From Roseococcus suduntuyensis (GTDB lineage: Bacteria; Pseudomonadota; Alphaproteobacteria; Acetobacterales; Acetobacteraceae): a stretch of DNA of 64,000 bases. The DNA is taken from assembly GCF_014196305.1 (NCBI RefSeq), contig NZ_JACIDJ010000001.1, positions 854,290-918,289 of the forward strand. The letters are read 5' to 3'. Under the pieces are notes generated by a model. It made no database searches. It saw nothing but the letters and a program-made list of their open reading frames with translations, and was not told where the DNA came from. Shown here piece after piece: positions 1-64,000 of this stretch; within the stretch, counting starts at the first letter, position 1, and each line of letters begins with the position of its first letter. The translations under genes and the position numbers were made by a program.

Positions 1-130
1 CCTCGCCCGACCGCGACGACACCATTTCGCTCAGGGATCCCTTCGCGGGATAGGGGGACGTTAACTCTCTGCCATCAAGGGTGCGGCGTTGGCGGCTGTA
101 GCCGCGCCGACACCTGGCAGAGAGGCTTGT

Positions 131-2212
131 ATGCAGATTCGGAAGCTCGTTCCCGCGGTCATGGTCGTGGTTTTCGCCGTGACCTCGCTCATGGCGGGAC
201 GCATGGCCTGGCAGGAATGGGGGCGCCGCGCGGAGGCCATCGAGGCCAGCCGCCAGATCGCCGCCGCGGAAAGCCTGCTGCGCCTCGCGGACGCCATGGG
301 CTTCGAACGCTCCTTCGCCTTCATCCGGTCCAACTTGCCCGTCGCGGCCACGCCCACGCAGATCCAGGAACTGCGGGAGATGGCGACTGATACCGACCGC
401 ACGCTCGCCGCGGCCATCGCCGCCCTGCGCGTCGCCGCCCTGCCGGAGGTGGCGGCCCAGCAGCAGGCGCTGGAGAACGCCGCCGCGCGGCTTTCGGCGC
501 TGCGCCCCCTCCTGTATGCCGCGATAGCCCTGCCGCTGGCCGAGCGCCGCACCCCCGAGGCGGAGCGCCCCGTGCCCACCTTCGACGCCCTGCTGGCGCA
601 GGTGCAGGAAGCAACGTCCACGGTTCATGCCCGACTGACCCAGCAGGCGCCCGAGCTGGGCAACCTGCTGCAGGTGGCGCGCGGCACCCGGGAACTGCGC
701 TCCGCCACCACCCGCGGCCTGCTGCCCATCAGCGGCGCCATCCGCGGCGGCCGCCCGCTGAACCCCGGCGAGGTGGAGGCCGTGCAGATCCATGGCGCCG
801 TGCGCGACGCCATCTGGCAGCGGCTGCGCGAGGAGGTGGCCCTGTTGGGCGCCCCGCCCCGCCTGGCCGCGGCCGTGGCCGAGGTGCAGCGGCGCTTCGT
901 GGATGAGGGCCTGTCCCAGGTGCGCGCGCTGTTCGATGCGGGCCGGGCGGGCCAGCCCTATCCCATGAGCCTGGAGGCGTATTCGGCCTTCGGGCCCCCG
1001 CTCAGCCGCATGCCCGTGGTGTTGATGGACGCCGCGCTGGCCGAGGCCGAGGCGCGCGCCACGGCCCTGCGCGAGGCGTCCGGCCGGGGCGTCCTCCTGC
1101 TGGCCGGCCTCGTCATCCTTGTCGCGCTGCTGCTGGCCGGCGCCACCTGGCTGCTGCTGCGCCGGATCGTGGCGCCGCTGGGCCGGCTGACGCCGGCCGT
1201 GCGCCTCCTGGCCGAAGGCCGCCACGAGGCGCCGATCCCGCCCCATGGCCACCCGGACGAGCTGGGCGCGCTGGCCCAGGCGCTGGAGGTGCTGCGCCAC
1301 AACGCCCTGGCCGCGCAGGAGCTGGCCGCGGCGTCGGCGGCGGAACAGGCCGCGAAGATGGCCCGTGCCGAGCGCAACGAGGCCCTGATCCGCGACTTCG
1401 AGGACGAGCTGGGCCGCCTCCTTGCGGACCTTTCGAACGCCAGCATCCCGCTGGACGCGGCCGCGGAGTTGATCGGCCGCACCTCCGCCTCCGCGCAATC
1501 CCATGCGGAGGCCATGGCGGCGGCGGCCGGCACCGCCTCGCAGAACGTGCAGGCGGTGGCGGCCTCGACCGAGGAGCTGGCGGCCAGCGTCTCCGAGGTC
1601 GCCCGTCGTGTGACCGAGAGCGCCGAGCTCGCGGCCCGTGCCGAGCAGGAGGCGCGCACCACCAACACGGTGGTCGAGGGTCTGGTGAAGGTGACGGACC
1701 GCATCAACGACGTGAGCGGGCTGATCGGCTCCATCGCCGGCCAGACCAACCTCCTCGCGCTGAACGCCACGATCGAGGCGGCGCGGGCGGGCGAGGCCGG
1801 AAAGGGCTTCGCCGTCGTGGCGAGCGAGGTGAAGACCCTGGCGGCCCAGACCGGCCGCGCCACGGAGGAGATCGGGAAGCAGATCCAGGCCATGCAGGCC
1901 GAGACGGGCCAGGCGGTGGCCGCCATCCGCAGCATCGGCGGCTCGATCGAGGCGCTCAGCGCGCTCGCGACCCAGGTGGCCGGCGTGGCGGAGGAGCAAG
2001 CCATCGCCACCAAGGAGATCGGGCGCGCGGTGGCGCAGGCCGCGTCCGGCACCAGCGAGGTGGCCGGGCAGACGGACGAGGTGCTGACCGGTGCGCGGGC
2101 GGCGGCCTCGGCCGGGTCGGAGCTGCGGACCGTGTCCACCCAGCTGACCAGCCAGGCCACCACGCTGCGCGCGCGGGTGGATCGCTTCCTGGAGGCCCTG
2201 CGCGCCGCGTGA
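131..2212 (+). CDS. Methyl-accepting chemotaxis protein
   Basis: A transmembrane chemoreceptor that passes ligand binding to the CheA/CheW array. The start is the ATG at 131; the frame is open upstream to 89 but that stretch has no membrane-protein character. A hydrophobic segment lies near residues 7-27 and a second near 320-343. Between them is a helical periplasmic domain of about 290 residues. A HAMP linker follows, then a long Ala/Glu-rich coiled coil with the conserved hairpin tip around 538-565 ([17 protein letters not shown]). There is no C-terminal CheR-docking pentapeptide; the protein ends LEALRAA. No che genes are nearby, so it is an orphan receptor. The ligand cannot be read from sequence. 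Confidence 0.93.
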
Positions 2213-2215
2213 GCC

Positions 2216-2698
2216 TCAGCGCGGCAGGCCCTGCTCCACGACGGTGATGGTGGGCGCGCCGGGCGGCAGCTTGAAGGTGTCCATCAGCACCGCGTCCTCG
2301 GTGCCGAGGTTGGCGGCCGTCATCGGCGTGTTGGCCGGCATGTAGTAGCAGGTGCCGGCGGGCCAGACCGTGTCCGGGTGGCCTTCCACGAAATCCGTGA
2401 TGGTGCCGGACAGCACGCAGGTGTGCCCGCCATGCTCGTGCACATGGATGGGCGCGCGCGTGCCGGCGCGCCGAATACCGCGCGTGACCACCAGGCGCTG
2501 CCCGTCGGAGGCCGTGATGTCGAGCAGCACCACCACCTCCTCCAGCGGGCGGTAGACGCCGCGCGGGACGACGCCGTTGATGGTGGTGAGCTCCGTGTGG
2601 CCCGCATGCCCCGCGTGCTGGGCGGTCAGGGCGGTGGGAAGGGCGAGGGCCGCGCAGAGTGCGACGGCGAAAAGGCGGGTGGGCATGGGGTTCCTCAT
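2216..2698 (-). CDS. Secreted cupin-domain protein
   Basis: Small exported protein of 160 residues. Residues 1-26 form a signal peptide (hydrophobic stretch ending around TALTAQ), followed by a His-rich mature N-terminus (HAGHAGH). A single cupin barrel holds the metal-site motif HVHEHGGHTCVLSG and a second conserved strand near the C-terminus. This suggests a periplasmic metal-binding cupin; substrate unknown. It converges on the chemoreceptor with only 3 bp between stop codons. It lies downstream of the ABC importer but is separated from livM by a 122-bp gap holding a strong hairpin, so it is probably its own unit. Confidence 0.8.
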   Translation of the reverse strand: MRNPMPTRLFAVALCAALALPTALTAQHAGHAGHTELTTINGVVPRGVYRPLEEVVVLLDITASDGQRLVVTRGIRRAGTRAPIHVHEHGGHTCVLSGTITDFVEGHPDTVWPAGTCYYMPANTPMTAANLGTEDAVLMDTFKLPPGAPTITVVEQGLPR

Positions 2699-2778
2699 CT
2701 CCGGCGCGCCTGGAAGGGCGGCGCCGGTTGGCGAATGATGTCGCTTTTTCCCGGGGTGGCGGCAACCGCCGCGAAATG

Positions 2779-2823
2779 GGCGCCGCCCACGCGGGGCGGC
2801 GCCAGTGGGGCGATCAGACGCTA
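2779..2823 (-). terminator. Hairpin directly after the livM TAG stop
   Basis: Minus strand. The livM stop TAG is followed at once by CGTCTGATCGCC (2809-2823 with the TAG). Then comes a perfect 10-bp stem (2779-2788 with 2794-2803, loop acgcg) and a short T-run (CATTTCG). It probably ends importer transcription. The first 15 bases equal the start of the second repeat unit after the flavoprotein gene at 38411. Confidence 0.6.
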
Positions 2824-3804
2824 CAGCCGCACCTTCAGCCAGTTGCCGATCTCGCCCACGATGCCGCGGCGGAAGGCCAGCACGCAGAGCACGAAGATCA
2901 CGCCCTGGATCACCGTCACCCAGGCGCCGAATTCGGCCAGGTAGTTCTGCATGGTGATGATGACGACCGCGCCCATCACCGGGCCGAAGATGGTGCCCAG
3001 GCCGCCGACCAGCGACATCAGCACCACCTCGCCCGACATGGTCCAGAACACGTCCGTCAGGGTCGCGATGCCGAAGACGATGGACTTGGTGCCACCCGCC
3101 ACGCCCGACAGCGCGGCGGACAGCACGAAGGCCATCAGCTTGTAGTCATCGGTGCGGTAGCCGAGCGAGGTGGCGCGCGGCTCGTTCTCGCGGATGGACT
3201 TCAGCACCATGCCGAAGGGCGAGTGGACGATGCGGTGCACCAGCAGGAAGCCGATGAGGAAGACGCCGGCCGTCAGCCAGTACATCGTCATGTCGGAGTT
3301 CAGGTTGAACACGCCGAACAGCATGCCGCGCGGGATGGACTGGATGCCGTCCTCGCCGCCCGTGAAGGGCGCCTGGAGGCAGAAGAAATACACCATCTGC
3401 GCGAAGGCCAGAGTGATCATGGCGAAGTAGATGCCCTGCCGCCGGATGGCGATGGCGCCGATGACCAGGCCCAGGATGGCCCCCGTGGCGCCACCGATCA
3501 GGATGGCGATCTCGGGCGGCAGCCCCCATTCCTTGGCCGCGTGGCCGGCGAGGTAGCCGCCCATGCCGAAATAGGCCGCATGCCCGAAGCTCAGCAGCCC
3601 CACATACCCGATCAGCAGGTTGAAGGCGCAGGCGAAGAGCGCGAAGCACAGCACCTTCATCAGGAAGACGGGGTAGAGGAAGAAGGGGCTGATGACGACC
3701 AGCGCCACCATCAGCCCGAAGGCGATGAGCTGGGTGCGGGTGAAGCCGAGGAACACCTGTTCCTCGTGCTTGAAATCCCCTCCGGAGAAGCCGGGACCGG
3801 CCAT
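2821..3804 (-). CDS. Branched-chain-type ABC transporter permease, LivM family
   Basis: Inner-membrane permease of a HAAT-type importer, 327 residues with about ten hydrophobic helices. The family motif region GLLSFGHAAYFGMGGYLAGHAA is near residues 68-90, and the cytoplasmic EAA-like loop includes SIRENEPRATSLGY. It starts 3 bp after the livH stop and is the last importer gene before a hairpin. The HAAT family carries branched-chain amino acids, urea, amides and aromatic acids. Placement beside enamidase and hydroxynicotinate reductase genes suggests an N-heterocycle or a related acid here; that is inference. Confidence 0.92.
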   Translation of the reverse strand: MAGPGFSGGDFKHEEQVFLGFTRTQLIAFGLMVALVVISPFFLYPVFLMKVLCFALFACAFNLLIGYVGLLSFGHAAYFGMGGYLAGHAAKEWGLPPEIAILIGGATGAILGLVIGAIAIRRQGIYFAMITLAFAQMVYFFCLQAPFTGGEDGIQSIPRGMLFGVFNLNSDMTMYWLTAGVFLIGFLLVHRIVHSPFGMVLKSIRENEPRATSLGYRTDDYKLMAFVLSAALSGVAGGTKSIVFGIATLTDVFWTMSGEVVLMSLVGGLGTIFGPVMGAVVIITMQNYLAEFGAWVTVIQGVIFVLCVLAFRRGIVGEIGNWLKVRL

Positions 3805-3807
3805 GGC

Positions 3808-4692
3808 TTAAGCCCTCCCGAACAGGCCGGCGGGCCGCAGCAGCAGCACGATGGCCATGACGACGAAGATCACGGTAGCGGATGCCTCCGGATAGAAGAC
3901 CCTGGTGAAACCCTCGATGACGCCGAGGCCGAAGCCCGTGACGACGGAGCCGAGGATGGAGCCCATGCCGCCGATGACGACCACGGCGAAGACGATGATG
4001 ATGAGGTTGGCGCCCATCTGCGGGTTCACCGAATAGATCGGCGCCGCCAGCACGCCCGCGAAGGCGGCCAGTGCCACGCCCGCGCCGTAGGTCAGCGTCA
4101 TCATCCGCGGCACGTTGATGCCGAAGGCCTGGACCAGCGCGGGGTTCTCCGTCGCGGCCCGCAGGTAGGAGCCGAGCTTCGTTTTCTCGATGACCAGCCA
4201 GGTGGCCAGGCACATGACGATGGCCACGATCACGACCCAGCCGCGATAGACCGGCATGAACATGAAGCCGAGGTCCCAGGCGCCCTGGAGTTCCGGCGGG
4301 ATGCGATAGGGCATGCCGGAGCTGCCATACTGGTTGCGGAACAGCCCCTCGATGATGAGGCCCACGCCGAAGGTCAGCAGCAGCCCGTAGAGGTGGTCCA
4401 GTTTGTACAATCGACTGATCATTGTCTTTTCAATGACCACGCCGGTGAAGCCCACGATCAATGGCGCCAGCAGCAGGGCCCACCAGTAGCCGATGCCGAG
4501 ATAGTGCAGCAGCATCCAGGCCACGAAGGCGCCCATCATGAACTGGGCGCCGTGGGTGAAGTTGATCACGTTCAGCATGCCGAAGATGACGGCGAGGCCG
4601 AGCGACAGCAGGGCGTAGAAGGCCCCGTTGATCAGCCCCAGCAGAAGCTGGCCGAACAGCAATGGCGCGGGTATGCCGAAGATCTCGTCCAT
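3808..4692 (-). CDS. Branched-chain-type ABC transporter permease, LivH family
   Basis: Partner permease to LivM, 294 residues, about eight membrane helices. The N-terminal signature GLAVIFGMLNVINFTHGA is near residues 32-50, and the ATPase-contact loop around AATENPALVQAFGIN is typical of LivH. It sits between the last binding protein gene and livM. The 131-bp gap upstream holds a 24-bp perfect palindrome, so the permeases may be expressed at a lower level than the binding proteins. Confidence 0.92.
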   Translation of the reverse strand: MDEIFGIPAPLLFGQLLLGLINGAFYALLSLGLAVIFGMLNVINFTHGAQFMMGAFVAWMLLHYLGIGYWWALLLAPLIVGFTGVVIEKTMISRLYKLDHLYGLLLTFGVGLIIEGLFRNQYGSSGMPYRIPPELQGAWDLGFMFMPVYRGWVVIVAIVMCLATWLVIEKTKLGSYLRAATENPALVQAFGINVPRMMTLTYGAGVALAAFAGVLAAPIYSVNPQMGANLIIIVFAVVVIGGMGSILGSVVTGFGLGVIEGFTRVFYPEASATVIFVVMAIVLLLRPAGLFGRA

Positions 4693-4793
4693 CGGAATCA
4701 GTCATCCCTGGCAAGGGTTCGGCCGCCCCACCACGCCCGGCGCAAACGTGCCGGGCAGGGCGGGGCGGCCGTGCCCCGGTGAAGTCACACGCG

Positions 4794-4817
4794 CCCCCGG
4801 GCCGGCCGGCCCGGGGG
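4794..4817. repeat. 24-bp perfect palindrome between binding-protein and permease genes
   Basis: The two 12-base halves (CCCCCGGGCCGG and its complement) join with no spacer. It begins 7 bases after the stop of the binding protein gene at 4824, in the gap before livH. Such a stem can stop 3' exonucleases or partly end transcription, giving more binding protein than permease. No T-tract follows, so a full rho-independent terminator is unlikely. Confidence 0.55.
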
Positions 4818-4823
4818 TATTCC

Positions 4824-6071
4824 TCAGCTGCGGACCAGGGCGCAGTTGCCCTCGCCCACCGGGCGGAAGGCCTCGGCGGCCGGGGTGGTCTGCAGCAGTT
4901 TGTAGTAGTCCCAGGCGCCGCGGCTTTCGGCCGGCGTCTTCACCTCGAAGAGGTAGACGGGCTGCATGCGGCGGCCATCGGGGCGGATCGTGCCCTCGCC
5001 CATCGCGTCGTCATTGGTGGGCTGGGCCTTCATGCGGTTGACCGTGTCCACGCCGCTGGCGCGCGCCGCCGGCACCCCCATCTCCGCCACCGTCTTGAGG
5101 TAGTGCATGATGGCCGAGTAGCAGCCCGCCTGGCCCATGCCCGGGCGCAGCCCGCCCGGCATGGAGGGCAGCACGCGCTGGGTGAAGGCGCGGGTGCGGT
5201 CGTTCAGGTCCCAGTAGAAGCTCTCGGTGCAGACGAGGCCCTGCGCCGTCTCCAGCCCCAGGCTGTGCACGTCGCTGATGAACATCAGCAGCGCGGCGAG
5301 CTTGGTGCCGCGGCGCGTCACGCCGAATTCGGCCGCCTGCTTGATGGAGTTGATGGTGTCGCCGCCCGCATTGGCGAGGCCGATCACCTTGGCGCGCGAG
5401 GACTGCGCCTGCACCAGGAAGCTGCTGAAATCGGTCGTGCCCGGGAAGGGCGTCCGCACCTGGCCCAGCACCCGGCCGCCGGCCGCGCGCACGAAGCCCG
5501 AGGTGTCGCGCTCCAGCGCGTGACCGAAGGCGTAGTCGGCCGTGATGAAGAACCAGGTGTCGCCGCCCGCCCGCACCATCGCGCCACCCGTGCTCTTGGC
5601 GAGCATGTAGGTGTCATAGGTCCAGTGGATGGTGTTGGGGCTGCACTGCGCGCCCGTCAGGTCCGAGGTCGCGGCGCTGGAATTGAGGAAGATCTTGTTC
5701 CGCTCGCGCACGATGGTGTTGACGGCGAGTGCGACGGAGCTGGTCGGCACGTCCAGGATCACGTCCACATTGTCGCGGTCGATCCATTGCCGCGTGATGG
5801 TGGAGCCGACATCGGGGCGGTTCTGGTGGTCGCCCACCACCACCTCGACATTGACGCCGCGCGCGGCCACGCCGGAATCCTGGATGGCCTGGCGCACGCA
5901 GGCGACGGAGCCCGGCCCGTTCACGTCGCGATAGAGGCCCGACTGGTCGTTGAGGATGCCGATCTTGACGGTGTTCGCGGCCTGCGCCCGCGCCACATGG
6001 GCGGGCAGGGCGCCGAAGGCGGCGGTGGCGGCCGCGCCGCCCAGCAGCGCGCGGCGATGGAATTGGGACAT
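4824..6071 (-). CDS. ABC transporter substrate-binding protein (LivK-like), copy 1
   Basis: Periplasmic type I binding protein, 415 residues. The N-terminus has a twin-arginine-like leader (HRRALLGGAA, cleavage near ARAQA). The mature part holds the family hallmarks KIGILNDQSGLYRD, DHQNRPD, and FFITADYAFGHALERDT. It is the third of three tandem paralogues, all ending GxCxxIRS or GNCALVRS. Copies 1 and 2 are most alike. The gene lies between copy 2 and livH, with a GC-rich hairpin on each side. Confidence 0.92.
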   Translation of the reverse strand: MSQFHRRALLGGAAATAAFGALPAHVARAQAANTVKIGILNDQSGLYRDVNGPGSVACVRQAIQDSGVAARGVNVEVVVGDHQNRPDVGSTITRQWIDRDNVDVILDVPTSSVALAVNTIVRERNKIFLNSSAATSDLTGAQCSPNTIHWTYDTYMLAKSTGGAMVRAGGDTWFFITADYAFGHALERDTSGFVRAAGGRVLGQVRTPFPGTTDFSSFLVQAQSSRAKVIGLANAGGDTINSIKQAAEFGVTRRGTKLAALLMFISDVHSLGLETAQGLVCTESFYWDLNDRTRAFTQRVLPSMPGGLRPGMGQAGCYSAIMHYLKTVAEMGVPAARASGVDTVNRMKAQPTNDDAMGEGTIRPDGRRMQPVYLFEVKTPAESRGAWDYYKLLQTTPAAEAFRPVGEGNCALVRS

Positions 6072-6107
6072 TTTTCGTTTCTCCCGGGAGGTGCAGGCAG
6101 GGCAGGC

Positions 6108-6134
6108 GGGGGCGGGGTTGTTGCCCCCGCCCCC
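6108..6134 (-). other. GC-rich hairpin between binding-protein copies 2 and 1
   Basis: A 10-bp stem of G-runs (6108-6117) with C-runs (6125-6134) and a 7-base loop, in the 75-bp gap between two binding-protein genes. It is a likely mRNA-stabilising or attenuating element. Confidence 0.45.
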
Positions 6135-6146
6135 TCACGCGTCAGT

Positions 6147-7391
6147 TCAGCTGCGGACGAGCGCGCAATTGCCGGCGGCCATGGGGCGGAAGGCTTGGTC
6201 GGCGGGCACGGTCTGCAGCAGCTTGTAGTAGTCCCAGGCGCCGCGGCTCTCCTCCGGCGTCTTCACCTGGAACAGGTAGGCGGGGTGCAGCTTGCGGCCA
6301 TCGGCGCGGATGGTGCCCTCGCCGAAGGCGTCATCGCTGGTCGGCATGGCCTTCATGCGGGCCACCGCCTCGGCGCCATTTGCCTTGGCCGCGGCCACGC
6401 CCATCTCGCCCACCGCCTTCAGGTAGTGCAGCACGGAGGAGTAGCAGCCGGCCTGCACCATGGAGGGGCGGGTGTCATTGGGCATCGCGCCCAGGCGCTG
6501 GGTGAAGGCGCGGGTCTTGTCGTTCAAATCCCAGTAGAAGGTCTCGGTCAGCACGAGGCCTTGCGCCGTCTGCAGGCCCAGCGCATGCACGTCGGTCGCG
6601 AAGACCAGCAACCCCGCCAGCCGCACGCCGCGCCGCGTGATGCCGAATTCGGCGGCCTGCTTGATGGAGTTGATGGTGTCGCCGCCGGCATTGGCCAGCC
6701 CGATCACCTGCGCGCGAGAGGCCTGGGCCTGCAGCAGGAAGCTGCTGAAATCCGTCGTGCCCGGGAAGGGTGTGCGGACATTGCCCAGGATGCGGCCGCC
6801 AGCCTGGCGGACGAAGGCGCTGGTGTCGCGCTCCAGCGCATGGCCGAAGGCGTAGTCGGCCGTGATGAAGAACCAGGTCTGGCCGCCGGCCGCCACCATC
6901 GCGCCGCCGGTCGAGTTGGCCAGCATCCAGGTGTCATAGGTCCAGTGGATGGTGTTGGGGCTGCACTGCGCGCCCGTCAGGTCGGACGTGGCGGCACCGC
7001 TGTTCAGGAACACCTTGTTCCGCTCGCGCACGATGGTGTTGACCGCCAGCGCCACCGAGCTGGTGGGCACGTCCACGATCACGTCCACATTGTCGCGGTC
7101 GATCCATTGCCGCACCACGGTGGAGCCGACATCCGGGCGGTTCTGGTGGTCCGCCTGGATGACCTCGACAGTGACGCCGCGCTGCGCGATGCCGCTTTCC
7201 TGCACCGCGAGGCGCACGGCCTGGGTGGAGCCCGGCCCCGAGAGGTCGCGGTAGAGGCCCGACTGGTCGTTCATCACGCCGATGCGGATGGTGTTGGCCG
7301 CCTGGGCGCGGGCCGAGCGGTAGGGCAGCGCGCCCCACACGGGCGCCGTGGCGGCGGCGCCGAGCAGGGTGCGGCGGGAAGTGGTGCTCAT
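6147..7391 (-). CDS. ABC transporter substrate-binding protein (LivK-like), copy 2
   Basis: Periplasmic binding protein of 414 residues with a Tat-type leader (TSRRTLLGAAAT, end near ARAQA). It keeps the same landmarks as copy 1 (RIGVMNDQSGLYRDL, ADHQNRPDVGS, FFITADYAFGHALERDT). Many stretches match copy 1 exactly at protein level, so the duplication is either recent or kept alike by conversion. It lies 35 bp downstream of copy 3. No frameshift or lost motif is visible, so all three copies look functional. Confidence 0.92.
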   Translation of the reverse strand: MSTTSRRTLLGAAATAPVWGALPYRSARAQAANTIRIGVMNDQSGLYRDLSGPGSTQAVRLAVQESGIAQRGVTVEVIQADHQNRPDVGSTVVRQWIDRDNVDVIVDVPTSSVALAVNTIVRERNKVFLNSGAATSDLTGAQCSPNTIHWTYDTWMLANSTGGAMVAAGGQTWFFITADYAFGHALERDTSAFVRQAGGRILGNVRTPFPGTTDFSSFLLQAQASRAQVIGLANAGGDTINSIKQAAEFGITRRGVRLAGLLVFATDVHALGLQTAQGLVLTETFYWDLNDKTRAFTQRLGAMPNDTRPSMVQAGCYSSVLHYLKAVGEMGVAAAKANGAEAVARMKAMPTSDDAFGEGTIRADGRKLHPAYLFQVKTPEESRGAWDYYKLLQTVPADQAFRPMAAGNCALVRS

Positions 7392-7426
7392 GGGGGGAAC
7401 TCCTTCCTCTGTTGCGCTTGGCCGCT

Positions 7427-8668
7427 TCAGCTGCGGATGAAGCCGCAGCCGCCCTCGGCCAGGGGCCGCCAGGGCTCCTCGGCGTCGGTGGACTGCAGCA
7501 GCTTGTAGTAGTCGTGCCGGCCGCGGCTTTCGGCCGGGGTCTTCACCTCGAAGAGGTAGGCGCGGTTCAGCTTGCGACCATCCTCGCGGATGCGGCCCTC
7601 GCCGAAGGCCAGGTCATTGGTCGGCATGGCCTTCATCCGCGCCACCGTGTCGCGCCCGCTGGCCTTGGCGGCGGCGACACCGAGGTCGGCCACGGCCTTC
7701 AGGTAGTGCAGGTTGGCCGCGTAGTCGCCCGCATGGCTCATCGCCACCGGCATGTCGCCGCCGGCCAGCGCCAGGATGCGCCGCGACACGTCCCGCGTGC
7801 CGTCGTTCAGGTCCCAGTAGAAGGTGTTGGCGCAGACCAGGCCCTGCGCCACCTCCAGCCCCAGCGCATGCACGTCGGTGATGAACAGCAGAAGCGAGGC
7901 GATCTTGGTGCCGCGCCGCGTGATGCCGAATTCCGCCGCCTGCTTGATGGAGTTGATGGTGTCCACGCCGGCATTGGCCAGCCCGATCACCTTCGCGCGG
8001 CTGGCCTGGGCCTGCAGCAGGAAGGAGCTGAAGTCGGTCGTGCCGGGGAAGGGCGTGCGGACGCTGCCCAGCACACGGCCGCCGGCGGCGCGCACGAAGC
8101 CCGTGGTGTCGCGTTCCAGCGCATGGCCGAAGGCGTAGTCCGCGGTCAGGAAGAACCAGGTGTCGCCGCCCGCGCGCACCATGGCCGCACCCGCCACCTT
8201 GGAGAGCATGTAGGTGTCATAGACCCAGTGGACGGTGTTGGGGCTGCACGCCCGGCCCGTCAGGTCCGAGGTGGCGGTGGAGGTGGCGATGGCCACCTTG
8301 TTGCGCTCGCGCGCCAAGTCCGCCACGGCCAGCGCCACGGAGGAGGCGGCCAGGCTGCTCACCACGTCCACATTGTCGCGGTCGAACCACTGGCGGGCGG
8401 TGGCCGTGGCGACATCGGGGCGGTTCTGGTGGTCGGCCACCACCACTTCCACGTTGAAGCCGCGCGCCGCGAATTCCTGCACGGCGAGGCGCGTGGCCGC
8501 CACCGTGTTCGGCCCGTTCAGGTCGCGGAAGGTCCCGGACATGTCGGTCAGCACGCCGATGCGGATGGTGTTGGCCGCCTGCGCGCGGGCGCGCGACATC
8601 GGCAGCGCACCCCAGGCCGGCGCGGTGGCGGCGGCCCCGAGTAGGGTGCGGCGGGTGGTGGTGGTCAT
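7427..8668 (-). CDS. ABC transporter substrate-binding protein (LivK-like), copy 3
   Basis: First of the three tandem binding proteins in transcription order, 413 residues. It has a Tat-type leader (TTRRTLLGAAAT) and the same fold landmarks (RIGVLTDMSGTFRDL, VVADHQNRPD, FFLTADYAFGHALERDT). It differs from copies 1 and 2 in the ligand-region segment after the hinge (SSLAASSVALAVADLARERNK against VPTSSVALAVNTIVRERNK), so it may bind a different but related ligand. It follows livF by about 50 bp. Confidence 0.92.
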   Translation of the reverse strand: MTTTTRRTLLGAAATAPAWGALPMSRARAQAANTIRIGVLTDMSGTFRDLNGPNTVAATRLAVQEFAARGFNVEVVVADHQNRPDVATATARQWFDRDNVDVVSSLAASSVALAVADLARERNKVAIATSTATSDLTGRACSPNTVHWVYDTYMLSKVAGAAMVRAGGDTWFFLTADYAFGHALERDTTGFVRAAGGRVLGSVRTPFPGTTDFSSFLLQAQASRAKVIGLANAGVDTINSIKQAAEFGITRRGTKIASLLLFITDVHALGLEVAQGLVCANTFYWDLNDGTRDVSRRILALAGGDMPVAMSHAGDYAANLHYLKAVADLGVAAAKASGRDTVARMKAMPTNDLAFGEGRIREDGRKLNRAYLFEVKTPAESRGRHDYYKLLQSTDAEEPWRPLAEGGCGFIRS

Positions 8669-8720
8669 TTCCTTGGGTTTCCTTCCTTGGGGTTTCCGGT
8701 CCGGCCGCTTCTTGTCGGTC

Positions 8721-9420
<700 letters not shown>

Positions 9421-9428
<8 letters not shown>

Positions 9429-10206
9429 GGTGCGCGCCCTCCGGAACGCCGACGGAGGAGGGGTCGGTGCCGAGATAGGCCGCCTGCACCTCCGGGTTGC
9501 GGCTGACGGCGGCATAGTCGCCCTCGGCCAGGATCTGTCCGCGGGCCAGTACGGTGATGCGGTCGCACAGCCCTTCCACGACCTTGAGGTTGTGTTCCAC
9601 CAGCAGCACCGTGCGGCCCGCCGAGACGCGCTTCACCAGGGTGACGATGCGGTCCACATCCTCATGCGTCATGCCGGCCGTGGGTTCGTCCAGCAGCATC
9701 ATCGCGGGGTCCATCGCCAGCGTGGTGGCGATTTCCAGCGCGCGCTTGCGGCCATAGGGAAGCTGACCCGCGCGCAGATCGGCGTATTCGGTCAGCCCCA
9801 CATCGGCCAGCAACTCATGCGCGCGGTCGTCATATTGCCGCAGCACCTTTTCCGAGCGCCAGAAGTCGAAGCTGGCGCCGCGCTGGCGCTGCAACGCCAT
9901 GCGGACATTCTCCAGCACGGTCAGGTTCGCGAAGACCGCCGAGATCTGGAAGGACCGCACGAGGCCGAGCCGCGCCACCTCGGCGGGCTTCATCCGCGTG
10001 ATGTCGCGCCCGTCATAGGTGATGCTCCCGCGCGTCGGGATCAGGAATTTCGTGAGCAGGTTGAAGCAGGTCGTCTTGCCCGCGCCATTGGGCCCGATCA
10101 GCCCATGGATGGTGCCCCGCTGCACATTGATGTTGACGTCCTGGACGGCCAGAAAGCCGCGGAACTCCTTCGTCAGATTCTCCGTCTGAAGGATGATGTC
10201 GCTCAC
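9421..10206 (-). CDS. Branched-chain-type ABC transporter ATPase, LivG family
   Basis: Partner ATPase, 261 residues. Walker A is GPNGAGKTT. The helical region and Walker B (MLLDEPTAGM) are those of LivG; the family's LSGG signature is replaced by a less usual GQLPYGRKRALEIA. The GTG at 10206 is preferred because GGGGGA lies upstream at good spacing and the reading frame before it is not family-like. This is the first gene of the transport part. The 128-bp gap from xdhB could hold its own promoter, but I see no convincing box. Confidence 0.9.
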
Positions 10207-10334
10207 CCGGATCCGTCCCCCACGCCATTGTTGAATCCGGGGTTTGCCCCGGCGGCTTGTGTCCCTGCCGGGTTGCTTATTCCGCAGCCCAGCCATGCCT
10301 GTATGGCCAAGCCCGCAGCGACATGCAAGCGCCT

Positions 10335-12626
10335 TTACGGCCCCGATTTTATTGCCTTTAAATTGAGCAGAAGCCGCTCCGGCGTGGCTGGCAAGTCGAG
10401 GTGGACCAGCCCCGCCGCGTCGCGCAGCGCGTTCACCACGGCGGTGGCCAGCAGCAGCGGCGGCTCCCCCACCGCCTTGGAGCGGAACAGTGTCCGCGCC
10501 CGCCCGGCCGAGCCCGCCAGCAGCCGCGTCTGCAGCACCGGGGGCACGTCACGCGAGCCGGGAATCTTGTAGGTGGAGGGACCGAGCGTGCGCTGCCGGC
10601 CCTCGCCGTCCCACCACAACTCCTCGGTGGTGAGCCAGCCCATCCCCTGCACGAAGGCCCCCTCGATCTGGCCGATGTCGATGGCCGGGTTCAGGCTGCG
10701 CCCGCAATCCTGCACGAGATGCGCGGACAGGCAGCGATGCTCGCCCGTCAGCGTGTCCAGCAGCACCTCGGCCACGGCGGCGCCATAGGTGAAATAATGG
10801 AAGGGTTCGCCCTTCAGCGCCTCCGCGTCCCAGTGGATGTCCGGCGTCTTGTAGAAGCCGGTGGCCGAGAGGCTGACGCGCGCCTTCCAGCACAGCTTCG
10901 CCAATTCCCCGAAGGTCAGGCGCTTGTTGCTGCCGGCGCGGCTCGCGAAGACCTGCCCCTCCTCGAAGACCACCTCCTCCACCGGGCAGCCGAAATGCTG
11001 CGCGGCCACCTCGGCCATGCGTTCGCGCAGGGTCGTCGCCGCCGCATGGGCGGCCCAGCCGTTGAGGTCGCTGCCGGTGCTGGCCGCGGTGGCGCTGGTG
11101 TTCGGAATTTCGGCGGTGGAGGTGGCGCTGAGGCCCACCGTCTCGACTGGCACGGAGAACACCTCCGCCACCACCTGCGCCACCTTGATGAACAGCCCCT
11201 GGCCCATCTCCGTCCCGCCATGGGCCAGCCGGATGGAGCCATCGGTGTAGACATGCACCAGCGCGCCCGCCTGGTTCAGGTGGACGATGCCGAAGCTGAT
11301 GCCGAAGGCGCAGACGAAGGAACCGAGCCCGCGCCGCAGCGTGGGGTGGGCGGCGTTGAAGGCGGCGATCTCGGCGCGCTTGGCGGCCCAGCCGGCGTCC
11401 TGCTTCGCCTCGGCCAGCACGCGGCGCGTGAGGCTCGGGTCCAGCGCCTGGCCATAGGGGGTGCGGCTGGCGAAGTTCGCCTCGCGCACCGCGTCCACCT
11501 CGCGGCCCAGATGCGCGGCGACCGCGTGCAGCACCTCCTCCATCAGCAGCGCGCCCTGGGGTCCGCCGAAGCCGCGGAAGGCGGTGTTGCTGACATGGTT
11601 GGTCTTGACCGCGCACGCGGTGATGCGGTGCGCCGGCACGCCGTAGCAGTTCAGCGCATGGGTCAGCGCCCGGAACACCACGCCGGCCGACATGTCCACC
11701 GAATGCCCGCCATCACCCGCCAGCAGCGCATCCAGCCCGAGCAGCCGCCCCGTATCGTCGAAGCCCACCTCCCAACGATAGAGGAAGGGGTGGCGCTTGC
11801 CGGTAGCCGCCATGTCGGCACGGCGGGGCAGGCGCAGCTTCACGGGCATGCCCGTCAGCCGGGCGGCGACGGCGGCGGCGGCGGCGATCCAGCTGGCATT
11901 GCTTTCCTTGCCGCCGAAGGCCCCGCCCATGCGGCGGCACTGCACCGTGACGCGGTGATAGGGCACGCCCAGCACCCGCGCCACGATGTGCTGCACCTCG
12001 GTCGGGTGCTGGGTGGAGGAATGGACCAGCATCTCCTCCCCCTCGCCCGGGATGGCCAGCGCGATCTGCCCCTCCAGGTAGAAATGCTCCTGCCCGCCGG
12101 CGCGGAACTGGCCCGCGAGGCGGTGCGGTGCGGCCTCCAGCGCGGCCGCCGCATCGCCCGCCACCATGGTCTGCGGCTTGATGATCCAGGCCTCGCGCGC
12201 CAGACCCTCCTCGATGCTCAGCACCGGCGGCAGGGGTGTCACGGCGGTGGTCACGGCGGCCGCCGCGCGCAGGGCCTCGTCGCGGGTATGGGCGACCACG
12301 ATGGCCAGCGCCTGGCCGTGATGCTCCACCACCGCCTCGGCCAGCATCACCTCGCCCGTCGCGATGGGGGCGATGTCGTTCTCGCCCGGGATGTCCATGG
12401 GCGTGATGATCCGCACCACGCTGGGCATCGCGGCGGCGGAGGCCGTTTCCAGCGCGTCCAGCTTCCCATGCGCCACGGGCGAGAGCACCAGCGCCGCGTG
12501 CAGCAGGCCCGCAGGTTCCGCCAGGTCGTCGAGGAAGCGGGCCTCGCCGGAGGCGTGCTTCAGCGCGCTGTCATGGCGCATGGCCTGGCCGGCATGCTTC
12601 AGGCGGAAGCTGCCGCCATCCATCAT
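10335..12626 (-). CDS. xdhB: Xanthine dehydrogenase-family molybdenum subunit, XdhB-like
   Basis: Large molybdopterin-binding subunit of a two-subunit hydroxylase, 763 residues. Motifs seen: GGAFGGKE, RGFGGPQG, GTEMGQGL and KAVGEPP, the last carrying the active-site Glu. These match true xanthine dehydrogenases more than other family members. It overlaps xdhA by ATGA. No xdhC (cofactor sulfuration) lies in the window. Given its neighbours (enamidase, hydroxynicotinate reductase), it may hydroxylate nicotinate or another N-heterocycle rather than xanthine. Sequence alone cannot decide. Confidence 0.9.
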   Translation of the reverse strand: MMDGGSFRLKHAGQAMRHDSALKHASGEARFLDDLAEPAGLLHAALVLSPVAHGKLDALETASAAAMPSVVRIITPMDIPGENDIAPIATGEVMLAEAVVEHHGQALAIVVAHTRDEALRAAAAVTTAVTPLPPVLSIEEGLAREAWIIKPQTMVAGDAAAALEAAPHRLAGQFRAGGQEHFYLEGQIALAIPGEGEEMLVHSSTQHPTEVQHIVARVLGVPYHRVTVQCRRMGGAFGGKESNASWIAAAAAVAARLTGMPVKLRLPRRADMAATGKRHPFLYRWEVGFDDTGRLLGLDALLAGDGGHSVDMSAGVVFRALTHALNCYGVPAHRITACAVKTNHVSNTAFRGFGGPQGALLMEEVLHAVAAHLGREVDAVREANFASRTPYGQALDPSLTRRVLAEAKQDAGWAAKRAEIAAFNAAHPTLRRGLGSFVCAFGISFGIVHLNQAGALVHVYTDGSIRLAHGGTEMGQGLFIKVAQVVAEVFSVPVETVGLSATSTAEIPNTSATAASTGSDLNGWAAHAAATTLRERMAEVAAQHFGCPVEEVVFEEGQVFASRAGSNKRLTFGELAKLCWKARVSLSATGFYKTPDIHWDAEALKGEPFHYFTYGAAVAEVLLDTLTGEHRCLSAHLVQDCGRSLNPAIDIGQIEGAFVQGMGWLTTEELWWDGEGRQRTLGPSTYKIPGSRDVPPVLQTRLLAGSAGRARTLFRSKAVGEPPLLLATAVVNALRDAAGLVHLDLPATPERLLLNLKAIKSGP

Positions 12627-13975
12627 GCGAAGACCTCCGCCGGCAGCCCGGCATGGCGAAGTGCGAGGCGCCGCAGCAGGCCGCGCGCCGCTTCCAGCCG
12701 GTATTCGGCGCTGCCGCGCCAGTCCGCCATGGGCGCGAAGTCCAGCGCCTGGCCGGCGCCCGCCAGCGCCCCGTCATCCAGTTTCCGGCCGCGCAGCGCG
12801 GCCTCGGCCGGGGCGCAGCGGCGTGCCGTCGCGTCCATGCCGCCGAAAGCCAGCCGCGCCTCCCGCACCACGCCATCCTCGAAGGTGATCAGCGCGGCGA
12901 GCGAGACGGCGCTGATGTCCTGGTCATGCCGGCGCGAGAGCTTTTCCGCCGCCAGGAAGGCGCCCTCCGGCGGGCGTGGCAGGTGGATGGCGACGATCAG
13001 TTCCTCCGGCGCCAGCGCGTTGCGGCGATAGCCCGTGAGGAATTCGCCCACCGGCACATGCCGCACGCCGCGCAGCTGCGCCACCTCCACCACCGCGCCC
13101 AGCGCCAGCAGCACCGGCAGCGCATCCCCGATGGGCGAGGCCGTGCCGAGATTGCCCGCCACCGTCCCCAAGCCCCGGATTTGCCGCGACCCCAGCCGCG
13201 ACAGATAGGGCACCAGCGGCGCCCAGGCGGCATCGGCCCGGCAGGCGCGCAGCCATTCGGCGTAGCTGGCGGCGGCGCCGATGCGCAGGCCGGTGGGGCG
13301 GACCTCCACCCCCTTCATCTCCGCCACGTTCAGCAGGCAGAGCACCTGGGCCGGATGCTCCCGGTGCTCGGAAAAGCGCAGGCCGAGATCGGTGCCGCCC
13401 ATCAGCACCAGGGCCTCCGGCCGCACGGCGCGCAGCGCCAGCGCCTCGTCCAGCGAGGCCGGCAAATGGAAGCCGCCGAACTTGGCGCTGTCCGGGACCA
13501 CGGGGGCGGGCGGCGCCGCGCCGTCATCCTGTAGGCGCGCCATGGCGTCCAGGATGGGGCGATAGCCCGTGCAGCGGCAGAGATTGCCCGCCAGCGCCTC
13601 ATGCGGATCGCCGCCCTCGCGCGTATGGGCCCAGGCGGACATGACGATGCCGGGGGTGCAGAAGCCGCATTGCGTGGCGTCCGCCTCGGCCAGGGCGCGG
13701 GGGACGGTGTGCTGCGGCCCGAGCCCCTCCACCGTGCGGATGGCGCGGTCATGTAGCTGGCCCAGCACGCAGAGGCAGGCATTGACGGGGGTGCGGCCGC
13801 CATCGGCGCCCTCCAGCACCACGGTGCAGGCGCCGCAATCGCCCTCGGCGCAGCCCTCCTTGGCGCCGGTCAGACCCTCGGCGCGGAGCCAGTCCAGCAG
13901 GGTGGTGGTGGGGCTCTGGTGCGGTGGCAGGGTGCGGGGCGCCCCATTCAGCACGAGGCGAATCTGGTCATCCAT
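12623..13975 (-). CDS. xdhA: Xanthine dehydrogenase-family FeS/FAD subunit, XdhA-like
   Basis: Small subunit of 450 residues fusing two [2Fe-2S] domains and an FAD domain. The plant-type cluster cysteines are in GCAEGDCGACTVVLE. The second cluster is in CGFCTPG and LCRCTGY. FAD-binding segments are LMGGTDLGLR and GTVAGNLGTASPIGD. Electrons pass from the Mo site to FAD and then NAD+. It starts 18 bp after the DUF1185 gene and overlaps xdhB by 4 bp, so the two are co-translated. Confidence 0.92.
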   Translation of the reverse strand: MDDQIRLVLNGAPRTLPPHQSPTTTLLDWLRAEGLTGAKEGCAEGDCGACTVVLEGADGGRTPVNACLCVLGQLHDRAIRTVEGLGPQHTVPRALAEADATQCGFCTPGIVMSAWAHTREGGDPHEALAGNLCRCTGYRPILDAMARLQDDGAAPPAPVVPDSAKFGGFHLPASLDEALALRAVRPEALVLMGGTDLGLRFSEHREHPAQVLCLLNVAEMKGVEVRPTGLRIGAAASYAEWLRACRADAAWAPLVPYLSRLGSRQIRGLGTVAGNLGTASPIGDALPVLLALGAVVEVAQLRGVRHVPVGEFLTGYRRNALAPEELIVAIHLPRPPEGAFLAAEKLSRRHDQDISAVSLAALITFEDGVVREARLAFGGMDATARRCAPAEAALRGRKLDDGALAGAGQALDFAPMADWRGSAEYRLEAARGLLRRLALRHAGLPAEVFA

Positions 13976-13993
13976 GGCGCGGCCGGCGGTTGG

Positions 13994-14572
13994 TCATCGC
14001 AAACCATCCGTCCCCACGATGTCCTTCACCTCCAGCCCCCCAATGCGCGGCAAGGGCCGCCCCCCGGTGGTCAGCGCCAGGCAGAGCAGGATTTCGCCCG
14101 CCATGGGCGCATCCGTGCAGCGGAACTCGATGGCGTCGAAATGCGAGCGGACAAAGGCCGCGTCCTTGTGGCCGAGCGGGATATCAATGGCCGTGCCCAT
14201 GCCGCCGCGCTTCTTCGCGGAAGGAATCAGCGCCGGCCCCTTGCCCAGCGCGGTGCGCACCGGCGCGCCCATCCTGGGGTGCAGCAGGGCGGCGGCGTGT
14301 TCCAGCTCGCCGCCCTCGCCCACCACGGCGGCCTTGCCGAAGCTGTGGACCTGCTCGCCCGGGATGCCCAGCGCGGCCACGGCGCGCGCGGCCAGTTCCG
14401 CGCCCAATGTCTCGCCCGCCTCGATCAGGGGCGCGAGGTCCTCGACATAGCGCCCCGCGAAGGGGTTCAGCAGCACGCAGGCGGCCACGGCGCGGCGGAT
14501 AGGGGGCGTCACGGTCTGGCCCTGTTCCAGCGCCACCTCCTCCACCAGCGCGATGTATTTCCGGATGATCAT
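13994..14572 (-). CDS. DUF1185 / 'amino acid synthesis' family protein
   Basis: Protein of 192 residues from the AA_synth family (formerly DUF1185). Known structures of the family show a chorismate-mutase-like fold, but no activity is established. Conserved-looking segments here are NPFAGRY near residue 36 and GRPLPRIGG near the C-terminus. It overlaps the enamidase gene by ATGA and precedes xdhA. Its place between enamidase and hydroxylase genes suggests a role in N-heterocycle catabolism, perhaps on a ring or ring-opened intermediate. That is inference. Confidence 0.85.
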   Translation of the reverse strand: MIIRKYIALVEEVALEQGQTVTPPIRRAVAACVLLNPFAGRYVEDLAPLIEAGETLGAELAARAVAALGIPGEQVHSFGKAAVVGEGGELEHAAALLHPRMGAPVRTALGKGPALIPSAKKRGGMGTAIDIPLGHKDAAFVRSHFDAIEFRCTDAPMAGEILLCLALTTGGRPLPRIGGLEVKDIVGTDGLR

Positions 14573-15729
14573 GCCACCACCTCCGGGATGCGCGCGGCGG
14601 GCGGCGTGTTGCGGCTGCGGGCGGTCTTCACCTCGCCATCCACCATCACCATGCCGATGCCGGGCAGTTCGCCAAAGCTGAAGGCCTGGGCGGCATCGCT
14701 GCCCGCCCCGCCGATGGGGGCATCCAGGAACACCAGGTCCGCCGCGCGGCCGACGGCGATTGTCCCCGCCTCGATCCCGCGCCAGCGCGCCGTGTTGCCG
14801 CCCGCCGCCGCGATGGCGATGGCCGGATCAAGCCCGCCCAGGCTGCACAACAGCGAGATGGTCCGCATGACACCCAGCGGCTGCACGCCCGACCCCGCCG
14901 GGCTGTCCGTGCCCAGCACCAGCCTGTCGAGCCGCCCCATCTCGCGCAGCACGTTCATGGCGTGGATGGCGTTGCGCGGGTTGCCGTTGTGCACCACCTC
15001 GATGGCGCGCCTGGTGCCCTCGATCACCTTGGTCAGTTCGGCGGCGGGCAGGCTGGTGGGCCCGCCATTGATGTGGGCGACGATGTCCGCATCGGCCGCG
15101 ATCACCACCGGCGCCTGCATCAGGTTGGACCCCGCGATGGAAGGCCCGCCGCAATGGATCATGGCGTTCAGCCCGGCGGCGCGGACATGGCCCATCACCT
15201 CCACCACCTCGGCCTCGTCCTTCACGGTGCCCAGGCCGAACTCGCCCACGAAGCGCACGCCGGCGGCCGCCATCTCGGCGTAGTCGGCGGCGGTCAGGCC
15301 GCGCTCGGGCACCGGGGCGCCGGCCAGCACCCGCGCCCCCATGGGGCGGAAGGCGCTGAAGCAGCGCTGGGCGGCGATGGCGAGCGCCTTCACCCCCACC
15401 GGGTCCTTCGGACGGCCGGGCAGATGCACCTCGCCCGCCGAGATCAGGGTGGTGGTGCCGCCATGCACCATGGCCTCGATCCAGCCCAGCTGGTTCTGGC
15501 GCGGGGTCCAGTCGCCGAAGGCCGGATGCACATGGTTGTCGATCAGGCCGGGCATGACGGCGCAGCCCTTGGCGTCAATGACCGTGGCACCCTCCGCGTC
15601 GAAATCCGCCGCGCGGCCGATGCCGGCCACCTTCCCGCCCTCGATCAGCAGGGCGTCGGCGTCCCGCAGGGGGGTGTCCATCTCGCCCGTGAAGAACAGT
15701 CCAATGCCACGCACCAGCACCCGCGCCAT
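14569..15729 (-). CDS. Enamidase-like cyclic amidohydrolase
   Basis: Metal-dependent amidohydrolase of 386 residues. From memory it resembles Eubacterium barkeri enamidase along its length. Shared landmarks include GLIDNHVH (metal HxH), GDWTPRQ, HLPGRPKD, GEFGLGTVKD, HINGGPTS and the C-terminal SRNTPPA. Enamidase opens 1,4,5,6-tetrahydro-6-oxonicotinate to 2-formylglutarate and ammonia. The ATG at 15729 is supported by a GGGGGAT ribosome site. It is the first gene of the minus-strand operon and divergent from the reductase that would make its substrate. Confidence 0.8.
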   Translation of the reverse strand: MARVLVRGIGLFFTGEMDTPLRDADALLIEGGKVAGIGRAADFDAEGATVIDAKGCAVMPGLIDNHVHPAFGDWTPRQNQLGWIEAMVHGGTTTLISAGEVHLPGRPKDPVGVKALAIAAQRCFSAFRPMGARVLAGAPVPERGLTAADYAEMAAAGVRFVGEFGLGTVKDEAEVVEVMGHVRAAGLNAMIHCGGPSIAGSNLMQAPVVIAADADIVAHINGGPTSLPAAELTKVIEGTRRAIEVVHNGNPRNAIHAMNVLREMGRLDRLVLGTDSPAGSGVQPLGVMRTISLLCSLGGLDPAIAIAAAGGNTARWRGIEAGTIAVGRAADLVFLDAPIGGAGSDAAQAFSFGELPGIGMVMVDGEVKTARSRNTPPAARIPEVVA

Positions 15730-15851
15730 CCAATCCCCCTTGCGCCTGATTTCCCAGCCTAGTTTCCGATTGAGCGTGTCGCCAAGGGAAAGCACAATCC
15801 GTTGCGATGACGGAGGCAGGATTTGCGACACCCCCACCTGGCGGCCCGCCC

Positions 15852-17339
15852 ATGACCGACCGGACCGAGCAGTTCGGCGCCCGCGAGGGGAATGAGGGCA
15901 TCGTCCGCTGCGACGCCTGCCCGGTGCTGTGCCGCATCCGCCCCGGCCGCGCCGGGGCCTGCCACCGCTATGCCAACGAGGACGGGCGCCTCATCCGCAC
16001 CGACCCGCTGGTGCTGCTGCACCAGGCGGTGGAGGAGGGCACGCCGCTGGTCCCCTTCCTCGACGCCGCCGAGGATTGGGCGGGCGATGTCACGCCCCCG
16101 CCGCAGGTTTTCGTCACGGCGATTGGCGCCGGCACCACCTATCCCGACTACAAGCCCGCGCCCTTCATCGTGGCGCAGAAGCATGAGGGGGTGGACACCG
16201 TCACGGTCGTGACCGAGGGAATCTTCAGCTATTGCGGGCTGAAGGTGAAGATCGACACCGACCGCCATCTCGGCCCCGAATGCGCCCCCGTGCTGCATGA
16301 GGGCGAGCAGATCGGCCATGTCACCACCGCCGAATATGGCTCGCAGATGCTCTCGCTCGGCGGCGTGCGGCACCTGACCGGCGGCTCCAAGCGCGAGGGC
16401 CAGGTCACCTGCGCGGCCATGCTGGCGCTGTGTCGCAAGCAGGCGATCGAGGTGACGATCCCGGGCGGTTCCCGCGTCATCTTGCAGGCCGGCGCGGCCC
16501 CCATCGTCAACGGCGTGGCCGAGACGCGCATGCGGGTGGGCTGCGGCAGTGCCGCGGTCGGCATCTTCGCCCAGCAATGGCAGGGCCATGTGGACGAGGT
16601 GGTGGTGGTGGACGACCACATTACCGGGGTCCTCACCGAGCACCAGGCGGGGCGCTGCCTGAACATGCGCCCCTCCGGCCTGCGCGTGCGCGGCCGCCGC
16701 TCCACCCCCGGCCGCTATTTCCAGGTGGCCCACCCCGGCACCGGCTGGGGCGGCACCGACGTGACGGACCCGCTGACGCTGATCGAGAGCCTGGACCCCA
16801 AGCTCGCCTGGCCCGGGATGCGCGTGCTGATGACCAGCACGACGGGCGAGGACAGCCTGTGGCTGGAACTGGACGAGGCCCTGCGCCCCGTCCCCGCCCC
16901 CATGCCCGACGCCGTGGCCCAGACGGTCGCCCGCATCGGCGAGAATTGCGAACCGGCGCTGACTTCCATCCTCTTCATGGCGGGTGCCGGCGGTTCGCTG
17001 CGCGCGGGTGTGACGGACAACCCCATTCTGCTGACCCGCGCCGTCCAGGCGGGCGAGGTGCGCGTCACCATGGGCGGCGCGCCCTGCACCCTCTGGCCCG
17101 GCGGGGGCATCACCATCATGGCCGATGTGCTGGCCATCCCGGACAACGCCTTCGGCCATGTGCCGACGCCCGCCCTGGTGGCGCCCATCGAATTCACCTT
17201 GCGCGCCGGGCTTTACGCCGCACTTGGAGGGCATGTGGACCAGGCCATCGCCCTCGAGACCCTGCTTGCCCGCCACGCGGAGGCCGCGGTGAACGCCCCC
17301 TGGCCCCGCGCCAACCCCTGGCCCGACGCGCCCTCATGA
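15852..17339 (+). CDS. 6-hydroxynicotinate reductase-like protein
   Basis: Protein of 495 residues with an N-terminal ferredoxin-like cluster motif, CDACPVLC followed by GACHRY, near residues 20-40. A large domain rich in Gly follows (GAGTTYPDYKPAPF, EGIFSYCGLKVKID, GCGSAAVGIFA). It matches my recollection of 6-hydroxynicotinate reductase, which reduces the pyridone ring to the tetrahydro-oxo form; the E. barkeri enzyme carries FeS clusters and covalent flavin. The upstream ATG at 15807 is a possible alternative start; neither has a clear ribosome site. The gene is divergent from enamidase and overlaps UPF0280 by ATGA. Confidence 0.72.
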   Translation: MTDRTEQFGAREGNEGIVRCDACPVLCRIRPGRAGACHRYANEDGRLIRTDPLVLLHQAVEEGTPLVPFLDAAEDWAGDVTPPPQVFVTAIGAGTTYPDYKPAPFIVAQKHEGVDTVTVVTEGIFSYCGLKVKIDTDRHLGPECAPVLHEGEQIGHVTTAEYGSQMLSLGGVRHLTGGSKREGQVTCAAMLALCRKQAIEVTIPGGSRVILQAGAAPIVNGVAETRMRVGCGSAAVGIFAQQWQGHVDEVVVVDDHITGVLTEHQAGRCLNMRPSGLRVRGRRSTPGRYFQVAHPGTGWGGTDVTDPLTLIESLDPKLAWPGMRVLMTSTTGEDSLWLELDEALRPVPAPMPDAVAQTVARIGENCEPALTSILFMAGAGGSLRAGVTDNPILLTRAVQAGEVRVTMGGAPCTLWPGGGITIMADVLAIPDNAFGHVPTPALVAPIEFTLRAGLYAALGGHVDQAIALETLLARHAEAAVNAPWPRANPWPDAPS

Positions 17340-18232
17340 CCGATGGGGGCATGAGCGCCTGGCCCGCGCCCCGGCGCGCCATGCTGCCCGATGGGCGGTT
17401 GCATCTGCAGGACGGGCCCATAGACCTCGTCATCGGCATCGAGGGCCTGCGCCCCGCCGTGCTCCAGGCGCGCGAGGCCGCGGCCGCGGCTCTCACCGGC
17501 CTGCTGCCTGCCCTCGCGATGGAATTGCCGCTGCTGCGGACGCCCCTGCTGGGCCGGATGCCCAGCTTCCGCCACCCCGTCGCCCGCCGCATGGCCGAGG
17601 CCGCATGGCCGCACCGCGCCATCTTCATCACCCCCATGGCGGCGGTGGCGGGTGCCGTGGCCGAGCATGTGCTGGCCGCCATCGCGGCCGTGCCGGGCGT
17701 GCAGCTCGCGCATGTGAACAATGGCGGGGACATCGCGCTGCACCTGTCCCCCGCCAGCACGCTGCGGGTGGGGCTGGTGGAGGGGCCGGAGGCCGGTGTG
17801 CCCGATGGGCTGGCCGTGATCCGGGGGCGAGATGGGGTGCGGGGCATCGCGACCTCCGGCTGGCGCGGCCGCAGCTTCTCGCGCGGGATCGCCGATGCGG
17901 TGACGGTGCTGGCCGACCGCGCGCCCGAGGCCGACGCCGCCGCCACCATCATCGCCAATGCGGTGGATGTGGACCACCCGGCCATCCTCCGCGCCCCGGC
18001 GGAAAGCCTGGACCCCGACAGCGACCTGCGCGACCTGCCCGTGACCACGCATGTGGGCGAATTGCCCCCGGCGCTGGTGGCCGAGGCGCTGGATCACGGC
18101 GAGGCCTGCGCCGAACGCCTGCTGGCGCGCGGCCTGGTGCTGGGCGTCTGCCTGCGGCTGCAGGGCCAGGTGCGGCTGCTGGGCGCGGCCGATGCGCTGG
18201 CGGCGATGGACCGCGCGGCTTCCATCCGATGA
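17336..18232 (+). CDS. UPF0280 family protein (ApbE-like)
   Basis: Protein of 298 residues of the UPF0280 family, which is related to the ApbE flavin transferase fold. Landmarks are HVNNGGDIALHL, GIATSGWRGRSFSRGIADAVTV and the alternating Asp-rich segment that would hold the metal. ApbE proteins attach FMN covalently to a Thr or Ser. The upstream overlapping partner belongs to a family reported to carry covalent flavin, so a maturation role is attractive. The start overlaps the reductase stop by 4 bp. Enzyme activity of UPF0280 is not established. Confidence 0.85.
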   Translation: MTDGGMSAWPAPRRAMLPDGRLHLQDGPIDLVIGIEGLRPAVLQAREAAAAALTGLLPALAMELPLLRTPLLGRMPSFRHPVARRMAEAAWPHRAIFITPMAAVAGAVAEHVLAAIAAVPGVQLAHVNNGGDIALHLSPASTLRVGLVEGPEAGVPDGLAVIRGRDGVRGIATSGWRGRSFSRGIADAVTVLADRAPEADAAATIIANAVDVDHPAILRAPAESLDPDSDLRDLPVTTHVGELPPALVAEALDHGEACAERLLARGLVLGVCLRLQGQVRLLGAADALAAMDRAASIR

Positions 18233-18306
18233 TGGCGGTGCGGCGTTGACGAGGATCGGGCCGGGACGGCGCCGCCCTTGGCGCTCCGGAACGCGGAGGA
18301 ACGGAC

Positions 18307-18783
18307 ATGGATGAACACGGGCGGCTGAAGCGGCGGCTGCTGATCTTGCGGGTGCCGGTCGCGACCGCGTTGCTGCTGCCGGCCGGCGCGGCCCTGGCGC
18401 AGAAGACGCCGGCCCCGCCCGAGCCCGCGCCGAAGGCGCCACCGGAGCCCCGGCGCGCCCCGCCGCCGGTCACCGATTCCGACCCGTCCGATCCGCCTGG
18501 CCAGGGGCGGGGAGGTGGCGGCGGACGAGGCGGTGTCACCGATTCCGATCCCAATGATCCGGTGGGGCGCGGGCGGGGCGGTGGGCGTGGCGTGACCGAC
18601 TCCGACCCGGACGACCCGGTGGGGCGCGGACGCGGCGGTGGGCGCGGCGTGACCGATTCCGATCCGAATGACCCGCCGGGACGCGGACGCGGCGGGCAGC
18701 GGCCCCAAGGCCCGACCGACAGCGACCCGCATGACCCGGTGGGCCGCGGCCGCGGCAGCGGGCCCCGCACCTACAGCACCTGA
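18307..18783 (+). CDS. Secreted low-complexity protein with TDSDP repeats
   Basis: Unrecognised protein of 158 residues. Residues 10-32 look like a signal peptide ending ALAQ. A Pro-rich linker follows. Then come five near-perfect units of about 20 residues, each starting (V)TDSDPxDPxGRGRGG with a variable Gly/Arg spacer. The units are acidic then basic, so each carries a D-rich turn that might bind Ca2+ and a GR-rich tail that might bind nucleic acid or anions. The DNA units are also alike, suggesting recent expansion. No partner genes are evident; the gene stands 75 bp after UPF0280. Confidence 0.75.
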   Translation: MDEHGRLKRRLLILRVPVATALLLPAGAALAQKTPAPPEPAPKAPPEPRRAPPPVTDSDPSDPPGQGRGGGGGRGGVTDSDPNDPVGRGRGGGRGVTDSDPDDPVGRGRGGGRGVTDSDPNDPPGRGRGGQRPQGPTDSDPHDPVGRGRGSGPRTYST

Positions 18784-18793
18784 ACGCCCCGCC

Positions 18794-19024
18794 TCAGCCG
18801 CGTGCCGCGCCCCGCGCGCATTCCAGCGCGAAGACGCGCAGCCGGCTGGTCAGCGGTTCCGCCGCATCGGTGCGCGTCGCGTCCTGCTCGGCGATGAGGG
18901 CCGCCAGCGGCATGGCGCGGCGGGCGGCCTCCTCCTCCAGCGCGGCCCAGAAGGCGGGCTCCAGCGCGATGGAGGTGCCATGCCCCGCCAGCCGCAGGCT
19001 GCGCTTCACCAGATGCCCGGTCAC
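18794..19024 (-). CDS. Ribbon-helix-helix domain protein
   Basis: Small protein of 76 residues. The stretch VKRSLRLAGHGTSIALEPAFWAALEEEA matches the RHH_4 type, a compact DNA-binding fold common in alphaproteobacteria. It starts with GTG overlapping the fumC stop (GTGA), so it is the second gene of a fumC operon. It may be an autoregulator or a global small regulator; no target can be named. There is no toxin partner beside it, which argues against an antitoxin. Confidence 0.75.
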   Translation of the reverse strand: MTGHLVKRSLRLAGHGTSIALEPAFWAALEEEAARRAMPLAALIAEQDATRTDAAEPLTSRLRVFALECARGAARG

Positions 19025-20403
19025 GGCCGCAGCATCGCCTCCGGCTTCACCCAGGCGTCGAAATCCTCGCCCGCCACGCCCTCGCGCGCGGCGGCGTCCC
19101 GCAGCGTCAGGTCCTCGTGCAGCGCGAGCTTGGCGATGGCGACCGCGCGGTCATAGCCGATATGCGGGTTCAGCGCGGTGGCGAGCATCAGCGACTTCGC
19201 CAGGTTCTCGGCCAGGCGCGCGTGGTTCGGTTCCAGCTTGTCCACCATGTGGCGGGCGAAGCTGGTGGCGGCCTCGGCCATCAGGGTCGCGGATTGCAGC
19301 ACCGCCTGGATGATGACGGGCTTGAAGGTGTTGAGTTCCAGATGCCCCTGGGACGCGCCGATGGTGACCGTCACCTGGTTGCCCATGACCTGGGCGCAGA
19401 CCATGGTCAGTGCCTCGCTCTGGGTGGGGTTGGTCTTGCCGGGCATGATGCTGGAAGACAGGCCATCATCGGGCACGATCAGCTCCGCCAGCCCCGCGCG
19501 CGGGCCGCTGCCCAAGAGGCGGATGTCATTGCCGATCTTCATCAGGGACGCCGCGATGGTGTTCATCGCCCCGTGCAGTTCCAGCAGCGCGTCATGCGCC
19601 GCCATGCCCTCGGACTTGTCGGGGTTGGGTGTGAAGGGCAGGCCCGTGCGGGTGGCCACCACCTCGCAGAAGATACGGTCGAAATCGGGGTGGCGGTTCA
19701 GGCCGGTGCCGGCCGCAGTGCCGCCCTGGGGCAGTTGCAGCAGGCGGGGCATGGCGGCATCGAGCCGCGCCACGCCATGGATCACCTGCCGCGCCCAGGT
19801 GGCGAATTCCCCGCCGAGCGTGACGGGCACGGCGTCCATCAGGTGGGTGCGGCCCATCTTGATGATGCCGGCCCATTCCTCCGCCCGCGCGTTCAGGCTG
19901 GCGGCGAGCGTCTCCAGCGCGGGCTTGAGGCGGCGCTGCGCGGCCTCGGCGGCGGCGAGATGCATCACCGTCGGGAAGCTGTCGTTGGAGGATTGGCCGC
20001 GGTTCACATGGTCGTTGGGATGCACCGGCGCCCGTGCGCCCAGCTTCGCGCCCAGCAACTGGTTGGCGCGGTTCGCGATCACCTCGTTCGCGTTCATGTT
20101 GGTCTGGGTGCCGGAACCCGTCTGCCAGATGGTCAGCGGGAAATCCGCGTCGCGCTGGCCCGAGATGATCTCCTGCGCGGCCTGCTGGATGGCATCCGTC
20201 AAATGGCGGGGCAGTTCGTCCAGCCGCGCATTGGCCTCCGCCGCCGCCCATTTCTGCTGGCCCAGCGCGCGCAGCAGCAAAGGCGGGAAACGCTCGGTGC
20301 CGATGGCGAAGAGGTGGCGGGCGCGTTCGGTCTGCGGGCCCCAGAGGCGCTCGGCGGGAATCTCGACCGTGCCGAGGCTGTCGGTTTCGGTGCGCGTGGT
20401 CAT
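19021..20403 (-). CDS. fumC: Fumarase class II
   Basis: Iron-independent fumarate hydratase of the TCA cycle, 460 residues, the usual length. The superfamily signature is intact as SSSIMPGKTNP near residues 313-323, with TGSGTQTNMNANE near residue 100 and GRTHLMDAVP near 188. It is followed by the RHH gene. An unrelated class I fumarase lies 1.4 kb away (21757), so the cell has an oxidant-resistant and an FeS enzyme for one step. Confidence 0.96.
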   Translation of the reverse strand: MTTRTETDSLGTVEIPAERLWGPQTERARHLFAIGTERFPPLLLRALGQQKWAAAEANARLDELPRHLTDAIQQAAQEIISGQRDADFPLTIWQTGSGTQTNMNANEVIANRANQLLGAKLGARAPVHPNDHVNRGQSSNDSFPTVMHLAAAEAAQRRLKPALETLAASLNARAEEWAGIIKMGRTHLMDAVPVTLGGEFATWARQVIHGVARLDAAMPRLLQLPQGGTAAGTGLNRHPDFDRIFCEVVATRTGLPFTPNPDKSEGMAAHDALLELHGAMNTIAASLMKIGNDIRLLGSGPRAGLAELIVPDDGLSSSIMPGKTNPTQSEALTMVCAQVMGNQVTVTIGASQGHLELNTFKPVIIQAVLQSATLMAEAATSFARHMVDKLEPNHARLAENLAKSLMLATALNPHIGYDRAVAIAKLALHEDLTLRDAAAREGVAGEDFDAWVKPEAMLRP

Positions 20404-20504
20404 GTGGCCTCAACCCCTTGTGGTGGGGCGGAGAATAGCACGGCACCCCCACCCGCGCGCCAAACGCGCGAGAGGGGCGCGCGGATGACGAACCGCGCCG
20501 GTTT

Positions 20505-20903
20505 TCAGTCGGAGTAGGTGGCGATCTCGATGAGGTTCTGGTCCGGGTCGCGGCAATAGACGCTGGTGATGGGCCCCAGCGCGCCATCCTTGGGCACCGG
20601 CCCCTGTTCCACCATGACGCCGCAGCGGTGCAGGTGTTCCACCACCTGCAGCGCGCTGACGGTGACGATGAAGCAGAGATCCTGCCCACCCGGCGCCGTG
20701 GCCACGCCCGAGAACCATTCGGATTGCGTGGCCTCGACGGGGCGCAGGTTCATCTTCTGTCCGCCGAAGCGCAGCGTGGTGCGGCGGTGCGGGCCGAATT
20801 CCACGCGCTCCATCCCCAGCACGCGCTGGTACCAGGCGGCGGTGATCTCCACGTCCTTGCAGGTCATGACCAGGTGGTCGAGGCGGTCCACGGCGAAGCG
20901 CAT
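20505..20903 (-). CDS. VOC (glyoxalase/dioxygenase fold) protein
   Basis: Protein of 132 residues with paired beta-alpha-beta units. The N-terminal metal-ligand His is in LDHLVMTCKD, and the C-terminal PDQNLIEIATYSD has the acidic ligand typical of glyoxalase-like proteins. The ATG at 20903 has AAGGA upstream; longer readings add a non-family stretch. It lies downstream of RidA on the same strand with a hairpin repeat between them. Substrate unknown. Confidence 0.88.
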   Translation of the reverse strand: MRFAVDRLDHLVMTCKDVEITAAWYQRVLGMERVEFGPHRRTTLRFGGQKMNLRPVEATQSEWFSGVATAPGGQDLCFIVTVSALQVVEHLHRCGVMVEQGPVPKDGALGPITSVYCRDPDQNLIEIATYSD

Positions 20904-20918
20904 GGGGGCGGTCCTTAA

Positions 20919-21009
20919 AGCGGGATGCGTTGAGGTGTCGTCACCGAAAACGCTGAATCCCACGGCAAATGGCGGGCTGGGGCAGGCGGCGTGAACGCGG
21001 CATGCCCTA
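20919..21009 (-). repeat. Palindromic repeat between RidA stop and VOC start
   Basis: It begins directly at the RidA TAG stop (21009-21007), with GCATGC and a shared TTCACGCCGCCTGC stretch. It ends in a 45-base imperfect palindrome (20919-20963) with paired blocks AGCGGGAT, GCGTT and GGTG. A second copy, in the opposite orientation relative to the window, follows another TAG stop at 32509-32607. The inner loop differs (tcgt here, attc there) while the arms are kept. Confidence 0.7.
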
Positions 21010-21396
21010 GCCTCGGGGCTGGCGCCGCGCGGTGACTTCGATCTCGATGCGCATGGCATCGGTCTGCAACTGCGCGTGGATGAGGGTGGAGGCGGGGCGC
21101 GTCTCGCCGAAGTATTTTTTCAGTATGGGCCAGCAGGGGGCCCAGTCCTCGCGGCGGGGCACGATCACCAGCATCCGCACCACATCCGACAGCGTGGCAT
21201 CGGCCTGGGCGAGGGCGGCGCTGATGTTCTTCAGCGTCTGCTCGCACTGGGCCGCCACGTCGTCCACGATGGTCATGGTGGCGTAGTCATAGCCGGTGGT
21301 GCCGGAGAGGAAGATGAAATCCCCATCCACCACGGCGCGCGAATAGCCGATCTCTTCCTCGAACTTCGAGCCGGAGGAGATGAGGCGACGGGTCAT
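21007..21396 (-). CDS. RidA family protein
   Basis: Trimeric RidA/YjgF/Rid fold protein of 129 residues. Family landmarks are FLSGTTGYDY, QCEQTLKNISAAL, and the C-terminal IEIEVTA. The Arg that defines true imine deaminases (an R-x-x-V-E-V type ending) is not clearly kept: the sequence reads MRIEIEVTA, so the Arg lies two residues before the usual site. It is therefore a Rid-subfamily member of uncertain activity. It precedes VOC; a separate RutC paralogue lies at 41662. Confidence 0.85.
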   Translation of the reverse strand: MTRRLISSGSKFEEEIGYSRAVVDGDFIFLSGTTGYDYATMTIVDDVAAQCEQTLKNISAALAQADATLSDVVRMLVIVPRREDWAPCWPILKKYFGETRPASTLIHAQLQTDAMRIEIEVTARRQPRG

Positions 21397-21420
21397 GGGA
21401 TGTTCCTCAGGCCAAATTTC

Positions 21421-21660
21421 TCAGGCGGGGGCGACGAAGCGTGCGACAAGCCGCCGCACCAGCGGCAGCACGACGAGCACGGTGGGGAAGGCGAAGACCC
21501 AGGAGGTGAGCCAGGCCGGCGGCCAGGCGGCCAGCATGGCCTGGGTGGGACCCAGCGCCATGAGGGTCGAGATGCCGGAGATCACGAAGGTCATGATCGC
21601 CGTCAGGAAGAAGCCCGTCACGGGGAGGGTGTAGCGGGCGGGCAGGCGACGGTCGGTCAC
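21421..21660 (-). CDS. DUF2798 small membrane protein
   Basis: Protein of 79 residues if it starts at the GTG at 21660; the frame is open further upstream but that part lacks family character. Two membrane helices are visible (PVTGFFLTAIMTFVISGIST and AWLTSWVFAFPTVLVVLPLV), the pattern of DUF2798. Function unknown. It stands 97 bp downstream of the class I fumarase on the same strand. Confidence 0.75.
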   Translation of the reverse strand: MTDRRLPARYTLPVTGFFLTAIMTFVISGISTLMALGPTQAMLAAWPPAWLTSWVFAFPTVLVVLPLVRRLVARFVAPA

Positions 21661-21756
21661 TCTAGGCCTTCGTGGAAGTCGTTGCCAGCAGGTCCTGTGG
21701 ACGCCGCCGGCGGCCACGGGCCAGCAAAAGGGAAGGGCAAAGCGACGCCGGCTGCA

Positions 21757-23409
21757 TCACTCCAGCCCCTCGTAGAAATCGTTGCCCTTGTCATCCACCA
21801 CGATGAAGGCCGGGAAATCCTCCACCTCGATCCGCCACACCGCCTCCATGCCGAGCTCCGGGTATTCCAGCACCTCGACCTTGCGGATGCAGTCCTGCGC
21901 CAGCCGCGCCGCCGGGCCGCCCACGGAGCCCAGGTAGAAGCCGCCATGCTTCTGGCAGGCCTCGCGCACGGCGCGGGAGCGGTTGCCCTTGGCCAGCATC
22001 ACCAGCGAACCGCCGGCGGCCTGGAAGGCCGCCACATAGCTGTCCATGCGCCCGGCCGTGGTGGGGCCGAAGCTGCCGGTGGCCATGCCCGTCGGCGTCT
22101 TGGCCGGGCCCGCGTAATAGACGGGGTGGTTCTTGATGTAGTCGGGCAGGCCCTCGCCGCGGTCGAGCCGTTCCTGCAATTTCGCGTGGGCGATGTCGCG
22201 CGCCACCACGATGGTGCCGGTCAGCGAGACGCGGGTCTTCACCGGGTGCTTCGCCAGCTCCGCGCGGATCGCGTCCATGGGCCGGTTGAGGTCGAGCTTC
22301 ACCACCTCCCCGCCCAGGATGTCGTCGGTGGCCTCGGGCAGGTATTTCGCGGGGTCGTGCTCCAGCTCTTCCAGGAACACGCCCTCGGCCGTGATCTTGG
22401 CCTTGATCTGCCGGTCGGCGGAGCAGGAGACGCCGATGCCGATGGGCAGTGAGGCGCCGTGCCGCGCCATCCGCACCACGCGCACATCATGGCAAAAATA
22501 CTTGCCGCCGAACTGCGCGCCGATGCCGAGGTTCTGCGTCAGCTTGTGGATCTCGGCCTCCAGCGCGCGGTCGCGGATGGCGTGGCCGGACTTGTCGCCC
22601 GTCTCCGGCAGCCCATCCAGGTAGCGCGTGGAGGCGAGCTTCACGGCCTTGAGGTTGGCCTCGGCACTCGTGCCGCCGATGGCGATGGCCAGGTGGTAGG
22701 GCGGGCAGGCGGAGGTGCCCAGCGTCTTCACCTTTTCCTCGATGAAGGCCAGCAGCTTGGGCTTGTTCAGCACCGCGCGCGTCTGCTGGTAGAGGAAGGT
22801 CTTGTTGGCCGAACCGCCGCCCTTCAGCACGAACATCAGGTGGAATTCGTCAGCATGGTCCTCGCCGGGCGAGGCCAGGATGGTGAACTCCACCGGCATG
22901 TTGTTGCCAGTGTTCGCCTCGTCGAACATGGAGAGCGGCGCCATCATGGAATAGCGCAGGTTCGTCTCGGTGTAGGTGCGGGCGACGCCGTAGGACAGCG
23001 CCTCCTCCTCATTGCCCTCGACCCAGACGCGCTGGCCCTTCTTGCCGAAGACGATGGCGGTGCCGGTGTCCTGGCACATGGGCAGCTTGCCGCCGGCGGC
23101 GATGTTGGCGTTCTTCAGCAGGTCCAGCGCCACGAAGCGGTCATTCGCGCTGGCCTCCGGGTCCTTCAGGATGGAGGAGAGCTGGGCCAAGTGGCCGGGG
23201 CGCAGCAGGTGGGAGACGTCGCGGCAGGCGGCGAAGGCCAGCTCCTCCAGCGCCTGGGGCGGCACCTTCAGCACGCGCTTGCCGTCCACCTCGATGACCT
23301 TCACCCCCTCGATCGGCAGGCGGCGATAGGGGGTGGTGTCCTCGGCGAGGGGGAAGGTCGGGCTGTAGTGGAAGCCTTCGGGGCGGGCGGGGGTGGCGCT
23401 GTCGAGCAA
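21757..23409 (-). CDS. Fumarase class I
   Basis: [4Fe-4S] fumarate hydratase with the alpha and beta domains in one chain, about 550 residues. The cluster cysteines are visible in [17 protein letters not shown] and GVSCSADRQ. The beta domain holds ITGPTT-like [12 protein letters not shown] and ends FYEGLE. No ATG exists near the family N-terminus ([17 protein letters not shown]). I place the start at a TTG at 23409 with GGAG upstream, 22 bp after the sspB stop; this start is uncertain. Oxygen-labile counterpart of FumC at 19021. Confidence 0.92.
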
Positions 23410-23431
23410 GGTGTGGGCTCCGGGCGGGGTG

Positions 23432-23935
23432 TCAGTCGCGCTTGCGGCGGAAGGCGTCGAGGCTGACGACCTGTGGCTGGGGGGCGGGTGCGGGGTCTTC
23501 TTCGGGGGCCGTGGCGGTGGGTTCGGGCGGCGGCAGGTCCGCCGCGTCCTCCTCGCCGTCATATTCGGGCTGGAAGCGCAGGCCGAACTGGGCATGCGGG
23601 TCCTGGAAGGCGGTGAGCGCCGCGAAGGGCACGACCAGCGAGGCCGGGATGCCCGAAAAGGACAGCCCCACCGAGAAGCGCTGCGCCACGCGGTCCACCT
23701 TCAGGTCCCAGAAGCGGTGCTGGATCACGATGGTGATCTCGTGCGGGTATTTCGCCTTCAGGAACGCCGGCACCGAGGTGCCCGGGTGGTCCGTGCGGAA
23801 GGAGATGTAGAAGTGGTGTTCGCCCGGCAGGCCCTCGCGCGCCGCGTATTCGAGCGCGTCCACGACCACCGAGCGCAGCGCGCGCGTGGCCCAGGCTTCG
23901 TAGGGGAGCAGGCTGGGGGTGTTGGTGTCTGTCAT
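23432..23935 (-). CDS. sspB: ClpXP adaptor SspB, alphaproteobacterial type
   Basis: Adaptor of 167 residues that carries ssrA-tagged proteins to ClpXP. The folded domain covers residues 8-125 ([56 protein letters not shown]). A Pro/Glu-rich flexible linker follows, then a C-terminal ClpX-docking tail ([14 protein letters not shown]). The tmRNA gene that makes the tag lies 215 bp upstream on the same strand, so tagging RNA and tag adaptor are neighbours. Upstream of the fumarase with a 22-bp gap. Confidence 0.92.
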
Positions 23936-24029
23936 CGGCTATTCCTGGCGCTGCACCATATGGCGGGTGGCGGCGCAAGGGAAGGAAGGGGAGTGACGGG
24001 CGGCGAACGCGCCGTAAATCGCCTGCGCC

Positions 24030-24147
24030 GCCCGGCGCCTGAGGGCGATCAGTACACCTTCCCCACGCTCCGGCTGCACAGCGGCCGGCGCGCCCTTCAG
24101 GGCGCGAAAGCCAAGGCCGCGGACGCGGCCGCCCGGCGCCTGAGGGC
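24030..24147. repeat. Hairpin-train repeat, two core copies
   Basis: Two exact copies of the 17-base core GCCCGGCGCCTGAGGGC (24030-24046 and 24131-24147). Before the second are a 7-bp stem (24089-24095 with 24100-24106), the linker AGCCAAG (24109-24115) and a 7-bp stem around GA (24115-24121 with 24124-24130). The same order recurs near 55.04 and 63.31 kb. It lies between the ssrA terminator and the sspB start. Confidence 0.75.
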
Positions 24148-24149
24148 AC

Positions 24150-24203
24150 AAAAAAACTTGATCCCTGTGCCGAGGCCCGATGGGCCTCGGCACAGGGATC
24201 AAG
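24150..24203 (-). terminator. Rho-independent terminator of ssrA
   Basis: A perfect 22-bp stem (24157-24178 with 24182-24203) with a 3-base loop, followed on the minus strand by seven Ts (24150-24156). It begins right at the 3' end of the tmRNA coding piece. It is one of the longest perfect hairpins in the window and its polarity fits only the minus strand. Confidence 0.92.
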
Positions 24204-24478
24204 CGGGGGGCTTCTGTTGCCCGGTGCCCCCCAAACCGCGCTTACCTATTCCTAGGCAGCGAGCGCCACGTCCTCGCGGACGTTATCGTTGGCACTTGTG
24301 ATTTAGCCCGATAACGGCGGTACAATGCCGGGCAAAAGCTGCGTCTTTACCACGCACGTCGAGCCTGTTTCGTCCCCGTGCCACGCGCCCCGATAAAGGC
24401 GGTTGGAGTGGTGGAGACGCCGGGCACTGCCCCCGGGTCCGTAACGATTATTCCACGCAACGTTTATCACCATAGCCG
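24204..24478 (-). ncRNA. ssrA: Two-piece (permuted) transfer-messenger RNA
   Basis: Trans-translation RNA of the alphaproteobacterial permuted type. In transcription order: an acceptor piece with the odd T-arm GGGGGCAGTGCCCGG and 3' end TCTCCACCA (CCA at 24411-24409), a roughly 31-base intervening segment, then the coding piece starting GGGGACGAAACAGGCTCGAC at 24377. The tag frame at 24293-24252 encodes ANDNVREDVALAA and a TAG stop. A pseudoknot-like G/C region follows, ending at the terminator. The 5' end of the acceptor piece is approximate. SspB, which reads this tag, is the next gene downstream. Confidence 0.95.
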
Positions 24479-24589
24479 CAAGCGGCACCCCGACATGTAG
24501 GGCATCGGCGCCGCGATTGCCAGAGGCGGGCCGGCCCTTGCGCCCGGCGCCGGCCCCGTTCAAATCCCCGCGCACAGAAGGGGCACCCC

Positions 24590-25528
24590 ATGGCACTCAC
24601 CCAAGCCCAGCAGGCGGAACTGACCGAGGCCCAGGCCGCGCGCCACGAGACGCGCCGCGCCACCGTGCCCGCGCTCGAGGCCATGCTGTTCACGCCCATC
24701 CCCGTGCTCGACCACGGCTTCGTGCGCGTGGTGGACTACATGGGCGATGACGGCGCCGTGGTGCAATCGGCCCGCGTCTCCTACGGCCGCGGCACCAAGG
24801 CCGCCAACGAGGACCGCGGGCTGATCCGCTACCTCATGCGCCACCGCCACTCGACCCCCTTCGAGATGTGCGAGATCAAGTATCACGTGAAGCTGCCCAT
24901 CTTCGTGGCGCGGCAATGGATCCGGCACCGCACCGCCAATGTGAACGAGTATTCGGCGCGGTATTCGGTCATGGACCGCGAATTCTACATCCCGGCGCCG
25001 GAGCAGCTCGCCGCGCAATCCGCAAGCAACCGCCAGGGCCGGGGCGATGTGCTGCAAGGCGCGGAGGCGGAAGAAGTGTTGCGCCTGCTGCGCGAGGACG
25101 CCGCCCGCAACTACGACCACTACGCCTGGATGCTGAACGAGGACGAGGCGGGGAACGTCCAGGACGAATCCCGCTCCGGCCTCGCCCGCGAACTGGCGCG
25201 GATGAACCTCACGCTCAACGCCTATACGCAGTGGTACTGGAAGACGGACCTGCACAACCTGCTGCATTTCCTCAGCCTGCGCGCCGACGCCCACGCCCAG
25301 TATGAAATCCGCGTCTATGCCGAGGCGATGCTCAAGATCGTCCAGGCCTGGGTGCCGCACAGCTACGAGGCCTTCGCCGACTACCGCATGGGCGCCGTGA
25401 CGCTGTCGGCGCAGATGCTCGCCATCGTGAAGCGCATGCTGGCCGGCGAGGGCGTGACGCAGGAGACGAGCGGCCTGTCCAAGCGCGAGTGGCGCGAGTT
25501 GATGGAGACGCTGGGCCGTGCCGCCTGA
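24590..25528 (+). CDS. thyX: FAD-dependent thymidylate synthase
   Basis: Flavin enzyme that methylates dUMP to dTMP with methylene-tetrahydrofolate, 312 residues. The ThyX signature RHRx7S is seen as [11 protein letters not shown] near residues 112-122, and a second RHRHSTPFE lies near 83. It is divergent from ssrA and overlaps the next gene by 11 bp. No thyA is in view. Confidence 0.95.
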
Positions 25529-26102
25529 CCGGCTGGCCGCCATCCAGGGCTTCCTGAACCTGTGCGACCGGCTGAAGCACGTCCACCGCGCCGCCCGCAC
25601 CCAGGGCCGCCTGGAGAACAGCGCCGAACACGCCTGGCATGTGGCGATGATCGCGGTGCTTCTGGCGGAGGAGGTGGACCCTCGCCCGGACCTGGCCCGG
25701 GTGCTGTCCATGATCGCGGTGCATGACGTGATCGAGATCGAGGCCGGCGACACCTTCGCCTTCGACGAGGCGGGCCTCCTCACCCAGCAGGCGCGCGAAC
25801 AGGCGGCGGCGGCGCGCATCTTCGGCACTTTGCCGCCCGATCTCGCCGCGCGGCTTTCCACCCTCTGGGCCGAGTTCGAGGCGCAGGACACCCCCGATGC
25901 CCGATTCGCCATGGGCTGCGATCGGCTGCAGGGCTTCGCCCAGCAGGTGGATTGCGGCGCGCCCGCGTGGAAGGAAGTGGGCCTGACCCGCGCGCGCAGC
26001 CTGAAGCGGATGCAGCCCGCCCTCGACCTCGGCCCGCCCTTCGCACCGATGATCGAGGCGCTCTACACCCGCGCCATGGCGGAGGGGCTGCTGCGGGAGT
26101 GA
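25518..26102 (+). CDS. HD-domain hydrolase
   Basis: Protein of 194 residues with the HD phosphohydrolase metal ligands: H in [11 protein letters not shown] in [14 protein letters not shown], and a later Asp near GCDRLQGF. It resembles HD_3 proteins such as 5'-deoxynucleotidase YfbR. The GTG start at 25518 lies inside the 3' end of thyX (11-bp overlap), so the two are co-translated. Removing or supplying deoxynucleotide monophosphates next to ThyX would make sense, but this is inference. Confidence 0.85.
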
Positions 26103-26112
26103 GGCCGCGCCC

Positions 26113-27219
26113 TCACTCCATCACGATGCGCGGCCCGGCGGGGGCCACACCCGCCTCCAGCTTTTCCCAGATGCGCGCGGCGATGGCGCGGTAGAGCCCG
26201 GCCTCCTCGCTTTCGGGCGCGGCCAGCACGATGGGCGTGCCGGCATCCGAGGTCTCGCGGATGGAAAGCTTGAGCGGCAATTCGCCCAGGAAATCCAGAC
26301 CCAGCCGCGCCGCCTCCGCCCGCGCGCCGCCATGGCCGAAGATGTCGCTGCGGTGGCCGCATTGCGGGCAGCAGAAGAAGCTCATGTTCTCGATCAGGCC
26401 CAGGACCGGAACGTTCACCTTCTCGAACATCTTCACGCCGCGGCGGGCGTCGATCAGCGCCATGTCCTGCGGCGTGGAGACGATGACCGCGCCCGCCAGC
26501 GGCACGCGCTGGCTCATGGTGAGCTGCGCGTCGCCGGTGCCGGGGGGCATGTCCACCACCATCACGTCCAGCTCGCCCCAGTCCACCTGGCCCATCATCT
26601 GCTCCAGCGCGCCCATCACCATGGGGCCGCGCCAGATCATCGCCGTCTCCTGCTCCACCAGGAAGCCGATGGACATGGCCTTCAGCCCCCAGCGCGCGAT
26701 GGGCTGGATGCGGTTGTCCACCGCGCGGGGCTTCTCCTGCGTGCCCAGCATCAGGGGCAGGGAGGGGCCGTAGATGTCGGCGTCCAGCAGCCCCACGCGC
26801 AGCCCCTGCGCGGCCAGCGCGACGGCGAGGTTCACCGCGGTGGTGGACTTGCCCACACCGCCCTTGCCCGAGGCCACGGCCACGATCTTCCGCACGCCCG
26901 GCAGCAGCATCTGCCCCTGGCCCGGCGGCGGGCGGGTGGAGGTGGCGGGGCCGGCCGGGGTCTGCACCTCGCGGTGCGCCGTCATCACCACCGTGGCCGA
27001 GATCACGCCCGGCACCGCGGCGGCGGCGCGTTCGGCCGCATGGCGCAACGATTCCAGCTCCCGCGCGCGCTCCCGCGGGACGGCGAGGGCGAACTGCACC
27101 AGGCCGTCGCGCACGCTGACGGTCTCGACCATTCCGTTCTCGATCACGCTTTGGCCGGTCTTCGGGTCTCGCACGGCGCGCAATGCGCGTTTGACCCCTT
27201 CCACGATGGCTTCCGACAT
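26113..27219 (-). CDS. apbC: Mrp/ApbC-type FeS cluster carrier ATPase
   Basis: P-loop NTPase of the Mrp/NBP35 family, 368 residues. The N-terminal 95 residues are the MIP18-like domain. The deviant Walker A GKGGVGKST is near residues 118-126, MPPGTGD marks the switch region, and the cluster-binding CPxC is in FFCCPQCGH near 283. The ATG at 27219 has GGAAAGG upstream and removes a non-family extension. It carries [4Fe-4S] clusters to apoenzymes; fumarase and the hydroxylase encoded here are potential clients. It converges on the HD gene with a 10-bp gap. Confidence 0.93.
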   Translation of the reverse strand: MSEAIVEGVKRALRAVRDPKTGQSVIENGMVETVSVRDGLVQFALAVPRERARELESLRHAAERAAAAVPGVISATVVMTAHREVQTPAGPATSTRPPPGQGQMLLPGVRKIVAVASGKGGVGKSTTAVNLAVALAAQGLRVGLLDADIYGPSLPLMLGTQEKPRAVDNRIQPIARWGLKAMSIGFLVEQETAMIWRGPMVMGALEQMMGQVDWGELDVMVVDMPPGTGDAQLTMSQRVPLAGAVIVSTPQDMALIDARRGVKMFEKVNVPVLGLIENMSFFCCPQCGHRSDIFGHGGARAEAARLGLDFLGELPLKLSIRETSDAGTPIVLAAPESEEAGLYRAIAARIWEKLEAGVAPAGPRIVME

Positions 27220-27362
27220 GCGGTTGACCTTTCCTTGAGCGCTGGGCGTCCTCATATGCACGGCCAGACGGGTTGTGCACCCACCCCCCTGCGGGGCATG
27301 TGTAGGACAGGTAATGCAGGCGGTGCGCCATGGTGCGCGCCAGACGGGAGATCACCACAGAG

Positions 27363-28589
27363 ATGGCGTGGAACAATGGCGGCCCCAGCCCTTGGGGCAA
27401 CCCCCGTCCCGGTGGCGGGGGACCCTGGGGCGGACCGCCACAGGGCGGTGGCGGGGGTGGCGGCGGTGGCCGTGGCCCGGGCCAGGGGCCCGACATCGAG
27501 GAAATGATCCGCAACGCCCAGAACGCGGTGCGGCGCTTCCTGCCGCGCGGCACGGGTGGCGGCCGCGCCATCGGCGCCGTTCTGCTGATCGTGGTCGCGA
27601 TCTGGGGCGCCTCGGGCTTCTACCGGGTGCAGCCGGATGAGCTGGGCGTGGTCATGCGCTTCGGCGCCTTCAACCGCACCACGCCGCCGGGCCTGAACTA
27701 CGCCATCCCCTGGCCGGTGGAGCAGGTCACCACGCCGCGCGTCACCCGCATCAACCGCGCCGATGTGGGCTTCCGCGCCGGGGCGGACAACACGGGCCGC
27801 ATTATCCCCGCGCGCGACGTGCTGGCCGAAAGCCTGATGCTGACGGGCGACGAGAACATCATCGACGTGGACTTCTCGGTGTTCTGGCGCATCCGCGACG
27901 CGGGCGAGTTCCTCTTCAACACGCGCAACCCGGAAGAAACGGTGAAGTCCGCCGGTGAGAGCGTGATGCGCGAGGTCATCGGCCGCACGCCCATCCAGCC
28001 CGCGCTGACCGAGGCGCGCGCCGCCATCGAGCAGGAGGTCCGCCGCCTGACCCAGGCGATGATGGACCAGTATGGCTCCGGCGTGGAAATCACGCAGGTG
28101 CAGCTGCTGAAGGTGGACCCGCCGGCGGCGGTCATCGAGGCCTTCCGCGACGTGCAGCGCGCCAACACCGACCGCGAGCGCCTGCGCAACGAAGCCGAGA
28201 GCTTCCGCAACGACATCATCCCCCGCGCCCGAGGCGAGGCCGAGCGGATGGTCCAGGAAGCGACCGGTTTCCGCGACAGCCAGATCGCCCGCGCCCGAGG
28301 CGAGGCCGGCCGGTTCAACGCCGTGCTCGGGGCCTACAGCCTCGCGCAGGACGTGACGACGCGACGCATCTACCTGGAAACGATGGAGGAAATCCTCCGC
28401 CGCAACAACATGATCCTGGTGGATGACCGGCTGCAGGGCCTGGTGCCCTTCCTCCAGCTCGAAGGTGGGCAGCAGGCACGCGGTCAGGGCGGCACCCGGC
28501 AGCCGCAGGCGCAGCAGCAGCTCTCGCCGGCCGTCATGGCGCCGATGATGAACCAGCAGAGACCCGCCAACCAGGGAGGCACACGATGA
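27363..28589 (+). CDS. hflK: FtsH protease modulator HflK
   Basis: Inner-membrane SPFH protein that forms a complex with HflC around FtsH. It has 408 residues. A Gly/Pro-rich cytoplasmic N-terminus (about 1-60) precedes one membrane helix near 70-88, the SPFH domain, and a Glu/Arg-rich coiled coil (about 240-340). The C-terminus is Gln-rich. The ATG at 27363 (MAWNNGG) is the family start. It overlaps hflC by ATGA. Confidence 0.94.
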   Translation: MAWNNGGPSPWGNPRPGGGGPWGGPPQGGGGGGGGGRGPGQGPDIEEMIRNAQNAVRRFLPRGTGGGRAIGAVLLIVVAIWGASGFYRVQPDELGVVMRFGAFNRTTPPGLNYAIPWPVEQVTTPRVTRINRADVGFRAGADNTGRIIPARDVLAESLMLTGDENIIDVDFSVFWRIRDAGEFLFNTRNPEETVKSAGESVMREVIGRTPIQPALTEARAAIEQEVRRLTQAMMDQYGSGVEITQVQLLKVDPPAAVIEAFRDVQRANTDRERLRNEAESFRNDIIPRARGEAERMVQEATGFRDSQIARARGEAGRFNAVLGAYSLAQDVTTRRIYLETMEEILRRNNMILVDDRLQGLVPFLQLEGGQQARGQGGTRQPQAQQQLSPAVMAPMMNQQRPANQGGTR

Positions 28590-29467
28590 ACAAGCTCGCG
28601 ATCCTGGGCGGCGTCGTATTCGTCGCCCTCATCACCCTGGCCAGCACGCTCTTCACCGTGCACCAGACCCAGCAGGTGCTGATCACGCAGTTCGGCGAGC
28701 CCGTCCGCGTGATCCGCGAGCCGGGGCTGAACGTGAAGCTGCCCTTCGTGCAGAACGTCATCACCTTTGACCGCCGCCTGCTCGACTTCGAGGGCGGTGG
28801 CGAGGAGGTGATCCTGGGCGACCAGCGCCGCGTCATCGTGGACAGCTTCACCCGCTACCGCATCACCGACCCGCTGCTGTTCTTCCAGACGGTGGGCGCG
28901 ACCGAGCAGGGCATCCGGGGGCGGCTGAACTCCATCGTCAGCTCCTCCATGCGCCGCGTGCTCGGCAGTGAATCCCTGCTGTCCATGCTCTCGGCCGACC
29001 GGCCGCGCATCATGGGCGCCATCCGCGACCAGGTGAACGACGAGGCCTCGCGCTTCGGCATCGTGGTGACGGATGTCCGCATCCGCCGCGCCGACCTGCC
29101 GGAGGAGAACACCCAGGCCATCCTGGCGCGCATGCAGTCCGAGCGTGAGCGCGTGGCGCGCGAGGCCCGCGCGGAAGGCGCCGAACAGGCCCAGCGCATC
29201 CGTGCCCAGGCCGAGCGTGACCGCACCGTGCTGCTGGCGGAAGCCGAGGCCAATGCGGCCATCCTGCGCGGTGCGGGTGAGCAGGAAGCGATCGGCATCT
29301 TCGCCGAGGCCTTCAGCCGTGATCCGGAATTCTTCCAGTTCTGGCGCACCATGCAGGCCTATCGCACGGTCTTCGGCGAGGGCGAGGCACGCCTCGTGCT
29401 CACCCCGGACAGCGATTTCTTCCGCTTCTTCCGGGATATGCCCGGGATGACCCCGGTCCAGCGCTGA
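28586..29467 (+). CDS. hflC: FtsH protease modulator HflC
   Basis: Partner of HflK, 293 residues. One N-terminal membrane helix (residues 4-25) is followed by the SPFH domain (QVLITQFGEPVRVIREPGLN) and a coiled coil of EARAEGAEQAQRIRAQAERD type. The C-terminus FFRFFRDMPG is characteristic of HflC. It is co-translated with hflK. A hairpin and 173 bp separate it from degQ, which continues the same envelope quality-control theme. Confidence 0.95.
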   Translation: MNKLAILGGVVFVALITLASTLFTVHQTQQVLITQFGEPVRVIREPGLNVKLPFVQNVITFDRRLLDFEGGGEEVILGDQRRVIVDSFTRYRITDPLLFFQTVGATEQGIRGRLNSIVSSSMRRVLGSESLLSMLSADRPRIMGAIRDQVNDEASRFGIVVTDVRIRRADLPEENTQAILARMQSERERVAREARAEGAEQAQRIRAQAERDRTVLLAEAEANAAILRGAGEQEAIGIFAEAFSRDPEFFQFWRTMQAYRTVFGEGEARLVLTPDSDFFRFFRDMPGMTPVQR

Positions 29468-29486
29468 TTGCGCGCTGGCCTTGCGG

Positions 29487-29544
29487 CACCGGCGGCGTGT
29501 AACCGCCGGTGTCCGAAGGGGACAAGTTGCAACCCTCGCAACTT
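29487..29544 (+). promoter_or_regulatory. Two hairpins between hflC and degQ
   Basis: First a 9-bp stem (CACCGGCGG at 29487-29495 with 29503-29511), then a 7-bp dyad (AAGTTGC at 29524-29530 with 29538-29544, loop aaccctc). The first may partly end hflC transcription. The second has an AT content unusual here and may be an operator or part of a promoter region for degQ. Confidence 0.45.
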
Positions 29545-29640
29545 CCCCGCCCCACGACTGTTGCGGTGCGGTGCCGTCGTGACACATCCTGGGCTCCCGG
29601 CCCGGCCCCCCGTTGCCGAACAATGATGAGGTTCCGCCGC

Positions 29641-31221
<1,581 letters not shown>

Positions 31222-31244
31222 CGAAGGCCGGAGGCTGACAAAAG

Positions 31245-31273
31245 GGGCCGCCCGTGGTTGCGGGCGGCCCTTT
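31245..31273 (+). terminator. Rho-independent terminator after the Do protease
   Basis: A perfect 10-bp stem GGGCCGCCCG (31245-31254 with 31261-31270), 6-base loop, then TTTC. It starts 24 bp after the protease stop. Confidence 0.75.
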
Positions 31274-31320
31274 CCCGTGGTCGCATCCCTCATCGCCTTG
31301 TTGATGGATGGAGCCCGCGC

Positions 31321-32511
31321 ATGAACACCGAAAGCATCGAAGCCAAGATCACCGCCTGGCTCGCCACCCAGCAGCAGGCGATGCTGGACGTGCTGGCGGA
31401 TCTCGTGAACACCGATGGCGGCAGTTACGACAAGGCGGGCGTGGACGCGGTCGGCGCGCGCATCAAGGCATTCTGCGAAAGCCACGGCCTGAAGGTCGAG
31501 ACGGTGAAGGGCGAGCGCTTCGGCGACTGCCTGCGCGCCATCCTGCCGCACGAAGGCACGGCGCCCACCCGCGGCAACCACGCGGCCAACATCGTGCTGA
31601 TGGGCCACCGCGACACCGTCTTCCCCAAGGGCGAGCCGGAGCGCCGCCCCTTCACCATCAAGGATGGCCGCGCCTACGGGCCCGGCGTGGCCGACATGAA
31701 GGCCGGGCTGGTGATGAACATGTTCGTCCTCGCCGCCTTCGCGAAGTTCGGCGGCGCGCCGGGACCGATGGTGGGCCTGTTCACCGGCGACGAGGAGATC
31801 GGCAGCCCCGAGGGCCGCGCCGTGATCGAGGAGGAGGCGCGCGGTGCCCGCGTCGTGTTCAATTCGGAACCCGGCCGCCCCTCGGGCAATGTCGTCACTG
31901 GCCGCAAGGGCGGCGTGTTCATGGTGTTCGACATCGAGGGTAAGGCCAGCCATTCGGGCGGCAATTTCCAGGCGGGCATTTCCGCCATCGGCGAACTCGC
32001 GCACAAGATCGTGGCCATCCATGCCCTGACGGACCTGGAGCGCGGCATCACCTTGAATGTGGGTCTGGTGCAGGGTGGGCAGAGCGTGAACACCGTGGCC
32101 CCCAGCGCCCAGGGCCAGATTGACCTCCGCTACGTGAAGCCCGAGGACCGCGAGGAGGTGATGGCCAAGATCCATGAGATCATCGGCCGCAGCTACGTCC
32201 CCGGTACCAAGGCGAAGCTCACCATCAAGGGCGAGTTCAACGCGCTCACCCAGGATGCGGCGGCGAAGAAGCTGTTCGGCCTCTACCAGGGTGCCGCCGC
32301 CGATGCCGGGTTGAAGGTGGAGGGCGAATTCTCGGGCGGCTGCGCCGACAGCGGCTTCACCGCCCAGCAGGGCGCGCCCACCATCTGCGCCGTGGGGCCG
32401 GTGGGCGGGCTGGCGCACAGCCCGGAGGAATACCTGGAGATCAGCAGCTTCGTGCCCCGCGCCCAGGCGATGGCGCGGGCGGTGCTGCGGCTGGAGCACG
32501 CGGGGCTGTAG
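31321..32511 (+). CDS. M20 family metallopeptidase, carboxypeptidase G2-like
   Basis: Zinc peptidase of 396 residues. Metal ligands appear in LMGHRDTVFPKGE and GPGVADMKAG, the catalytic Glu pair in TGDEEIGSPEGR, and the last ligand in GGCADSGF. The dimerisation domain is in the middle (GKASHSGGNFQAGISAIGEL). No signal peptide is seen, so it is probably cytoplasmic. The closest known type cleaves C-terminal glutamate from folates and acyl-glutamates. It ends in TAG, followed at once by a palindromic repeat. Confidence 0.9.
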   Translation: MNTESIEAKITAWLATQQQAMLDVLADLVNTDGGSYDKAGVDAVGARIKAFCESHGLKVETVKGERFGDCLRAILPHEGTAPTRGNHAANIVLMGHRDTVFPKGEPERRPFTIKDGRAYGPGVADMKAGLVMNMFVLAAFAKFGGAPGPMVGLFTGDEEIGSPEGRAVIEEEARGARVVFNSEPGRPSGNVVTGRKGGVFMVFDIEGKASHSGGNFQAGISAIGELAHKIVAIHALTDLERGITLNVGLVQGGQSVNTVAPSAQGQIDLRYVKPEDREEVMAKIHEIIGRSYVPGTKAKLTIKGEFNALTQDAAAKKLFGLYQGAAADAGLKVEGEFSGGCADSGFTAQQGAPTICAVGPVGGLAHSPEEYLEISSFVPRAQAMARAVLRLEHAGL

Positions 32512-32607
32512 AGCATGCGGCGTTCACATGCGTTCACGCCGCCTGCTCCAACCTTGTTGAGAGCGGGATTCAGCGTTTTCGGTGATTCCACCTCAACGCA
32601 TCCCGCT
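32509..32607 (+). repeat. Palindromic repeat after the M20 peptidase TAG stop
   Basis: Starts at the stop TAG, then AGCATGC and TTCACGCCGCCTGC, and ends in a 46-base palindrome (32562-32607) with arm blocks AGCGGGAT, GCGTT and GGTG around loop attc. It is the second copy of the element at 20919-21009. The 169-bp gap to the next gene (convergent, stop at 32681) holds nothing else I recognise. Confidence 0.7.
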
Positions 32608-32680
32608 CCAGGCCAGGCTTGAGGCGGCTGATGGCCTTCGGTGTCTCCATCGAGGGCCATCACGCCGCCCATATGGCGGC

Positions 32681-33658
32681 TTACCCCGTCTGGATGCCGT
32701 TCTCCCGCACCACGCGGCCCCATTTCTCCCAGTCGGCGGCATAGGCGCGGGCGAAACCGGCGCGGCCACCCTGCCCAGGCTCGCCCCCGAAGCCACGGAT
32801 GCGGTCAATCACATCCTGCTGGCGCAGCACCGCTTCCACCTCATCCGCCAGGCGGTCGAGGATGGCCGGCGGCGTGGCGGCGGGCGCCAGCAGCCCGCCC
32901 CAGAAGATGACCTCATGTCCCGGCACGGTTTCCGCGAAGGTGGGGATGTCGGGGTGCGTCGGCAGGCGTTCGGCGCTGGTGACGGCGATGGCGCGCAGCC
33001 TTCCCTCCAGCAATTGCGGGCGCGGGGTGGAAAGCCCGTCATGCGCCAGGTCCACCTCGCCGCGCATCAGCGCCGTGATGGAAGGCTGGTTGCCGGTATA
33101 GGGCACCAGCGTCGGGTCAATGCCCGTCTGCCGTGACAACAGCACCATGGCCAGGTGGTTGATGGCGCCGGTGCCGGGGTGGGAGACGGTGAGCGCCTGG
33201 CCGCGCGCCCGCGCCAGTTCCAGGAATTCCGGCACCGTCCGCGCGGGGAAATCCGCCCGGCTGACGAGTGCGAGCGGCGCGGATTGCGCCATGATGACCG
33301 GCGCCAGGGCCCGCATCGGGTCAATGGTCGCCGTCCGGTTCACCAGCACGCTGATGAGGGTGGAGGGCGAGGTGTAGAGGAAGGTCAGCCCGTCCGGTGC
33401 CGCCCGCGCCACATGGTCGGCCGCGACCTGGGTGCTGGCACCGGGGCGGTTCTCCACGATGAATTGGCTGCCGGCCATCCGCTCCGTCAGCTTGCCCGCG
33501 ATGATGCGGGCCATGATGTCGTTCACGCCCCCCGGCGCGAAGCCCACGACGAAGCGCACCGGCCGCGCGGGCCAGGCCTGGGCGCGCGCGATGCCGGGGC
33601 CAAGGAGGAGCAACGGCGCGGCGAGGCGGGCCGCCTTGCGCCGGGTGATGACGGACAT
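32681..33658 (-). CDS. Bug-family tripartite tricarboxylate transporter binding protein
   Basis: Periplasmic binding protein of 325 residues (TctC/Bug family). A leader with RRK and a hydrophobic core ends ARAQA near residue 27. Family landmarks: WPARPVRFVVGFAPGGVNDIMARI and NRPGASTQVAADHVARAAPDG. The ATG at 33658 is the family start; longer frames add junk. No TctA/TctB membrane genes are nearby, so it is an orphan. It is divergent from a second Bug gene at 33778. Ligands are usually carboxylates; not predictable here. Confidence 0.9.
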   Translation of the reverse strand: MSVITRRKAARLAAPLLLLGPGIARAQAWPARPVRFVVGFAPGGVNDIMARIIAGKLTERMAGSQFIVENRPGASTQVAADHVARAAPDGLTFLYTSPSTLISVLVNRTATIDPMRALAPVIMAQSAPLALVSRADFPARTVPEFLELARARGQALTVSHPGTGAINHLAMVLLSRQTGIDPTLVPYTGNQPSITALMRGEVDLAHDGLSTPRPQLLEGRLRAIAVTSAERLPTHPDIPTFAETVPGHEVIFWGGLLAPAATPPAILDRLADEVEAVLRQQDVIDRIRGFGGEPGQGGRAGFARAYAADWEKWGRVVRENGIQTG

Positions 33659-33737
33659 GGATGGACGCTCCGGTTTATGGTTGCCCGAAGCGTGGCGCCC
33701 GGCGGGGCGGGAGTCCATGGCGAAGACGGCCCACGGC

Positions 33738-33776
33738 ATGCAGTTTGCATAACCCTCTGTGAACCGGAGGGTTTTT
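33738..33776 (+). promoter_or_regulatory. Dyad and SD-masking hairpin before a Bug gene
   Basis: ATGCA-N3-TGCAT (33738-33750) is a candidate operator. Next to it, AACCCTC (33751-33757) pairs with GAGGGTT (33767-33773), followed by Ts up to 33776 and the start codon at 33778. The ribosome site GGAGGG is inside the 3' arm, so folding would hide it. The stem plus T-run also looks like a small terminator. Confidence 0.55.
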
Positions 33777-33777
33777 C

Positions 33778-34728
33778 ATGCTTCGCCGTGGTATTTTGTC
33801 CTTGCCCGCCCTGCTGCCATTCGCCGCCGCGCGGGCGCAATCCTTCCCCGACCGGCCGCTGCGGCTGGTCGTGCCCTTCCCGCCCGGCGGCGCGGCCGAC
33901 TTCCTGGGCCGCGTGGTGGGCGAGCGCCTGTCGCGCGGGGTCGGCCAGCCCGTCACCATCGAGAACCGCAGCGGCGCCGGCGGCAATATCGGCACCGCGG
34001 CCGCCCTGGCCGCCGAGCGTGATGGCCACACCCTCATCCTGAATGGCGTTCCGGTGGCGGTGAACCGCTTCCTCTTCGCCCGCCTGCCCTTCGACCCGGA
34101 TGCGGACCTGGTGCCGGTGGCGATGATCGCGCTCTCGCCCAACATCATGGTGGTGCCCAACAGTCTGCCGGTGAACAGCGTGGCGGAATTCGTGGCCTTG
34201 GCGCGCACGCGACGGCTGAACTACGCCTCGATCGGCAATGGCACCTCGCTGCACCTGGCCGGCGCGCAGTTCGCCATCGCGGCCGGGCTTGAGATGGACC
34301 ACGTGCCCTATCGCGAGACGGGGGCGGCCAATACGGACGTGATCGCCGGGCGGGTGGAGGTGATGTTCCAGACCATCGCCGCCGCCGCCGACCTGGTGCG
34401 CTCCGGCCGGATGAAGGCGCTGGCCGTGACCAGCGCCGAACGCGCGCCGGGCTTTGACGACGTGCCCACCCTGCGCGAAGCGGGGGTGGATCTGGTGTCG
34501 GTGGGGTGGTTCGGCCTCTTCGCCGGGCGCGGCACGCCCGCCGAGCGCGTGGCGGTGCTGGAGCGCGAGGCGCTCGCCGCCGTGCGGGACGAGGCCGTGG
34601 CCACGCGCATCCGGGGCAGCGGCAGCATCCCGCGCCCCATGGACGGGGCGGAGTTCCGCGCCTTCATCGCCTCCGAGGTGACGCGCCTCAGCGAGACCGT
34701 GCGCGTGGCGGGCATCCGGGCGGACTGA
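33778..34728 (+). CDS. Bug-family tripartite tricarboxylate transporter binding protein
   Basis: Second orphan Bug protein, 316 residues. Leader residues 1-20 (LRRGILSLPALLPFAAARAQ), then FPDRPLRLVVPFPPGGAADFLGRV and ENRSGAGGNIGTAAALA. The conserved loop QTIAAAADLVRSGRMKALAVTS is intact. It is divergent from the Bug gene at 32681, with 119 bp between start codons. Its ribosome site lies inside a hairpin with a T-run, so expression may be controlled at translation or by attenuation. Confidence 0.9.
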   Translation: MLRRGILSLPALLPFAAARAQSFPDRPLRLVVPFPPGGAADFLGRVVGERLSRGVGQPVTIENRSGAGGNIGTAAALAAERDGHTLILNGVPVAVNRFLFARLPFDPDADLVPVAMIALSPNIMVVPNSLPVNSVAEFVALARTRRLNYASIGNGTSLHLAGAQFAIAAGLEMDHVPYRETGAANTDVIAGRVEVMFQTIAAAADLVRSGRMKALAVTSAERAPGFDDVPTLREAGVDLVSVGWFGLFAGRGTPAERVAVLEREALAAVRDEAVATRIRGSGSIPRPMDGAEFRAFIASEVTRLSETVRVAGIRAD

Positions 34729-34795
34729 GCTCGCCCTCTTTTCACGCGACAAGAATGTGCATATGCCCCGCCCGGATATTCCGAGGCGGGGCCGT

Positions 34796-35950
34796 ATGTC
34801 GTTGCGCGTGAATGTGCTGCTGGGGCTGCTGCTGCTTTGCGGCGGTGCCGTGGCCCTGGGGATGTCCCAGGGCGGCCGGGTGGCCTTGCTGTGGCTGATC
34901 GGCGCGGGGCTGGGGGTGGCGCTGTTCCACGCGACCTTTGGCTTCGCGGGCGCCTTCCGCCGTCTGCTGGCCGAGGGCAGGGGGGCTGGGCTGCGCGCCC
35001 AGATGCTGCTGCTGGCCGTGCTGGTCGCCTTCTTCCTGCCGGCACTGGAAGCCGGCGAGGTGCTGGGCGCGCCCGTGCGCGGCTTCGTCTTCCCCGTGGG
35101 CTGGGCCTTGCTGCTGGGCGCCTTCCTCTTCGGCGTGGGGATGCAGATGGGGGGCGGCTGCGCGTCGGGCACGCTCTACACGGCGGGCGGCGGGGCGGTG
35201 CGGATGTGGATCACGCTCGCCGCCTTCGTGGCCGGGGCGACGCTGGCGGCGTGGCAGGCTGATTTCTGGCTGCCCTGGCGGACCCTGCCGGCGCTGTCCC
35301 TGCCGGGCGCGCTGGGCCTCTGGCCGGCGCTGGGGCTGAGCCTGGGGGTGCTGGGCTTGGTGGCGCTGGCCTCACGCGCGCTGGAAAAAGCACGTCATGG
35401 AAGTGTGGAACCCCTGGCCTGGCGGGGCGGCGACCCGTTGCGCGGCCCCTGGCCCCTGGCCTGGGGCGCCGTGGCGCTGGCCGTGCTGGGCATTGCCACG
35501 CTGGTGGTGGCGGGGCGGCCCTGGGCCATCACGGCCGCCTTCCCGCTCTGGGGTTCCAGCCTGGTCGAGGCGCTGGGCTGGGACGACCCCTCCTTCTGGA
35601 CCTATTGGGAAGACCCGACGCGCGTCGAAGCCTGGCTGCGCCCCGTGTGGACGGACCGTATCACCTTGATGAACCTGGGCCTCATGGCCGGTGCCTTCCT
35701 CGCGGCGGCGCTGGCGGGGCGGGCCTCCGGCTGGCGGCTGCCGCGCCTGGGCGAGGTGGCCACCGCCATCCTGGGCGGCTTGCTGCTGGGCGTGGGCGCG
35801 GTGCTGGCGACGGGGTGCAACATCAGCGCCTATGTGGCGGGCATCGCCTCGGGCAGCATGCATGGCTGGGTGTGGATTGTGCCCGCGCTGCTGGGGAATT
35901 GGGTGGGACTCAAGCTGATGAATCTGGTGAATAGACGAACGCCTAATTGA
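34796..35950 (+). CDS. YeeE/YedE family sulfur-compound transporter
   Basis: Membrane protein of 384 residues with two YeeE-type repeats. The half-repeat signatures are GVGMQMGGGCASGTLYT (near residues 112-128) and GVGAVLATGCNISAYVAG (near 330-347), each with the conserved Cys that handles thiosulfate sulfur in characterised YeeE. The ATG at 34796 has GAGG upstream. It heads a run of sulfur genes (SoxY, SoxZ, cytochrome c, FCSD), so it probably imports thiosulfate or another reduced sulfur species. Confidence 0.9.
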   Translation: MSLRVNVLLGLLLLCGGAVALGMSQGGRVALLWLIGAGLGVALFHATFGFAGAFRRLLAEGRGAGLRAQMLLLAVLVAFFLPALEAGEVLGAPVRGFVFPVGWALLLGAFLFGVGMQMGGGCASGTLYTAGGGAVRMWITLAAFVAGATLAAWQADFWLPWRTLPALSLPGALGLWPALGLSLGVLGLVALASRALEKARHGSVEPLAWRGGDPLRGPWPLAWGAVALAVLGIATLVVAGRPWAITAAFPLWGSSLVEALGWDDPSFWTYWEDPTRVEAWLRPVWTDRITLMNLGLMAGAFLAAALAGRASGWRLPRLGEVATAILGGLLLGVGAVLATGCNISAYVAGIASGSMHGWVWIVPALLGNWVGLKLMNLVNRRTPN

Positions 35951-35984
35951 CAAGATAAAATCGTTCAAATAGCAGGGTGGGGCC

Positions 35985-36413
35985 ATGTCAAATCCACGCC
36001 TGCGCCGACGCGCCCTGCTCACCCTTCTCGCCCTGCCCTGGCCCGCCGCCGCGGCCGGGCTGCAGGAGGCGATCCGCGACGCCGTGGGCGAGGGCGCGTT
36101 CACTGAAGCCGGCATCACCCTCGCCCTGCCCGCCACCGCCGAGAATGGCGGCCAGGTTCCACTCACCGTCCAGGTGGAAAGCCCGCAGACCGAGGCGCTG
36201 CACGTCACCGCCATCCACATCTTCGCCACCCGCAACCCGACGCCGGGCGTCGCCAGCTTCCGCCTGACGCCGCTGCTCGCCCGCGCCGAGGTGCAGACGC
36301 GCATCCGCCTCGCGGAACACCAGCAGGTCATCGCCATCGCGGTGATGAGCGACGGCACCCGCCGCCGCGCGGTGGCCGAGGCAAGGGTCTCCACCGGGGG
36401 GTGCCTGGCATGA
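35985..36413 (+). CDS. soxY: SoxY-like sulfur carrier subunit
   Basis: Periplasmic carrier that holds sulfur intermediates on a C-terminal Cys, 142 residues. The leader has RRRALLTLLA and ends near PAAAAG. The Ig-like domain (GITLALPATAENGGQVPLTV) is typical. The swinging arm ends STGGCLA rather than the usual GGCGG: the Cys is present but the last two Gly are Leu-Ala. The stop overlaps the soxZ start (ATGA), which is what changes the last codons. No soxB, soxAX or soxCD lies in the window. Confidence 0.85.
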   Translation: MSNPRLRRRALLTLLALPWPAAAAGLQEAIRDAVGEGAFTEAGITLALPATAENGGQVPLTVQVESPQTEALHVTAIHIFATRNPTPGVASFRLTPLLARAEVQTRIRLAEHQQVIAIAVMSDGTRRRAVAEARVSTGGCLA

Positions 36414-36730
36414 GCGCGCCGCTGGCCACGCCCCGCCTGCGCGTGCCCCGCAGCGCCCGCCGCGGCGAGGCCTTCGAAATCCGCTGCCTGATGACGCACC
36501 CCATGGAAACCGGGTTGCGGCCGGATGCCCCGCCCCGCGACATGCTCAACCGCCTGCTGGTGCGGGTGGAGGGCCAGGTCGCGCTGGATGCCACGCTGCG
36601 CAACGGCACCGCCGCCAACCCCTACCACGTCTTCTTCCTGCGCCTGGAGCGCAGCAGCGAGATCGAGTTCATCTGGTCCGACGAGGGGGGCCGCAGCGTG
36701 CGCGCCACCGCGCGGGTCACCATCGCCTGA
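36410..36730 (+). CDS. soxZ: SoxZ-like sulfur carrier subunit
   Basis: Partner of SoxY, 106 residues, all beta, no signal peptide (it is exported with SoxY). Family segments: RRGEAFEIRCLMTHPMETGLRPD and ANPYHVFFLRLERSSEIEFIW. It starts in the ATGA overlap with soxY and is followed by a cytochrome gene 19 bp later. Normal length and no missing part. Confidence 0.9.
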   Translation: MSAPLATPRLRVPRSARRGEAFEIRCLMTHPMETGLRPDAPPRDMLNRLLVRVEGQVALDATLRNGTAANPYHVFFLRLERSSEIEFIWSDEGGRSVRATARVTIA

Positions 36731-36749
36731 CAGCCGGAACCGCCGCCCC

Positions 36750-37049
36750 ATGATCCAGCTTCGCCGCCTGACCTTGGCCCTGCCGATACTGCTGGCCGCG
36801 CCTGCTCTCGCGCAGCCCGCCTCCAACGGCCCGCTGCTGGCGCAGGCCTGCCTGGGCTGCCATGGGCCGGGGGCGGCGGGGCAGGATGGCGTGCCGGCCA
36901 TCGCCGGCCGCCCGGCGCCGGAGCTTGTCGCGCAGATGACGGCGTTCCGCGCCAATGAACGCCCCGGCACCATCATGGGCCGTATCGCCCGCGGCTACAC
37001 GCCCGAGGAAATCACGGCCGTCGCCGCCTATCTCGCCCAAGCCCGCTGA
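36750..37049 (+). CDS. Periplasmic monohaem cytochrome c
   Basis: Class I cytochrome c of 99 residues. A signal peptide covers residues 1-21 (ALPILLAAPALAQ). The haem site is CLGCH near residues 34-38, and the distal Met is likely in GTIMGRIARGYT. It sits between soxZ and the FCSD flavoprotein. It probably serves as the electron acceptor of that flavoprotein, as FccA or SoxE does in other sulfide dehydrogenases. Confidence 0.88.
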   Translation: MIQLRRLTLALPILLAAPALAQPASNGPLLAQACLGCHGPGAAGQDGVPAIAGRPAPELVAQMTAFRANERPGTIMGRIARGYTPEEITAVAAYLAQAR

Positions 37050-37077
37050 TCTCGTCCCGTTGAGAGGCGCCCCGCAC

Positions 37078-38358
37078 ATGACCTTCACCACCCGCCGCGC
37101 CCTGCTGGGCGCCGCCCCGGCCCTGATGGCCGCCCCCGCCCTTGCGCAGAACCAGGGGCAGGCGCGCCTCGTGGTGGTGGGGGGCGGCTTCGGCGGCGCC
37201 TCCGCCGCCCGCTTCGCGCGCATGACCTACCCGTGGCTGGACGTGACGCTGATCGAGCCCAAGACGCGCTTCGTCACCTGCCCCTATGGCAACCTGGTCC
37301 TGGCCGGGACGCGGCGGCTGGAGCAGATCAGCCACGGCTATGACGGGCTGCGGGCGCGCGGGGTGAACGTGGTGCATGACTGGGTGGCGGGCATTGATCC
37401 CGCCGCGCGCAGCCTGCGCCTGCGGGGTGGTGCCACGGTCGCCTATGACCGGCTGATCCTCTCGCCCGGCATCGCGCTGCGCTGGGATGCGCTGCCCGGC
37501 TATGACGAGGCCGCGTCGGAAATCTTCCCCCACGCCTGGGTGCCCGGCGAGGGCGCGCAGACCACGCTGCTGCGCCGCCAGATCGAGGCGCTGCCCGAGG
37601 GCGGCGTGGTGGGTCTCGCCATCCCCGACAACCCTTTCCGCTGCCCGCCCGGCCCTTATGAGCGCATCAGCATGATCGCGGCGCACCTCAAGCGGCACAA
37701 TCCGCGCGCCAAGATCCTGGCCTTCGACGCGAAAAACGCCTTCAGCAAGCAGGGCCTGTTCCAGGACGCCTGGGGCGAACTCTATCCCGGGATGATCGAA
37801 TGGGTGCCGGCCAGCCAGGATGGCCGCATCACCCGCGTGGACCCCGGCGCGCGCGAGTTCGAGAGCGAGTTCGGCACGCGCCACAAGGTGGATGTGGGCA
37901 ATGTCATCCCGCCGCAATCCGCCGCGCGCATCGCCATCGAGGCGGGGCTGGCCAATGCCGGCGGCTGGGTGCCGGTGGACCCGCTGACCTTCGAGGCCCG
38001 CCAGGCGACGGGCATCCATGTGATCGGCGATGCCAACGTGGCACCCCCCATGCCCAAGTCCGGCTATGTGGCGAACAGCACGGCGAAGCAGGCGGTGGCC
38101 AGCGTGGCCGCCCTGCTGCGCGGCGAGGCGCCGCCTGCGGCCCCGGTCTATTTCAACACCTGCTACAGCCATGTGGGCGAGGACTACGGCATCTCGGTCG
38201 TGGGCGTGTTCCGCCCCAACCCCGATGGCAGCGGCTTCGTCGAGACGCCGCAATCGGGCGGCGTCTCCCCGCGCGGCAACCACCCGGAGCAGCGCCGGCT
38301 GGAGGCGCTCTACGCCGATGCCTGGTATGCCAGCATCACCCGGGACATGTTCGGCTAG
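37078..38358 (+). CDS. Flavocytochrome c sulfide dehydrogenase flavoprotein (FccB/SoxF)
   Basis: Periplasmic flavoprotein of 426 residues exported by Tat (TTRRALLGAAPALMAA). The FAD-binding motif is VVVGGGFGGASAAR. The redox-active cysteine pair of the family is kept in RCPPGPYER and NTCYSHVG, with another Cys in TCPYGN. It oxidises sulfide and passes electrons to cytochrome c. Last gene of the sulfur module; it ends in TAG, followed at once by two tandem 56-bp hairpin repeats. Confidence 0.92.
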   Translation: MTFTTRRALLGAAPALMAAPALAQNQGQARLVVVGGGFGGASAARFARMTYPWLDVTLIEPKTRFVTCPYGNLVLAGTRRLEQISHGYDGLRARGVNVVHDWVAGIDPAARSLRLRGGATVAYDRLILSPGIALRWDALPGYDEAASEIFPHAWVPGEGAQTTLLRRQIEALPEGGVVGLAIPDNPFRCPPGPYERISMIAAHLKRHNPRAKILAFDAKNAFSKQGLFQDAWGELYPGMIEWVPASQDGRITRVDPGAREFESEFGTRHKVDVGNVIPPQSAARIAIEAGLANAGGWVPVDPLTFEARQATGIHVIGDANVAPPMPKSGYVANSTAKQAVASVAALLRGEAPPAAPVYFNTCYSHVGEDYGISVVGVFRPNPDGSGFVETPQSGGVSPRGNHPEQRRLEALYADAWYASITRDMFG

Positions 38359-38466
38359 CGTCTGATCGGCTTCGGTGGAATCGCCGAAGCCGTGAATCAG
38401 CCGCTCGGCGCTAGCGTCTGATCGCCTTCGGCGGAATCGCCGAAGGCGTGAATCAGCCGCTCCGAT
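38355..38466 (+). repeat. Two tandem 56-bp hairpin repeats after the flavoprotein stop
   Basis: Units 38355-38410 and 38411-38466 each start CTAGCGTCTGATCG. Each has a stem of about 9 bp around a tggaatcg-type loop, and closes with GTGAATCAGCCGCTC. Stem bases differ between units (CGGCTTCGG with CCGAAGCCG; CGCCTTCGG with CCGAAGGCG), so pairing is conserved by compensating changes. It lies between convergent genes and may end transcription from both sides. Confidence 0.8.
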
Positions 38467-38485
38467 CACATGTCCCGGCCGGGCT

Positions 38486-39517
38486 TCAGCCCAACTGGCG
38501 TTCCGCCGCCGGCGGCAGGAAGCGGTCGGTGAAGAAGCGGTCCGGCGTGGGCATGTCGCCCAGGCTGAAGGCCGCCTTCACCGCGTCGATCTGCCGCTGG
38601 AAGCGCGGGGCCTCCATCATGCCCAGGCCCAGGCGGCGGACATTGGGGCTGTCCACCAGCTCGGCCATCGCCATGTCCTGGCGGATGGTCTCGATGGCCA
38701 CATCCGTCAGCGCCTCCCGCGCGCGCAGCGCCTGGATGGCGGCGGGGCGGTTGGCGAAGGACCAGCGCAGCGAGCGGATCATGCCATGCACCACGGCGCG
38801 CACCGCATCCGGGTTCGCGTCCATGTAGCGCCGCGTGGTCAGCAGCACCGAGCCGTAGAAGAAGTCCAGCCCATGCTCGCGGTAGCGGAAGATGCGCTGC
38901 GCCGGCAGGTCCATGCCCAGCGCGCGAAGCGACAGCGCGGTGGAGGTGACGAAGCCCGTGATGCCGTCGGCGCGGCGCTGCACCAGCATGGTCTCGCGCA
39001 GTTCGGGCGCCACGCTCATCCAGGTGATGGAGCTGAGCGGGATGTTGTTCACCGCCGCGAAGGCCGGGAACACCTGCCGCCCGCCGTCGAACTCCGGCGC
39101 GGCCAGCGTCTTGCCCGCCAGGTCCGCGATGCTGTTGATGGGGCCGTCCGCGCGCACGGTCACGGCCGTCGGCGCCTGGTCCCAGAGCAGGCCCACCGCC
39201 ACCAGGTCGTTGTTGGGGTTCTGCGACATGAAGCGCAGCACGGGCGTGGGGTCGGCCATCGCGATGTCGAAGGTGCCGGCCGCCATGTCCAGCGGCACGC
39301 GCGCCGAGCCGAAGCCGCGCTGGATGGTGATGTCGATGCCCGCCTCGCGGAAGAAGCCCTGGCGTTCGCCGGCGATGCCGAAGGCGTAGGGGCCGTTCAG
39401 GATCCAGTCATAGGCGAAGCGCACGGTGGGGCGCGCCTGGGCGTTCGCCACATGCGGGGCGGCCAGCAGGCCCGTGCCGGCGCCGAGCGCGGCCCGGCGG
39501 GTGAGACGCAGCGTCAT
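38486..39517 (-). CDS. NMT1/THI5-like ABC substrate-binding protein
   Basis: Periplasmic binding protein of 343 residues. The leader [17 protein letters not shown] is Tat-like and ends near ANAQ. The mature N-terminus [32 protein letters not shown] is characteristic of the NMT1/THI5 family, which binds pyrimidine-like or related small molecules. No permease or ATPase gene lies beside it. It is divergent from rutABCD with 262 bp between starts, so it may serve pyrimidine uptake; that is inference from position and family. Confidence 0.85.
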
Positions 39518-39779
39518 GAAATGCTCCTGTTCTCCGGCCCGTGATAGAGCCGCGCGACTGTCCCGGAAATTGGCGAGGTGGGCCGGGGCGCGGCAAGGGC
39601 GAAGGCGGGCCCGCTTGCGGCGTCGCGCACCGCTTCGCCGCTTCCGCGGGCAGATGCGCCGCCGCCTGCCTCTTGATCGGGCGTTCATCGCGCCGCGCCG
39701 CCGCGCAGGTCGCGCTGCACCCATGGCAGGCCGCGCCCGGCATTGCGACATAAAAGGGCCGGGAGAGGAGTTGGTGCCC

Positions 39780-40862
39780 ATGCAGGTCGGCGTGTTCATT
39801 CCCATCAACAACAATGGCTGGCTGCTGTCCGAAACGGCGCCGCAATACATGCCGAGCTTCGACCTGAACCGCGACATCACCCTGGCGGCGGAGCGGCATG
39901 GGCTGGACTTCGTCCTGTCCATGATCAAGCTGCACGGCTTCGGCGGGAAGACGGAGTTCTGGGACCACGGGCTGGAGAGCTTCACGCTCATGGCCGGCCT
40001 CGCCGCCGTCACCACGCGCATCAAGCTGTTCGCGTCCGTCGCCACGCTCACCATCCCGCCCGCCATCGCGGCGCGCATGTCGGTCACGATCGACAGCATC
40101 TCGGGCGGGCGCTTCGGGCTGAACCTCGTCACCGGCTGGCAGAAGGCCGAGTACGACCAGATGGGCCTCTGGCCCGGCGAGAGCCACTTCTCCCGCCGCT
40201 ACGAGATGCTGGACGAATACGCCACCATCCTGCGCGAGTTGTGGGAGACGGGCGAAAGCGACCTCAAGGGCGACTTCTTCACCATGGACAAGTGCGTGCT
40301 GTCGCCGCGCCCCTCCGTGCCCATCAAGATGATCTGCGCGGGTTCCTCGACCGAGGGGCTGCGCTTCACGGCCAGGCACGCCGACTACAGCTTCTGCCTG
40401 GGCAAGGGCATCAACAGCCCGACCGCCTTCGCGCCCGTGGCCGCGCGCATGCAGGAATTCGCGAAGGAGACGGGGCGGCCGGTGGAGACCTTCGTCCTCT
40501 CCATGGTCATCGCCGCCGAGACGGATGAGGAGGCCTGGGCGCGCTGGGAGCACATCAAGTCCGGCGCGGACCACGAGGCGATCCGCTGGATGCAGGGCCA
40601 GGCCGCCGCCGATGCCCGCCCCAACGCCGACACGAACGTGCGCCAGCTGGCCGACGCCACCAGCGCGGTGAACATCAACATGAGCACCTTCATCGGCAGC
40701 TACGCCAGCGTGGCGCGGATGCTGGACGAGGTGGCGGAGGTGCCGGGCACCGGCGGCGTGCTGCTCACCTTCGACGACTTCCTGAAGGGCGTGGAGGATT
40801 TCGGCACGCGCATCCAGCCACTGATGCGCTGCCGCCAGCATGTCGTGAAGGAGGCCGCGTGA
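39780..40862 (+). CDS. rutA: Pyrimidine oxygenase RutA
   Basis: Flavin-dependent monooxygenase that opens the uracil ring to ureidoacrylate (via the peracid), 360 residues. It matches E. coli RutA closely: [46 protein letters not shown] and [13 protein letters not shown]. The ATG at 39780 has AGGAG upstream. It needs a flavin reductase (RutF), not seen in the window. Its last codons form one arm of a 21-bp direct repeat shared with the rutB start. Confidence 0.95.
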
Positions 40863-40929
40863 TGACCGCCACCGATTCACGCCTCCGGGCTTGCGCCCTC
40901 CAGCGATCGGAGGCCGCGTGATGACCGCC
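40850..40929 (+). repeat. 21-bp direct repeats at the rutA-rutB junction
   Basis: Identical 21-base blocks at 40850-40870 and 40909-40929 (beginning GGAGGCCGCGTGATGACC) flank 38 bases with a partly palindromic sequence. Each block holds a TGATG stop/start overlap. The first ATG opens a 19-codon frame ([19 protein letters not shown]) that ends with the same EAA-stop as rutA. The layout looks like a 59-bp insertion or duplication that moved rutB away from an original overlap. Confidence 0.85.
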
Positions 40930-41655
40930 GGATACGCCCCCGAAGCACCTCCGCGCTCCCCCTTCATCCTGCCCGCGCGTCCCGAGCCCATCCGGTTGAA
41001 CCCGGCCGAGACGGCGCTCATCATCGTGGACATGCAGAACGCCTATGCCTCGCCGGGCGGGTATCTGGACATCGCGGGCTTCGACATCGCGGGGGCGGCC
41101 GCCTGCATCAGCCGCATCGCGACCGCGGCCGATGCGGCGCGGAAGGCCGGCATGCCGGTGCTCTATTTCCAGAACGGCTGGGACCCGGAATACACCGAGG
41201 CCGGCGGCCCCGGCTCGCCCAACTGGCACAAGTCCAATGCGCTCAAGACCATGCGCAAGAAGCCCGAACTCCAGGGCAAGCTGCTGGCCAAGGGCGGCTG
41301 GGACTATGCGCTGGTGGAGGCGCTTGCACCGAAGCCCGGCGACATCGTGGTGCCCAAGACGCGCTATTCCGGCTTCTTCAACACCAACATCGACAGCCTG
41401 CTGCGCGCGCGCGGCATCCGCAACATCGTCTTCACCGGCATCGCGACGAATGTCTGCGTGGAATCCTCGCTGCGGGATGCCTTCCACCTGGAATACTTCG
41501 GCATCGTGCTGGAGGATGCGACGCATGCGGCCGGCCCGGACTTCGCGCAGAAGGCCGCCCTCTACAACATCGAGACCTTCTTCGGATGGGTCTCCACCGT
41601 CGCGGATTTCTGCGGCGCGATCGGACAACGCCCCCAGGCGCAAAGCGAGGACTGA
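40921..41655 (+). CDS. rutB: Ureidoacrylate amidohydrolase RutB
   Basis: Isochorismatase-fold hydrolase, 244 residues, splitting ureidoacrylate to aminoacrylate and carbamate. The catalytic Asp is in [16 protein letters not shown], the Lys in [13 protein letters not shown] and the Cys in [16 protein letters not shown]. The start at 40921 is in the second copy of a 21-bp repeat; the ATG in the first copy leads only to a short frame. Second gene of rutABCD. Confidence 0.93.
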
Positions 41656-41661
41656 ACCACC

Positions 41662-42051
41662 ATGCCCTTCACCCCCGTCATCCCCGCCGGTTCCGGCAAG
41701 CCGCTCGCCCCCTACTCACCCGGCGCCACCGCCGATGGCGTGGTCTATGTCTCGGGCACTCTGGCGCTCGACAAGAACAACGACGTGGTGGCCCCCGACG
41801 ACGCCACGGCCCAGACGCGCCATGTGCTGGAGACCATCAAGTCCGTGCTGGAAGCGGCCGGCGGCGGCATGGCGGACGTCGCCTTCAACCACATCTTCCT
41901 GAGCGACTGGAAGCACTACGCGCCGATGAACGCCGTCTATGCGGAGTATTTTCCAGGCGACAAGCCCGCGCGCTACTGCATCCAGTGCGGCCTGGTGAAG
42001 CCCGGCGCGGTCGTCGAGATCGCCACCATCGCGCATATCGCCAAGTCGTGA
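41662..42051 (+). CDS. rutC: Aminoacrylate deaminase RutC (RidA fold)
   Basis: RidA-fold protein of 129 residues that speeds hydrolysis of aminoacrylate to malonic semialdehyde. Landmarks are [21 protein letters not shown], and [20 protein letters not shown]. It lies 6 bp after rutB and 7 bp before rutD. A second RidA-fold gene at 21007 is not part of this operon. Confidence 0.9.
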
Positions 42052-42058
42052 GGGCCTG

Positions 42059-42826
42059 GTGAAGTATCGCCTGACCGGGGTGCCGGAGGGGGAGGTCGTC
42101 ATCCTCTCCGCCGGCCTGGGCGGGGCCGCCACCTTCTGGGCGCCGCAGGTGCCCGCGCTGGAACAACACTTCCGCGTGCTGCACTACGACCACCGCGGCA
42201 CCGGCGCCAACCGCGAGGCGCTTCCGGACCAGTACAGCATCGCCCACATGGCGCGCGATGTGGCCGAGATCCTGGACGAGGCCGGCATCGCCCGCGCCCA
42301 TGTCCTGGGCCATGCGCTGGGCGGTCTGGTCGGGCTGGAGATGGCCCGCCGCGTGCCGGAGCGCGTGGGCAAGCTGGTGCTGGTCAATGCCTGGGCCAAG
42401 GCGGACCGCCACACGGCGCGCTGCTTCGACGTGCGGCTGGGCATCCTGGCCGCGCAGGGGCCCGCCGCCTATGTGGCCGCGCAGCCGCTCTTCCTGCACA
42501 GCGCGGCCTATGCCTCGGCGCATCACGAGAAGATCCTGGCCGAGATCGCCCATGGCACGGAGAGCTTCCAGGGCGAGGACACGCTCACGAAGCGCATCGC
42601 CGCGCTGCGCGCCTTCGACGCCACGGCGGATTTGCCGCGCATCATGGCCCCCACACTGGTCGCCGCCGCGAAGGATGACCTGCTGGTGCCCTGGACCGCC
42701 TCCGAGGCCCTGGCCGCGGGTCTGCCCGACGCCACCCTCTGGCTGACGGACCACGGCGCCCATGCCTGCACGGTGGAAGACCCTGAGACCTTCAACCCCG
42801 TGATGATGGCGTTCCTGAGGGGATAG
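42059..42826 (+). CDS. rutD: RutD-like alpha/beta hydrolase
   Basis: Alpha/beta hydrolase of 255 residues with GTG start. The oxyanion segment is LSAGLGGAATFWAPQ; the nucleophile elbow reads GHALGG, with Ala in place of the usual catalytic Ser. RutD proteins of the pathway help clear toxic carbamate or aminoacrylate, and the elbow is often atypical. The late Asp and His are present (KDDLLVPW, HGAHACTVED). Last gene of the operon; ends in TAG within a hairpin repeat. Confidence 0.88.
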   Translation: MKYRLTGVPEGEVVILSAGLGGAATFWAPQVPALEQHFRVLHYDHRGTGANREALPDQYSIAHMARDVAEILDEAGIARAHVLGHALGGLVGLEMARRVPERVGKLVLVNAWAKADRHTARCFDVRLGILAAQGPAAYVAAQPLFLHSAAYASAHHEKILAEIAHGTESFQGEDTLTKRIAALRAFDATADLPRIMAPTLVAAAKDDLLVPWTASEALAAGLPDATLWLTDHGAHACTVEDPETFNPVMMAFLRG

Positions 42827-42885
42827 CATCGTTTGAGCGACTGATTCGCCGCTCCGGCGATTCCGCTTCCGCGGAGCAGTCGCTA
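42824..42885. repeat. Hairpin repeat bounded by two convergent TAG stops
   Basis: The rutD TAG (42824-42826) and the metallopeptidase TAG (42885-42883) bound this element. Its outer arms AGCGACTG (42836-42843) and CAGTCGCT (42877-42884) are perfect; inner parts read ATTCGCCGCTCC and GGCGATTCCGC. It probably ends transcription from both sides. Related to the elements at 38355 and 2809. Confidence 0.7.
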
Positions 42886-43275
42886 CTCCTCGCCCTCCAG
42901 CCTTTCGATGTCCTCGTCCGAGAGGCCGAAATGATGCGCGATCTCATGGATCAGCACGTTGCGGACCAGGGCGAACAGGTCCTCCCCCGTCTCGATCCAT
43001 TCCAGCAGGATGGGTTCGCGGTAGAGGAAGATGGTGTCCGGCTCGCGCGGGGTGTCCAGGCTCGATTTCTGCGTCAGCGGCACGCCGCGATACAGCCCCG
43101 TCAGTTCCCAGGGGCTGTCCAGTTCCATGTCGGAGATGGTCTCGTCATCGGCCACCTCCTCGACCACAATGGCGGTGCCGCGCACCATGTCGCGCAGCGG
43201 CTGGGGGATGGCCGCGAGCGCATCCTCCGCCATTTCCAGGATGTCCTCGGTCGACGGGGGCGTGGTGGGGCGCAT
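42883..43275 (-). CDS. Zincin-like metallopeptidase family protein
   Basis: Small putative metalloprotease of 130 residues. The zinc motif is [18 protein letters not shown] near the C-terminus. The rest is acidic and includes [14 protein letters not shown] and [13 protein letters not shown], typical of the zincin_1 family. The ATG at 43275 avoids overlap with the divergent phhB start; an ATG at 43305 would overlap it. Function of the family is not settled. Ends in TAG inside the shared hairpin. Confidence 0.82.
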
Positions 43276-43303
43276 GCCCCCGCTTTGGCACAGGAAGGGA
43301 TGC

Positions 43304-43591
43304 ATGGTCGAGAAGCTCGATGCCGCGGCGCGCGCCGGCCTGGCCGCCGAACTGCCCCAATGGCGCCTGGTGGAGGGGCGCGACGCCATCACCCGCGCCT
43401 TCCGCTTCCAGGATTTCAGCGCGGCCTGGGGCTTCATGGCCCGCGTGGCCCTGCTGGCCGAGGCGCAGGACCACCACCCGGAATGGTCCAATGTCTACAA
43501 CCGCGTCGAGATCACGCTGACCACCCATGACGCGGGCGGTCTTTCGGCGCGCGACGTGAAGCTGGCGCGGAGCATTGACGCCCTGTGCTGA
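43304..43591 (+). CDS. phhB: 4a-hydroxytetrahydrobiopterin dehydratase
   Basis: Pterin-4a-carbinolamine dehydratase of 95 residues. The active-site segment [29 protein letters not shown] is intact. It recycles the pterin cofactor of aromatic hydroxylases. No phhA is in the window. It overlaps mmcB by 7 bp and is divergent from the metallopeptidase (28 bp between starts). Confidence 0.92.
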
Positions 43592-44055
43592 CGCTGGATG
43601 CGCCCCAGCGCACGCTCCGCGTCACCCGCGCCGCCACGCGCTTCTGCCTGGCGCAAGGCTGGGCGCCGGTGACGGAGGTGCCATTGCCCGATGGCCGCCG
43701 CGCCGATGTGCTGGCGCTGCGCCCCGATGGCGGCATCGTCATCCTGGAGGTGAAGTCCTGCGCGCGGGACTACCTGACGGATGCGAAATGGCAGGATTAC
43801 TGCGCCTGGTCCGATACCTTCCTCTTCGCCGTGGACGCCGACTTCCCGCAGGAGCTGATCCCGCCCGAGGTCGGCCTGCTGCTCACCGATGACCGTGAGG
43901 CCGCCCTGCTGCGCGACGGCGCCTGCGCGCCACTGCCGGCCGCGCGCCGCAAGGCGCTGACGCTGCGCGTGGCGCGGCTGGCCGCACAGCGCCTCGCCTT
44001 CCAGCTGGACCCGGCCGGTGCCGTGGAGATGCGCGCGGCGCTGCGGCTGGAGTGA
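43585..44055 (+). CDS. mmcB: MmcB family DNA repair protein
   Basis: Nuclease-fold protein of 156 residues of the MmcB family, known from Caulobacter as a mitomycin C resistance protein. The PD-(D/E)xK-like core is visible: [21 protein letters not shown], followed by [26 protein letters not shown] start at 43585 overlaps phhB. The family is largely confined to alphaproteobacteria and SOS-regulated there; I see no clear LexA box here. Confidence 0.88.
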
Positions 44056-44068
44056 TGACGAGCGGACG

Positions 44069-45046
44069 CTACCCCCGCATCGGCGTGGCGCGCAGCAGGG
44101 GCAGCCAGGTCTCGCGTTCGCGCGCGTAGAAGGCGTCCACCTGCTCGGGGCTGGGCGGGCCATCGGGCAATTCGCTGCCCATCTCGGCCAGGCGCTGCCG
44201 CAGCCCCGGGCGGGCGAGGGCCGCGTTGAACCCCTCGGCCAGCGCCGCCAGCCGCGGCGCGGACAAGGCGGCCGGCCCCGCGATGCTGTTCCAGGTGCTG
44301 CCGGTGAAGCCGTCCATCCCGGCCTCGATCATGGTGGGCAGGTCCGGCGCGGCGGGCAGCCGTGTTTCGGCCGCGACACCCAGGATGCGGATGCGCCCCG
44401 CGCGGTGATGCGGCAGGGCCGTCAGTGCCGCGTCGAACATGAAGGTCAGCCGCCCGGCCATCAGGTCGGTCAGGGCCTGGGCGCTGGAGGGGTAGGGCGC
44501 ATGCACCAGGTCGCCCCGCGCCAGCCCCGCCTGTTCGACGAAGCGGGCCCCCACGATATGCGTGGTGGTGCCGATGGGGCCGGAGCCATATTGCACCGGC
44601 CCGCCCTGGCGCAGCCGGCCCAGCAATTCGGGCAGGTTCCGCGCCGGGTCGGTGCCGGAGACGCAGAGCACCATGGGCACGCGGTTCACCATGGCGATGC
44701 CGCGGATGGCGGTGGCGACGTCCACCGGTGGGTTCGGGAACAGCGCCAGGTTCATCACGAGTTGCGAGGCGGTGCCGAAGAGCAGCGTCTCGCCATCGGG
44801 CGCGGCGTTGGCCACGGCCTCCACGGCGCGCATGCCGGAGGCGGCGGGCATGTTCTCCACCAGGATGCGGCGTTCGAGCACGCCCTCGGCCTCGGCGGCC
44901 AGCAGGCGGGCGACGACATCGGCGTTGGCCCCCGCCGCCGAGGCGACGATGAGGCGCATGGGGCGTGCCTGCGCCAAAGCGGGGAGGGCCAAGGGCAAGG
45001 GCAGGGCGAGGGCGGCGGCCAGGGCCGCACGGCGTGGGATGACCAT
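44069..45046 (-). CDS. Bug-family binding protein (third orphan)
   Basis: Periplasmic binding protein of 325 residues. The leader MVIPRRAALAAALALPLPLALPALAQA is followed by MRLIVASAAGANADVVARLL and ENMPAASGMRAVEAVANAAPDG. This N-terminus departs from the usual FPPGG loop (ASAAGAN), so its carboxylate site may be altered. No transporter membrane genes nearby. The stop is TAG followed by CGTCCGCTCG, a weak match to the TAG-linked repeats. Confidence 0.85.
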   Translation of the reverse strand: MVIPRRAALAAALALPLPLALPALAQARPMRLIVASAAGANADVVARLLAAEAEGVLERRILVENMPAASGMRAVEAVANAAPDGETLLFGTASQLVMNLALFPNPPVDVATAIRGIAMVNRVPMVLCVSGTDPARNLPELLGRLRQGGPVQYGSGPIGTTTHIVGARFVEQAGLARGDLVHAPYPSSAQALTDLMAGRLTFMFDAALTALPHHRAGRIRILGVAAETRLPAAPDLPTMIEAGMDGFTGSTWNSIAGPAALSAPRLAALAEGFNAALARPGLRQRLAEMGSELPDGPPSPEQVDAFYARERETWLPLLRATPMRG

Positions 45047-45122
45047 TTCTTCATTATGATATTGCGAGGCATTATCATCAAGGGAGACTTTGCGGACAAT
45101 CGCAAGTTCGGTATTGGCGTGC

Positions 45123-46046
45123 ATGCCCTCCCTTGCGCGCCTGGCGGCCGGTTTCATTCCCTTGACGCCCTACGCCTACCAGGGCCGCGCGGACGCATGC
45201 TGCATCTGCGGGGGGCGGGAAACCCTGCCCCTCTCGGCGCATGACAGGCGGCTGAAGCGCCTCACCACCGTCATCTGCGCGGGCTGCGGGCTCATCCGCA
45301 CCGACCCCATGCCGACCGAGGCGGAGCTGGCCGACTACTACCGCCACCACTACCGCGCCGACTACCAGTTGGTCGGGCGCAGTCCGCCGCGCCGCCACCT
45401 GGCCCGCACCCGCGCCGAGGCCGCCCGCCGCGTGGCCCTGATGGGCCTGCCGGCGGGCGCGCATGTGCTGGACTATGGCTCGGGCTCGGGCGAGTTCCTG
45501 GAGGCGGGTGCCCGGGCCGGCTGGCGCATGGAAGGCGTGGAGCCGGGCGAGGCCTATTCCACGCATGCCCGCGGCCAGGGCGCCGTGGTCCATCCCCGCC
45601 TGCCGCCCGAGGCCGGCCCCTTCGACGCCATCACCGCCCACCATGTCTTCGAGCATCTGCGCGACCCGCTGGCGGTGCTGCGCGAACTGGTCGCGGCTTT
45701 GAAGCCGGAGGGTGTGGTCTATCTCTCGGTGCCCGACATGGGCCCCAACCGCCGCCCCGCCTTCGACCGGCTGCACTTCGCCCATGTCCATGGCTTCGTG
45801 CCCGAGACGCTGGACCTGCTGGCCGCCCAGGCCGGCCTGGTGCCCGATCCGCGCTTCCCGCGCGAGCGGACCACTTCCGTCTATGCCCGTGGCGAGGCGG
45901 TGGTGGCGCCCGACCCCGGCCTCGCCGCGCGCATCCGGGCGGGGTTCAACATGACCACGCCGTTGCGCCATGTGGCCAGTTTCGGCTGGCTGGCGCCCAC
46001 GCTGCGCCGCCTCTCGCGCGACGTGCGGGACAGTTTTCGGCCGTAG
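45123..46046 (+). CDS. Class I SAM-dependent methyltransferase with N-terminal zinc site
   Basis: Methyltransferase of 307 residues. Two Cys pairs (CCICGG and CAGCG) near residues 27-62 form a zinc-ribbon-like N-terminus. The SAM-binding motif is VLDYGSGSGEFLEAGARAGW, followed by the VFEHLRDPLAVLRELVAAL region. This layout is common in sugar or polyketide C-methyltransferases and in proteins near cell-surface clusters, but no such cluster is here. The ATG at 45123 is chosen; 45090 is possible. Ends in TAG at a repeat. Confidence 0.8.
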   Translation: MPSLARLAAGFIPLTPYAYQGRADACCICGGRETLPLSAHDRRLKRLTTVICAGCGLIRTDPMPTEAELADYYRHHYRADYQLVGRSPPRRHLARTRAEAARRVALMGLPAGAHVLDYGSGSGEFLEAGARAGWRMEGVEPGEAYSTHARGQGAVVHPRLPPEAGPFDAITAHHVFEHLRDPLAVLRELVAALKPEGVVYLSVPDMGPNRRPAFDRLHFAHVHGFVPETLDLLAAQAGLVPDPRFPRERTTSVYARGEAVVAPDPGLAARIRAGFNMTTPLRHVASFGWLAPTLRRLSRDVRDSFRP

Positions 46047-46096
46047 AGCGCGATCCGCGAAGGCGGCAGCGCCGGAGCGGTGAATCGCCCTCTCAT
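46044..46096 (+). repeat. TAG-linked hairpin repeat after the methyltransferase
   Basis: Begins at the stop TAG with AGCGCGAT and ends ATCGCCCTCT, giving outer pairing around CCGCgaaggcgg and a GCCGGAGCGGTGAATC block shared in style with the elements at 38355 and 42824. Confidence 0.5.
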
Positions 46097-46159
46097 CCCC
46101 GGGCTTGCCCAGCCGCGCGCGACGGGTCCACCCTTCGGCCAACGCTAAGGGAGAAGACG

Positions 46160-46468
46160 ATGCGCCGGGCATTCCTGATCTGCGCCATCACCGCCATGGC
46201 CATGCCCGCGCTGGCCCAGCCGACTCCCCTGGTGGAGGAGGGCGCCCGCCTGGCCCAGCAATGGTGCGCCAATTGCCACGCCATCGCGCCCGGCCAGCAG
46301 CCGCCCATGGGCGATGCCGCGCCCACCCTGCCTGCCGTGGCGCGCCGCGCCAGCGACGGCTCGCTGCGCGCCTTCCTCCAGCGGCCCCATGCCAACATGC
46401 CGGACCACAATTTGACCCGCGCCGAGCTGGACGCGGTGGTGGCCTATATCCTCTCCCTGCGGCCATGA
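46160..46468 (+). CDS. Periplasmic monohaem cytochrome c
   Basis: Cytochrome c of 102 residues with signal peptide (residues 1-19, ending ALAQ). The haem motif is CANCH near 36-40 and the distal Met is likely in ANMPDHNLT near 80. No oxidoreductase partner is adjacent. It overlaps the GST gene by ATGA, an odd pairing of a periplasmic and a cytoplasmic protein. Confidence 0.88.
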   Translation: MRRAFLICAITAMAMPALAQPTPLVEEGARLAQQWCANCHAIAPGQQPPMGDAAPTLPAVARRASDGSLRAFLQRPHANMPDHNLTRAELDAVVAYILSLRP

Positions 46469-47028
46469 CGCTCTTCTTCCACCCGGGCAGCCCCTACGCC
46501 CGCATCATCCGCATGCTGTGGCGGGAGCGCGGGCCGGCGCTGGCCGAGCAGGAGGTCACCCTCCGCGCCGCCGATTCCGCCCTGCTGCCGCACAACCCGG
46601 TGGGCCGCGTGCCCTCGCTGCTGCTGGCCGACGGCACGCTGCTGTCCGAAACCCTGCTGATCCTGGCCCACCAGGGCTGGCTGCCACGCGACAATGCGGG
46701 CATGGCGCGCCTGGGCCGCGTCATGGGCATGCTGGACGGCATCGCCATGTGGAACCGCGAACTGCGCCGCGTGGAGCACGAACGCGCCCCCGGCGTCATC
46801 GCGCTGGAGGCGACCCGCGCCGACCGCATCCTGGCCAGCCTCGACCCCGCGCGGCATGACATGGCCAGCCCGGAGGGCATCGCCCTTGCGTCCGCTTTGG
46901 GTTATGGCGAACGCCGTCACACCGTCTGGAATTGGCGCGCGGCGAACCCTTCGCTGGCGCCCTGGTTCGAGGCGGCCGCACGCCGTCCCGCCTTCCAGGC
47001 GACTCTACCACCCGTCTCAGGAATTTGA
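46465..47028 (+). CDS. Glutathione S-transferase family protein
   Basis: GST-like protein of 187 residues. The thioredoxin-fold N-terminus (FFHPGSPYARIIRMLWRERG) includes the Ser/Tyr region, NPVGRVPSLL is the cis-Pro loop, and LLSETLLIL has the Ser that binds the glutathione glutamate. The helical C-terminal domain follows. The reaction is unknown. It overlaps the cytochrome gene by 4 bp and is followed closely by the M20 gene. Confidence 0.88.
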   Translation: MTLFFHPGSPYARIIRMLWRERGPALAEQEVTLRAADSALLPHNPVGRVPSLLLADGTLLSETLLILAHQGWLPRDNAGMARLGRVMGMLDGIAMWNRELRRVEHERAPGVIALEATRADRILASLDPARHDMASPEGIALASALGYGERRHTVWNWRAANPSLAPWFEAAARRPAFQATLPPVSGI

Positions 47029-47031
47029 CCG

Positions 47032-48450
47032 ATGCAGAACAGCGAACCCGTCTGGCGCCACGTGGATGAGAAGGCGGGCCCCGCCATCGAGCTGTCGGAC
47101 CGCGTCTGGGGCATGCCCGAGCTGGCCTACAACGAACACCGCTCCGCCGCCGAACACACCGCCTACCTGCAGGCCGAAGGCTTCCGCGTGACGGAGCAGC
47201 TCGCCGGCATCCCCACCGCCATGATGGGCGAAGCCGGCGAGGAAGGCCCCGTCATCGCCATCCTGGGCGAGTTCGACGCGCTGCCGGGCCTGTCCAACGA
47301 GGCCGGCGTGGCCCAGCACACCCCCGTCCCGGGCGACGGCAACGGCCATGCCTGCGGCCACAACCTGCTGGGCGCGGCCAGCCTGCTCGCCGCCACCGCG
47401 GTGAAGGACTACCTGGCCGCCAACGGCATCAAGGGCCGCGTGCGCTACTATGGCTGCCCGGCCGAGGAAGGCGGCGCCGCCAAGGGCTTCATGGCCCGCG
47501 CCGGCCTGTTCGACGATGTGGACATCGCCATCTCCTGGCACCCTTCCGCCTTTGCCGGCGTGAACGAGCCCATCTCGCTCGCCAACACGCGCATTGACTT
47601 CACCTTCCATGGCCGCGCCAGCCACGCCGCCGCCGCGCCGCATCTCGGCCGCTCCGCCCTCGACGCGGTGGAGCTGATGAGCGTGGGCGTGAACTACCTG
47701 CGCGAGCACATCCCCTCCGAAAGCCGCATCCACTACGCCTATCTCGACGCCGGCGGCGTGGCGCCCAACGTGGTGCAGGCCAAGGCGAAGGTCCGCTACC
47801 TGATCCGCGCGGCCGATGTGCAGAGCCTGAACCGCCTGGTGACGCGCGTGCGCAAGATCGCGGACGGGGCCGCGCTGATGACCGAGACGCGGGTGGAGAC
47901 GCAGGTGATTTCCGCCGTGTCCAACCTGCTCGGCAACACGCCGCTGGAGCGGCTGATGCAGGACAGCCTGGACCGCCTCGGCCCGCCCCCCTTCGACGCC
48001 GAGGACATGAAGCGCGCCGCGGAATTCCAGGCGACGCTGAGCGAAGAGGACATCGAGAGCGCCTACAAGAAGGTGGGCATGCCGCGCACCGACTCGCCGC
48101 TCGCGGACCGCATCGTGCCGCTCGACAGCCCGCGCGCGCCCATGGTGGGCAGCACGGATGTGGGCGATGTGTCCTGGAAGGTGCCCACCGTGCAGGCGCG
48201 GGGTGCGACGCATGCCATCGGCACGGCGCTGCATTCGTGGCAGGCGACGGCGCAGGGCAAGCTGCCCCACGCGCACAAGGGCATGGTGCATGTGGCGAAG
48301 GTGATGGCCGGCACGGCGGTGGACGCGCTGAAGCGCCCCGAGATCATCGCCGCCGCCAAGGCCGAGCACCACGCCAAGACGGGCGGCGTCTATCACTGCC
48401 CGCTGCCCGAGGACGCCACGCCGCCCATCGGCATGTCGCTGACGGTCTGA
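47032..48450 (+). CDS. M20 family amidohydrolase, AbgB-like
   Basis: Metal-dependent amidohydrolase of 472 residues. The metal ligands are in GHACGHNLLG, the Glu pair in CPAEEGGAAKGF, and another His in ISWHPSAF. The lid domain includes FHGRASHAAAAPHLGRSALDAVEL. It resembles AbgB, which cleaves p-aminobenzoyl-glutamate. It starts 3 bp after the GST stop. With the M20 gene at 31321, the window holds two acyl-glutamate-type hydrolases. Confidence 0.9.
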   Translation: MQNSEPVWRHVDEKAGPAIELSDRVWGMPELAYNEHRSAAEHTAYLQAEGFRVTEQLAGIPTAMMGEAGEEGPVIAILGEFDALPGLSNEAGVAQHTPVPGDGNGHACGHNLLGAASLLAATAVKDYLAANGIKGRVRYYGCPAEEGGAAKGFMARAGLFDDVDIAISWHPSAFAGVNEPISLANTRIDFTFHGRASHAAAAPHLGRSALDAVELMSVGVNYLREHIPSESRIHYAYLDAGGVAPNVVQAKAKVRYLIRAADVQSLNRLVTRVRKIADGAALMTETRVETQVISAVSNLLGNTPLERLMQDSLDRLGPPPFDAEDMKRAAEFQATLSEEDIESAYKKVGMPRTDSPLADRIVPLDSPRAPMVGSTDVGDVSWKVPTVQARGATHAIGTALHSWQATAQGKLPHAHKGMVHVAKVMAGTAVDALKRPEIIAAAKAEHHAKTGGVYHCPLPEDATPPIGMSLTV

Positions 48451-48502
48451 GCCTGACGGGGCGGCGCAAGCCGCCCCCCATGAACGAGGTTGGGAGGACG
48501 CC

Positions 48503-49339
48503 ATGAAGGTGGTGCGGGATGCGGCGGCGCTGGCCGCCGCCGTGGGGGAATGGCGGGCCGCCGGGCAGCGCGTGGCCGTGGTGCCCACCATGGGCTACCT
48601 GCACGAGGGGCACCTCGCCTTGGTGGCGCGCGCCCGCGAACTGGCGCCGCGCGTGGTGGCGACCATCTTCGTCAACCCGACGCAATTCGCCCCGCATGAG
48701 GACCTCGGCCGCTATCCGCGCGACGAGGCGGGGGACATCGCGAAGCTGGAGGCGGCGGGGTGCGACCTGCTCTTCGCGCCGCCGGTGGAGGTGGTCTACC
48801 CGCCCAGCTTCGCCACGCGCATTGCCATGGAAGGCCCGGCGCTGGGGCTGGAGGGCACGCACCGGCCGCAGATGTTCGGCGGCGTGGCGCTGGTCTGCAC
48901 CCGGCTGTTCGGCCTGACGCGGGCCGATGTGGGCGTCTTCGGCGAGAAGGATTGGCAGCAGGTGATGGTGATCCGCCGCGTGGTGGCGGACCTGGCGCTG
49001 CCCATCGAGATCGTGACAGTCCCCACCGTGCGCGCGGCGGATGGCTTGGCCCTGTCCTCGCGCAATGCCTACCTGGATGCGGGCGCGCGGGCGAAGGCGG
49101 TGGCGCTGCATGCGGCGCTGGTGTTCGCGGCGGAGCGGTTGCGCGCGGGCGAGACGGCGGGCGAGGCCTGCGCGGCGGCGGAGAAGCGGCTGCTGGAGGC
49201 GGGGTTTGACCGGGTGGATTATGTGGCGGTTCGGCGGGAGGGGGATTTTTTTGAATTGGACCGGTTGGAGGGGGCTGCGCGGGTGTTGGGGGCGGCTTGG
49301 TTGGGGAGTGTGCGGTTGATTGATAATTCGACAACATAA
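48503..49339 (+). CDS. panC: Pantothenate synthetase
   Basis: Joins pantoate and beta-alanine with ATP, 278 residues. Motifs: VVPTMGYLHEGHLALV (first HIGH-like), FVNPTQFAPHEDLGRYPR, FGEKDWQQ, VPTVRAADGLALSSRN. From about 49200 the codon choice becomes G/T-rich and less typical, ending at TAA with the family-like RLIDN plus STT. No panB is adjacent. The AT-rich reverse transcriptase gene begins (its 3' end) only 27 bp downstream. Confidence 0.94.
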   Translation: MKVVRDAAALAAAVGEWRAAGQRVAVVPTMGYLHEGHLALVARARELAPRVVATIFVNPTQFAPHEDLGRYPRDEAGDIAKLEAAGCDLLFAPPVEVVYPPSFATRIAMEGPALGLEGTHRPQMFGGVALVCTRLFGLTRADVGVFGEKDWQQVMVIRRVVADLALPIEIVTVPTVRAADGLALSSRNAYLDAGARAKAVALHAALVFAAERLRAGETAGEACAAAEKRLLEAGFDRVDYVAVRREGDFFELDRLEGAARVLGAAWLGSVRLIDNSTT

Positions 49340-49366
49340 CGTACATGTTTGGCGCACAGCGGATTG

Positions 49367-50974
49367 TCAGAACGGTGGAGGTATCTTTATTTCCTCCTTA
49401 TGATCGTAATCTAAATCGTCTGGATCAAGCGCATTATTGACGTTTTCATATTCACTTACATCTACGTTGGCGAATGCAAGCGGCAATGCGTTGTGATTTA
49501 TGATATTGCTATTTGCTAGAGAGCTTTCCACGAAAAATGCCTCTTGCAAATTTATTCTATTAAAGGCGGGCCATTCTTGTGCCTTCCATTCATAAAATAT
49601 CGGCCAATCTTCACGGCTATCCTCAGTAGGTTGAAGCCTTTCAAATGGCAAGGCGTACTCTTCAGCGCCCCAATTAAGGCGATGATGCGCATGATCCAAG
49701 GCTGCAATGACCGATAGCGCGTGGCCACTTTTCATGATACTGAGAAGGAGGTCACTATGAATATCGATTTCGAGTATATTCGCGGCATATATGGTCCAAA
49801 TTATTTCGGAGTCATGGCGAAGATCGGCATGAATACGAATAAATCTGTCGAATACATCTGACCATAATTCTTCATCGATGGCGCCAAAAGTAAATTTCCG
49901 CCATATCAAAATAGCGTATACATAATCGCAGCAATGACTGGAAATTTGCATGAACCGCAATAAGTACGGCTCGATTATATGCCAATAAAGACCTTTCTTT
50001 CCCCACTTATCTATTTTTCTTAATGTATATTTTAACGCACCATCGTCGTTTGATTTCTTCACGTACTGCAACGCAAATTCTAAGGCATCACGCACCTTCT
50101 CGGGTTTCTCTGACATCGACTCCACAGCGTGGTCAAATCGTAAATCGATTTCTGCTATGCCAAGATCAATAAAATCAAAGTTAGAGTCAAAAATCTTTGT
50201 TTTGCTTTCATTTATATCAAGCTCAAAGCTTTGTATGGCTGTTCTATAGAATCCCAGAATAGATTCAGCAGTTTCGTAGCTATGGGCACCAATCCATACG
50301 TCATCAACATGGCGAACAATAGTTGCAGATCGATCTAAAATCAGATTTTTAGCCGTTAAATCTATCGCGCAAGAGACGATTTCCGCGGTAATTCGAGAGG
50401 CATCTGGCCCTACGGGTATCCCAATTGTTTGACCATCTTGCCCGTTCCTAAATATTCTATCTAGTTGATTAAATAAAAGAGAGTCAGTTTTATTTGCTTT
50501 CGCTTGCACTTTCCCATGAACCGCCCATGGGATGGTGTGCGTATAAAGAGAGTGATAAAATCGCGAAATGTCAGTCTTCGCAATGTATCGGTATCTTGAT
50601 AGTTTTTCGAGCTTTGTTTGATCCATTTCATGCTGTGAAGTTATTACCACAGCCCGCCGCGAACTAGGCAATACTTGGGGGATTGAATAAGAGAAAGTGT
50701 CCTGACTGAATATTTGTGAGACATCGCGCCAATTACGCTCTAAAAATAAAGAGGAATTATACGCCATTGATGGGTGAATTGCAGAAAAAATTCGCCTATG
50801 TCCGCCCCGTTTTGAAGCGTTATATGGGGAATGCTTATTTAATTTTTTTGATAAATCGCTTCCTGAATAATATTCGGCGAGTCGGGTGCCAAGTAGATGC
50901 GATCCAAACGAAGGGGGAAGATTTTCTGGCAGCATCCCTTTTCTGAGTAGATCAAGCTTCGAAATAATGTCCAT
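49367..50974 (-). CDS. Reverse transcriptase, Abi/unknown-group type (candidate phage defence)
   Basis: RNA-directed DNA polymerase-like protein of 535 residues from the ATG at 50974 (two GTGs just upstream are alternatives). The RT core is complete: catalytic Asp near 135 in AKTDISRFYHSLYTHTIPWA, GQTIGIPVGPDASRITAEI near 182-200, and VRHVDDVWIG near 220-229, with His in place of the usual Tyr before VDD. The last 250 residues look helical and carry no maturase, endonuclease or known effector motif. The layout fits Abi/UG reverse transcriptases, several of which defend against phage. The gene is AT-rich, unlike everything around it, so it was acquired. Confidence 0.85.
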   Translation of the reverse strand: MDIISKLDLLRKGMLPENLPPSFGSHLLGTRLAEYYSGSDLSKKLNKHSPYNASKRGGHRRIFSAIHPSMAYNSSLFLERNWRDVSQIFSQDTFSYSIPQVLPSSRRAVVITSQHEMDQTKLEKLSRYRYIAKTDISRFYHSLYTHTIPWAVHGKVQAKANKTDSLLFNQLDRIFRNGQDGQTIGIPVGPDASRITAEIVSCAIDLTAKNLILDRSATIVRHVDDVWIGAHSYETAESILGFYRTAIQSFELDINESKTKIFDSNFDFIDLGIAEIDLRFDHAVESMSEKPEKVRDALEFALQYVKKSNDDGALKYTLRKIDKWGKKGLYWHIIEPYLLRFMQISSHCCDYVYAILIWRKFTFGAIDEELWSDVFDRFIRIHADLRHDSEIIWTIYAANILEIDIHSDLLLSIMKSGHALSVIAALDHAHHRLNWGAEEYALPFERLQPTEDSREDWPIFYEWKAQEWPAFNRINLQEAFFVESSLANSNIINHNALPLAFANVDVSEYENVNNALDPDDLDYDHKEEIKIPPPF

Positions 50975-51045
50975 TCCAGCCACCACGCTTGTATGCAGGG
51001 AAATTAGCTTTGAGCGTTACCGGGCACAACGTGTTTCGGCTGCCA

Positions 51046-52359
51046 TTAGCCACCCCAAACCCCCCTCCTCACCGCCCCAGCCGCCAACACCCCATAAGCC
51101 GTAATTCCCAGCGCCACCGCCAAAAACTGCCCCGCCATCCCCATCCCCACCACGTCGCTCAGCAGCCACCCACCCACCACGGCAATCCCCAGCCGCGAAA
51201 AGCCGGCCACCACCGGCCAGCCCATCTTCCCCGCGCCCATCGCCGCGAAATACATCGCCATCCCCAGGCCGAAGCCGCCAAAGGCCGGGCCGATCCAGCG
51301 CAGCGCCTCCGCCGCGATGCGCGCCACCTCGGCGTCCGAGGCGAACAGCATCGCGAACCCCATCGGCCACACCGCGACACTCACCCCGATGGCCGAGCAC
51401 AGCGCCAGCGCCATGCCCCCGCCCACCCAGGCCGTGCGCCGCGCCGTCTCCCAATCGCCCCCGCCCACCGCGCGCCCCACCAGCGCCGTCAGCGCCGAAC
51501 CGACGCCGAAGGCCAGCGGGATCATCATGAATTCCAGCCGCGCCGCCACGCCATAGGCCGCCACCGCCGCCGCCCCATGCACCGCCAGCCGCGCCGTCAC
51601 CAGAATGGTGGTCAGGTTCGCCACGAAGGCCAGCAGGCAGGCCGTGGCGCCCACGGCCAGGATGCGCTGGAACCGCGCCCAGCGCAGCGGCACGCGCAGC
51701 TTCACGGCGAAGCCCGCCGCCCCGCTCGCCACCACCGCCGCCATGACGCCCGCCGCCACCCAGAAGCACAGCGCGAAGCTCAGCCCCAGCCCCACCAGCC
51801 CCATCCCCAGCGTGTCCGCCAGCAGGAAGCCCAGCGCGGGGTAAGCGAGCCAGGCCAGGTTCAGCACCCGCGCCGCCAGCCCATGCCGCCCGCCGCCCCG
51901 CAGGATGGAGGCCAGCGTATTGGCCAGCCAGGCCGGAATGGCCCCCAGCCCGAACATCACCGCCGCATAGGGCGCGCCGGCCGCGGCGGCCACCGGCCCG
52001 CCGATCCAGCCCAGCACCGTCCAGGGAAACACCGCCAGCACCACCACGAACATCATGGCGAAGCCCAGCGCGATCAGCAGCGCGTGCAAAGCCAGCGCCG
52101 CCGCTTCCTCCGGCTGCTTCGCCCCCAGCGCGCGGGCGATGGCGCTGACCACCCCGCCCCCCATCGCGCCCGCCGACATCTGCCCCAGCAGCAGCGCGAA
52201 GGGCAGCACCACCGCCCAGCCCGCCAGCGCCTCGCGCCCCAGCCGCGCCGCGATCCAGGTCTCGACCAGCAGCGCCGCCACTTGCAGCGCCGAGAGCAAG
52301 GTGGTCGGCGCCGCCAGCGCCAGGATGCGTCTGGCCAGTTCGCGCGCGCTGGGCCTCAT
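51046..52359 (-). CDS. MATE family efflux transporter
   Basis: Cation-coupled multidrug/toxin exporter of 437 residues with about 12 membrane helices in two related halves. Landmarks: PTTLLSALQVAALLVETWIA in helix 1 and LEFMMIPLAFGVGSALTALVG in the second half. The ATG at 52359 overlaps the upstream oxidase stop by ATGA. The last 20 codons are G/T-rich and end in TAA next to the foreign reverse transcriptase gene. Confidence 0.92.
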   Translation of the reverse strand: MRPSARELARRILALAAPTTLLSALQVAALLVETWIAARLGREALAGWAVVLPFALLLGQMSAGAMGGGVVSAIARALGAKQPEEAAALALHALLIALGFAMMFVVVLAVFPWTVLGWIGGPVAAAAGAPYAAVMFGLGAIPAWLANTLASILRGGGRHGLAARVLNLAWLAYPALGFLLADTLGMGLVGLGLSFALCFWVAAGVMAAVVASGAAGFAVKLRVPLRWARFQRILAVGATACLLAFVANLTTILVTARLAVHGAAAVAAYGVAARLEFMMIPLAFGVGSALTALVGRAVGGGDWETARRTAWVGGGMALALCSAIGVSVAVWPMGFAMLFASDAEVARIAAEALRWIGPAFGGFGLGMAMYFAAMGAGKMGWPVVAGFSRLGIAVVGGWLLSDVVGMGMAGQFLAVALGITAYGVLAAGAVRRGVWGG

Positions 52360-53606
52360 GCGAAGCGCTCCGCGGCGAAGGGCGAGAGGTCCGTGTTCGG
52401 GGTCGGCCCCAGCATGGCCCCCGCGATCAGCGCGCCGGTGGGGGCCGAGGCCGTCAGCCCCAGATGCCCATGCCCGAAGGCGCACCACAGCCCGGGATGC
52501 GCGGCCACCGGCCCCATCACGGGCAATGTGTCGGGCAGGCAGGGGCGGTGGCCCATCCAGTGCGGCTGGGCGCCTTCCGTGCGCGCCTGCGGATAGACCT
52601 TCCGCAAATCCTCCAGCAGCAGGGCGGCGCGGGCCGGGGTGGGGGGCGCCTCGGTGCCGCCGAACTCGACGGTGCCGGCGATGCGAAGCCCGCCCTCCAT
52701 GGGGGTGATGAAGGCCTTGCGGTCGGCCGGCACCAGCGGGCGGGTGGGCATGACGCCGGGGTCGGGCAGCATGACGTGGTAGCCGCGCTGGCTCTCCAGC
52801 GGGATATGGATACCAAGCGGCGCCAGCAGCCTCGCCGACCAGGCGCCGGCGGCCAGCACCACGCGGTCGGCCGGCAGCGTCTCGCCGCCCGCGCGCACGC
52901 CCACCACGCGCGGGCCATCGGTGGCCAGCGCCTCGACGGTCGCGCGGCGGATGGTGCCGCCCATGCGCTCGATCCCGCGCGCGACGGTGCGGGCGTGGCG
53001 CAGCGGGTTCACGCAATGGCTTTGGTCGGGGAGGAAGACGCCGACCCGGTAGGCCTCCGCCACGCCGGGTTCCAGGGCCAGCACCCCGGCGCGGTCCAGC
53101 ACCTGCGTCACCTGGCCGTATTCGCGCCGCAGCGCCCAGGCGGCGTCGTCCTTCTTCAGGTGTTCGGCGTCCCGGTAGAGGTAGAGCTGGCCGTGCTCCT
53201 GGATCAGGTCCAGCGCGCCCTCTGCGGCGAGGATTTCGCGATGCCGGTCCTCGGCGCCGCGCAGCAGGGTGGCCATGCCGGCGGCGATCTCGCGCACGCG
53301 CTCGGGCTTGGCGCTGAGGACGAAGCGCCACAGCCAGGGCAGGGCGGCGGGCCAGTAGCGGGCCGGAATGTGCAGCGCGCCCTTGGGGTCCAGCAGCATG
53401 GAAGGCACCTGCTTCAGCACGCCCGGCATGGCGAGCGGTGCCACCGATCCTGCCGAGATGGCCCCGGCATTGCCGGAGGAGGTGCCCTCGCCCGGCCCAT
53501 CACGGTCCAGCAGCGTGACCCGGGCCCCTCCGCGCGCCAGGTGCCAGCCGACGCAGAGGCCGACAATGCCGGCGCCCACGATGATCACATGTTGCGGAGG
53601 TTCCAT
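52356..53606 (-). CDS. DadA-like FAD-dependent amino acid dehydrogenase
   Basis: FAD oxidoreductase of 416 residues. The dinucleotide motif HVIIVGAGIVGLCVGWHLA is at the N-terminus, STSSGNAG-like GTSSGNAGAISAG follows, and the C-terminal GHGHLGLTASAPTGALIA closes the FAD site. These fit D-amino acid dehydrogenase, which deaminates D-amino acids. It overlaps the MATE gene and is divergent from an Ldh-family gene (93 bp). Confidence 0.88.
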   Translation of the reverse strand: MEPPQHVIIVGAGIVGLCVGWHLARGGARVTLLDRDGPGEGTSSGNAGAISAGSVAPLAMPGVLKQVPSMLLDPKGALHIPARYWPAALPWLWRFVLSAKPERVREIAAGMATLLRGAEDRHREILAAEGALDLIQEHGQLYLYRDAEHLKKDDAAWALRREYGQVTQVLDRAGVLALEPGVAEAYRVGVFLPDQSHCVNPLRHARTVARGIERMGGTIRRATVEALATDGPRVVGVRAGGETLPADRVVLAAGAWSARLLAPLGIHIPLESQRGYHVMLPDPGVMPTRPLVPADRKAFITPMEGGLRIAGTVEFGGTEAPPTPARAALLLEDLRKVYPQARTEGAQPHWMGHRPCLPDTLPVMGPVAAHPGLWCAFGHGHLGLTASAPTGALIAGAMLGPTPNTDLSPFAAERFA

Positions 53607-53699
53607 TGGGGGATGCTTGCCCAAAGCCAGGCGCACGTGAAGCCGTTGACCCCGTGCCCAGGCGCGCGGAAGGTCCATGCCGGGACAAGGGGACACGCC

Positions 53700-54779
53700 A
53701 TGAACGCCACGCACCAATCCGTCCGCGCGCAGATCACCGCCATCCTGCTGGCCTGGGGCAGCCCGCCGGCGCTGGCCGAGACCACGGCCGAGGTGATGAC
53801 CGAGACGGACCTGATGGGCGTGGACAGCCACGGCATCTCGATGCTGATGGGCTATGAGGAATTGCTGCGCCTGGGCCAGCTGCGCATCGCCGGCCAGCCG
53901 CGCGTGGCGCGGGAATTCGGGGCCACGGCCCTGGTGGATGGCGGCGACGCGCTGGGCCACCCGCCCGCCGTCCTGGCCATGCGGATGGCGGTGGAGAAGG
54001 CGCGCATCCATGGCATCGGCGCGGTGGGCGTGGTGAACAGCCACCATTTCGGCGCGGCAGGCTATTATGCCCGGATGGCGGCGGCCTCGGGCTTTGTGGG
54101 GATGGTGTTCTCCTCCACGCGCGGCATCAGCATGGTGCCGCCGCGTGGCGCGGAACCGGTGCTGGGCACCAACCCCATCGCCTTCGCGGCGCCCAATGGC
54201 GAGGGGCAGCCCATGGTGCTGGACATGGCCACCACCACCGTCGCGGCGAACAAGGTGAAGGTCTATCACCTGAAGGAGAAGGACGTGCCGCCCGGCTGGG
54301 TGGTGGATGGCGCGGGCAACCCCGTGACGGACCACGCCGAGGCCAACGACTACGTGTTCAAGCGGCAGGAAGGCGGGCTGACGCCGCTGGGCGAGCACAA
54401 GGGATACGGGCTGGCGCTGATGGTGCACATCCTGGCGGGCACCATGGTGGGCGCCAGCTTCTCGCCCATCCGCAACCGCAGCCAGCGCAGCGACGAGCCG
54501 AACAATATCGGCCACATGATGCTGGCGCTGGACCCGCGCGCCTTCCGCGACATGGACGCCTATACGGCCGACATGGCCGGCGTTGTGGAGGTGCTGCGCG
54601 GCGCCCGCCCGGCCAACCCGGAGGAACCCGTGCTGATCCCCGGTGATCCGGAGGACATGTCGCGCACGGAGCGGCTGGAAACGGGCATCCCCATCCCGGC
54701 GAGCCTGGAGCGGCATGTGCGGGAGATCGCGGAACGGGCAGGGGTGCCCTTCGTGCTGGAGGCGGTGCCCGGCGCCTGA
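53700..54779 (+). CDS. Ldh family (malate/L-lactate/ureidoglycolate-type) dehydrogenase
   Basis: NAD(P)-dependent dehydrogenase of the AllD/YlbC/MDH2 family, 359 residues. Landmarks: TDLMGVDSHGISML, VVNSHHFGAAGYYARMA, GTNPIAFAAPNGEG, DMATTTVAANKV and LGEHKGYGLALMVHIL. The family includes malate, ureidoglycolate and delta-1-piperideine-2-carboxylate reductases. Next to a D-amino acid dehydrogenase, an imino- or keto-acid reductase role is plausible but unproven. Confidence 0.9.
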   Translation: MNATHQSVRAQITAILLAWGSPPALAETTAEVMTETDLMGVDSHGISMLMGYEELLRLGQLRIAGQPRVAREFGATALVDGGDALGHPPAVLAMRMAVEKARIHGIGAVGVVNSHHFGAAGYYARMAAASGFVGMVFSSTRGISMVPPRGAEPVLGTNPIAFAAPNGEGQPMVLDMATTTVAANKVKVYHLKEKDVPPGWVVDGAGNPVTDHAEANDYVFKRQEGGLTPLGEHKGYGLALMVHILAGTMVGASFSPIRNRSQRSDEPNNIGHMMLALDPRAFRDMDAYTADMAGVVEVLRGARPANPEEPVLIPGDPEDMSRTERLETGIPIPASLERHVREIAERAGVPFVLEAVPGA

Positions 54780-54962
54780 GGGCCGGGAACATCACCCCGC
54801 CGCCTTACTAACTTACCATCTTACGATCTTACCGCGGGGAAGGTGCCGACCCCGCGGCGTCGGCCTAGCTTCATGCCAGGAACGCCCTGAAAAGTCAAGA
54901 AAATCATGGCATGCCAGTGGCCCTGGAGCGGGTGCGACGCTGCCACCTCCGCCAGGTAACGC

Positions 54963-55247
54963 CGCCTTGCGAGGATGCGCCGGCACAGCCGGCGCCGCGC
55001 CCGGACCGACCGCACGGCCAGCGCGCCTTACGCGGCGCGCAAGCCAAGCGGCCGGAGGCCGCGCCCGGCGCTTGAGGGTCAAAAAATCAGTGTCGCCTTG
55101 CGAGGATGCGCCGGCACAGCCGGTGCCGCGCCCGGACCGACCGCACGGCCAGCGCGCCTTACGCGGCGCGCAAGCCAAGCGGCCGGAGGCCGCGCGTCAC
55201 GCGAAGGCGTGCCTCCGGCACGACGCGCTTGAGGGCTTAAAAAATCA
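54963..55247. repeat. Tandem hairpin-train repeat (two copies of about 130-150 bp)
   Basis: The gap 54780-55244 has no gene. Copy A (54963-55089) and copy B (55094-55247) agree over their first 102 bases with one difference (near 54993/55124). Both hold a GCGCGCC stem, AAGCCAAG, a CGGCC-GGA-GGCCG stem and GCGCTTGAGGG, then AAAAAATCA. Copy B has about 29 extra bases forming a nested hairpin before its end. The remaining 54780-54962 shows nothing recognisable. Confidence 0.8.
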
Positions 55248-55269
55248 CACCGAACGGAGTTCGGTGTGA
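55239..55269 (-). terminator. Terminator whose stem contains the end of the NTF2 gene
   Basis: On the minus strand an 11-bp perfect stem (55259-55269 with 55245-55255, 3-base loop) is followed by six Ts (55244-55239). The stop codon of the NTF2-like gene is the last triplet of the stem, so the last seven codons are part of the terminator. Confidence 0.85.
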
Positions 55270-55640
55270 AAGCTCTTCGCCACGATCCGCCAGCCCTCAT
55301 TCGTCTTCAGCAGCAGCAGAAAGTCCGTGAAGTAGCGCGGCGGGATGCAGCAATTCACCTTCACGCAGGCCGCGTCATCGCCCGCCATGTCAATCGCCAG
55401 GATGCGGTCCTCCCGCGCCAGCCCCTGCGACTGCGGCGAGGGCCGGCCCTTGATGGCCGTCAGCCAATCGGCGCGGGGGAAGTCCACCACCTCGCCCTTG
55501 GGGGCGCTGTAGAGATGCGCGCAGGGGTGGAAGGCGGCGGCGATCTTGTCGGCATCGCCCTCGTGCAACCCGTCGAGATAGGTGCGGACCACGGCCTCGA
55601 TGGCGGCGAGGGCGGGCAGGGTCATGGAACCTTCGGGCAT
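55245..55640 (-). CDS. NTF2-like (SnoaL/lumazine-binding-type) protein
   Basis: Cone-fold protein of 131 residues. Segments: AIEAVVRTYLDGLHEGDADKIAAAFHP, then HLYSAPKGEVVDFPRADWLTAI and the C-terminal LLKTNEGWRIVAKSFHTE. These are typical of the NTF2-like superfamily (putative lumazine-binding group). The ATG at 55640 has GGAGGA upstream. Function unknown; it may be an enzyme or a scaffold. Divergent from the haloacid dehalogenase gene. Confidence 0.85.
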   Translation of the reverse strand: MPEGSMTLPALAAIEAVVRTYLDGLHEGDADKIAAAFHPCAHLYSAPKGEVVDFPRADWLTAIKGRPSPQSQGLAREDRILAIDMAGDDAACVKVNCCIPPRYFTDFLLLLKTNEGWRIVAKSFHTELRSV

Positions 55641-55797
55641 GGCGTCCTCCTGTCGTGTTCCTGGCAACATGCCACAGGTGCAGGGCTTCCGCACGCGGGG
55701 ATGACGGGGGAGTATGCCGCCCAGGAGGACCATCCATGGCCAGACCAGCCCACAAGGCGGCATTCGACCAGCGCCCACCCCTGACGGAGACCACGCC

Positions 55798-56514
55798 ATG
55801 AAGGACGTGCAGGCCCTGGTGTTCGACGTGTTCGGCACGGTCGTGGATTGGCGCAGCGGCGTGGCCCGCGCGCTGGCCGAGTTCCTGCCCGCCCGTGGCG
55901 GCGCGCATCTCGACCCCTTCGCGGTGGCCGATGCCTGGCGCCGCCGCTACCAGCCCGCCATGGAGGAATGCCGCGCCGGCCGCCGCCCCTTCACGCGGCT
56001 GGACGTGCTGCACCGGGAAAACCTGGAACTGGTGCTGAAGGACCATGGCGTTGACCTCGCCTCCTGCACCGAGGCCGATCTGGACCACCTGAACCGCGCC
56101 TGGCACCGGCTGGACCCCTGGCCGGACGTGCTGCTCGGCCTCTCGCGGCTGCGTCGCAAATACTTCCTGGCGCCGGCCTCCAACGGCAACATCCTGCTGC
56201 TGGCGAACATGGCCAAGCGCGCGGGCATTCCCTGGGATGCGGTGCTGGGGGCCGAGGCGACCCAGGCCTACAAGCCGCAGCGCGAGGCCTATACCCGCAC
56301 CGCCGAAATCCTGGGCCTAGCGCCGCACCAAGTATGTCTTGTCGCCGCGCACAATGGCGATCTGCGCGCGGCGCGGAAGGCAGGGCTCGCCAGCGCCTTC
56401 GTGGCACGGCCGACCGAGCATGGGCCGGCGCAGGGCACGGACCTCGTGGCTGAGGACCCGTGGGATTGCGTGGCGGAGAGCTTCGTGGACTTGGCGGCCA
56501 AATTGGATTGTTGA
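55798..56514 (+). CDS. Haloacid dehalogenase, type II
   Basis: HAD hydrolase of 238 residues. The nucleophile Asp is in LVFDVFGTVVDWRSG, the Ser/Asn in ASNGN, the Lys in KPQREAY, and the last acidic site in AAHNGDLRAARKAGL. The type II 2-haloacid dehalogenases replace halogen by hydroxyl with inversion; many annotated members act on other small acids. It ends 43 bp before the convergent mfd stop with a TAG-repeat-like sequence between. Confidence 0.85.
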   Translation: MKDVQALVFDVFGTVVDWRSGVARALAEFLPARGGAHLDPFAVADAWRRRYQPAMEECRAGRRPFTRLDVLHRENLELVLKDHGVDLASCTEADLDHLNRAWHRLDPWPDVLLGLSRLRRKYFLAPASNGNILLLANMAKRAGIPWDAVLGAEATQAYKPQREAYTRTAEILGLAPHQVCLVAAHNGDLRAARKAGLASAFVARPTEHGPAQGTDLVAEDPWDCVAESFVDLAAKLDC

Positions 56515-56516
56515 CC

Positions 56517-56575
56517 GCGTCCGATCGCCGCAGGCGTGAATCGGCCGCGCAGTTGCTTCACGCCGCCTGCTTCGC
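56517..56575. repeat. Hairpin repeat between HAD and mfd, reaching into the mfd 3' end
   Basis: CGATCGCC pairs with GGCG-tgaATCGG, a shortened form of the 38355 unit (GCGTCyGATCGCC and GTGAATCrGCCGC). It is followed by TTCACGCCGCCTGC, the stretch shared with 20919 and 32509. That stretch encodes the end of Mfd (KQAA-stop). Confidence 0.6.
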
Positions 56576-59500
56576 CACCTTCAGCACGTTGGAGACCAAG
56601 CCCCGCGCGGCCTTGATCCGCGCGTCGAACGGCAGTTCGCGGGCCAGCACCATCTTCCCGTCCGGGCGCAGCACCACCACGCCCTTCTGCGCCTGGACCC
56701 AGTTCACCAGCCCGCCCGGATTGGCGAAGCGCCCCTTGTGGAAGGCCAGCACCACGCCCTTGGGGCCGGCATCCACCTTCTCCACGCCGGCGGCGCGGCA
56801 GGCGAGCTTCAGCGCCACCACCTGCAGCAGGTTCTCGACCTCGGGCGGGATGGGGCCGAAGCGGTCGGCGAGTTCGGCGGCCATGGCCTCCACCTCGCCC
56901 TCGGTGGCGAGGCTGCCGATGCGGCGGTAGAGGCCGAGGCGCACCGGCAACTCCTGCACGTAGCTTTCCGGGATCAGCACGGCGAGGCCGAGGTTGATCT
57001 GCGGCGTGAAGTTGCCCTCGGACTCGCGCTTGGCGCGGGAGCCGGCGCGCAAATCGGCCACCGCCTCCTCCAGCATCTCCTGGTAGAGCTCGATGCCGAC
57101 CTCGCGGATCTGGCCCGACTGTTCCTCGCCCAGCAAATTGCCCGCGCCGCGGATGTCGAGGTCGTGGCTGGCCAGCGTGAAGCCGGCGCCGAGATTGTCC
57201 AGCGTCTGCATCACCTCGAGGCGCTTCTGCGAGGTGGGCGCGAGGCGATGATGCGCGGGCCAGGTCAGGTAGGCATAGCCGCGCTGCTTGCCGCGCCCCA
57301 CGCGGCCACGCAGCTGGTAGAGCTGGCCGAGGCCGAACATGTCCGCGCGATGGATGATGAGCGTGTTCACCGCCGGCATGTCGAGGCCGGATTCCACGAT
57401 GTTGGTGGCGAGCAGGATGTCGTATTTGCCATCCGCGAACTCGGTCATCACCTGTTCAAGCTCGGTGGCGGAGAGGCGGCCATGCGCCTGGACCACGCGT
57501 GTCTCGGGCGCGATCTCGGCCAGGCGCTCGGCCATGCGGGCCATGTCCTCGATGCGCGGCACCACGCAGAAGATCTGGCCGCCGCGGAAGCGTTCGCGCT
57601 GGATGGCCTCGCGCAGCACCAGCCCGTCCCAGGGCATGATGAAGGTGCGCACCGCCAGGCGATCCACGGGCGGGGTCGCGATCACGCTCATTTCCCGCAC
57701 GCCGGAGAGCGCCAGTTGCAGCGTGCGCGGGATGGGCGTGGCGGTCAGCGTCAGCACATGCACGCCGGCCTCCAGCTCCTTCAGCCGTTCCTTGTGCTTC
57801 ACGCCGAAATGCTGCTCCTCGTCCACGATGACGAGGCCGAGGTCGGCGAAGGTGATGCCCTTGCCCAGCAGCGCATGGGTGCCGACCACGATGTTCACCG
57901 TGCCATCGGCGAGTGCGGCCTTCACCTCGGCGGCCTCCTTCGCCGTCACCATGCGCGAGAGCTGCGCGATCCGCACCGGCAGGCCTTCGAAGCGGGCGGT
58001 GAAGGTGCGGTAGTGCTGGCGGGCCAGCAGGGTGGTCGGCACCACCACCGCCACCTGGGAACCGGCCATGGCGACGGTGAAGGCGGCGCGCAGCGCCACC
58101 TCCGTCTTGCCGAAGCCCACATCGCCGCAGATCAGCCGGTCCATGGGGCGGCCGGCGGCGAGGTCCTCCAGCACGTCGGCGATGGCGCGGCCCTGGTCTT
58201 CCGTTTCGGCATAGGGGAAGCGGGCGCAGAATTCGTCGTAGCTGCCTTCGGGGGGCGCGATGACGGGGGCCTCGCGCGTCTGGCGTTCGGCGGCGATGCG
58301 GATGAGGCCGGCGGCCATGTCCGCGATGCGCTGCTTGGCCTTGGACTTGCGCGCCTGCCAGGAGGCGCCGCCCAGCTTGTCCAGCGCCACGCCCGCCGTC
58401 TCGGTGCCGAAGCGCGAGAGGATTTCGATGTTCTCGACCGGCACGAACAGCTTGTCGCCGCCATCATAGATCAGGCGCAGGCAGTCATGCGGGGCGTTGC
58501 CGACATCGAGCGTGGCCAGGCCGTCATAGCGGCCGATGCCGTGGTCGCCATGGACCAGCAAGTCGCCCACCTCGATCTGCGTGGCGTCGGCGATGAACTG
58601 GTCGGCGCGCTTGCGGCGGCGGGCGGGGCGGGCGATGCGCTCGCCCAGCAGGTCCTGCTCGGCGGTGATGGAGAGGCCTTCCGCGAGGAAGCCGCGTTCC
58701 AGGCCCAAGATGCCCACGCCCACCACGCCGGGGGCGAGCTTCTGGAAGGCGTAGTAGTCCTCCACCGGCTCGGCCGGCACGCGGTTTTCGCGCAGCAGCG
58801 TGACCAGGCGCTCGCGCGAACCACGGGTCCACGCGGCCAGCATGGGGCGGCGGCCGCGGCCCTGCTCGGTCTCGGCATGGGCGGCATAGGCGCGGAACAC
58901 GTTCTCGCCGGCCTGGCGGATGTCCACGAACAGCCGCCCCGGCCGCCCGCCGGCATCCATTCCCGCGGCGCCCGAGGCCTGGGCGAAGGGCGAGAAGCGC
59001 AGCACCTGCAACCCGTCCAGCATCGCATCCCAGCCGCGCTGATCCAGATACAGCAGGCGGGGCGGGGCGGGCCGGTAGGGCACCTCGTTCTCGTTGAGGC
59101 GGGAGGGGGTGCGGCGGGCCTCGTAGTGGTCCGCGATCATCTCCAGCCGCGCGGCCAGGGCGTCCTCGGCCTGGTGGTCCAGGCTGACGCTGGCGCCGGG
59201 GAGGTAATCCAGCAGCGTCTCCATGCCGTCATGGAACAGCCCGGCCCAATGCTCCATGCCCGGATGCCGGCGCCCGGCGCTGATGGAGGCATAGAGCGGG
59301 TCCTCGGCCGAGGCATTGCCGAACAACTCGCGGTAGCCGACGCGGAAACGTTCGATGGAGGCGGGGTCGAGAAACACCTCGCCCACCGGTCGCAAGGTCA
59401 GCCGGTCCACCTGGGCGCCGGAACGCTGGGTGCCGGTGTCGAGCTTGCGCAGGCTCTCGATCTCGTCGCCGAAGAAATCAATGCGGAGCGGCTCCGCCTC

Positions 59501-59992
59501 GCCCGAGGGGAAGAGGTCCAGGATGCCGCCGCGCTGCGCGTATTCGCCCGGCTCCATCACGGTGCCGGTGCGGTTGTAGCCGTTGGTTTCCAGGAATCCC
59601 GTCACGGCTTCGATCGCCACGCGGCCGCCCTTGCGGAGTGCCAGCGCCGCACCGGCGAAGACCGCGCGGGGCGGCACGCGCTGCACCAGGGCGTTGATGG
59701 TGGTCAGCACGATGCGCGGGCGGGCGGCGGGCGCCGCCAGTTCGGCCAGCGTCGCCACCCGCTCGGCCACGATCTCGGGGTTGGGCGAGACGCGGTCATA
59801 GGGCAGGCAATCCCAGGCCGGCAGGCGCAGGATCTCGGCCTCGGGCATGAAGAAGGCCAGCGCATCGGCCAGGCGGGCCATGCGGGCATCGTCCCGGCAC
59901 ACATGCAGCACGGGGGCCTGGCTTTCCGCCCGGCGCGCCCGGATCAGCAGGGCGTCATAGCCCTCGGGCGTGCCGTGGACGTCCAGTGTCAT
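56558..59992 (-). CDS. mfd: Transcription-repair coupling factor
   Basis: DNA translocase of 1144 residues that removes stalled RNA polymerase and recruits UvrA. The N-terminal UvrB-like module is followed by the RNA polymerase-binding Tudor-like domain (GDLLVHGDHGIGRYDGL), then the RecG-like motor: Walker A GDVGFGKT near 622, DEEQHFG near 722, and the TRG motif region later. The ATG at 59992 overlaps sdhE by ATGA. The C-terminal codons come from a dispersed repeat. Confidence 0.96.
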   Translation of the reverse strand: MTLDVHGTPEGYDALLIRARRAESQAPVLHVCRDDARMARLADALAFFMPEAEILRLPAWDCLPYDRVSPNPEIVAERVATLAELAAPAARPRIVLTTINALVQRVPPRAVFAGAALALRKGGRVAIEAVTGFLETNGYNRTGTVMEPGEYAQRGGILDLFPSGEAEPLRIDFFGDEIESLRKLDTGTQRSGAQVDRLTLRPVGEVFLDPASIERFRVGYRELFGNASAEDPLYASISAGRRHPGMEHWAGLFHDGMETLLDYLPGASVSLDHQAEDALAARLEMIADHYEARRTPSRLNENEVPYRPAPPRLLYLDQRGWDAMLDGLQVLRFSPFAQASGAAGMDAGGRPGRLFVDIRQAGENVFRAYAAHAETEQGRGRRPMLAAWTRGSRERLVTLLRENRVPAEPVEDYYAFQKLAPGVVGVGILGLERGFLAEGLSITAEQDLLGERIARPARRRKRADQFIADATQIEVGDLLVHGDHGIGRYDGLATLDVGNAPHDCLRLIYDGGDKLFVPVENIEILSRFGTETAGVALDKLGGASWQARKSKAKQRIADMAAGLIRIAAERQTREAPVIAPPEGSYDEFCARFPYAETEDQGRAIADVLEDLAAGRPMDRLICGDVGFGKTEVALRAAFTVAMAGSQVAVVVPTTLLARQHYRTFTARFEGLPVRIAQLSRMVTAKEAAEVKAALADGTVNIVVGTHALLGKGITFADLGLVIVDEEQHFGVKHKERLKELEAGVHVLTLTATPIPRTLQLALSGVREMSVIATPPVDRLAVRTFIMPWDGLVLREAIQRERFRGGQIFCVVPRIEDMARMAERLAEIAPETRVVQAHGRLSATELEQVMTEFADGKYDILLATNIVESGLDMPAVNTLIIHRADMFGLGQLYQLRGRVGRGKQRGYAYLTWPAHHRLAPTSQKRLEVMQTLDNLGAGFTLASHDLDIRGAGNLLGEEQSGQIREVGIELYQEMLEEAVADLRAGSRAKRESEGNFTPQINLGLAVLIPESYVQELPVRLGLYRRIGSLATEGEVEAMAAELADRFGPIPPEVENLLQVVALKLACRAAGVEKVDAGPKGVVLAFHKGRFANPGGLVNWVQAQKGVVVLRPDGKMVLARELPFDARIKAARGLVSNVLKVAKQAA

Positions 59993-60303
59993 CGCAGGTG
60001 GTCCGGCTTGCCCGCGCCGGGGGTGGCCGATTCGGCGGCGATCCGCAGCAGCAGGGGACCACGCGCCTCGGGCGGGATGGGGCGGCGGCCGGAGAGCCAG
60101 TCCGCGAGGTCCACATCGGGCATTTCCAGGATGGCCTCCAGCTCCTCCAGCGCGGCCGGGTCCAGGCTGGCGATGTGGCGGCGGACGAAGCCGCCCAGCA
60201 TCAGGTCGCATTCCTTGGTGCCGCGGTGCAAGGCGCGGAACAGGAGGCGGCGTTGGCGGGGCGGAAGCTCGGGGGTTTCGTCAGTCGGGGTCACGGGTGG
60301 CAT
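59989..60303 (-). CDS. sdhE: Succinate dehydrogenase assembly factor SdhE
   Basis: Small protein of 104 residues that helps attach FAD to SdhA. The family core is RRLLFRALHRGTKECDLMLGGFVRRH (the RGxxE motif reads RGTKE) with ADWLSGRRPIP following. The Pro/Thr-rich N-terminus is extra. Its start lies only 10 bp from the divergent recG start. Adjacent to mfd, an arrangement common in alphaproteobacteria. Confidence 0.92.
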   Translation of the reverse strand: MPPVTPTDETPELPPRQRRLLFRALHRGTKECDLMLGGFVRRHIASLDPAALEELEAILEMPDVDLADWLSGRRPIPPEARGPLLLRIAAESATPGAGKPDHLR

Positions 60304-60313
60304 ATAGGGGCCT

Positions 60314-62404
60314 GTGCCCAATCCTGTCAGCCTCCCTGCCCTGTTCGCCGCCCTGGACACCCTGCCGGGGGTCGGGCCCGCGCGCGCGGCTCTGATCGAG
60401 AAGGCGGCGGGCGGCGGCCGGGTGCTGGACCTGGTCTTCCACCTGCCGGAGCGCATCACCGAGCGCGTTTCCGTCGCCCGGCCGGAGGAGGCGCCGGAGG
60501 GGGTGGACGCCATCCTGGCCGTGACCCCGCTCGCCGCCCGCGCCGCGCAAAGCCGCGTCACCCGCCGCCGCTATGTGGAGGTCCGCACCGAACAGGGCGT
60601 CACGCTGCGCTTCATGGGCGGCTTCCTGGGCACGGTGGAGCGGCAATTGCCGCGCGGCCTGCCCCGCTGGATCGCGGGCCGCATCCGGCCGGAGGGCGAC
60701 GGGTTTTCCTGCATCAACCCCGAGGTGGCGGCCGACCCCGCGGCCCTCCCCACGCTGGAGGCCATCTGGCCCCTGACCGAGGGGCTGAGGCGCGGCTACA
60801 TCGCGCCCGCCATCCGCGCCGCGCTCGCTTTGCTGCCAGACCTGCCCGAATGGCATGACGCCCCCCTGCTGGCGCGGGAGAAATGGCCGGGCTTCGCCGC
60901 CGCCCTGCGCGCCCTGCATCTGCCCGACCAGCGTCCCGGCCCTGCCCCCTGGGAACGCCTGGCCTATGACGAGGTGCTGGCGGACCAGCTGGCGCTTGCC
61001 CTGCTGCGCCGCCGCAACCGCGCCGTGCCGGGCCGCGCCCTGGTGGGGGACGGCAGCCTGCGCGCCGAGGCCCTGGCCCGCTTCGGCCATGAGCCCACCC
61101 CGGGGCAGGCCATGGCCCTGGCCGAGATCGGCGCCGACATGGCAGCCCCCCACCGCATGCTGCGCCTGCTGCAGGGCGATGTGGGCTCGGGGAAGACGCT
61201 GGTGGCGGTGCTGGCCATGCTCCAGGCCGCCGAGGCCGGGGCCCAGGCGGCGCTGATGGCCCCCACGGAAATCCTCGCCCGCCAGCACCTGCGGACGCTG
61301 GAGGCTTTGAGCCCCGTGCCCGTCGCCCTGCTGGCCGGCAGCGTGAAGGGGGCGGAGCGGCGGCGGGTGCTGGCGGGCTTCGCGGACGGGTCCATCAAGC
61401 TCGCCGTCGGCACCCATGCGCTGTTCCAGGAGGGGGTGGCGTTCCAGGACCTCGGCCTCGCCGTGGTGGACGAGCAGCACCGCTTCGGCGTGGCTCAGCG
61501 CCTTGAGCTGGCCGCCAAGGGCGCGCGGGCGGACATGCTGGTGATGACCGCCACCCCCATCCCGCGCACCCTGCAATTGACCATGTGGGGCGAGATGCAG
61601 GTCAGCCGCATCGCCGAGAAGCCGCGCGGGCGCCAGCCCATCGCCACAAGGGTGGTCAGCGCGGCCCGCCTGCCCGATGTGATCGAACGCCTCGACGCCG
61701 CCCTGGCGCGGGGCGAGCGCGCCTATTGGGTGGTCCGCGCCATCACCGGCGGCGAGCATGACGACAGCATCGCCGCCGAGACACGCTTCGCCGAACTCAG
61801 CGAACGCTTCCCCGGTAAGGTGGGCCTCGCGCATGGCGAGCTGGACATGCCGCTGCGCGAGGGCGCCCTGGCCGATTTCGCCGCAGGCCGCACGCAGATC
61901 CTGGTGGCCACCACCGTCATCGAGGTGGGGGTGGACGTGCCGGAGGCGACCATCATCCTGATCGAGCAGGCGGAACGCTTCGGCCTTTCCGCCCTGCACC
62001 AGCTGCGGGGCCGGGTGGGGCGGGGGTCGCGGCCTTCTTCCTGCCTGCTGGTCCATTCCGAGGAATTGTCCGAGCGGGAAAAGGAACGCCTGCTGATCCT
62101 GCGGGACACCGAAGATGGCTTCGTGATCGCGGAGGAAGACCTGCGAATCCGCGGCGGGGGGGACGCGCTGGGCACCCGCCAGGCCGGCCAGCTTCTTTAC
62201 CGCCTGGCCCTGCGGGGCGAGGACGAATCCGACGCCCAGCGCGCCGCCGCCCGGATGCGCGACCTGATCGCCATGGCCGCCCAGGACGCGGAATTGCTGC
62301 TGCACCGCGACCCCGTGCTGGACACCCCGCGCGGCCAGGCCGCCCGCCTGCTGCTGGCGCTGTTCGGCAAGGAGGAGGCGGCGGCCTTCCTGGCGGCGGG
62401 TTGA
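60314..62404 (+). CDS. recG: ATP-dependent DNA helicase RecG
   Basis: Branch-migration helicase for stalled forks, 696 residues, GTG start. An N-terminal wedge domain (OB fold, about 60-160) precedes the motor: Walker A GDVGSGKT near 289, DEQHRFG near 385, TATPIPRTLQ near 413, and QLRGRVGRG. Divergent from sdhE with 10 bp between start codons, so its promoter must lie within sdhE or the gap is shared. Confidence 0.96.
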   Translation: MPNPVSLPALFAALDTLPGVGPARAALIEKAAGGGRVLDLVFHLPERITERVSVARPEEAPEGVDAILAVTPLAARAAQSRVTRRRYVEVRTEQGVTLRFMGGFLGTVERQLPRGLPRWIAGRIRPEGDGFSCINPEVAADPAALPTLEAIWPLTEGLRRGYIAPAIRAALALLPDLPEWHDAPLLAREKWPGFAAALRALHLPDQRPGPAPWERLAYDEVLADQLALALLRRRNRAVPGRALVGDGSLRAEALARFGHEPTPGQAMALAEIGADMAAPHRMLRLLQGDVGSGKTLVAVLAMLQAAEAGAQAALMAPTEILARQHLRTLEALSPVPVALLAGSVKGAERRRVLAGFADGSIKLAVGTHALFQEGVAFQDLGLAVVDEQHRFGVAQRLELAAKGARADMLVMTATPIPRTLQLTMWGEMQVSRIAEKPRGRQPIATRVVSAARLPDVIERLDAALARGERAYWVVRAITGGEHDDSIAAETRFAELSERFPGKVGLAHGELDMPLREGALADFAAGRTQILVATTVIEVGVDVPEATIILIEQAERFGLSALHQLRGRVGRGSRPSSCLLVHSEELSEREKERLLILRDTEDGFVIAEEDLRIRGGGDALGTRQAGQLLYRLALRGEDESDAQRAAARMRDLIAMAAQDAELLLHRDPVLDTPRGQAARLLLALFGKEEAAAFLAAG

Positions 62405-62417
62405 ATTCTTGGCTTGG

Positions 62418-62466
62418 CACGCCGCCGCCCGCCAACCGGCGTGCGCCATGCGGCCGGCCGCATGGC
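62418..62466 (+). repeat. Inverted repeats after recG, including a 22-bp perfect palindrome
   Basis: GCACGCCG (62418-62425) pairs with CGGCGTGC (62437-62444). Directly next to it is a perfect 22-base palindrome with no spacer (62445-62466, centre CC|GG). It may end recG transcription or mark a protein site; no T-tract follows at once. Confidence 0.55.
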
Positions 62467-62521
62467 TTGCATTGCCGCCCCAGGCTTTTAAATCGAGGCG
62501 CCGGAGTATGCAGGGGGCATC

Positions 62522-63235
62522 GTGACCGCACTGATCGAGATCGAGGGCCTGACGAAGCGCTTCGGCGGCTTCACCGCCGTGGACGGCGTGTCCTTCACCG
62601 TGGCGCGGGGCGAGGTGGTGGGCTTCCTCGGCCCCAACGGCGCCGGCAAATCCACCACCATGCGGATGCTGGCGGGCTTCATGCTGCCCAGCGCCGGCAC
62701 GGCCCGCATCTGCGGCGAGGATGTGGTGGAACGCCCCGTTGCCGCCAAGCGCCATTTGGGCTTCCTGCCGGAAGGCGCCCCCACCTATCCCGAAATGGCC
62801 GTCGAGGATTTTCTTCGGTTTTGCGCGCGCATCCGAGGCGTGGGCCGCGCCGAGGTGGCCCGCGCCATGGCGCTGACGCAACTGGAAGGCGTGCGGCTGC
62901 AGCCCATCGAGACGCTGTCCAAGGGCTTCAAGCGCCGCGTGGGCCTCGCGCAATCCCTGCTGCATGACCCGCCGGTGCTGGTGCTGGACGAGCCGACGGA
63001 CGGGCTCGACCCCAACCAGAAGCATGAGGTGCGCGCGCTGATCCGCGAGATGGCACCGCAAAAGGCCATCATCATCTCCACGCACATCCTGGAAGAGGTC
63101 GGCGCGCTCTGCACGCGGGCCATCATCATCGCGCGCGGCCGCGTGCTGGCCGATGCGACGCCCGCCGAACTGGTGGCCGATGGTCGCAGCATGGACGAGG
63201 TGTTCCGGGAACTCACCATGAGGGATGCGGCATGA
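62522..63235 (+). CDS. ABC transporter ATPase (GldA/CcmA-like)
   Basis: ATPase of 237 residues, GTG start. Walker A is GPNGAGKST, the signature LSKGFKRRVGLA, and Walker B VLVLDEPTDGLDPNQ. It resembles exporter ATPases of the GldA/NatA group. The permease gene follows on the same strand but after a 157-bp gap filled by hairpin repeats. Confidence 0.9.
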   Translation: MTALIEIEGLTKRFGGFTAVDGVSFTVARGEVVGFLGPNGAGKSTTMRMLAGFMLPSAGTARICGEDVVERPVAAKRHLGFLPEGAPTYPEMAVEDFLRFCARIRGVGRAEVARAMALTQLEGVRLQPIETLSKGFKRRVGLAQSLLHDPPVLVLDEPTDGLDPNQKHEVRALIREMAPQKAIIISTHILEEVGALCTRAIIIARGRVLADATPAELVADGRSMDEVFRELTMRDAA

Positions 63236-63261
63236 GACGAGCGACCCAGCAGCCTCATCTG

Positions 63262-63351
63262 CGGCGGCCGACGGCCGCCGAGGCGCCGAATGGCGCCCGC
63301 CGCAAATGCGGCGAGCCAAGCGCGCGGAGCGCGCGCCCGGCGCCTGAGGGC
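63262..63351 (+). repeat. Train of five hairpins between ABC ATPase and permease
   Basis: In order: GGCGGCCG-a-CGGCCGCC, GGCGCC-gaat-GGCGCC (63282-63297), CGCCGC-aaat-GCGGCG (63298-63313), linker AGCCAAG (63314-63320), CGCGC-gga-GCGCG (63321-63333), and the core GCCCGGCGCCTGAGGGC (63335-63351). The last three parts match the order at 24109-24147 and 55042-55079. Confidence 0.75.
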
Positions 63352-63360
63352 AAGGAATGC

Positions 63361-63395
63361 CATGCCCGCGGCCATTACGAATGGCCGCGGGCATG
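63361..63395 (+). promoter_or_regulatory. Perfect 15-bp inverted repeat holding the permease start codon
   Basis: CATGCCCGCGGCCAT (63361-63375) and its exact complement (63381-63395) surround a 5-base loop. The permease ATG at 63393 is the end of the 3' arm, so the folded mRNA would hide it. An in-frame ATG at 63402, with AGGG before it, lies just outside. Confidence 0.6.
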
Positions 63396-64000
63396 AGGGC
63401 CATGCTCGCCGTCGCGCGGCGCGAATTCGCCGCCTATTTCGCAACCCCCGTCGCCACCGTCTTCATCGTGATCTTCCTGGTGATGTCGGGCACGCTGACC
63501 TTCACGGTGGGCGGCTTCTTCGCGCGCGGGCAGGCGGATCTGCTGCCCTTCTTCAACTTCGTGCCCTGGCTGTTCCTGTTCCTGGTGCCCGCACTCACCA
63601 TGCGGCTCTGGGCCGAGGAAAGGCGCCTCGGCACCGTCGAACTGCTGCTGACGCTGCCCATCACGGCCGGGCAGGCGGTGGTGGGGAAATTCCTCGCCGC
63701 CTGGGCGTTCTGCGCGGTGGCGCTGGCGCTGACCTTCCCGCTGGTCATCACCGTCAACTACCTGGGCGAGCCGGACAATGGCGTGATCCTGACGGGCTAT
63801 CTCGGCTGCCTGATGGTGGCGGGGGCCTATCTCGCGGTGGGGGCGGCCATCTCGGCCATGACGCGCAACCAGGTCATCGCCTTCGTCCTCGCGGTGGCGG
63901 GGTGCTTCCTGTTCGCGGCGGCGGGCTCGACCATCGTGACCGAGTTCCTCTCCACCAACCTGCCCTGGCTGGCCGAGGTGGCGCGCGGGCTTTCCGTCGC
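63393..64000 (+). CDS. ABC transporter permease (GldF-like), 3' end beyond window
   Basis: Partial membrane protein; about 202 residues are visible and the frame is open at the window edge. It begins MRAMLAVARREFAAYFATPVA, the usual start of ABC-2 type permeases of the GldF group. At least five hydrophobic helices follow, with LRLGTVELLLTLPI-like RLGTVELLLTLPITAGQAVVGKF between the second and third. Start at 63393 or 63402. Partner of the ATPase at 62522; substrate unknown. Confidence 0.82.
   Translation, partial: MRAMLAVARREFAAYFATPVATVFIVIFLVMSGTLTFTVGGFFARGQADLLPFFNFVPWLFLFLVPALTMRLWAEERRLGTVELLLTLPITAGQAVVGKFLAAWAFCAVALALTFPLVITVNYLGEPDNGVILTGYLGCLMVAGAYLAVGAAISAMTRNQVIAFVLAVAGCFLFAAAGSTIVTEFLSTNLPWLAEVARGLSV

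Follow-up and report, generated by a model that had tools for sequence, protein, structure and literature searches.

A 64,000-nt window of Roseococcus suduntuyensis (assembly GCF_014196305.1, contig NZ_JACIDJ010000001.1, positions 854,290-918,289 of the forward strand), by which we mean the whole stretch of DNA analysed, seems to hold a reductive nicotinate-type locus in altered form: the Ndh-type hydroxylase has been deleted, and XdhAB is the most likely enzyme for the first hydroxylation, a reading to which we give a probability of about 0.45. In the proposed scheme, an ABC importer would take up nicotinate or 6-hydroxynicotinate, Hnr would convert 6-hydroxynicotinate to 1,4,5,6-tetrahydro-6-oxonicotinate, and Ena would open the ring to yield 2-formylglutarate and ammonia. 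The nicFAD-nicMo pair would have been lost from between ena and hnr by one deletion in an ancestor shared with two sister species, and XdhAB, a xanthine dehydrogenase (XDH)-type enzyme of a Gly460 clade that was already in the operon, would most likely now provide the first step. We infer these activities, above all the role of XdhAB, from the comparisons given below. The genes are arranged as follows, with ena, the PF06684 gene, xdhAB and the importer on the minus strand and hnr with a UPF0280/COG2122 gene on the divergent plus strand.

2821-3804, minus: LivM-type permease (translation, named by inspection; same-genus gene order)
3808-4692, minus: LivH-type permease (translation, named by inspection; same-genus gene order)
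4824-6071, minus: substrate-binding protein 3, paralogue of protein 1 (translations compared by inspection)
6147-7391, minus: substrate-binding protein 2, paralogue of protein 1 (translations compared by inspection)
7427-8668, minus: substrate-binding protein 1 (PF13458)
8721-9428, minus: LivF/UrtE-type ABC ATPase (best NCBIfam UrtE, sub-cut-off; start codon by inspection)
9421-10206, minus: LivG-type ABC ATPase (PF00005, PF12399; start codon by inspection)
10335-12626, minus: XdhB, molybdenum subunit, XDH type (TIGR02965 above cut-off; 1JRO; pocket residues)
12623-13975, minus: XdhA, 2Fe-2S and FAD subunit of the XDH-type molybdenum hydroxylase (Pfam domains; TIGR02963 below cut-off)
13994-14572, minus: PF06684 (AA_synth, DUF1185) protein (PF06684; PDB 2QTP; model)
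14569-15729, minus: Ena, probable enamidase of the amidohydrolase superfamily (2VUN match; PF01979)
15730-15851, no strand: Ena/Hnr intergenic region, site of the missing nicFAD-nicMo (alignment to relatives)
15852-17339, plus: Hnr, 6-hydroxynicotinate-reductase-type protein (invariant Cys; name from the text of PMC3511419)
17336-18232, plus: UPF0280/COG2122 protein (PRK04334.1-2; PDB 2O34; start by inspection)

The earlier note placed an Hnr-type gene divergent from ena, as is the case; it made no mention of the PF06684 and UPF0280 genes. The ABC importer that it named is present and complete, consisting of LivG, LivF, three paralogous binding proteins, LivH and LivM, although the span given was too short, since the importer extends down to 2821. 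The LivF/UrtE-type ATPase has UrtE as its best NCBIfam match (225 bits, under its cut-off), and the order of LivH and LivM is conserved in same-genus loci.

Ena resembles the E. barkeri enamidase throughout, as had been claimed: residues 37-419 match PDB 2VUN in a PDB search (E=7.6e-99, 334.6 bits), the second-best match reaches only 2.7e-9, and the segments HLPGRPKD, GLGTVKD and SRNTPPA all fall inside the 2VUN alignment. Identical in Ena are H67, H69, E164, H193, H220 and D276 (2VUN chain positions), which we take to be the metal site. The protein is thus probably an enamidase, with a predicted conversion of tetrahydro-6-oxonicotinate to 2-formylglutarate.

The hnr frame is intact, with 495 codons. 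Matches to Hnr at E<=0.001 were found in 34 of the 398 genomes of a phylum sample, two of them short and weak (about 36 residues) and one split in two. Eight cysteines are invariant in all 28 aligned sequences, an alignment made without L112, which has a stop within its match. Reductases of this kind have iron-sulfur cysteines and a covalent flavin. A Pfam search returned no family at cut-off and an NCBIfam search listed none. The Hnr model (mean pLDDT 75.1) gave nothing at E<=0.001 with Foldseek; structurally it comes closest to GcvT-type barrels, at Z 3.6 across 64 residues, in agreement with a sub-threshold Pfam match to GCV_T_C. In the absence of a family assignment, the name Hnr is putative and is taken from context and from the cluster described in the text of PMC3511419, where the Hnr homologue of Bradyrhizobiaceae strain SG-6C is given as 42% identical to that of E. 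barkeri.

In related loci the gene upstream of hnr encodes a fused Ndh-type hydroxylase, here labelled NicMo. The named hnr loci are the best-scoring 80 of at least 590, and this sample is therefore skewed to close relatives. Within it, NicMo lies upstream of hnr in 64 of the 71 loci having at least 3.4 kb of upstream sequence, with a gap of less than 300 bp in 61 of these 64. The C-terminal part of NicMo has the medium subunit of Ndh as its top PDB match (3HRD_B, at 203.8 bits; the runner-up has 146.3), and Tyr13 is aligned in this match. Tyr occupies the site of this nicotinate-binding residue of E. barkeri Ndh in 64/64 aligned copies from the best 80 of at least 590 loci; the count covers 64 of 66 full-length frames, L056 and L070 being left out, as their frame continues into hnr. 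Across the family, NicMo was found in 27 of 34 Hnr-positive genomes vs none of 27 Hnr-negative ones.

The genome of the window has no NicMo match at E<=1e-150, the best one showing 36% identity, and a genome-wide search of the two sister species (G402 and G523) did not find NicMo either. In relatives the nicFAD-nicMo pair sits between ena and hnr. The window and both sisters have one clean deletion junction in common; in the window, the left side of the intergenic region (to 15788) aligns with the Roseococcus Ena-side promoter region, and the sequence from 15850 onwards aligns with the beginning of hnr. A single deletion in the ancestor of these three species removed nicFAD-nicMo. All frames of the cluster are intact. 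When the window is compared with its two sisters, which share the deletion, dN/dS of the cluster genes is 0.03-0.16 (Hnr 0.083 and 0.071, Ena 0.067 and 0.028, XdhB 0.114 and 0.110); purifying selection still acts on hnr and ena after the loss of NicMo. A search of openly licensed PMC papers, in which the Gly change itself was not a target, found no report of the deletion or of the Gly460 XDH clade.

The earlier note regarded the XdhB motifs as those of a true xanthine dehydrogenase. The XDH type is borne out: XdhB passes TIGR02965 (952.6 bits, cut-off 849.5), its top PDB match is R. capsulatus XDH (1JRO, 656.9 bits), and it retains five of six named XDH pocket residues (Glu232, Arg310, Phe344, Phe459, Glu730). 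The sixth, the Thr460 site, is Gly446 in XdhB; this Thr is described as binding the purine (text of PMC5746545). Of the 159 genomes with a match at E<=1e-150, pocket residues were examined in 74. Gly occupies the Thr460 site in all 50 checked close relatives of XdhB, window included, and Thr (19) or Asn (5) in 24 other XDHs of the family. PF09349, of the ureide branch, occurs in 3/48 Gly460-clade genomes vs 19/23 others, and this gene, the sole ureide-branch one searched, was not found in the window's genome or elsewhere among the tested genomes of the genus. The Gly at the Thr460-equivalent position and the missing PF09349 gene make a true xanthine dehydrogenase doubtful. XdhA lies under the TIGR02963 cut-off (393.8 vs 467), as do all TIGR02964 (XdhC) matches in the genome. 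At the site of Ndh Tyr13, as aligned with Tyr13M in PMC5746545, XdhB has Phe441, not Tyr.

The XdhAB clade is not tied to nicotinate and has another basic role, since Hnr is missing from 26 of the 51 genomes whose XdhB is at least 65% identical; in the other genera checked, XdhAB lies outside a nicotinate cluster. NicMo accompanies XdhAB in five of nine other same-genus genomes carrying XdhAB, which places XdhAB in the operon before the deletion. XdhAB therefore did not simply take the place of a four-subunit Ndh, as had been suggested: relatives have the fused enzyme upstream of hnr. In G674 and G569 other hydroxylase architectures adjoin hnr, a precedent for hydroxylase exchange at such loci.

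The locus can be set beside systems already known. The genes of nicotinate fermentation in Eubacterium barkeri were reportedly described by Alhapel in 2006; like that organism, the window has a full-length Ena (2VUN) and an Hnr-type reductase, but it has no four-subunit Ndh, its host is of aerobic type, and 2821-18232 holds no downstream fermentation genes. XdhAB is like that of R. capsulatus in its best PDB match and five pocket residues and unlike it in the Gly for Thr460, the sub-cut-off XdhA and the genome's lack of a detected PF09349 gene. The cluster type is not new. It was already published, with an importer, in a 2012 paper whose text ascribes it to the aerobes Azorhizobium, Bradyrhizobium, Rhodopseudomonas and strain SG-6C; the features given are a homologue of Hnr, the genes of the first three steps, a putative nicotinate ABC transporter and two conserved unknown proteins (PMC3511419). 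The window shares these features, and the aerobic-type host, with those clusters. Unlike related loci, it has XDH-type XdhAB and no nicFAD-nicMo beside hnr, the comparison with PMC3511419 being with its text and not with its gene-by-gene figure. The fungal nicotinate hydroxylase HxnS is described as derived from xanthine dehydrogenase (PMC5746545), and XdhAB resembles it as an XDH-type enzyme in a nicotinate cluster, changed at the same Phe-Thr substrate site. In HxnS, however, an inserted Ala precedes the Thr, whereas in XdhB the Thr itself is Gly; the activity of XdhAB is putative, and Gly-clade XdhAB is also found outside nicotinate clusters.

The earlier note was right to single out the first step as the point in question: either XdhAB replaced NicMo or the pathway now begins at 6-hydroxynicotinate. 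It is possible, though we are doubtful, that 6-hydroxynicotinate comes from neighbours and catabolism starts at Hnr; XdhAB would then be no more than an operon neighbour, whether as a xanthine dehydrogenase or as another hydroxylase. The loss of NicMo without an orthologous copy elsewhere, the five XDH pocket residues with the XdhB equivalog score, and the transient 6-hydroxynicotinate in culture supernatants of the nicotinate degrader SG-6C (text of PMC3511419) would fit this; the Gly at the Thr460 site, the failure to find PF09349 in this and the other tested genomes of the genus and the keeping of XdhAB in the operon at a dN/dS of about 0.11 argue against it. Standing against replacement by XdhAB are the five kept XDH pocket residues, the Phe at the Tyr13 site, the 26/51 genomes without Hnr, and the same-genus genome G542, which has lost nicMo and hnr yet retains intact genes for XdhAB, Ena and the PF06684 protein. 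Ten further Mo-hydroxylase-like places in the window's genome (26-32% identity to XdhB) also count against it, as any of them might hydroxylate nicotinate. That one of these makes the 6-hydroxynicotinate, for which they and the 36% identity of the best NicMo match speak, is nonetheless very unlikely: none is a NicMo orthologue, and the nine examined show no clear WYGxGNT motif in tblastn alignments that are gapped there and not decisive.

G542 also bears on the substrate. Its XdhAB, Ena and PF06684 protein show dN/dS of 0.08-0.13 against G543, and in G609, which has neither Hnr nor NicMo, XdhAB adjoins a LivG 81% identical to that of the window. XdhAB, Ena and the PF06684 protein might thus act on another N-heterocycle (a pyridine, pyrimidine or pyrazine acid, say), the oxo form of which Hnr would reduce. 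We consider this improbable, since in relatives the same Ena- and Hnr-type genes stand with a Tyr13-bearing Ndh-type enzyme, which indicates nicotinate, and the G542 rates span the whole time since the split from G543, not only that after the deletion. Decay of the pathway once its first gene was gone, as the nicFAD-nicMo deletion here and the larger loss including hnr in G542 could suggest, is scarcely credible given the intact frames and the ratios of 0.03-0.16 between species sharing the deletion, which weaken it. We tentatively keep to XdhAB as the provider of the first hydroxylation. Its stronger form, that a Thr460-to-Gly XDH-type enzyme took over nicotinate 6-hydroxylation after loss of the Ndh-type enzyme, as an independent bacterial parallel to HxnS at the same site and an instance of hydroxylases being exchanged repeatedly at hnr loci, is conceivable and rather unlikely.

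The PF06684 protein scores 237.6 bits with PF06684 and matches PDB 2QTP (E=8.4e-70), and its model gives Z 23.6 to 2QTP and 3BYQ. The next folds are the Rid protein PA0814 (Z 7.0), chorismate mutase (6.8) and cyanuric acid hydrolase (6.5), tied and below 8, with barbiturase and orotic acid hydrolase also at Z 6 to 7. We did not adopt a ring-opening amidase or enamine hydrolase on such scores, which could serve as a lead only. The amino-acid label of the family came partly from nearby genes with an amino-acid ABC transport annotation (text of PMC2954203); where such a transporter stands in an hnr cluster, it is the putative importer of nicotinate. The UPF0280 protein (PRK04334.1-2, 353.5 bits, cut-off 290; PDB 2O34, 2.5e-7) has its start overlapping the hnr stop (ATGA). 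It is homologous to ApbE by hhalign (93% probability, E=3.6e-7), but was rejected as a candidate ApbE flavin transferase: the match spans 92 columns only, and G542 retains an intact UPF0280 frame after losing hnr. A test of the flavin-binding region and HxxDP segment found the match to stop short of the N-terminal half. COG2122 is likewise described as unmatched to ApbE in that half, with a role in persulfide chemistry as the alternative in print (text of PMC5764234).

The xanthine dehydrogenase family is held to have given rise to nicotinate hydroxylases on several occasions (text of PMC5746545). Close sister species in this genus either keep or lack the ancestral hydroxylase, and their operon includes one altered XDH-type enzyme, which makes a change of substrate directly testable. 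The locus also puts two uncharacterised families, PF06684 and UPF0280/COG2122, into a pathway of known chemistry.

The locus is of a known kind, here in a state in which the first enzyme was lost, and it comprises the following genes:

14569-15729, minus strand: Ena, enamidase (PDB match 2VUN)
13994-14572, minus strand: PF06684 protein
12623-13975, minus strand: XdhA
10335-12626, minus strand: XdhB, of the xanthine dehydrogenase (XDH) type
from XdhB to 2821, minus strand: LivG, LivF, three paralogous binding proteins, LivH and LivM, in that order (ABC importer)
15852-17339, plus strand, divergent from Ena: Hnr, 6-hydroxynicotinate-reductase-type protein
start overlapping the hnr stop, plus strand: UPF0280 protein

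The enamidase identity proposed in the earlier note is borne out by a PDB search, in which E. barkeri 2VUN matched Ena along its length (E=7.6e-99); the nearest PDB relative of XdhB is R. capsulatus XDH. The nicotinate cluster as such is not new: PMC3511419 reported a conserved cluster in 2012 from A. caulinodans, B. japonicum and Rhodopseudomonas, among others, and showed that SG-6C degrades both nicotinate and 6-hydroxynicotinate. UPF0280 is adjoined by a small protein of repeats like TDSDPNDPPGRGRGG (18307-18783), and a small frame near 6388 of locus L176 has similar repeats. Elsewhere the window holds a class II (FumC-type) fumarase (19021-20403) near a class I type fumarase (21757-23595), both named by inspection, with a Rid-like protein between them (21010-21396); a minus-strand tmRNA gene with tag ANDNVREDVALAA (24161-24501); the Rut genes for pyrimidine utilisation, rutABCD, all of which exceed their NCBIfam equivalog cut-offs (39774-42823); and a G+C drop to 0.62 and 0.57 at 48001-52000, against 0.68-0.74 in the rest.

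Hnr belongs to a large family, with at least 590 loci in the species-level genome collection and matches in 34 of 398 genomes of the phylum sample, two of them short and weak only. The 80 loci that we named are the best of the at least 590 and lean towards close relatives. Among the 71 of these whose upstream sequence extends for 3.4 kb or more, 64 carry NicMo, a fused 2Fe-2S/Mo hydroxylase, upstream of hnr on the same strand (gap below 300 bp in 61), usually preceded by its FAD subunit NicFAD; in two of the seven exceptions (L091, L097) NicMo stands at another place in the locus. The top PDB match of the C-terminal part of NicMo, at 203.8 bits against 146.3 for the runner-up, is 3HRD_B, the nicotinate dehydrogenase of E. 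barkeri. Tyr13 of that enzyme, which PMC5746545 describes as modelled on the nicotinate nitrogen, aligns with a Tyr that all 64 NicMo proteins compared possess. In the window's family (n=61), NicMo occurs in 27 of 34 Hnr-positive versus 0 of 27 Hnr-negative genomes.

In these best 80 of at least 590 loci, UPF0280, a relative of ApbE in its C-terminal half, follows hnr within 1.5 kb in 72 of 75. PF06684 forms two subfamilies, one near Ena and the other after UPF0280, which stand in tandem in 12 of 80 loci, many being short contigs; L081, L087, L091, L098, L106 and L125 have two tandem, diverged genes, whose product might be a mixed hexamer. Since Ena occurs in only 13 of 46 loci with full flanks, other ring-opening enzymes probably serve the rest. 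Two hnr loci in whose examined stretch Ena is absent contain hydantoinase A (L120:17920-19968, by inspection) or hydantoinases A and B (L293:5812-9709, Pfam), perhaps for ATP-dependent ring opening in place of enamidase.

The loss can be located in the 122-bp ena-hnr spacer of the window, whose left side aligns with the Roseococcus ena/nicFAD intergenic region and right side with the hnr start; about 3.4 kb is missing between the two. The junction is common to the window and two sister species (G402, G523), and NicMo was not found elsewhere in these three genomes (best match 36-38% identity). All cluster frames are open across the three, with window-to-sister dN/dS of 0.07-0.08 for Hnr, 0.03-0.07 for Ena and 0.11 for XdhB. 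A second, larger loss in G542 removed NicMo and Hnr and kept UPF0280, directly after a nicFAD remnant recognised by eye (L174:14820-15180); in G542 the locus thus decayed independently. In the genus sample, XdhAB, NicMo and Hnr coexist in five genomes (G543, G565, G614, G628, G633), G484 lacks XdhAB but has the other two, G626 lacks all three, and G634, a fragmented assembly, has XdhAB only.

We prefer the reading, at a probability of roughly 0.45, that XdhAB replaced NicMo in the first hydroxylation. XDH-type XdhB is single-copy in the window's genome, where ten further places match at 26-32% identity. Across six pocket positions in 74 family proteins, Glu232, Arg310, Phe344, Phe459 and Glu730 are invariant, and the Thr460 site (R. 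capsulatus numbering) is Gly in all 50 members of one clade (support 1.000), the window's included, versus Thr in 19 and Asn in 5 of the 24 others. According to PMC5746545, Thr460 contacts the purine, and the fungal enzyme HxnS, a nicotinate hydroxylase that arose from an XDH, is changed at just this site. PF09349, a ureide branch gene, is present in 3 of 48 Gly-clade genomes tested versus 19 of 23 others, counts that are not independent because the genomes are related. A pathway that dispensed with its first step and starts at 6-hydroxynicotinate is the second reading, not far behind in likelihood. Hnr is present in only 25 of the 51 genomes whose XdhB is at least 65% identical, and in the other genera inspected XdhAB lies apart from nicotinate genes, which together argue against a nicotinate role for the whole Gly clade; in G609, XdhAB adjoins a LivG of 81% identity without Hnr.

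Exchange of the hydroxylase at this locus has precedent. The 7 of 34 Hnr genomes of the family without NicMo are the three sisters, G603 (hydantoinases A and B between importer and hnr), G590, G674 and G569. Beside hnr, G674 carries a Mo protein of 1199 residues that includes three cytochrome c stretches, together with a 2Fe-2S subunit, and G569 a three-subunit hydroxylase. In the window's operon, the altered XDH-type XdhAB is the sole Mo hydroxylase remaining.
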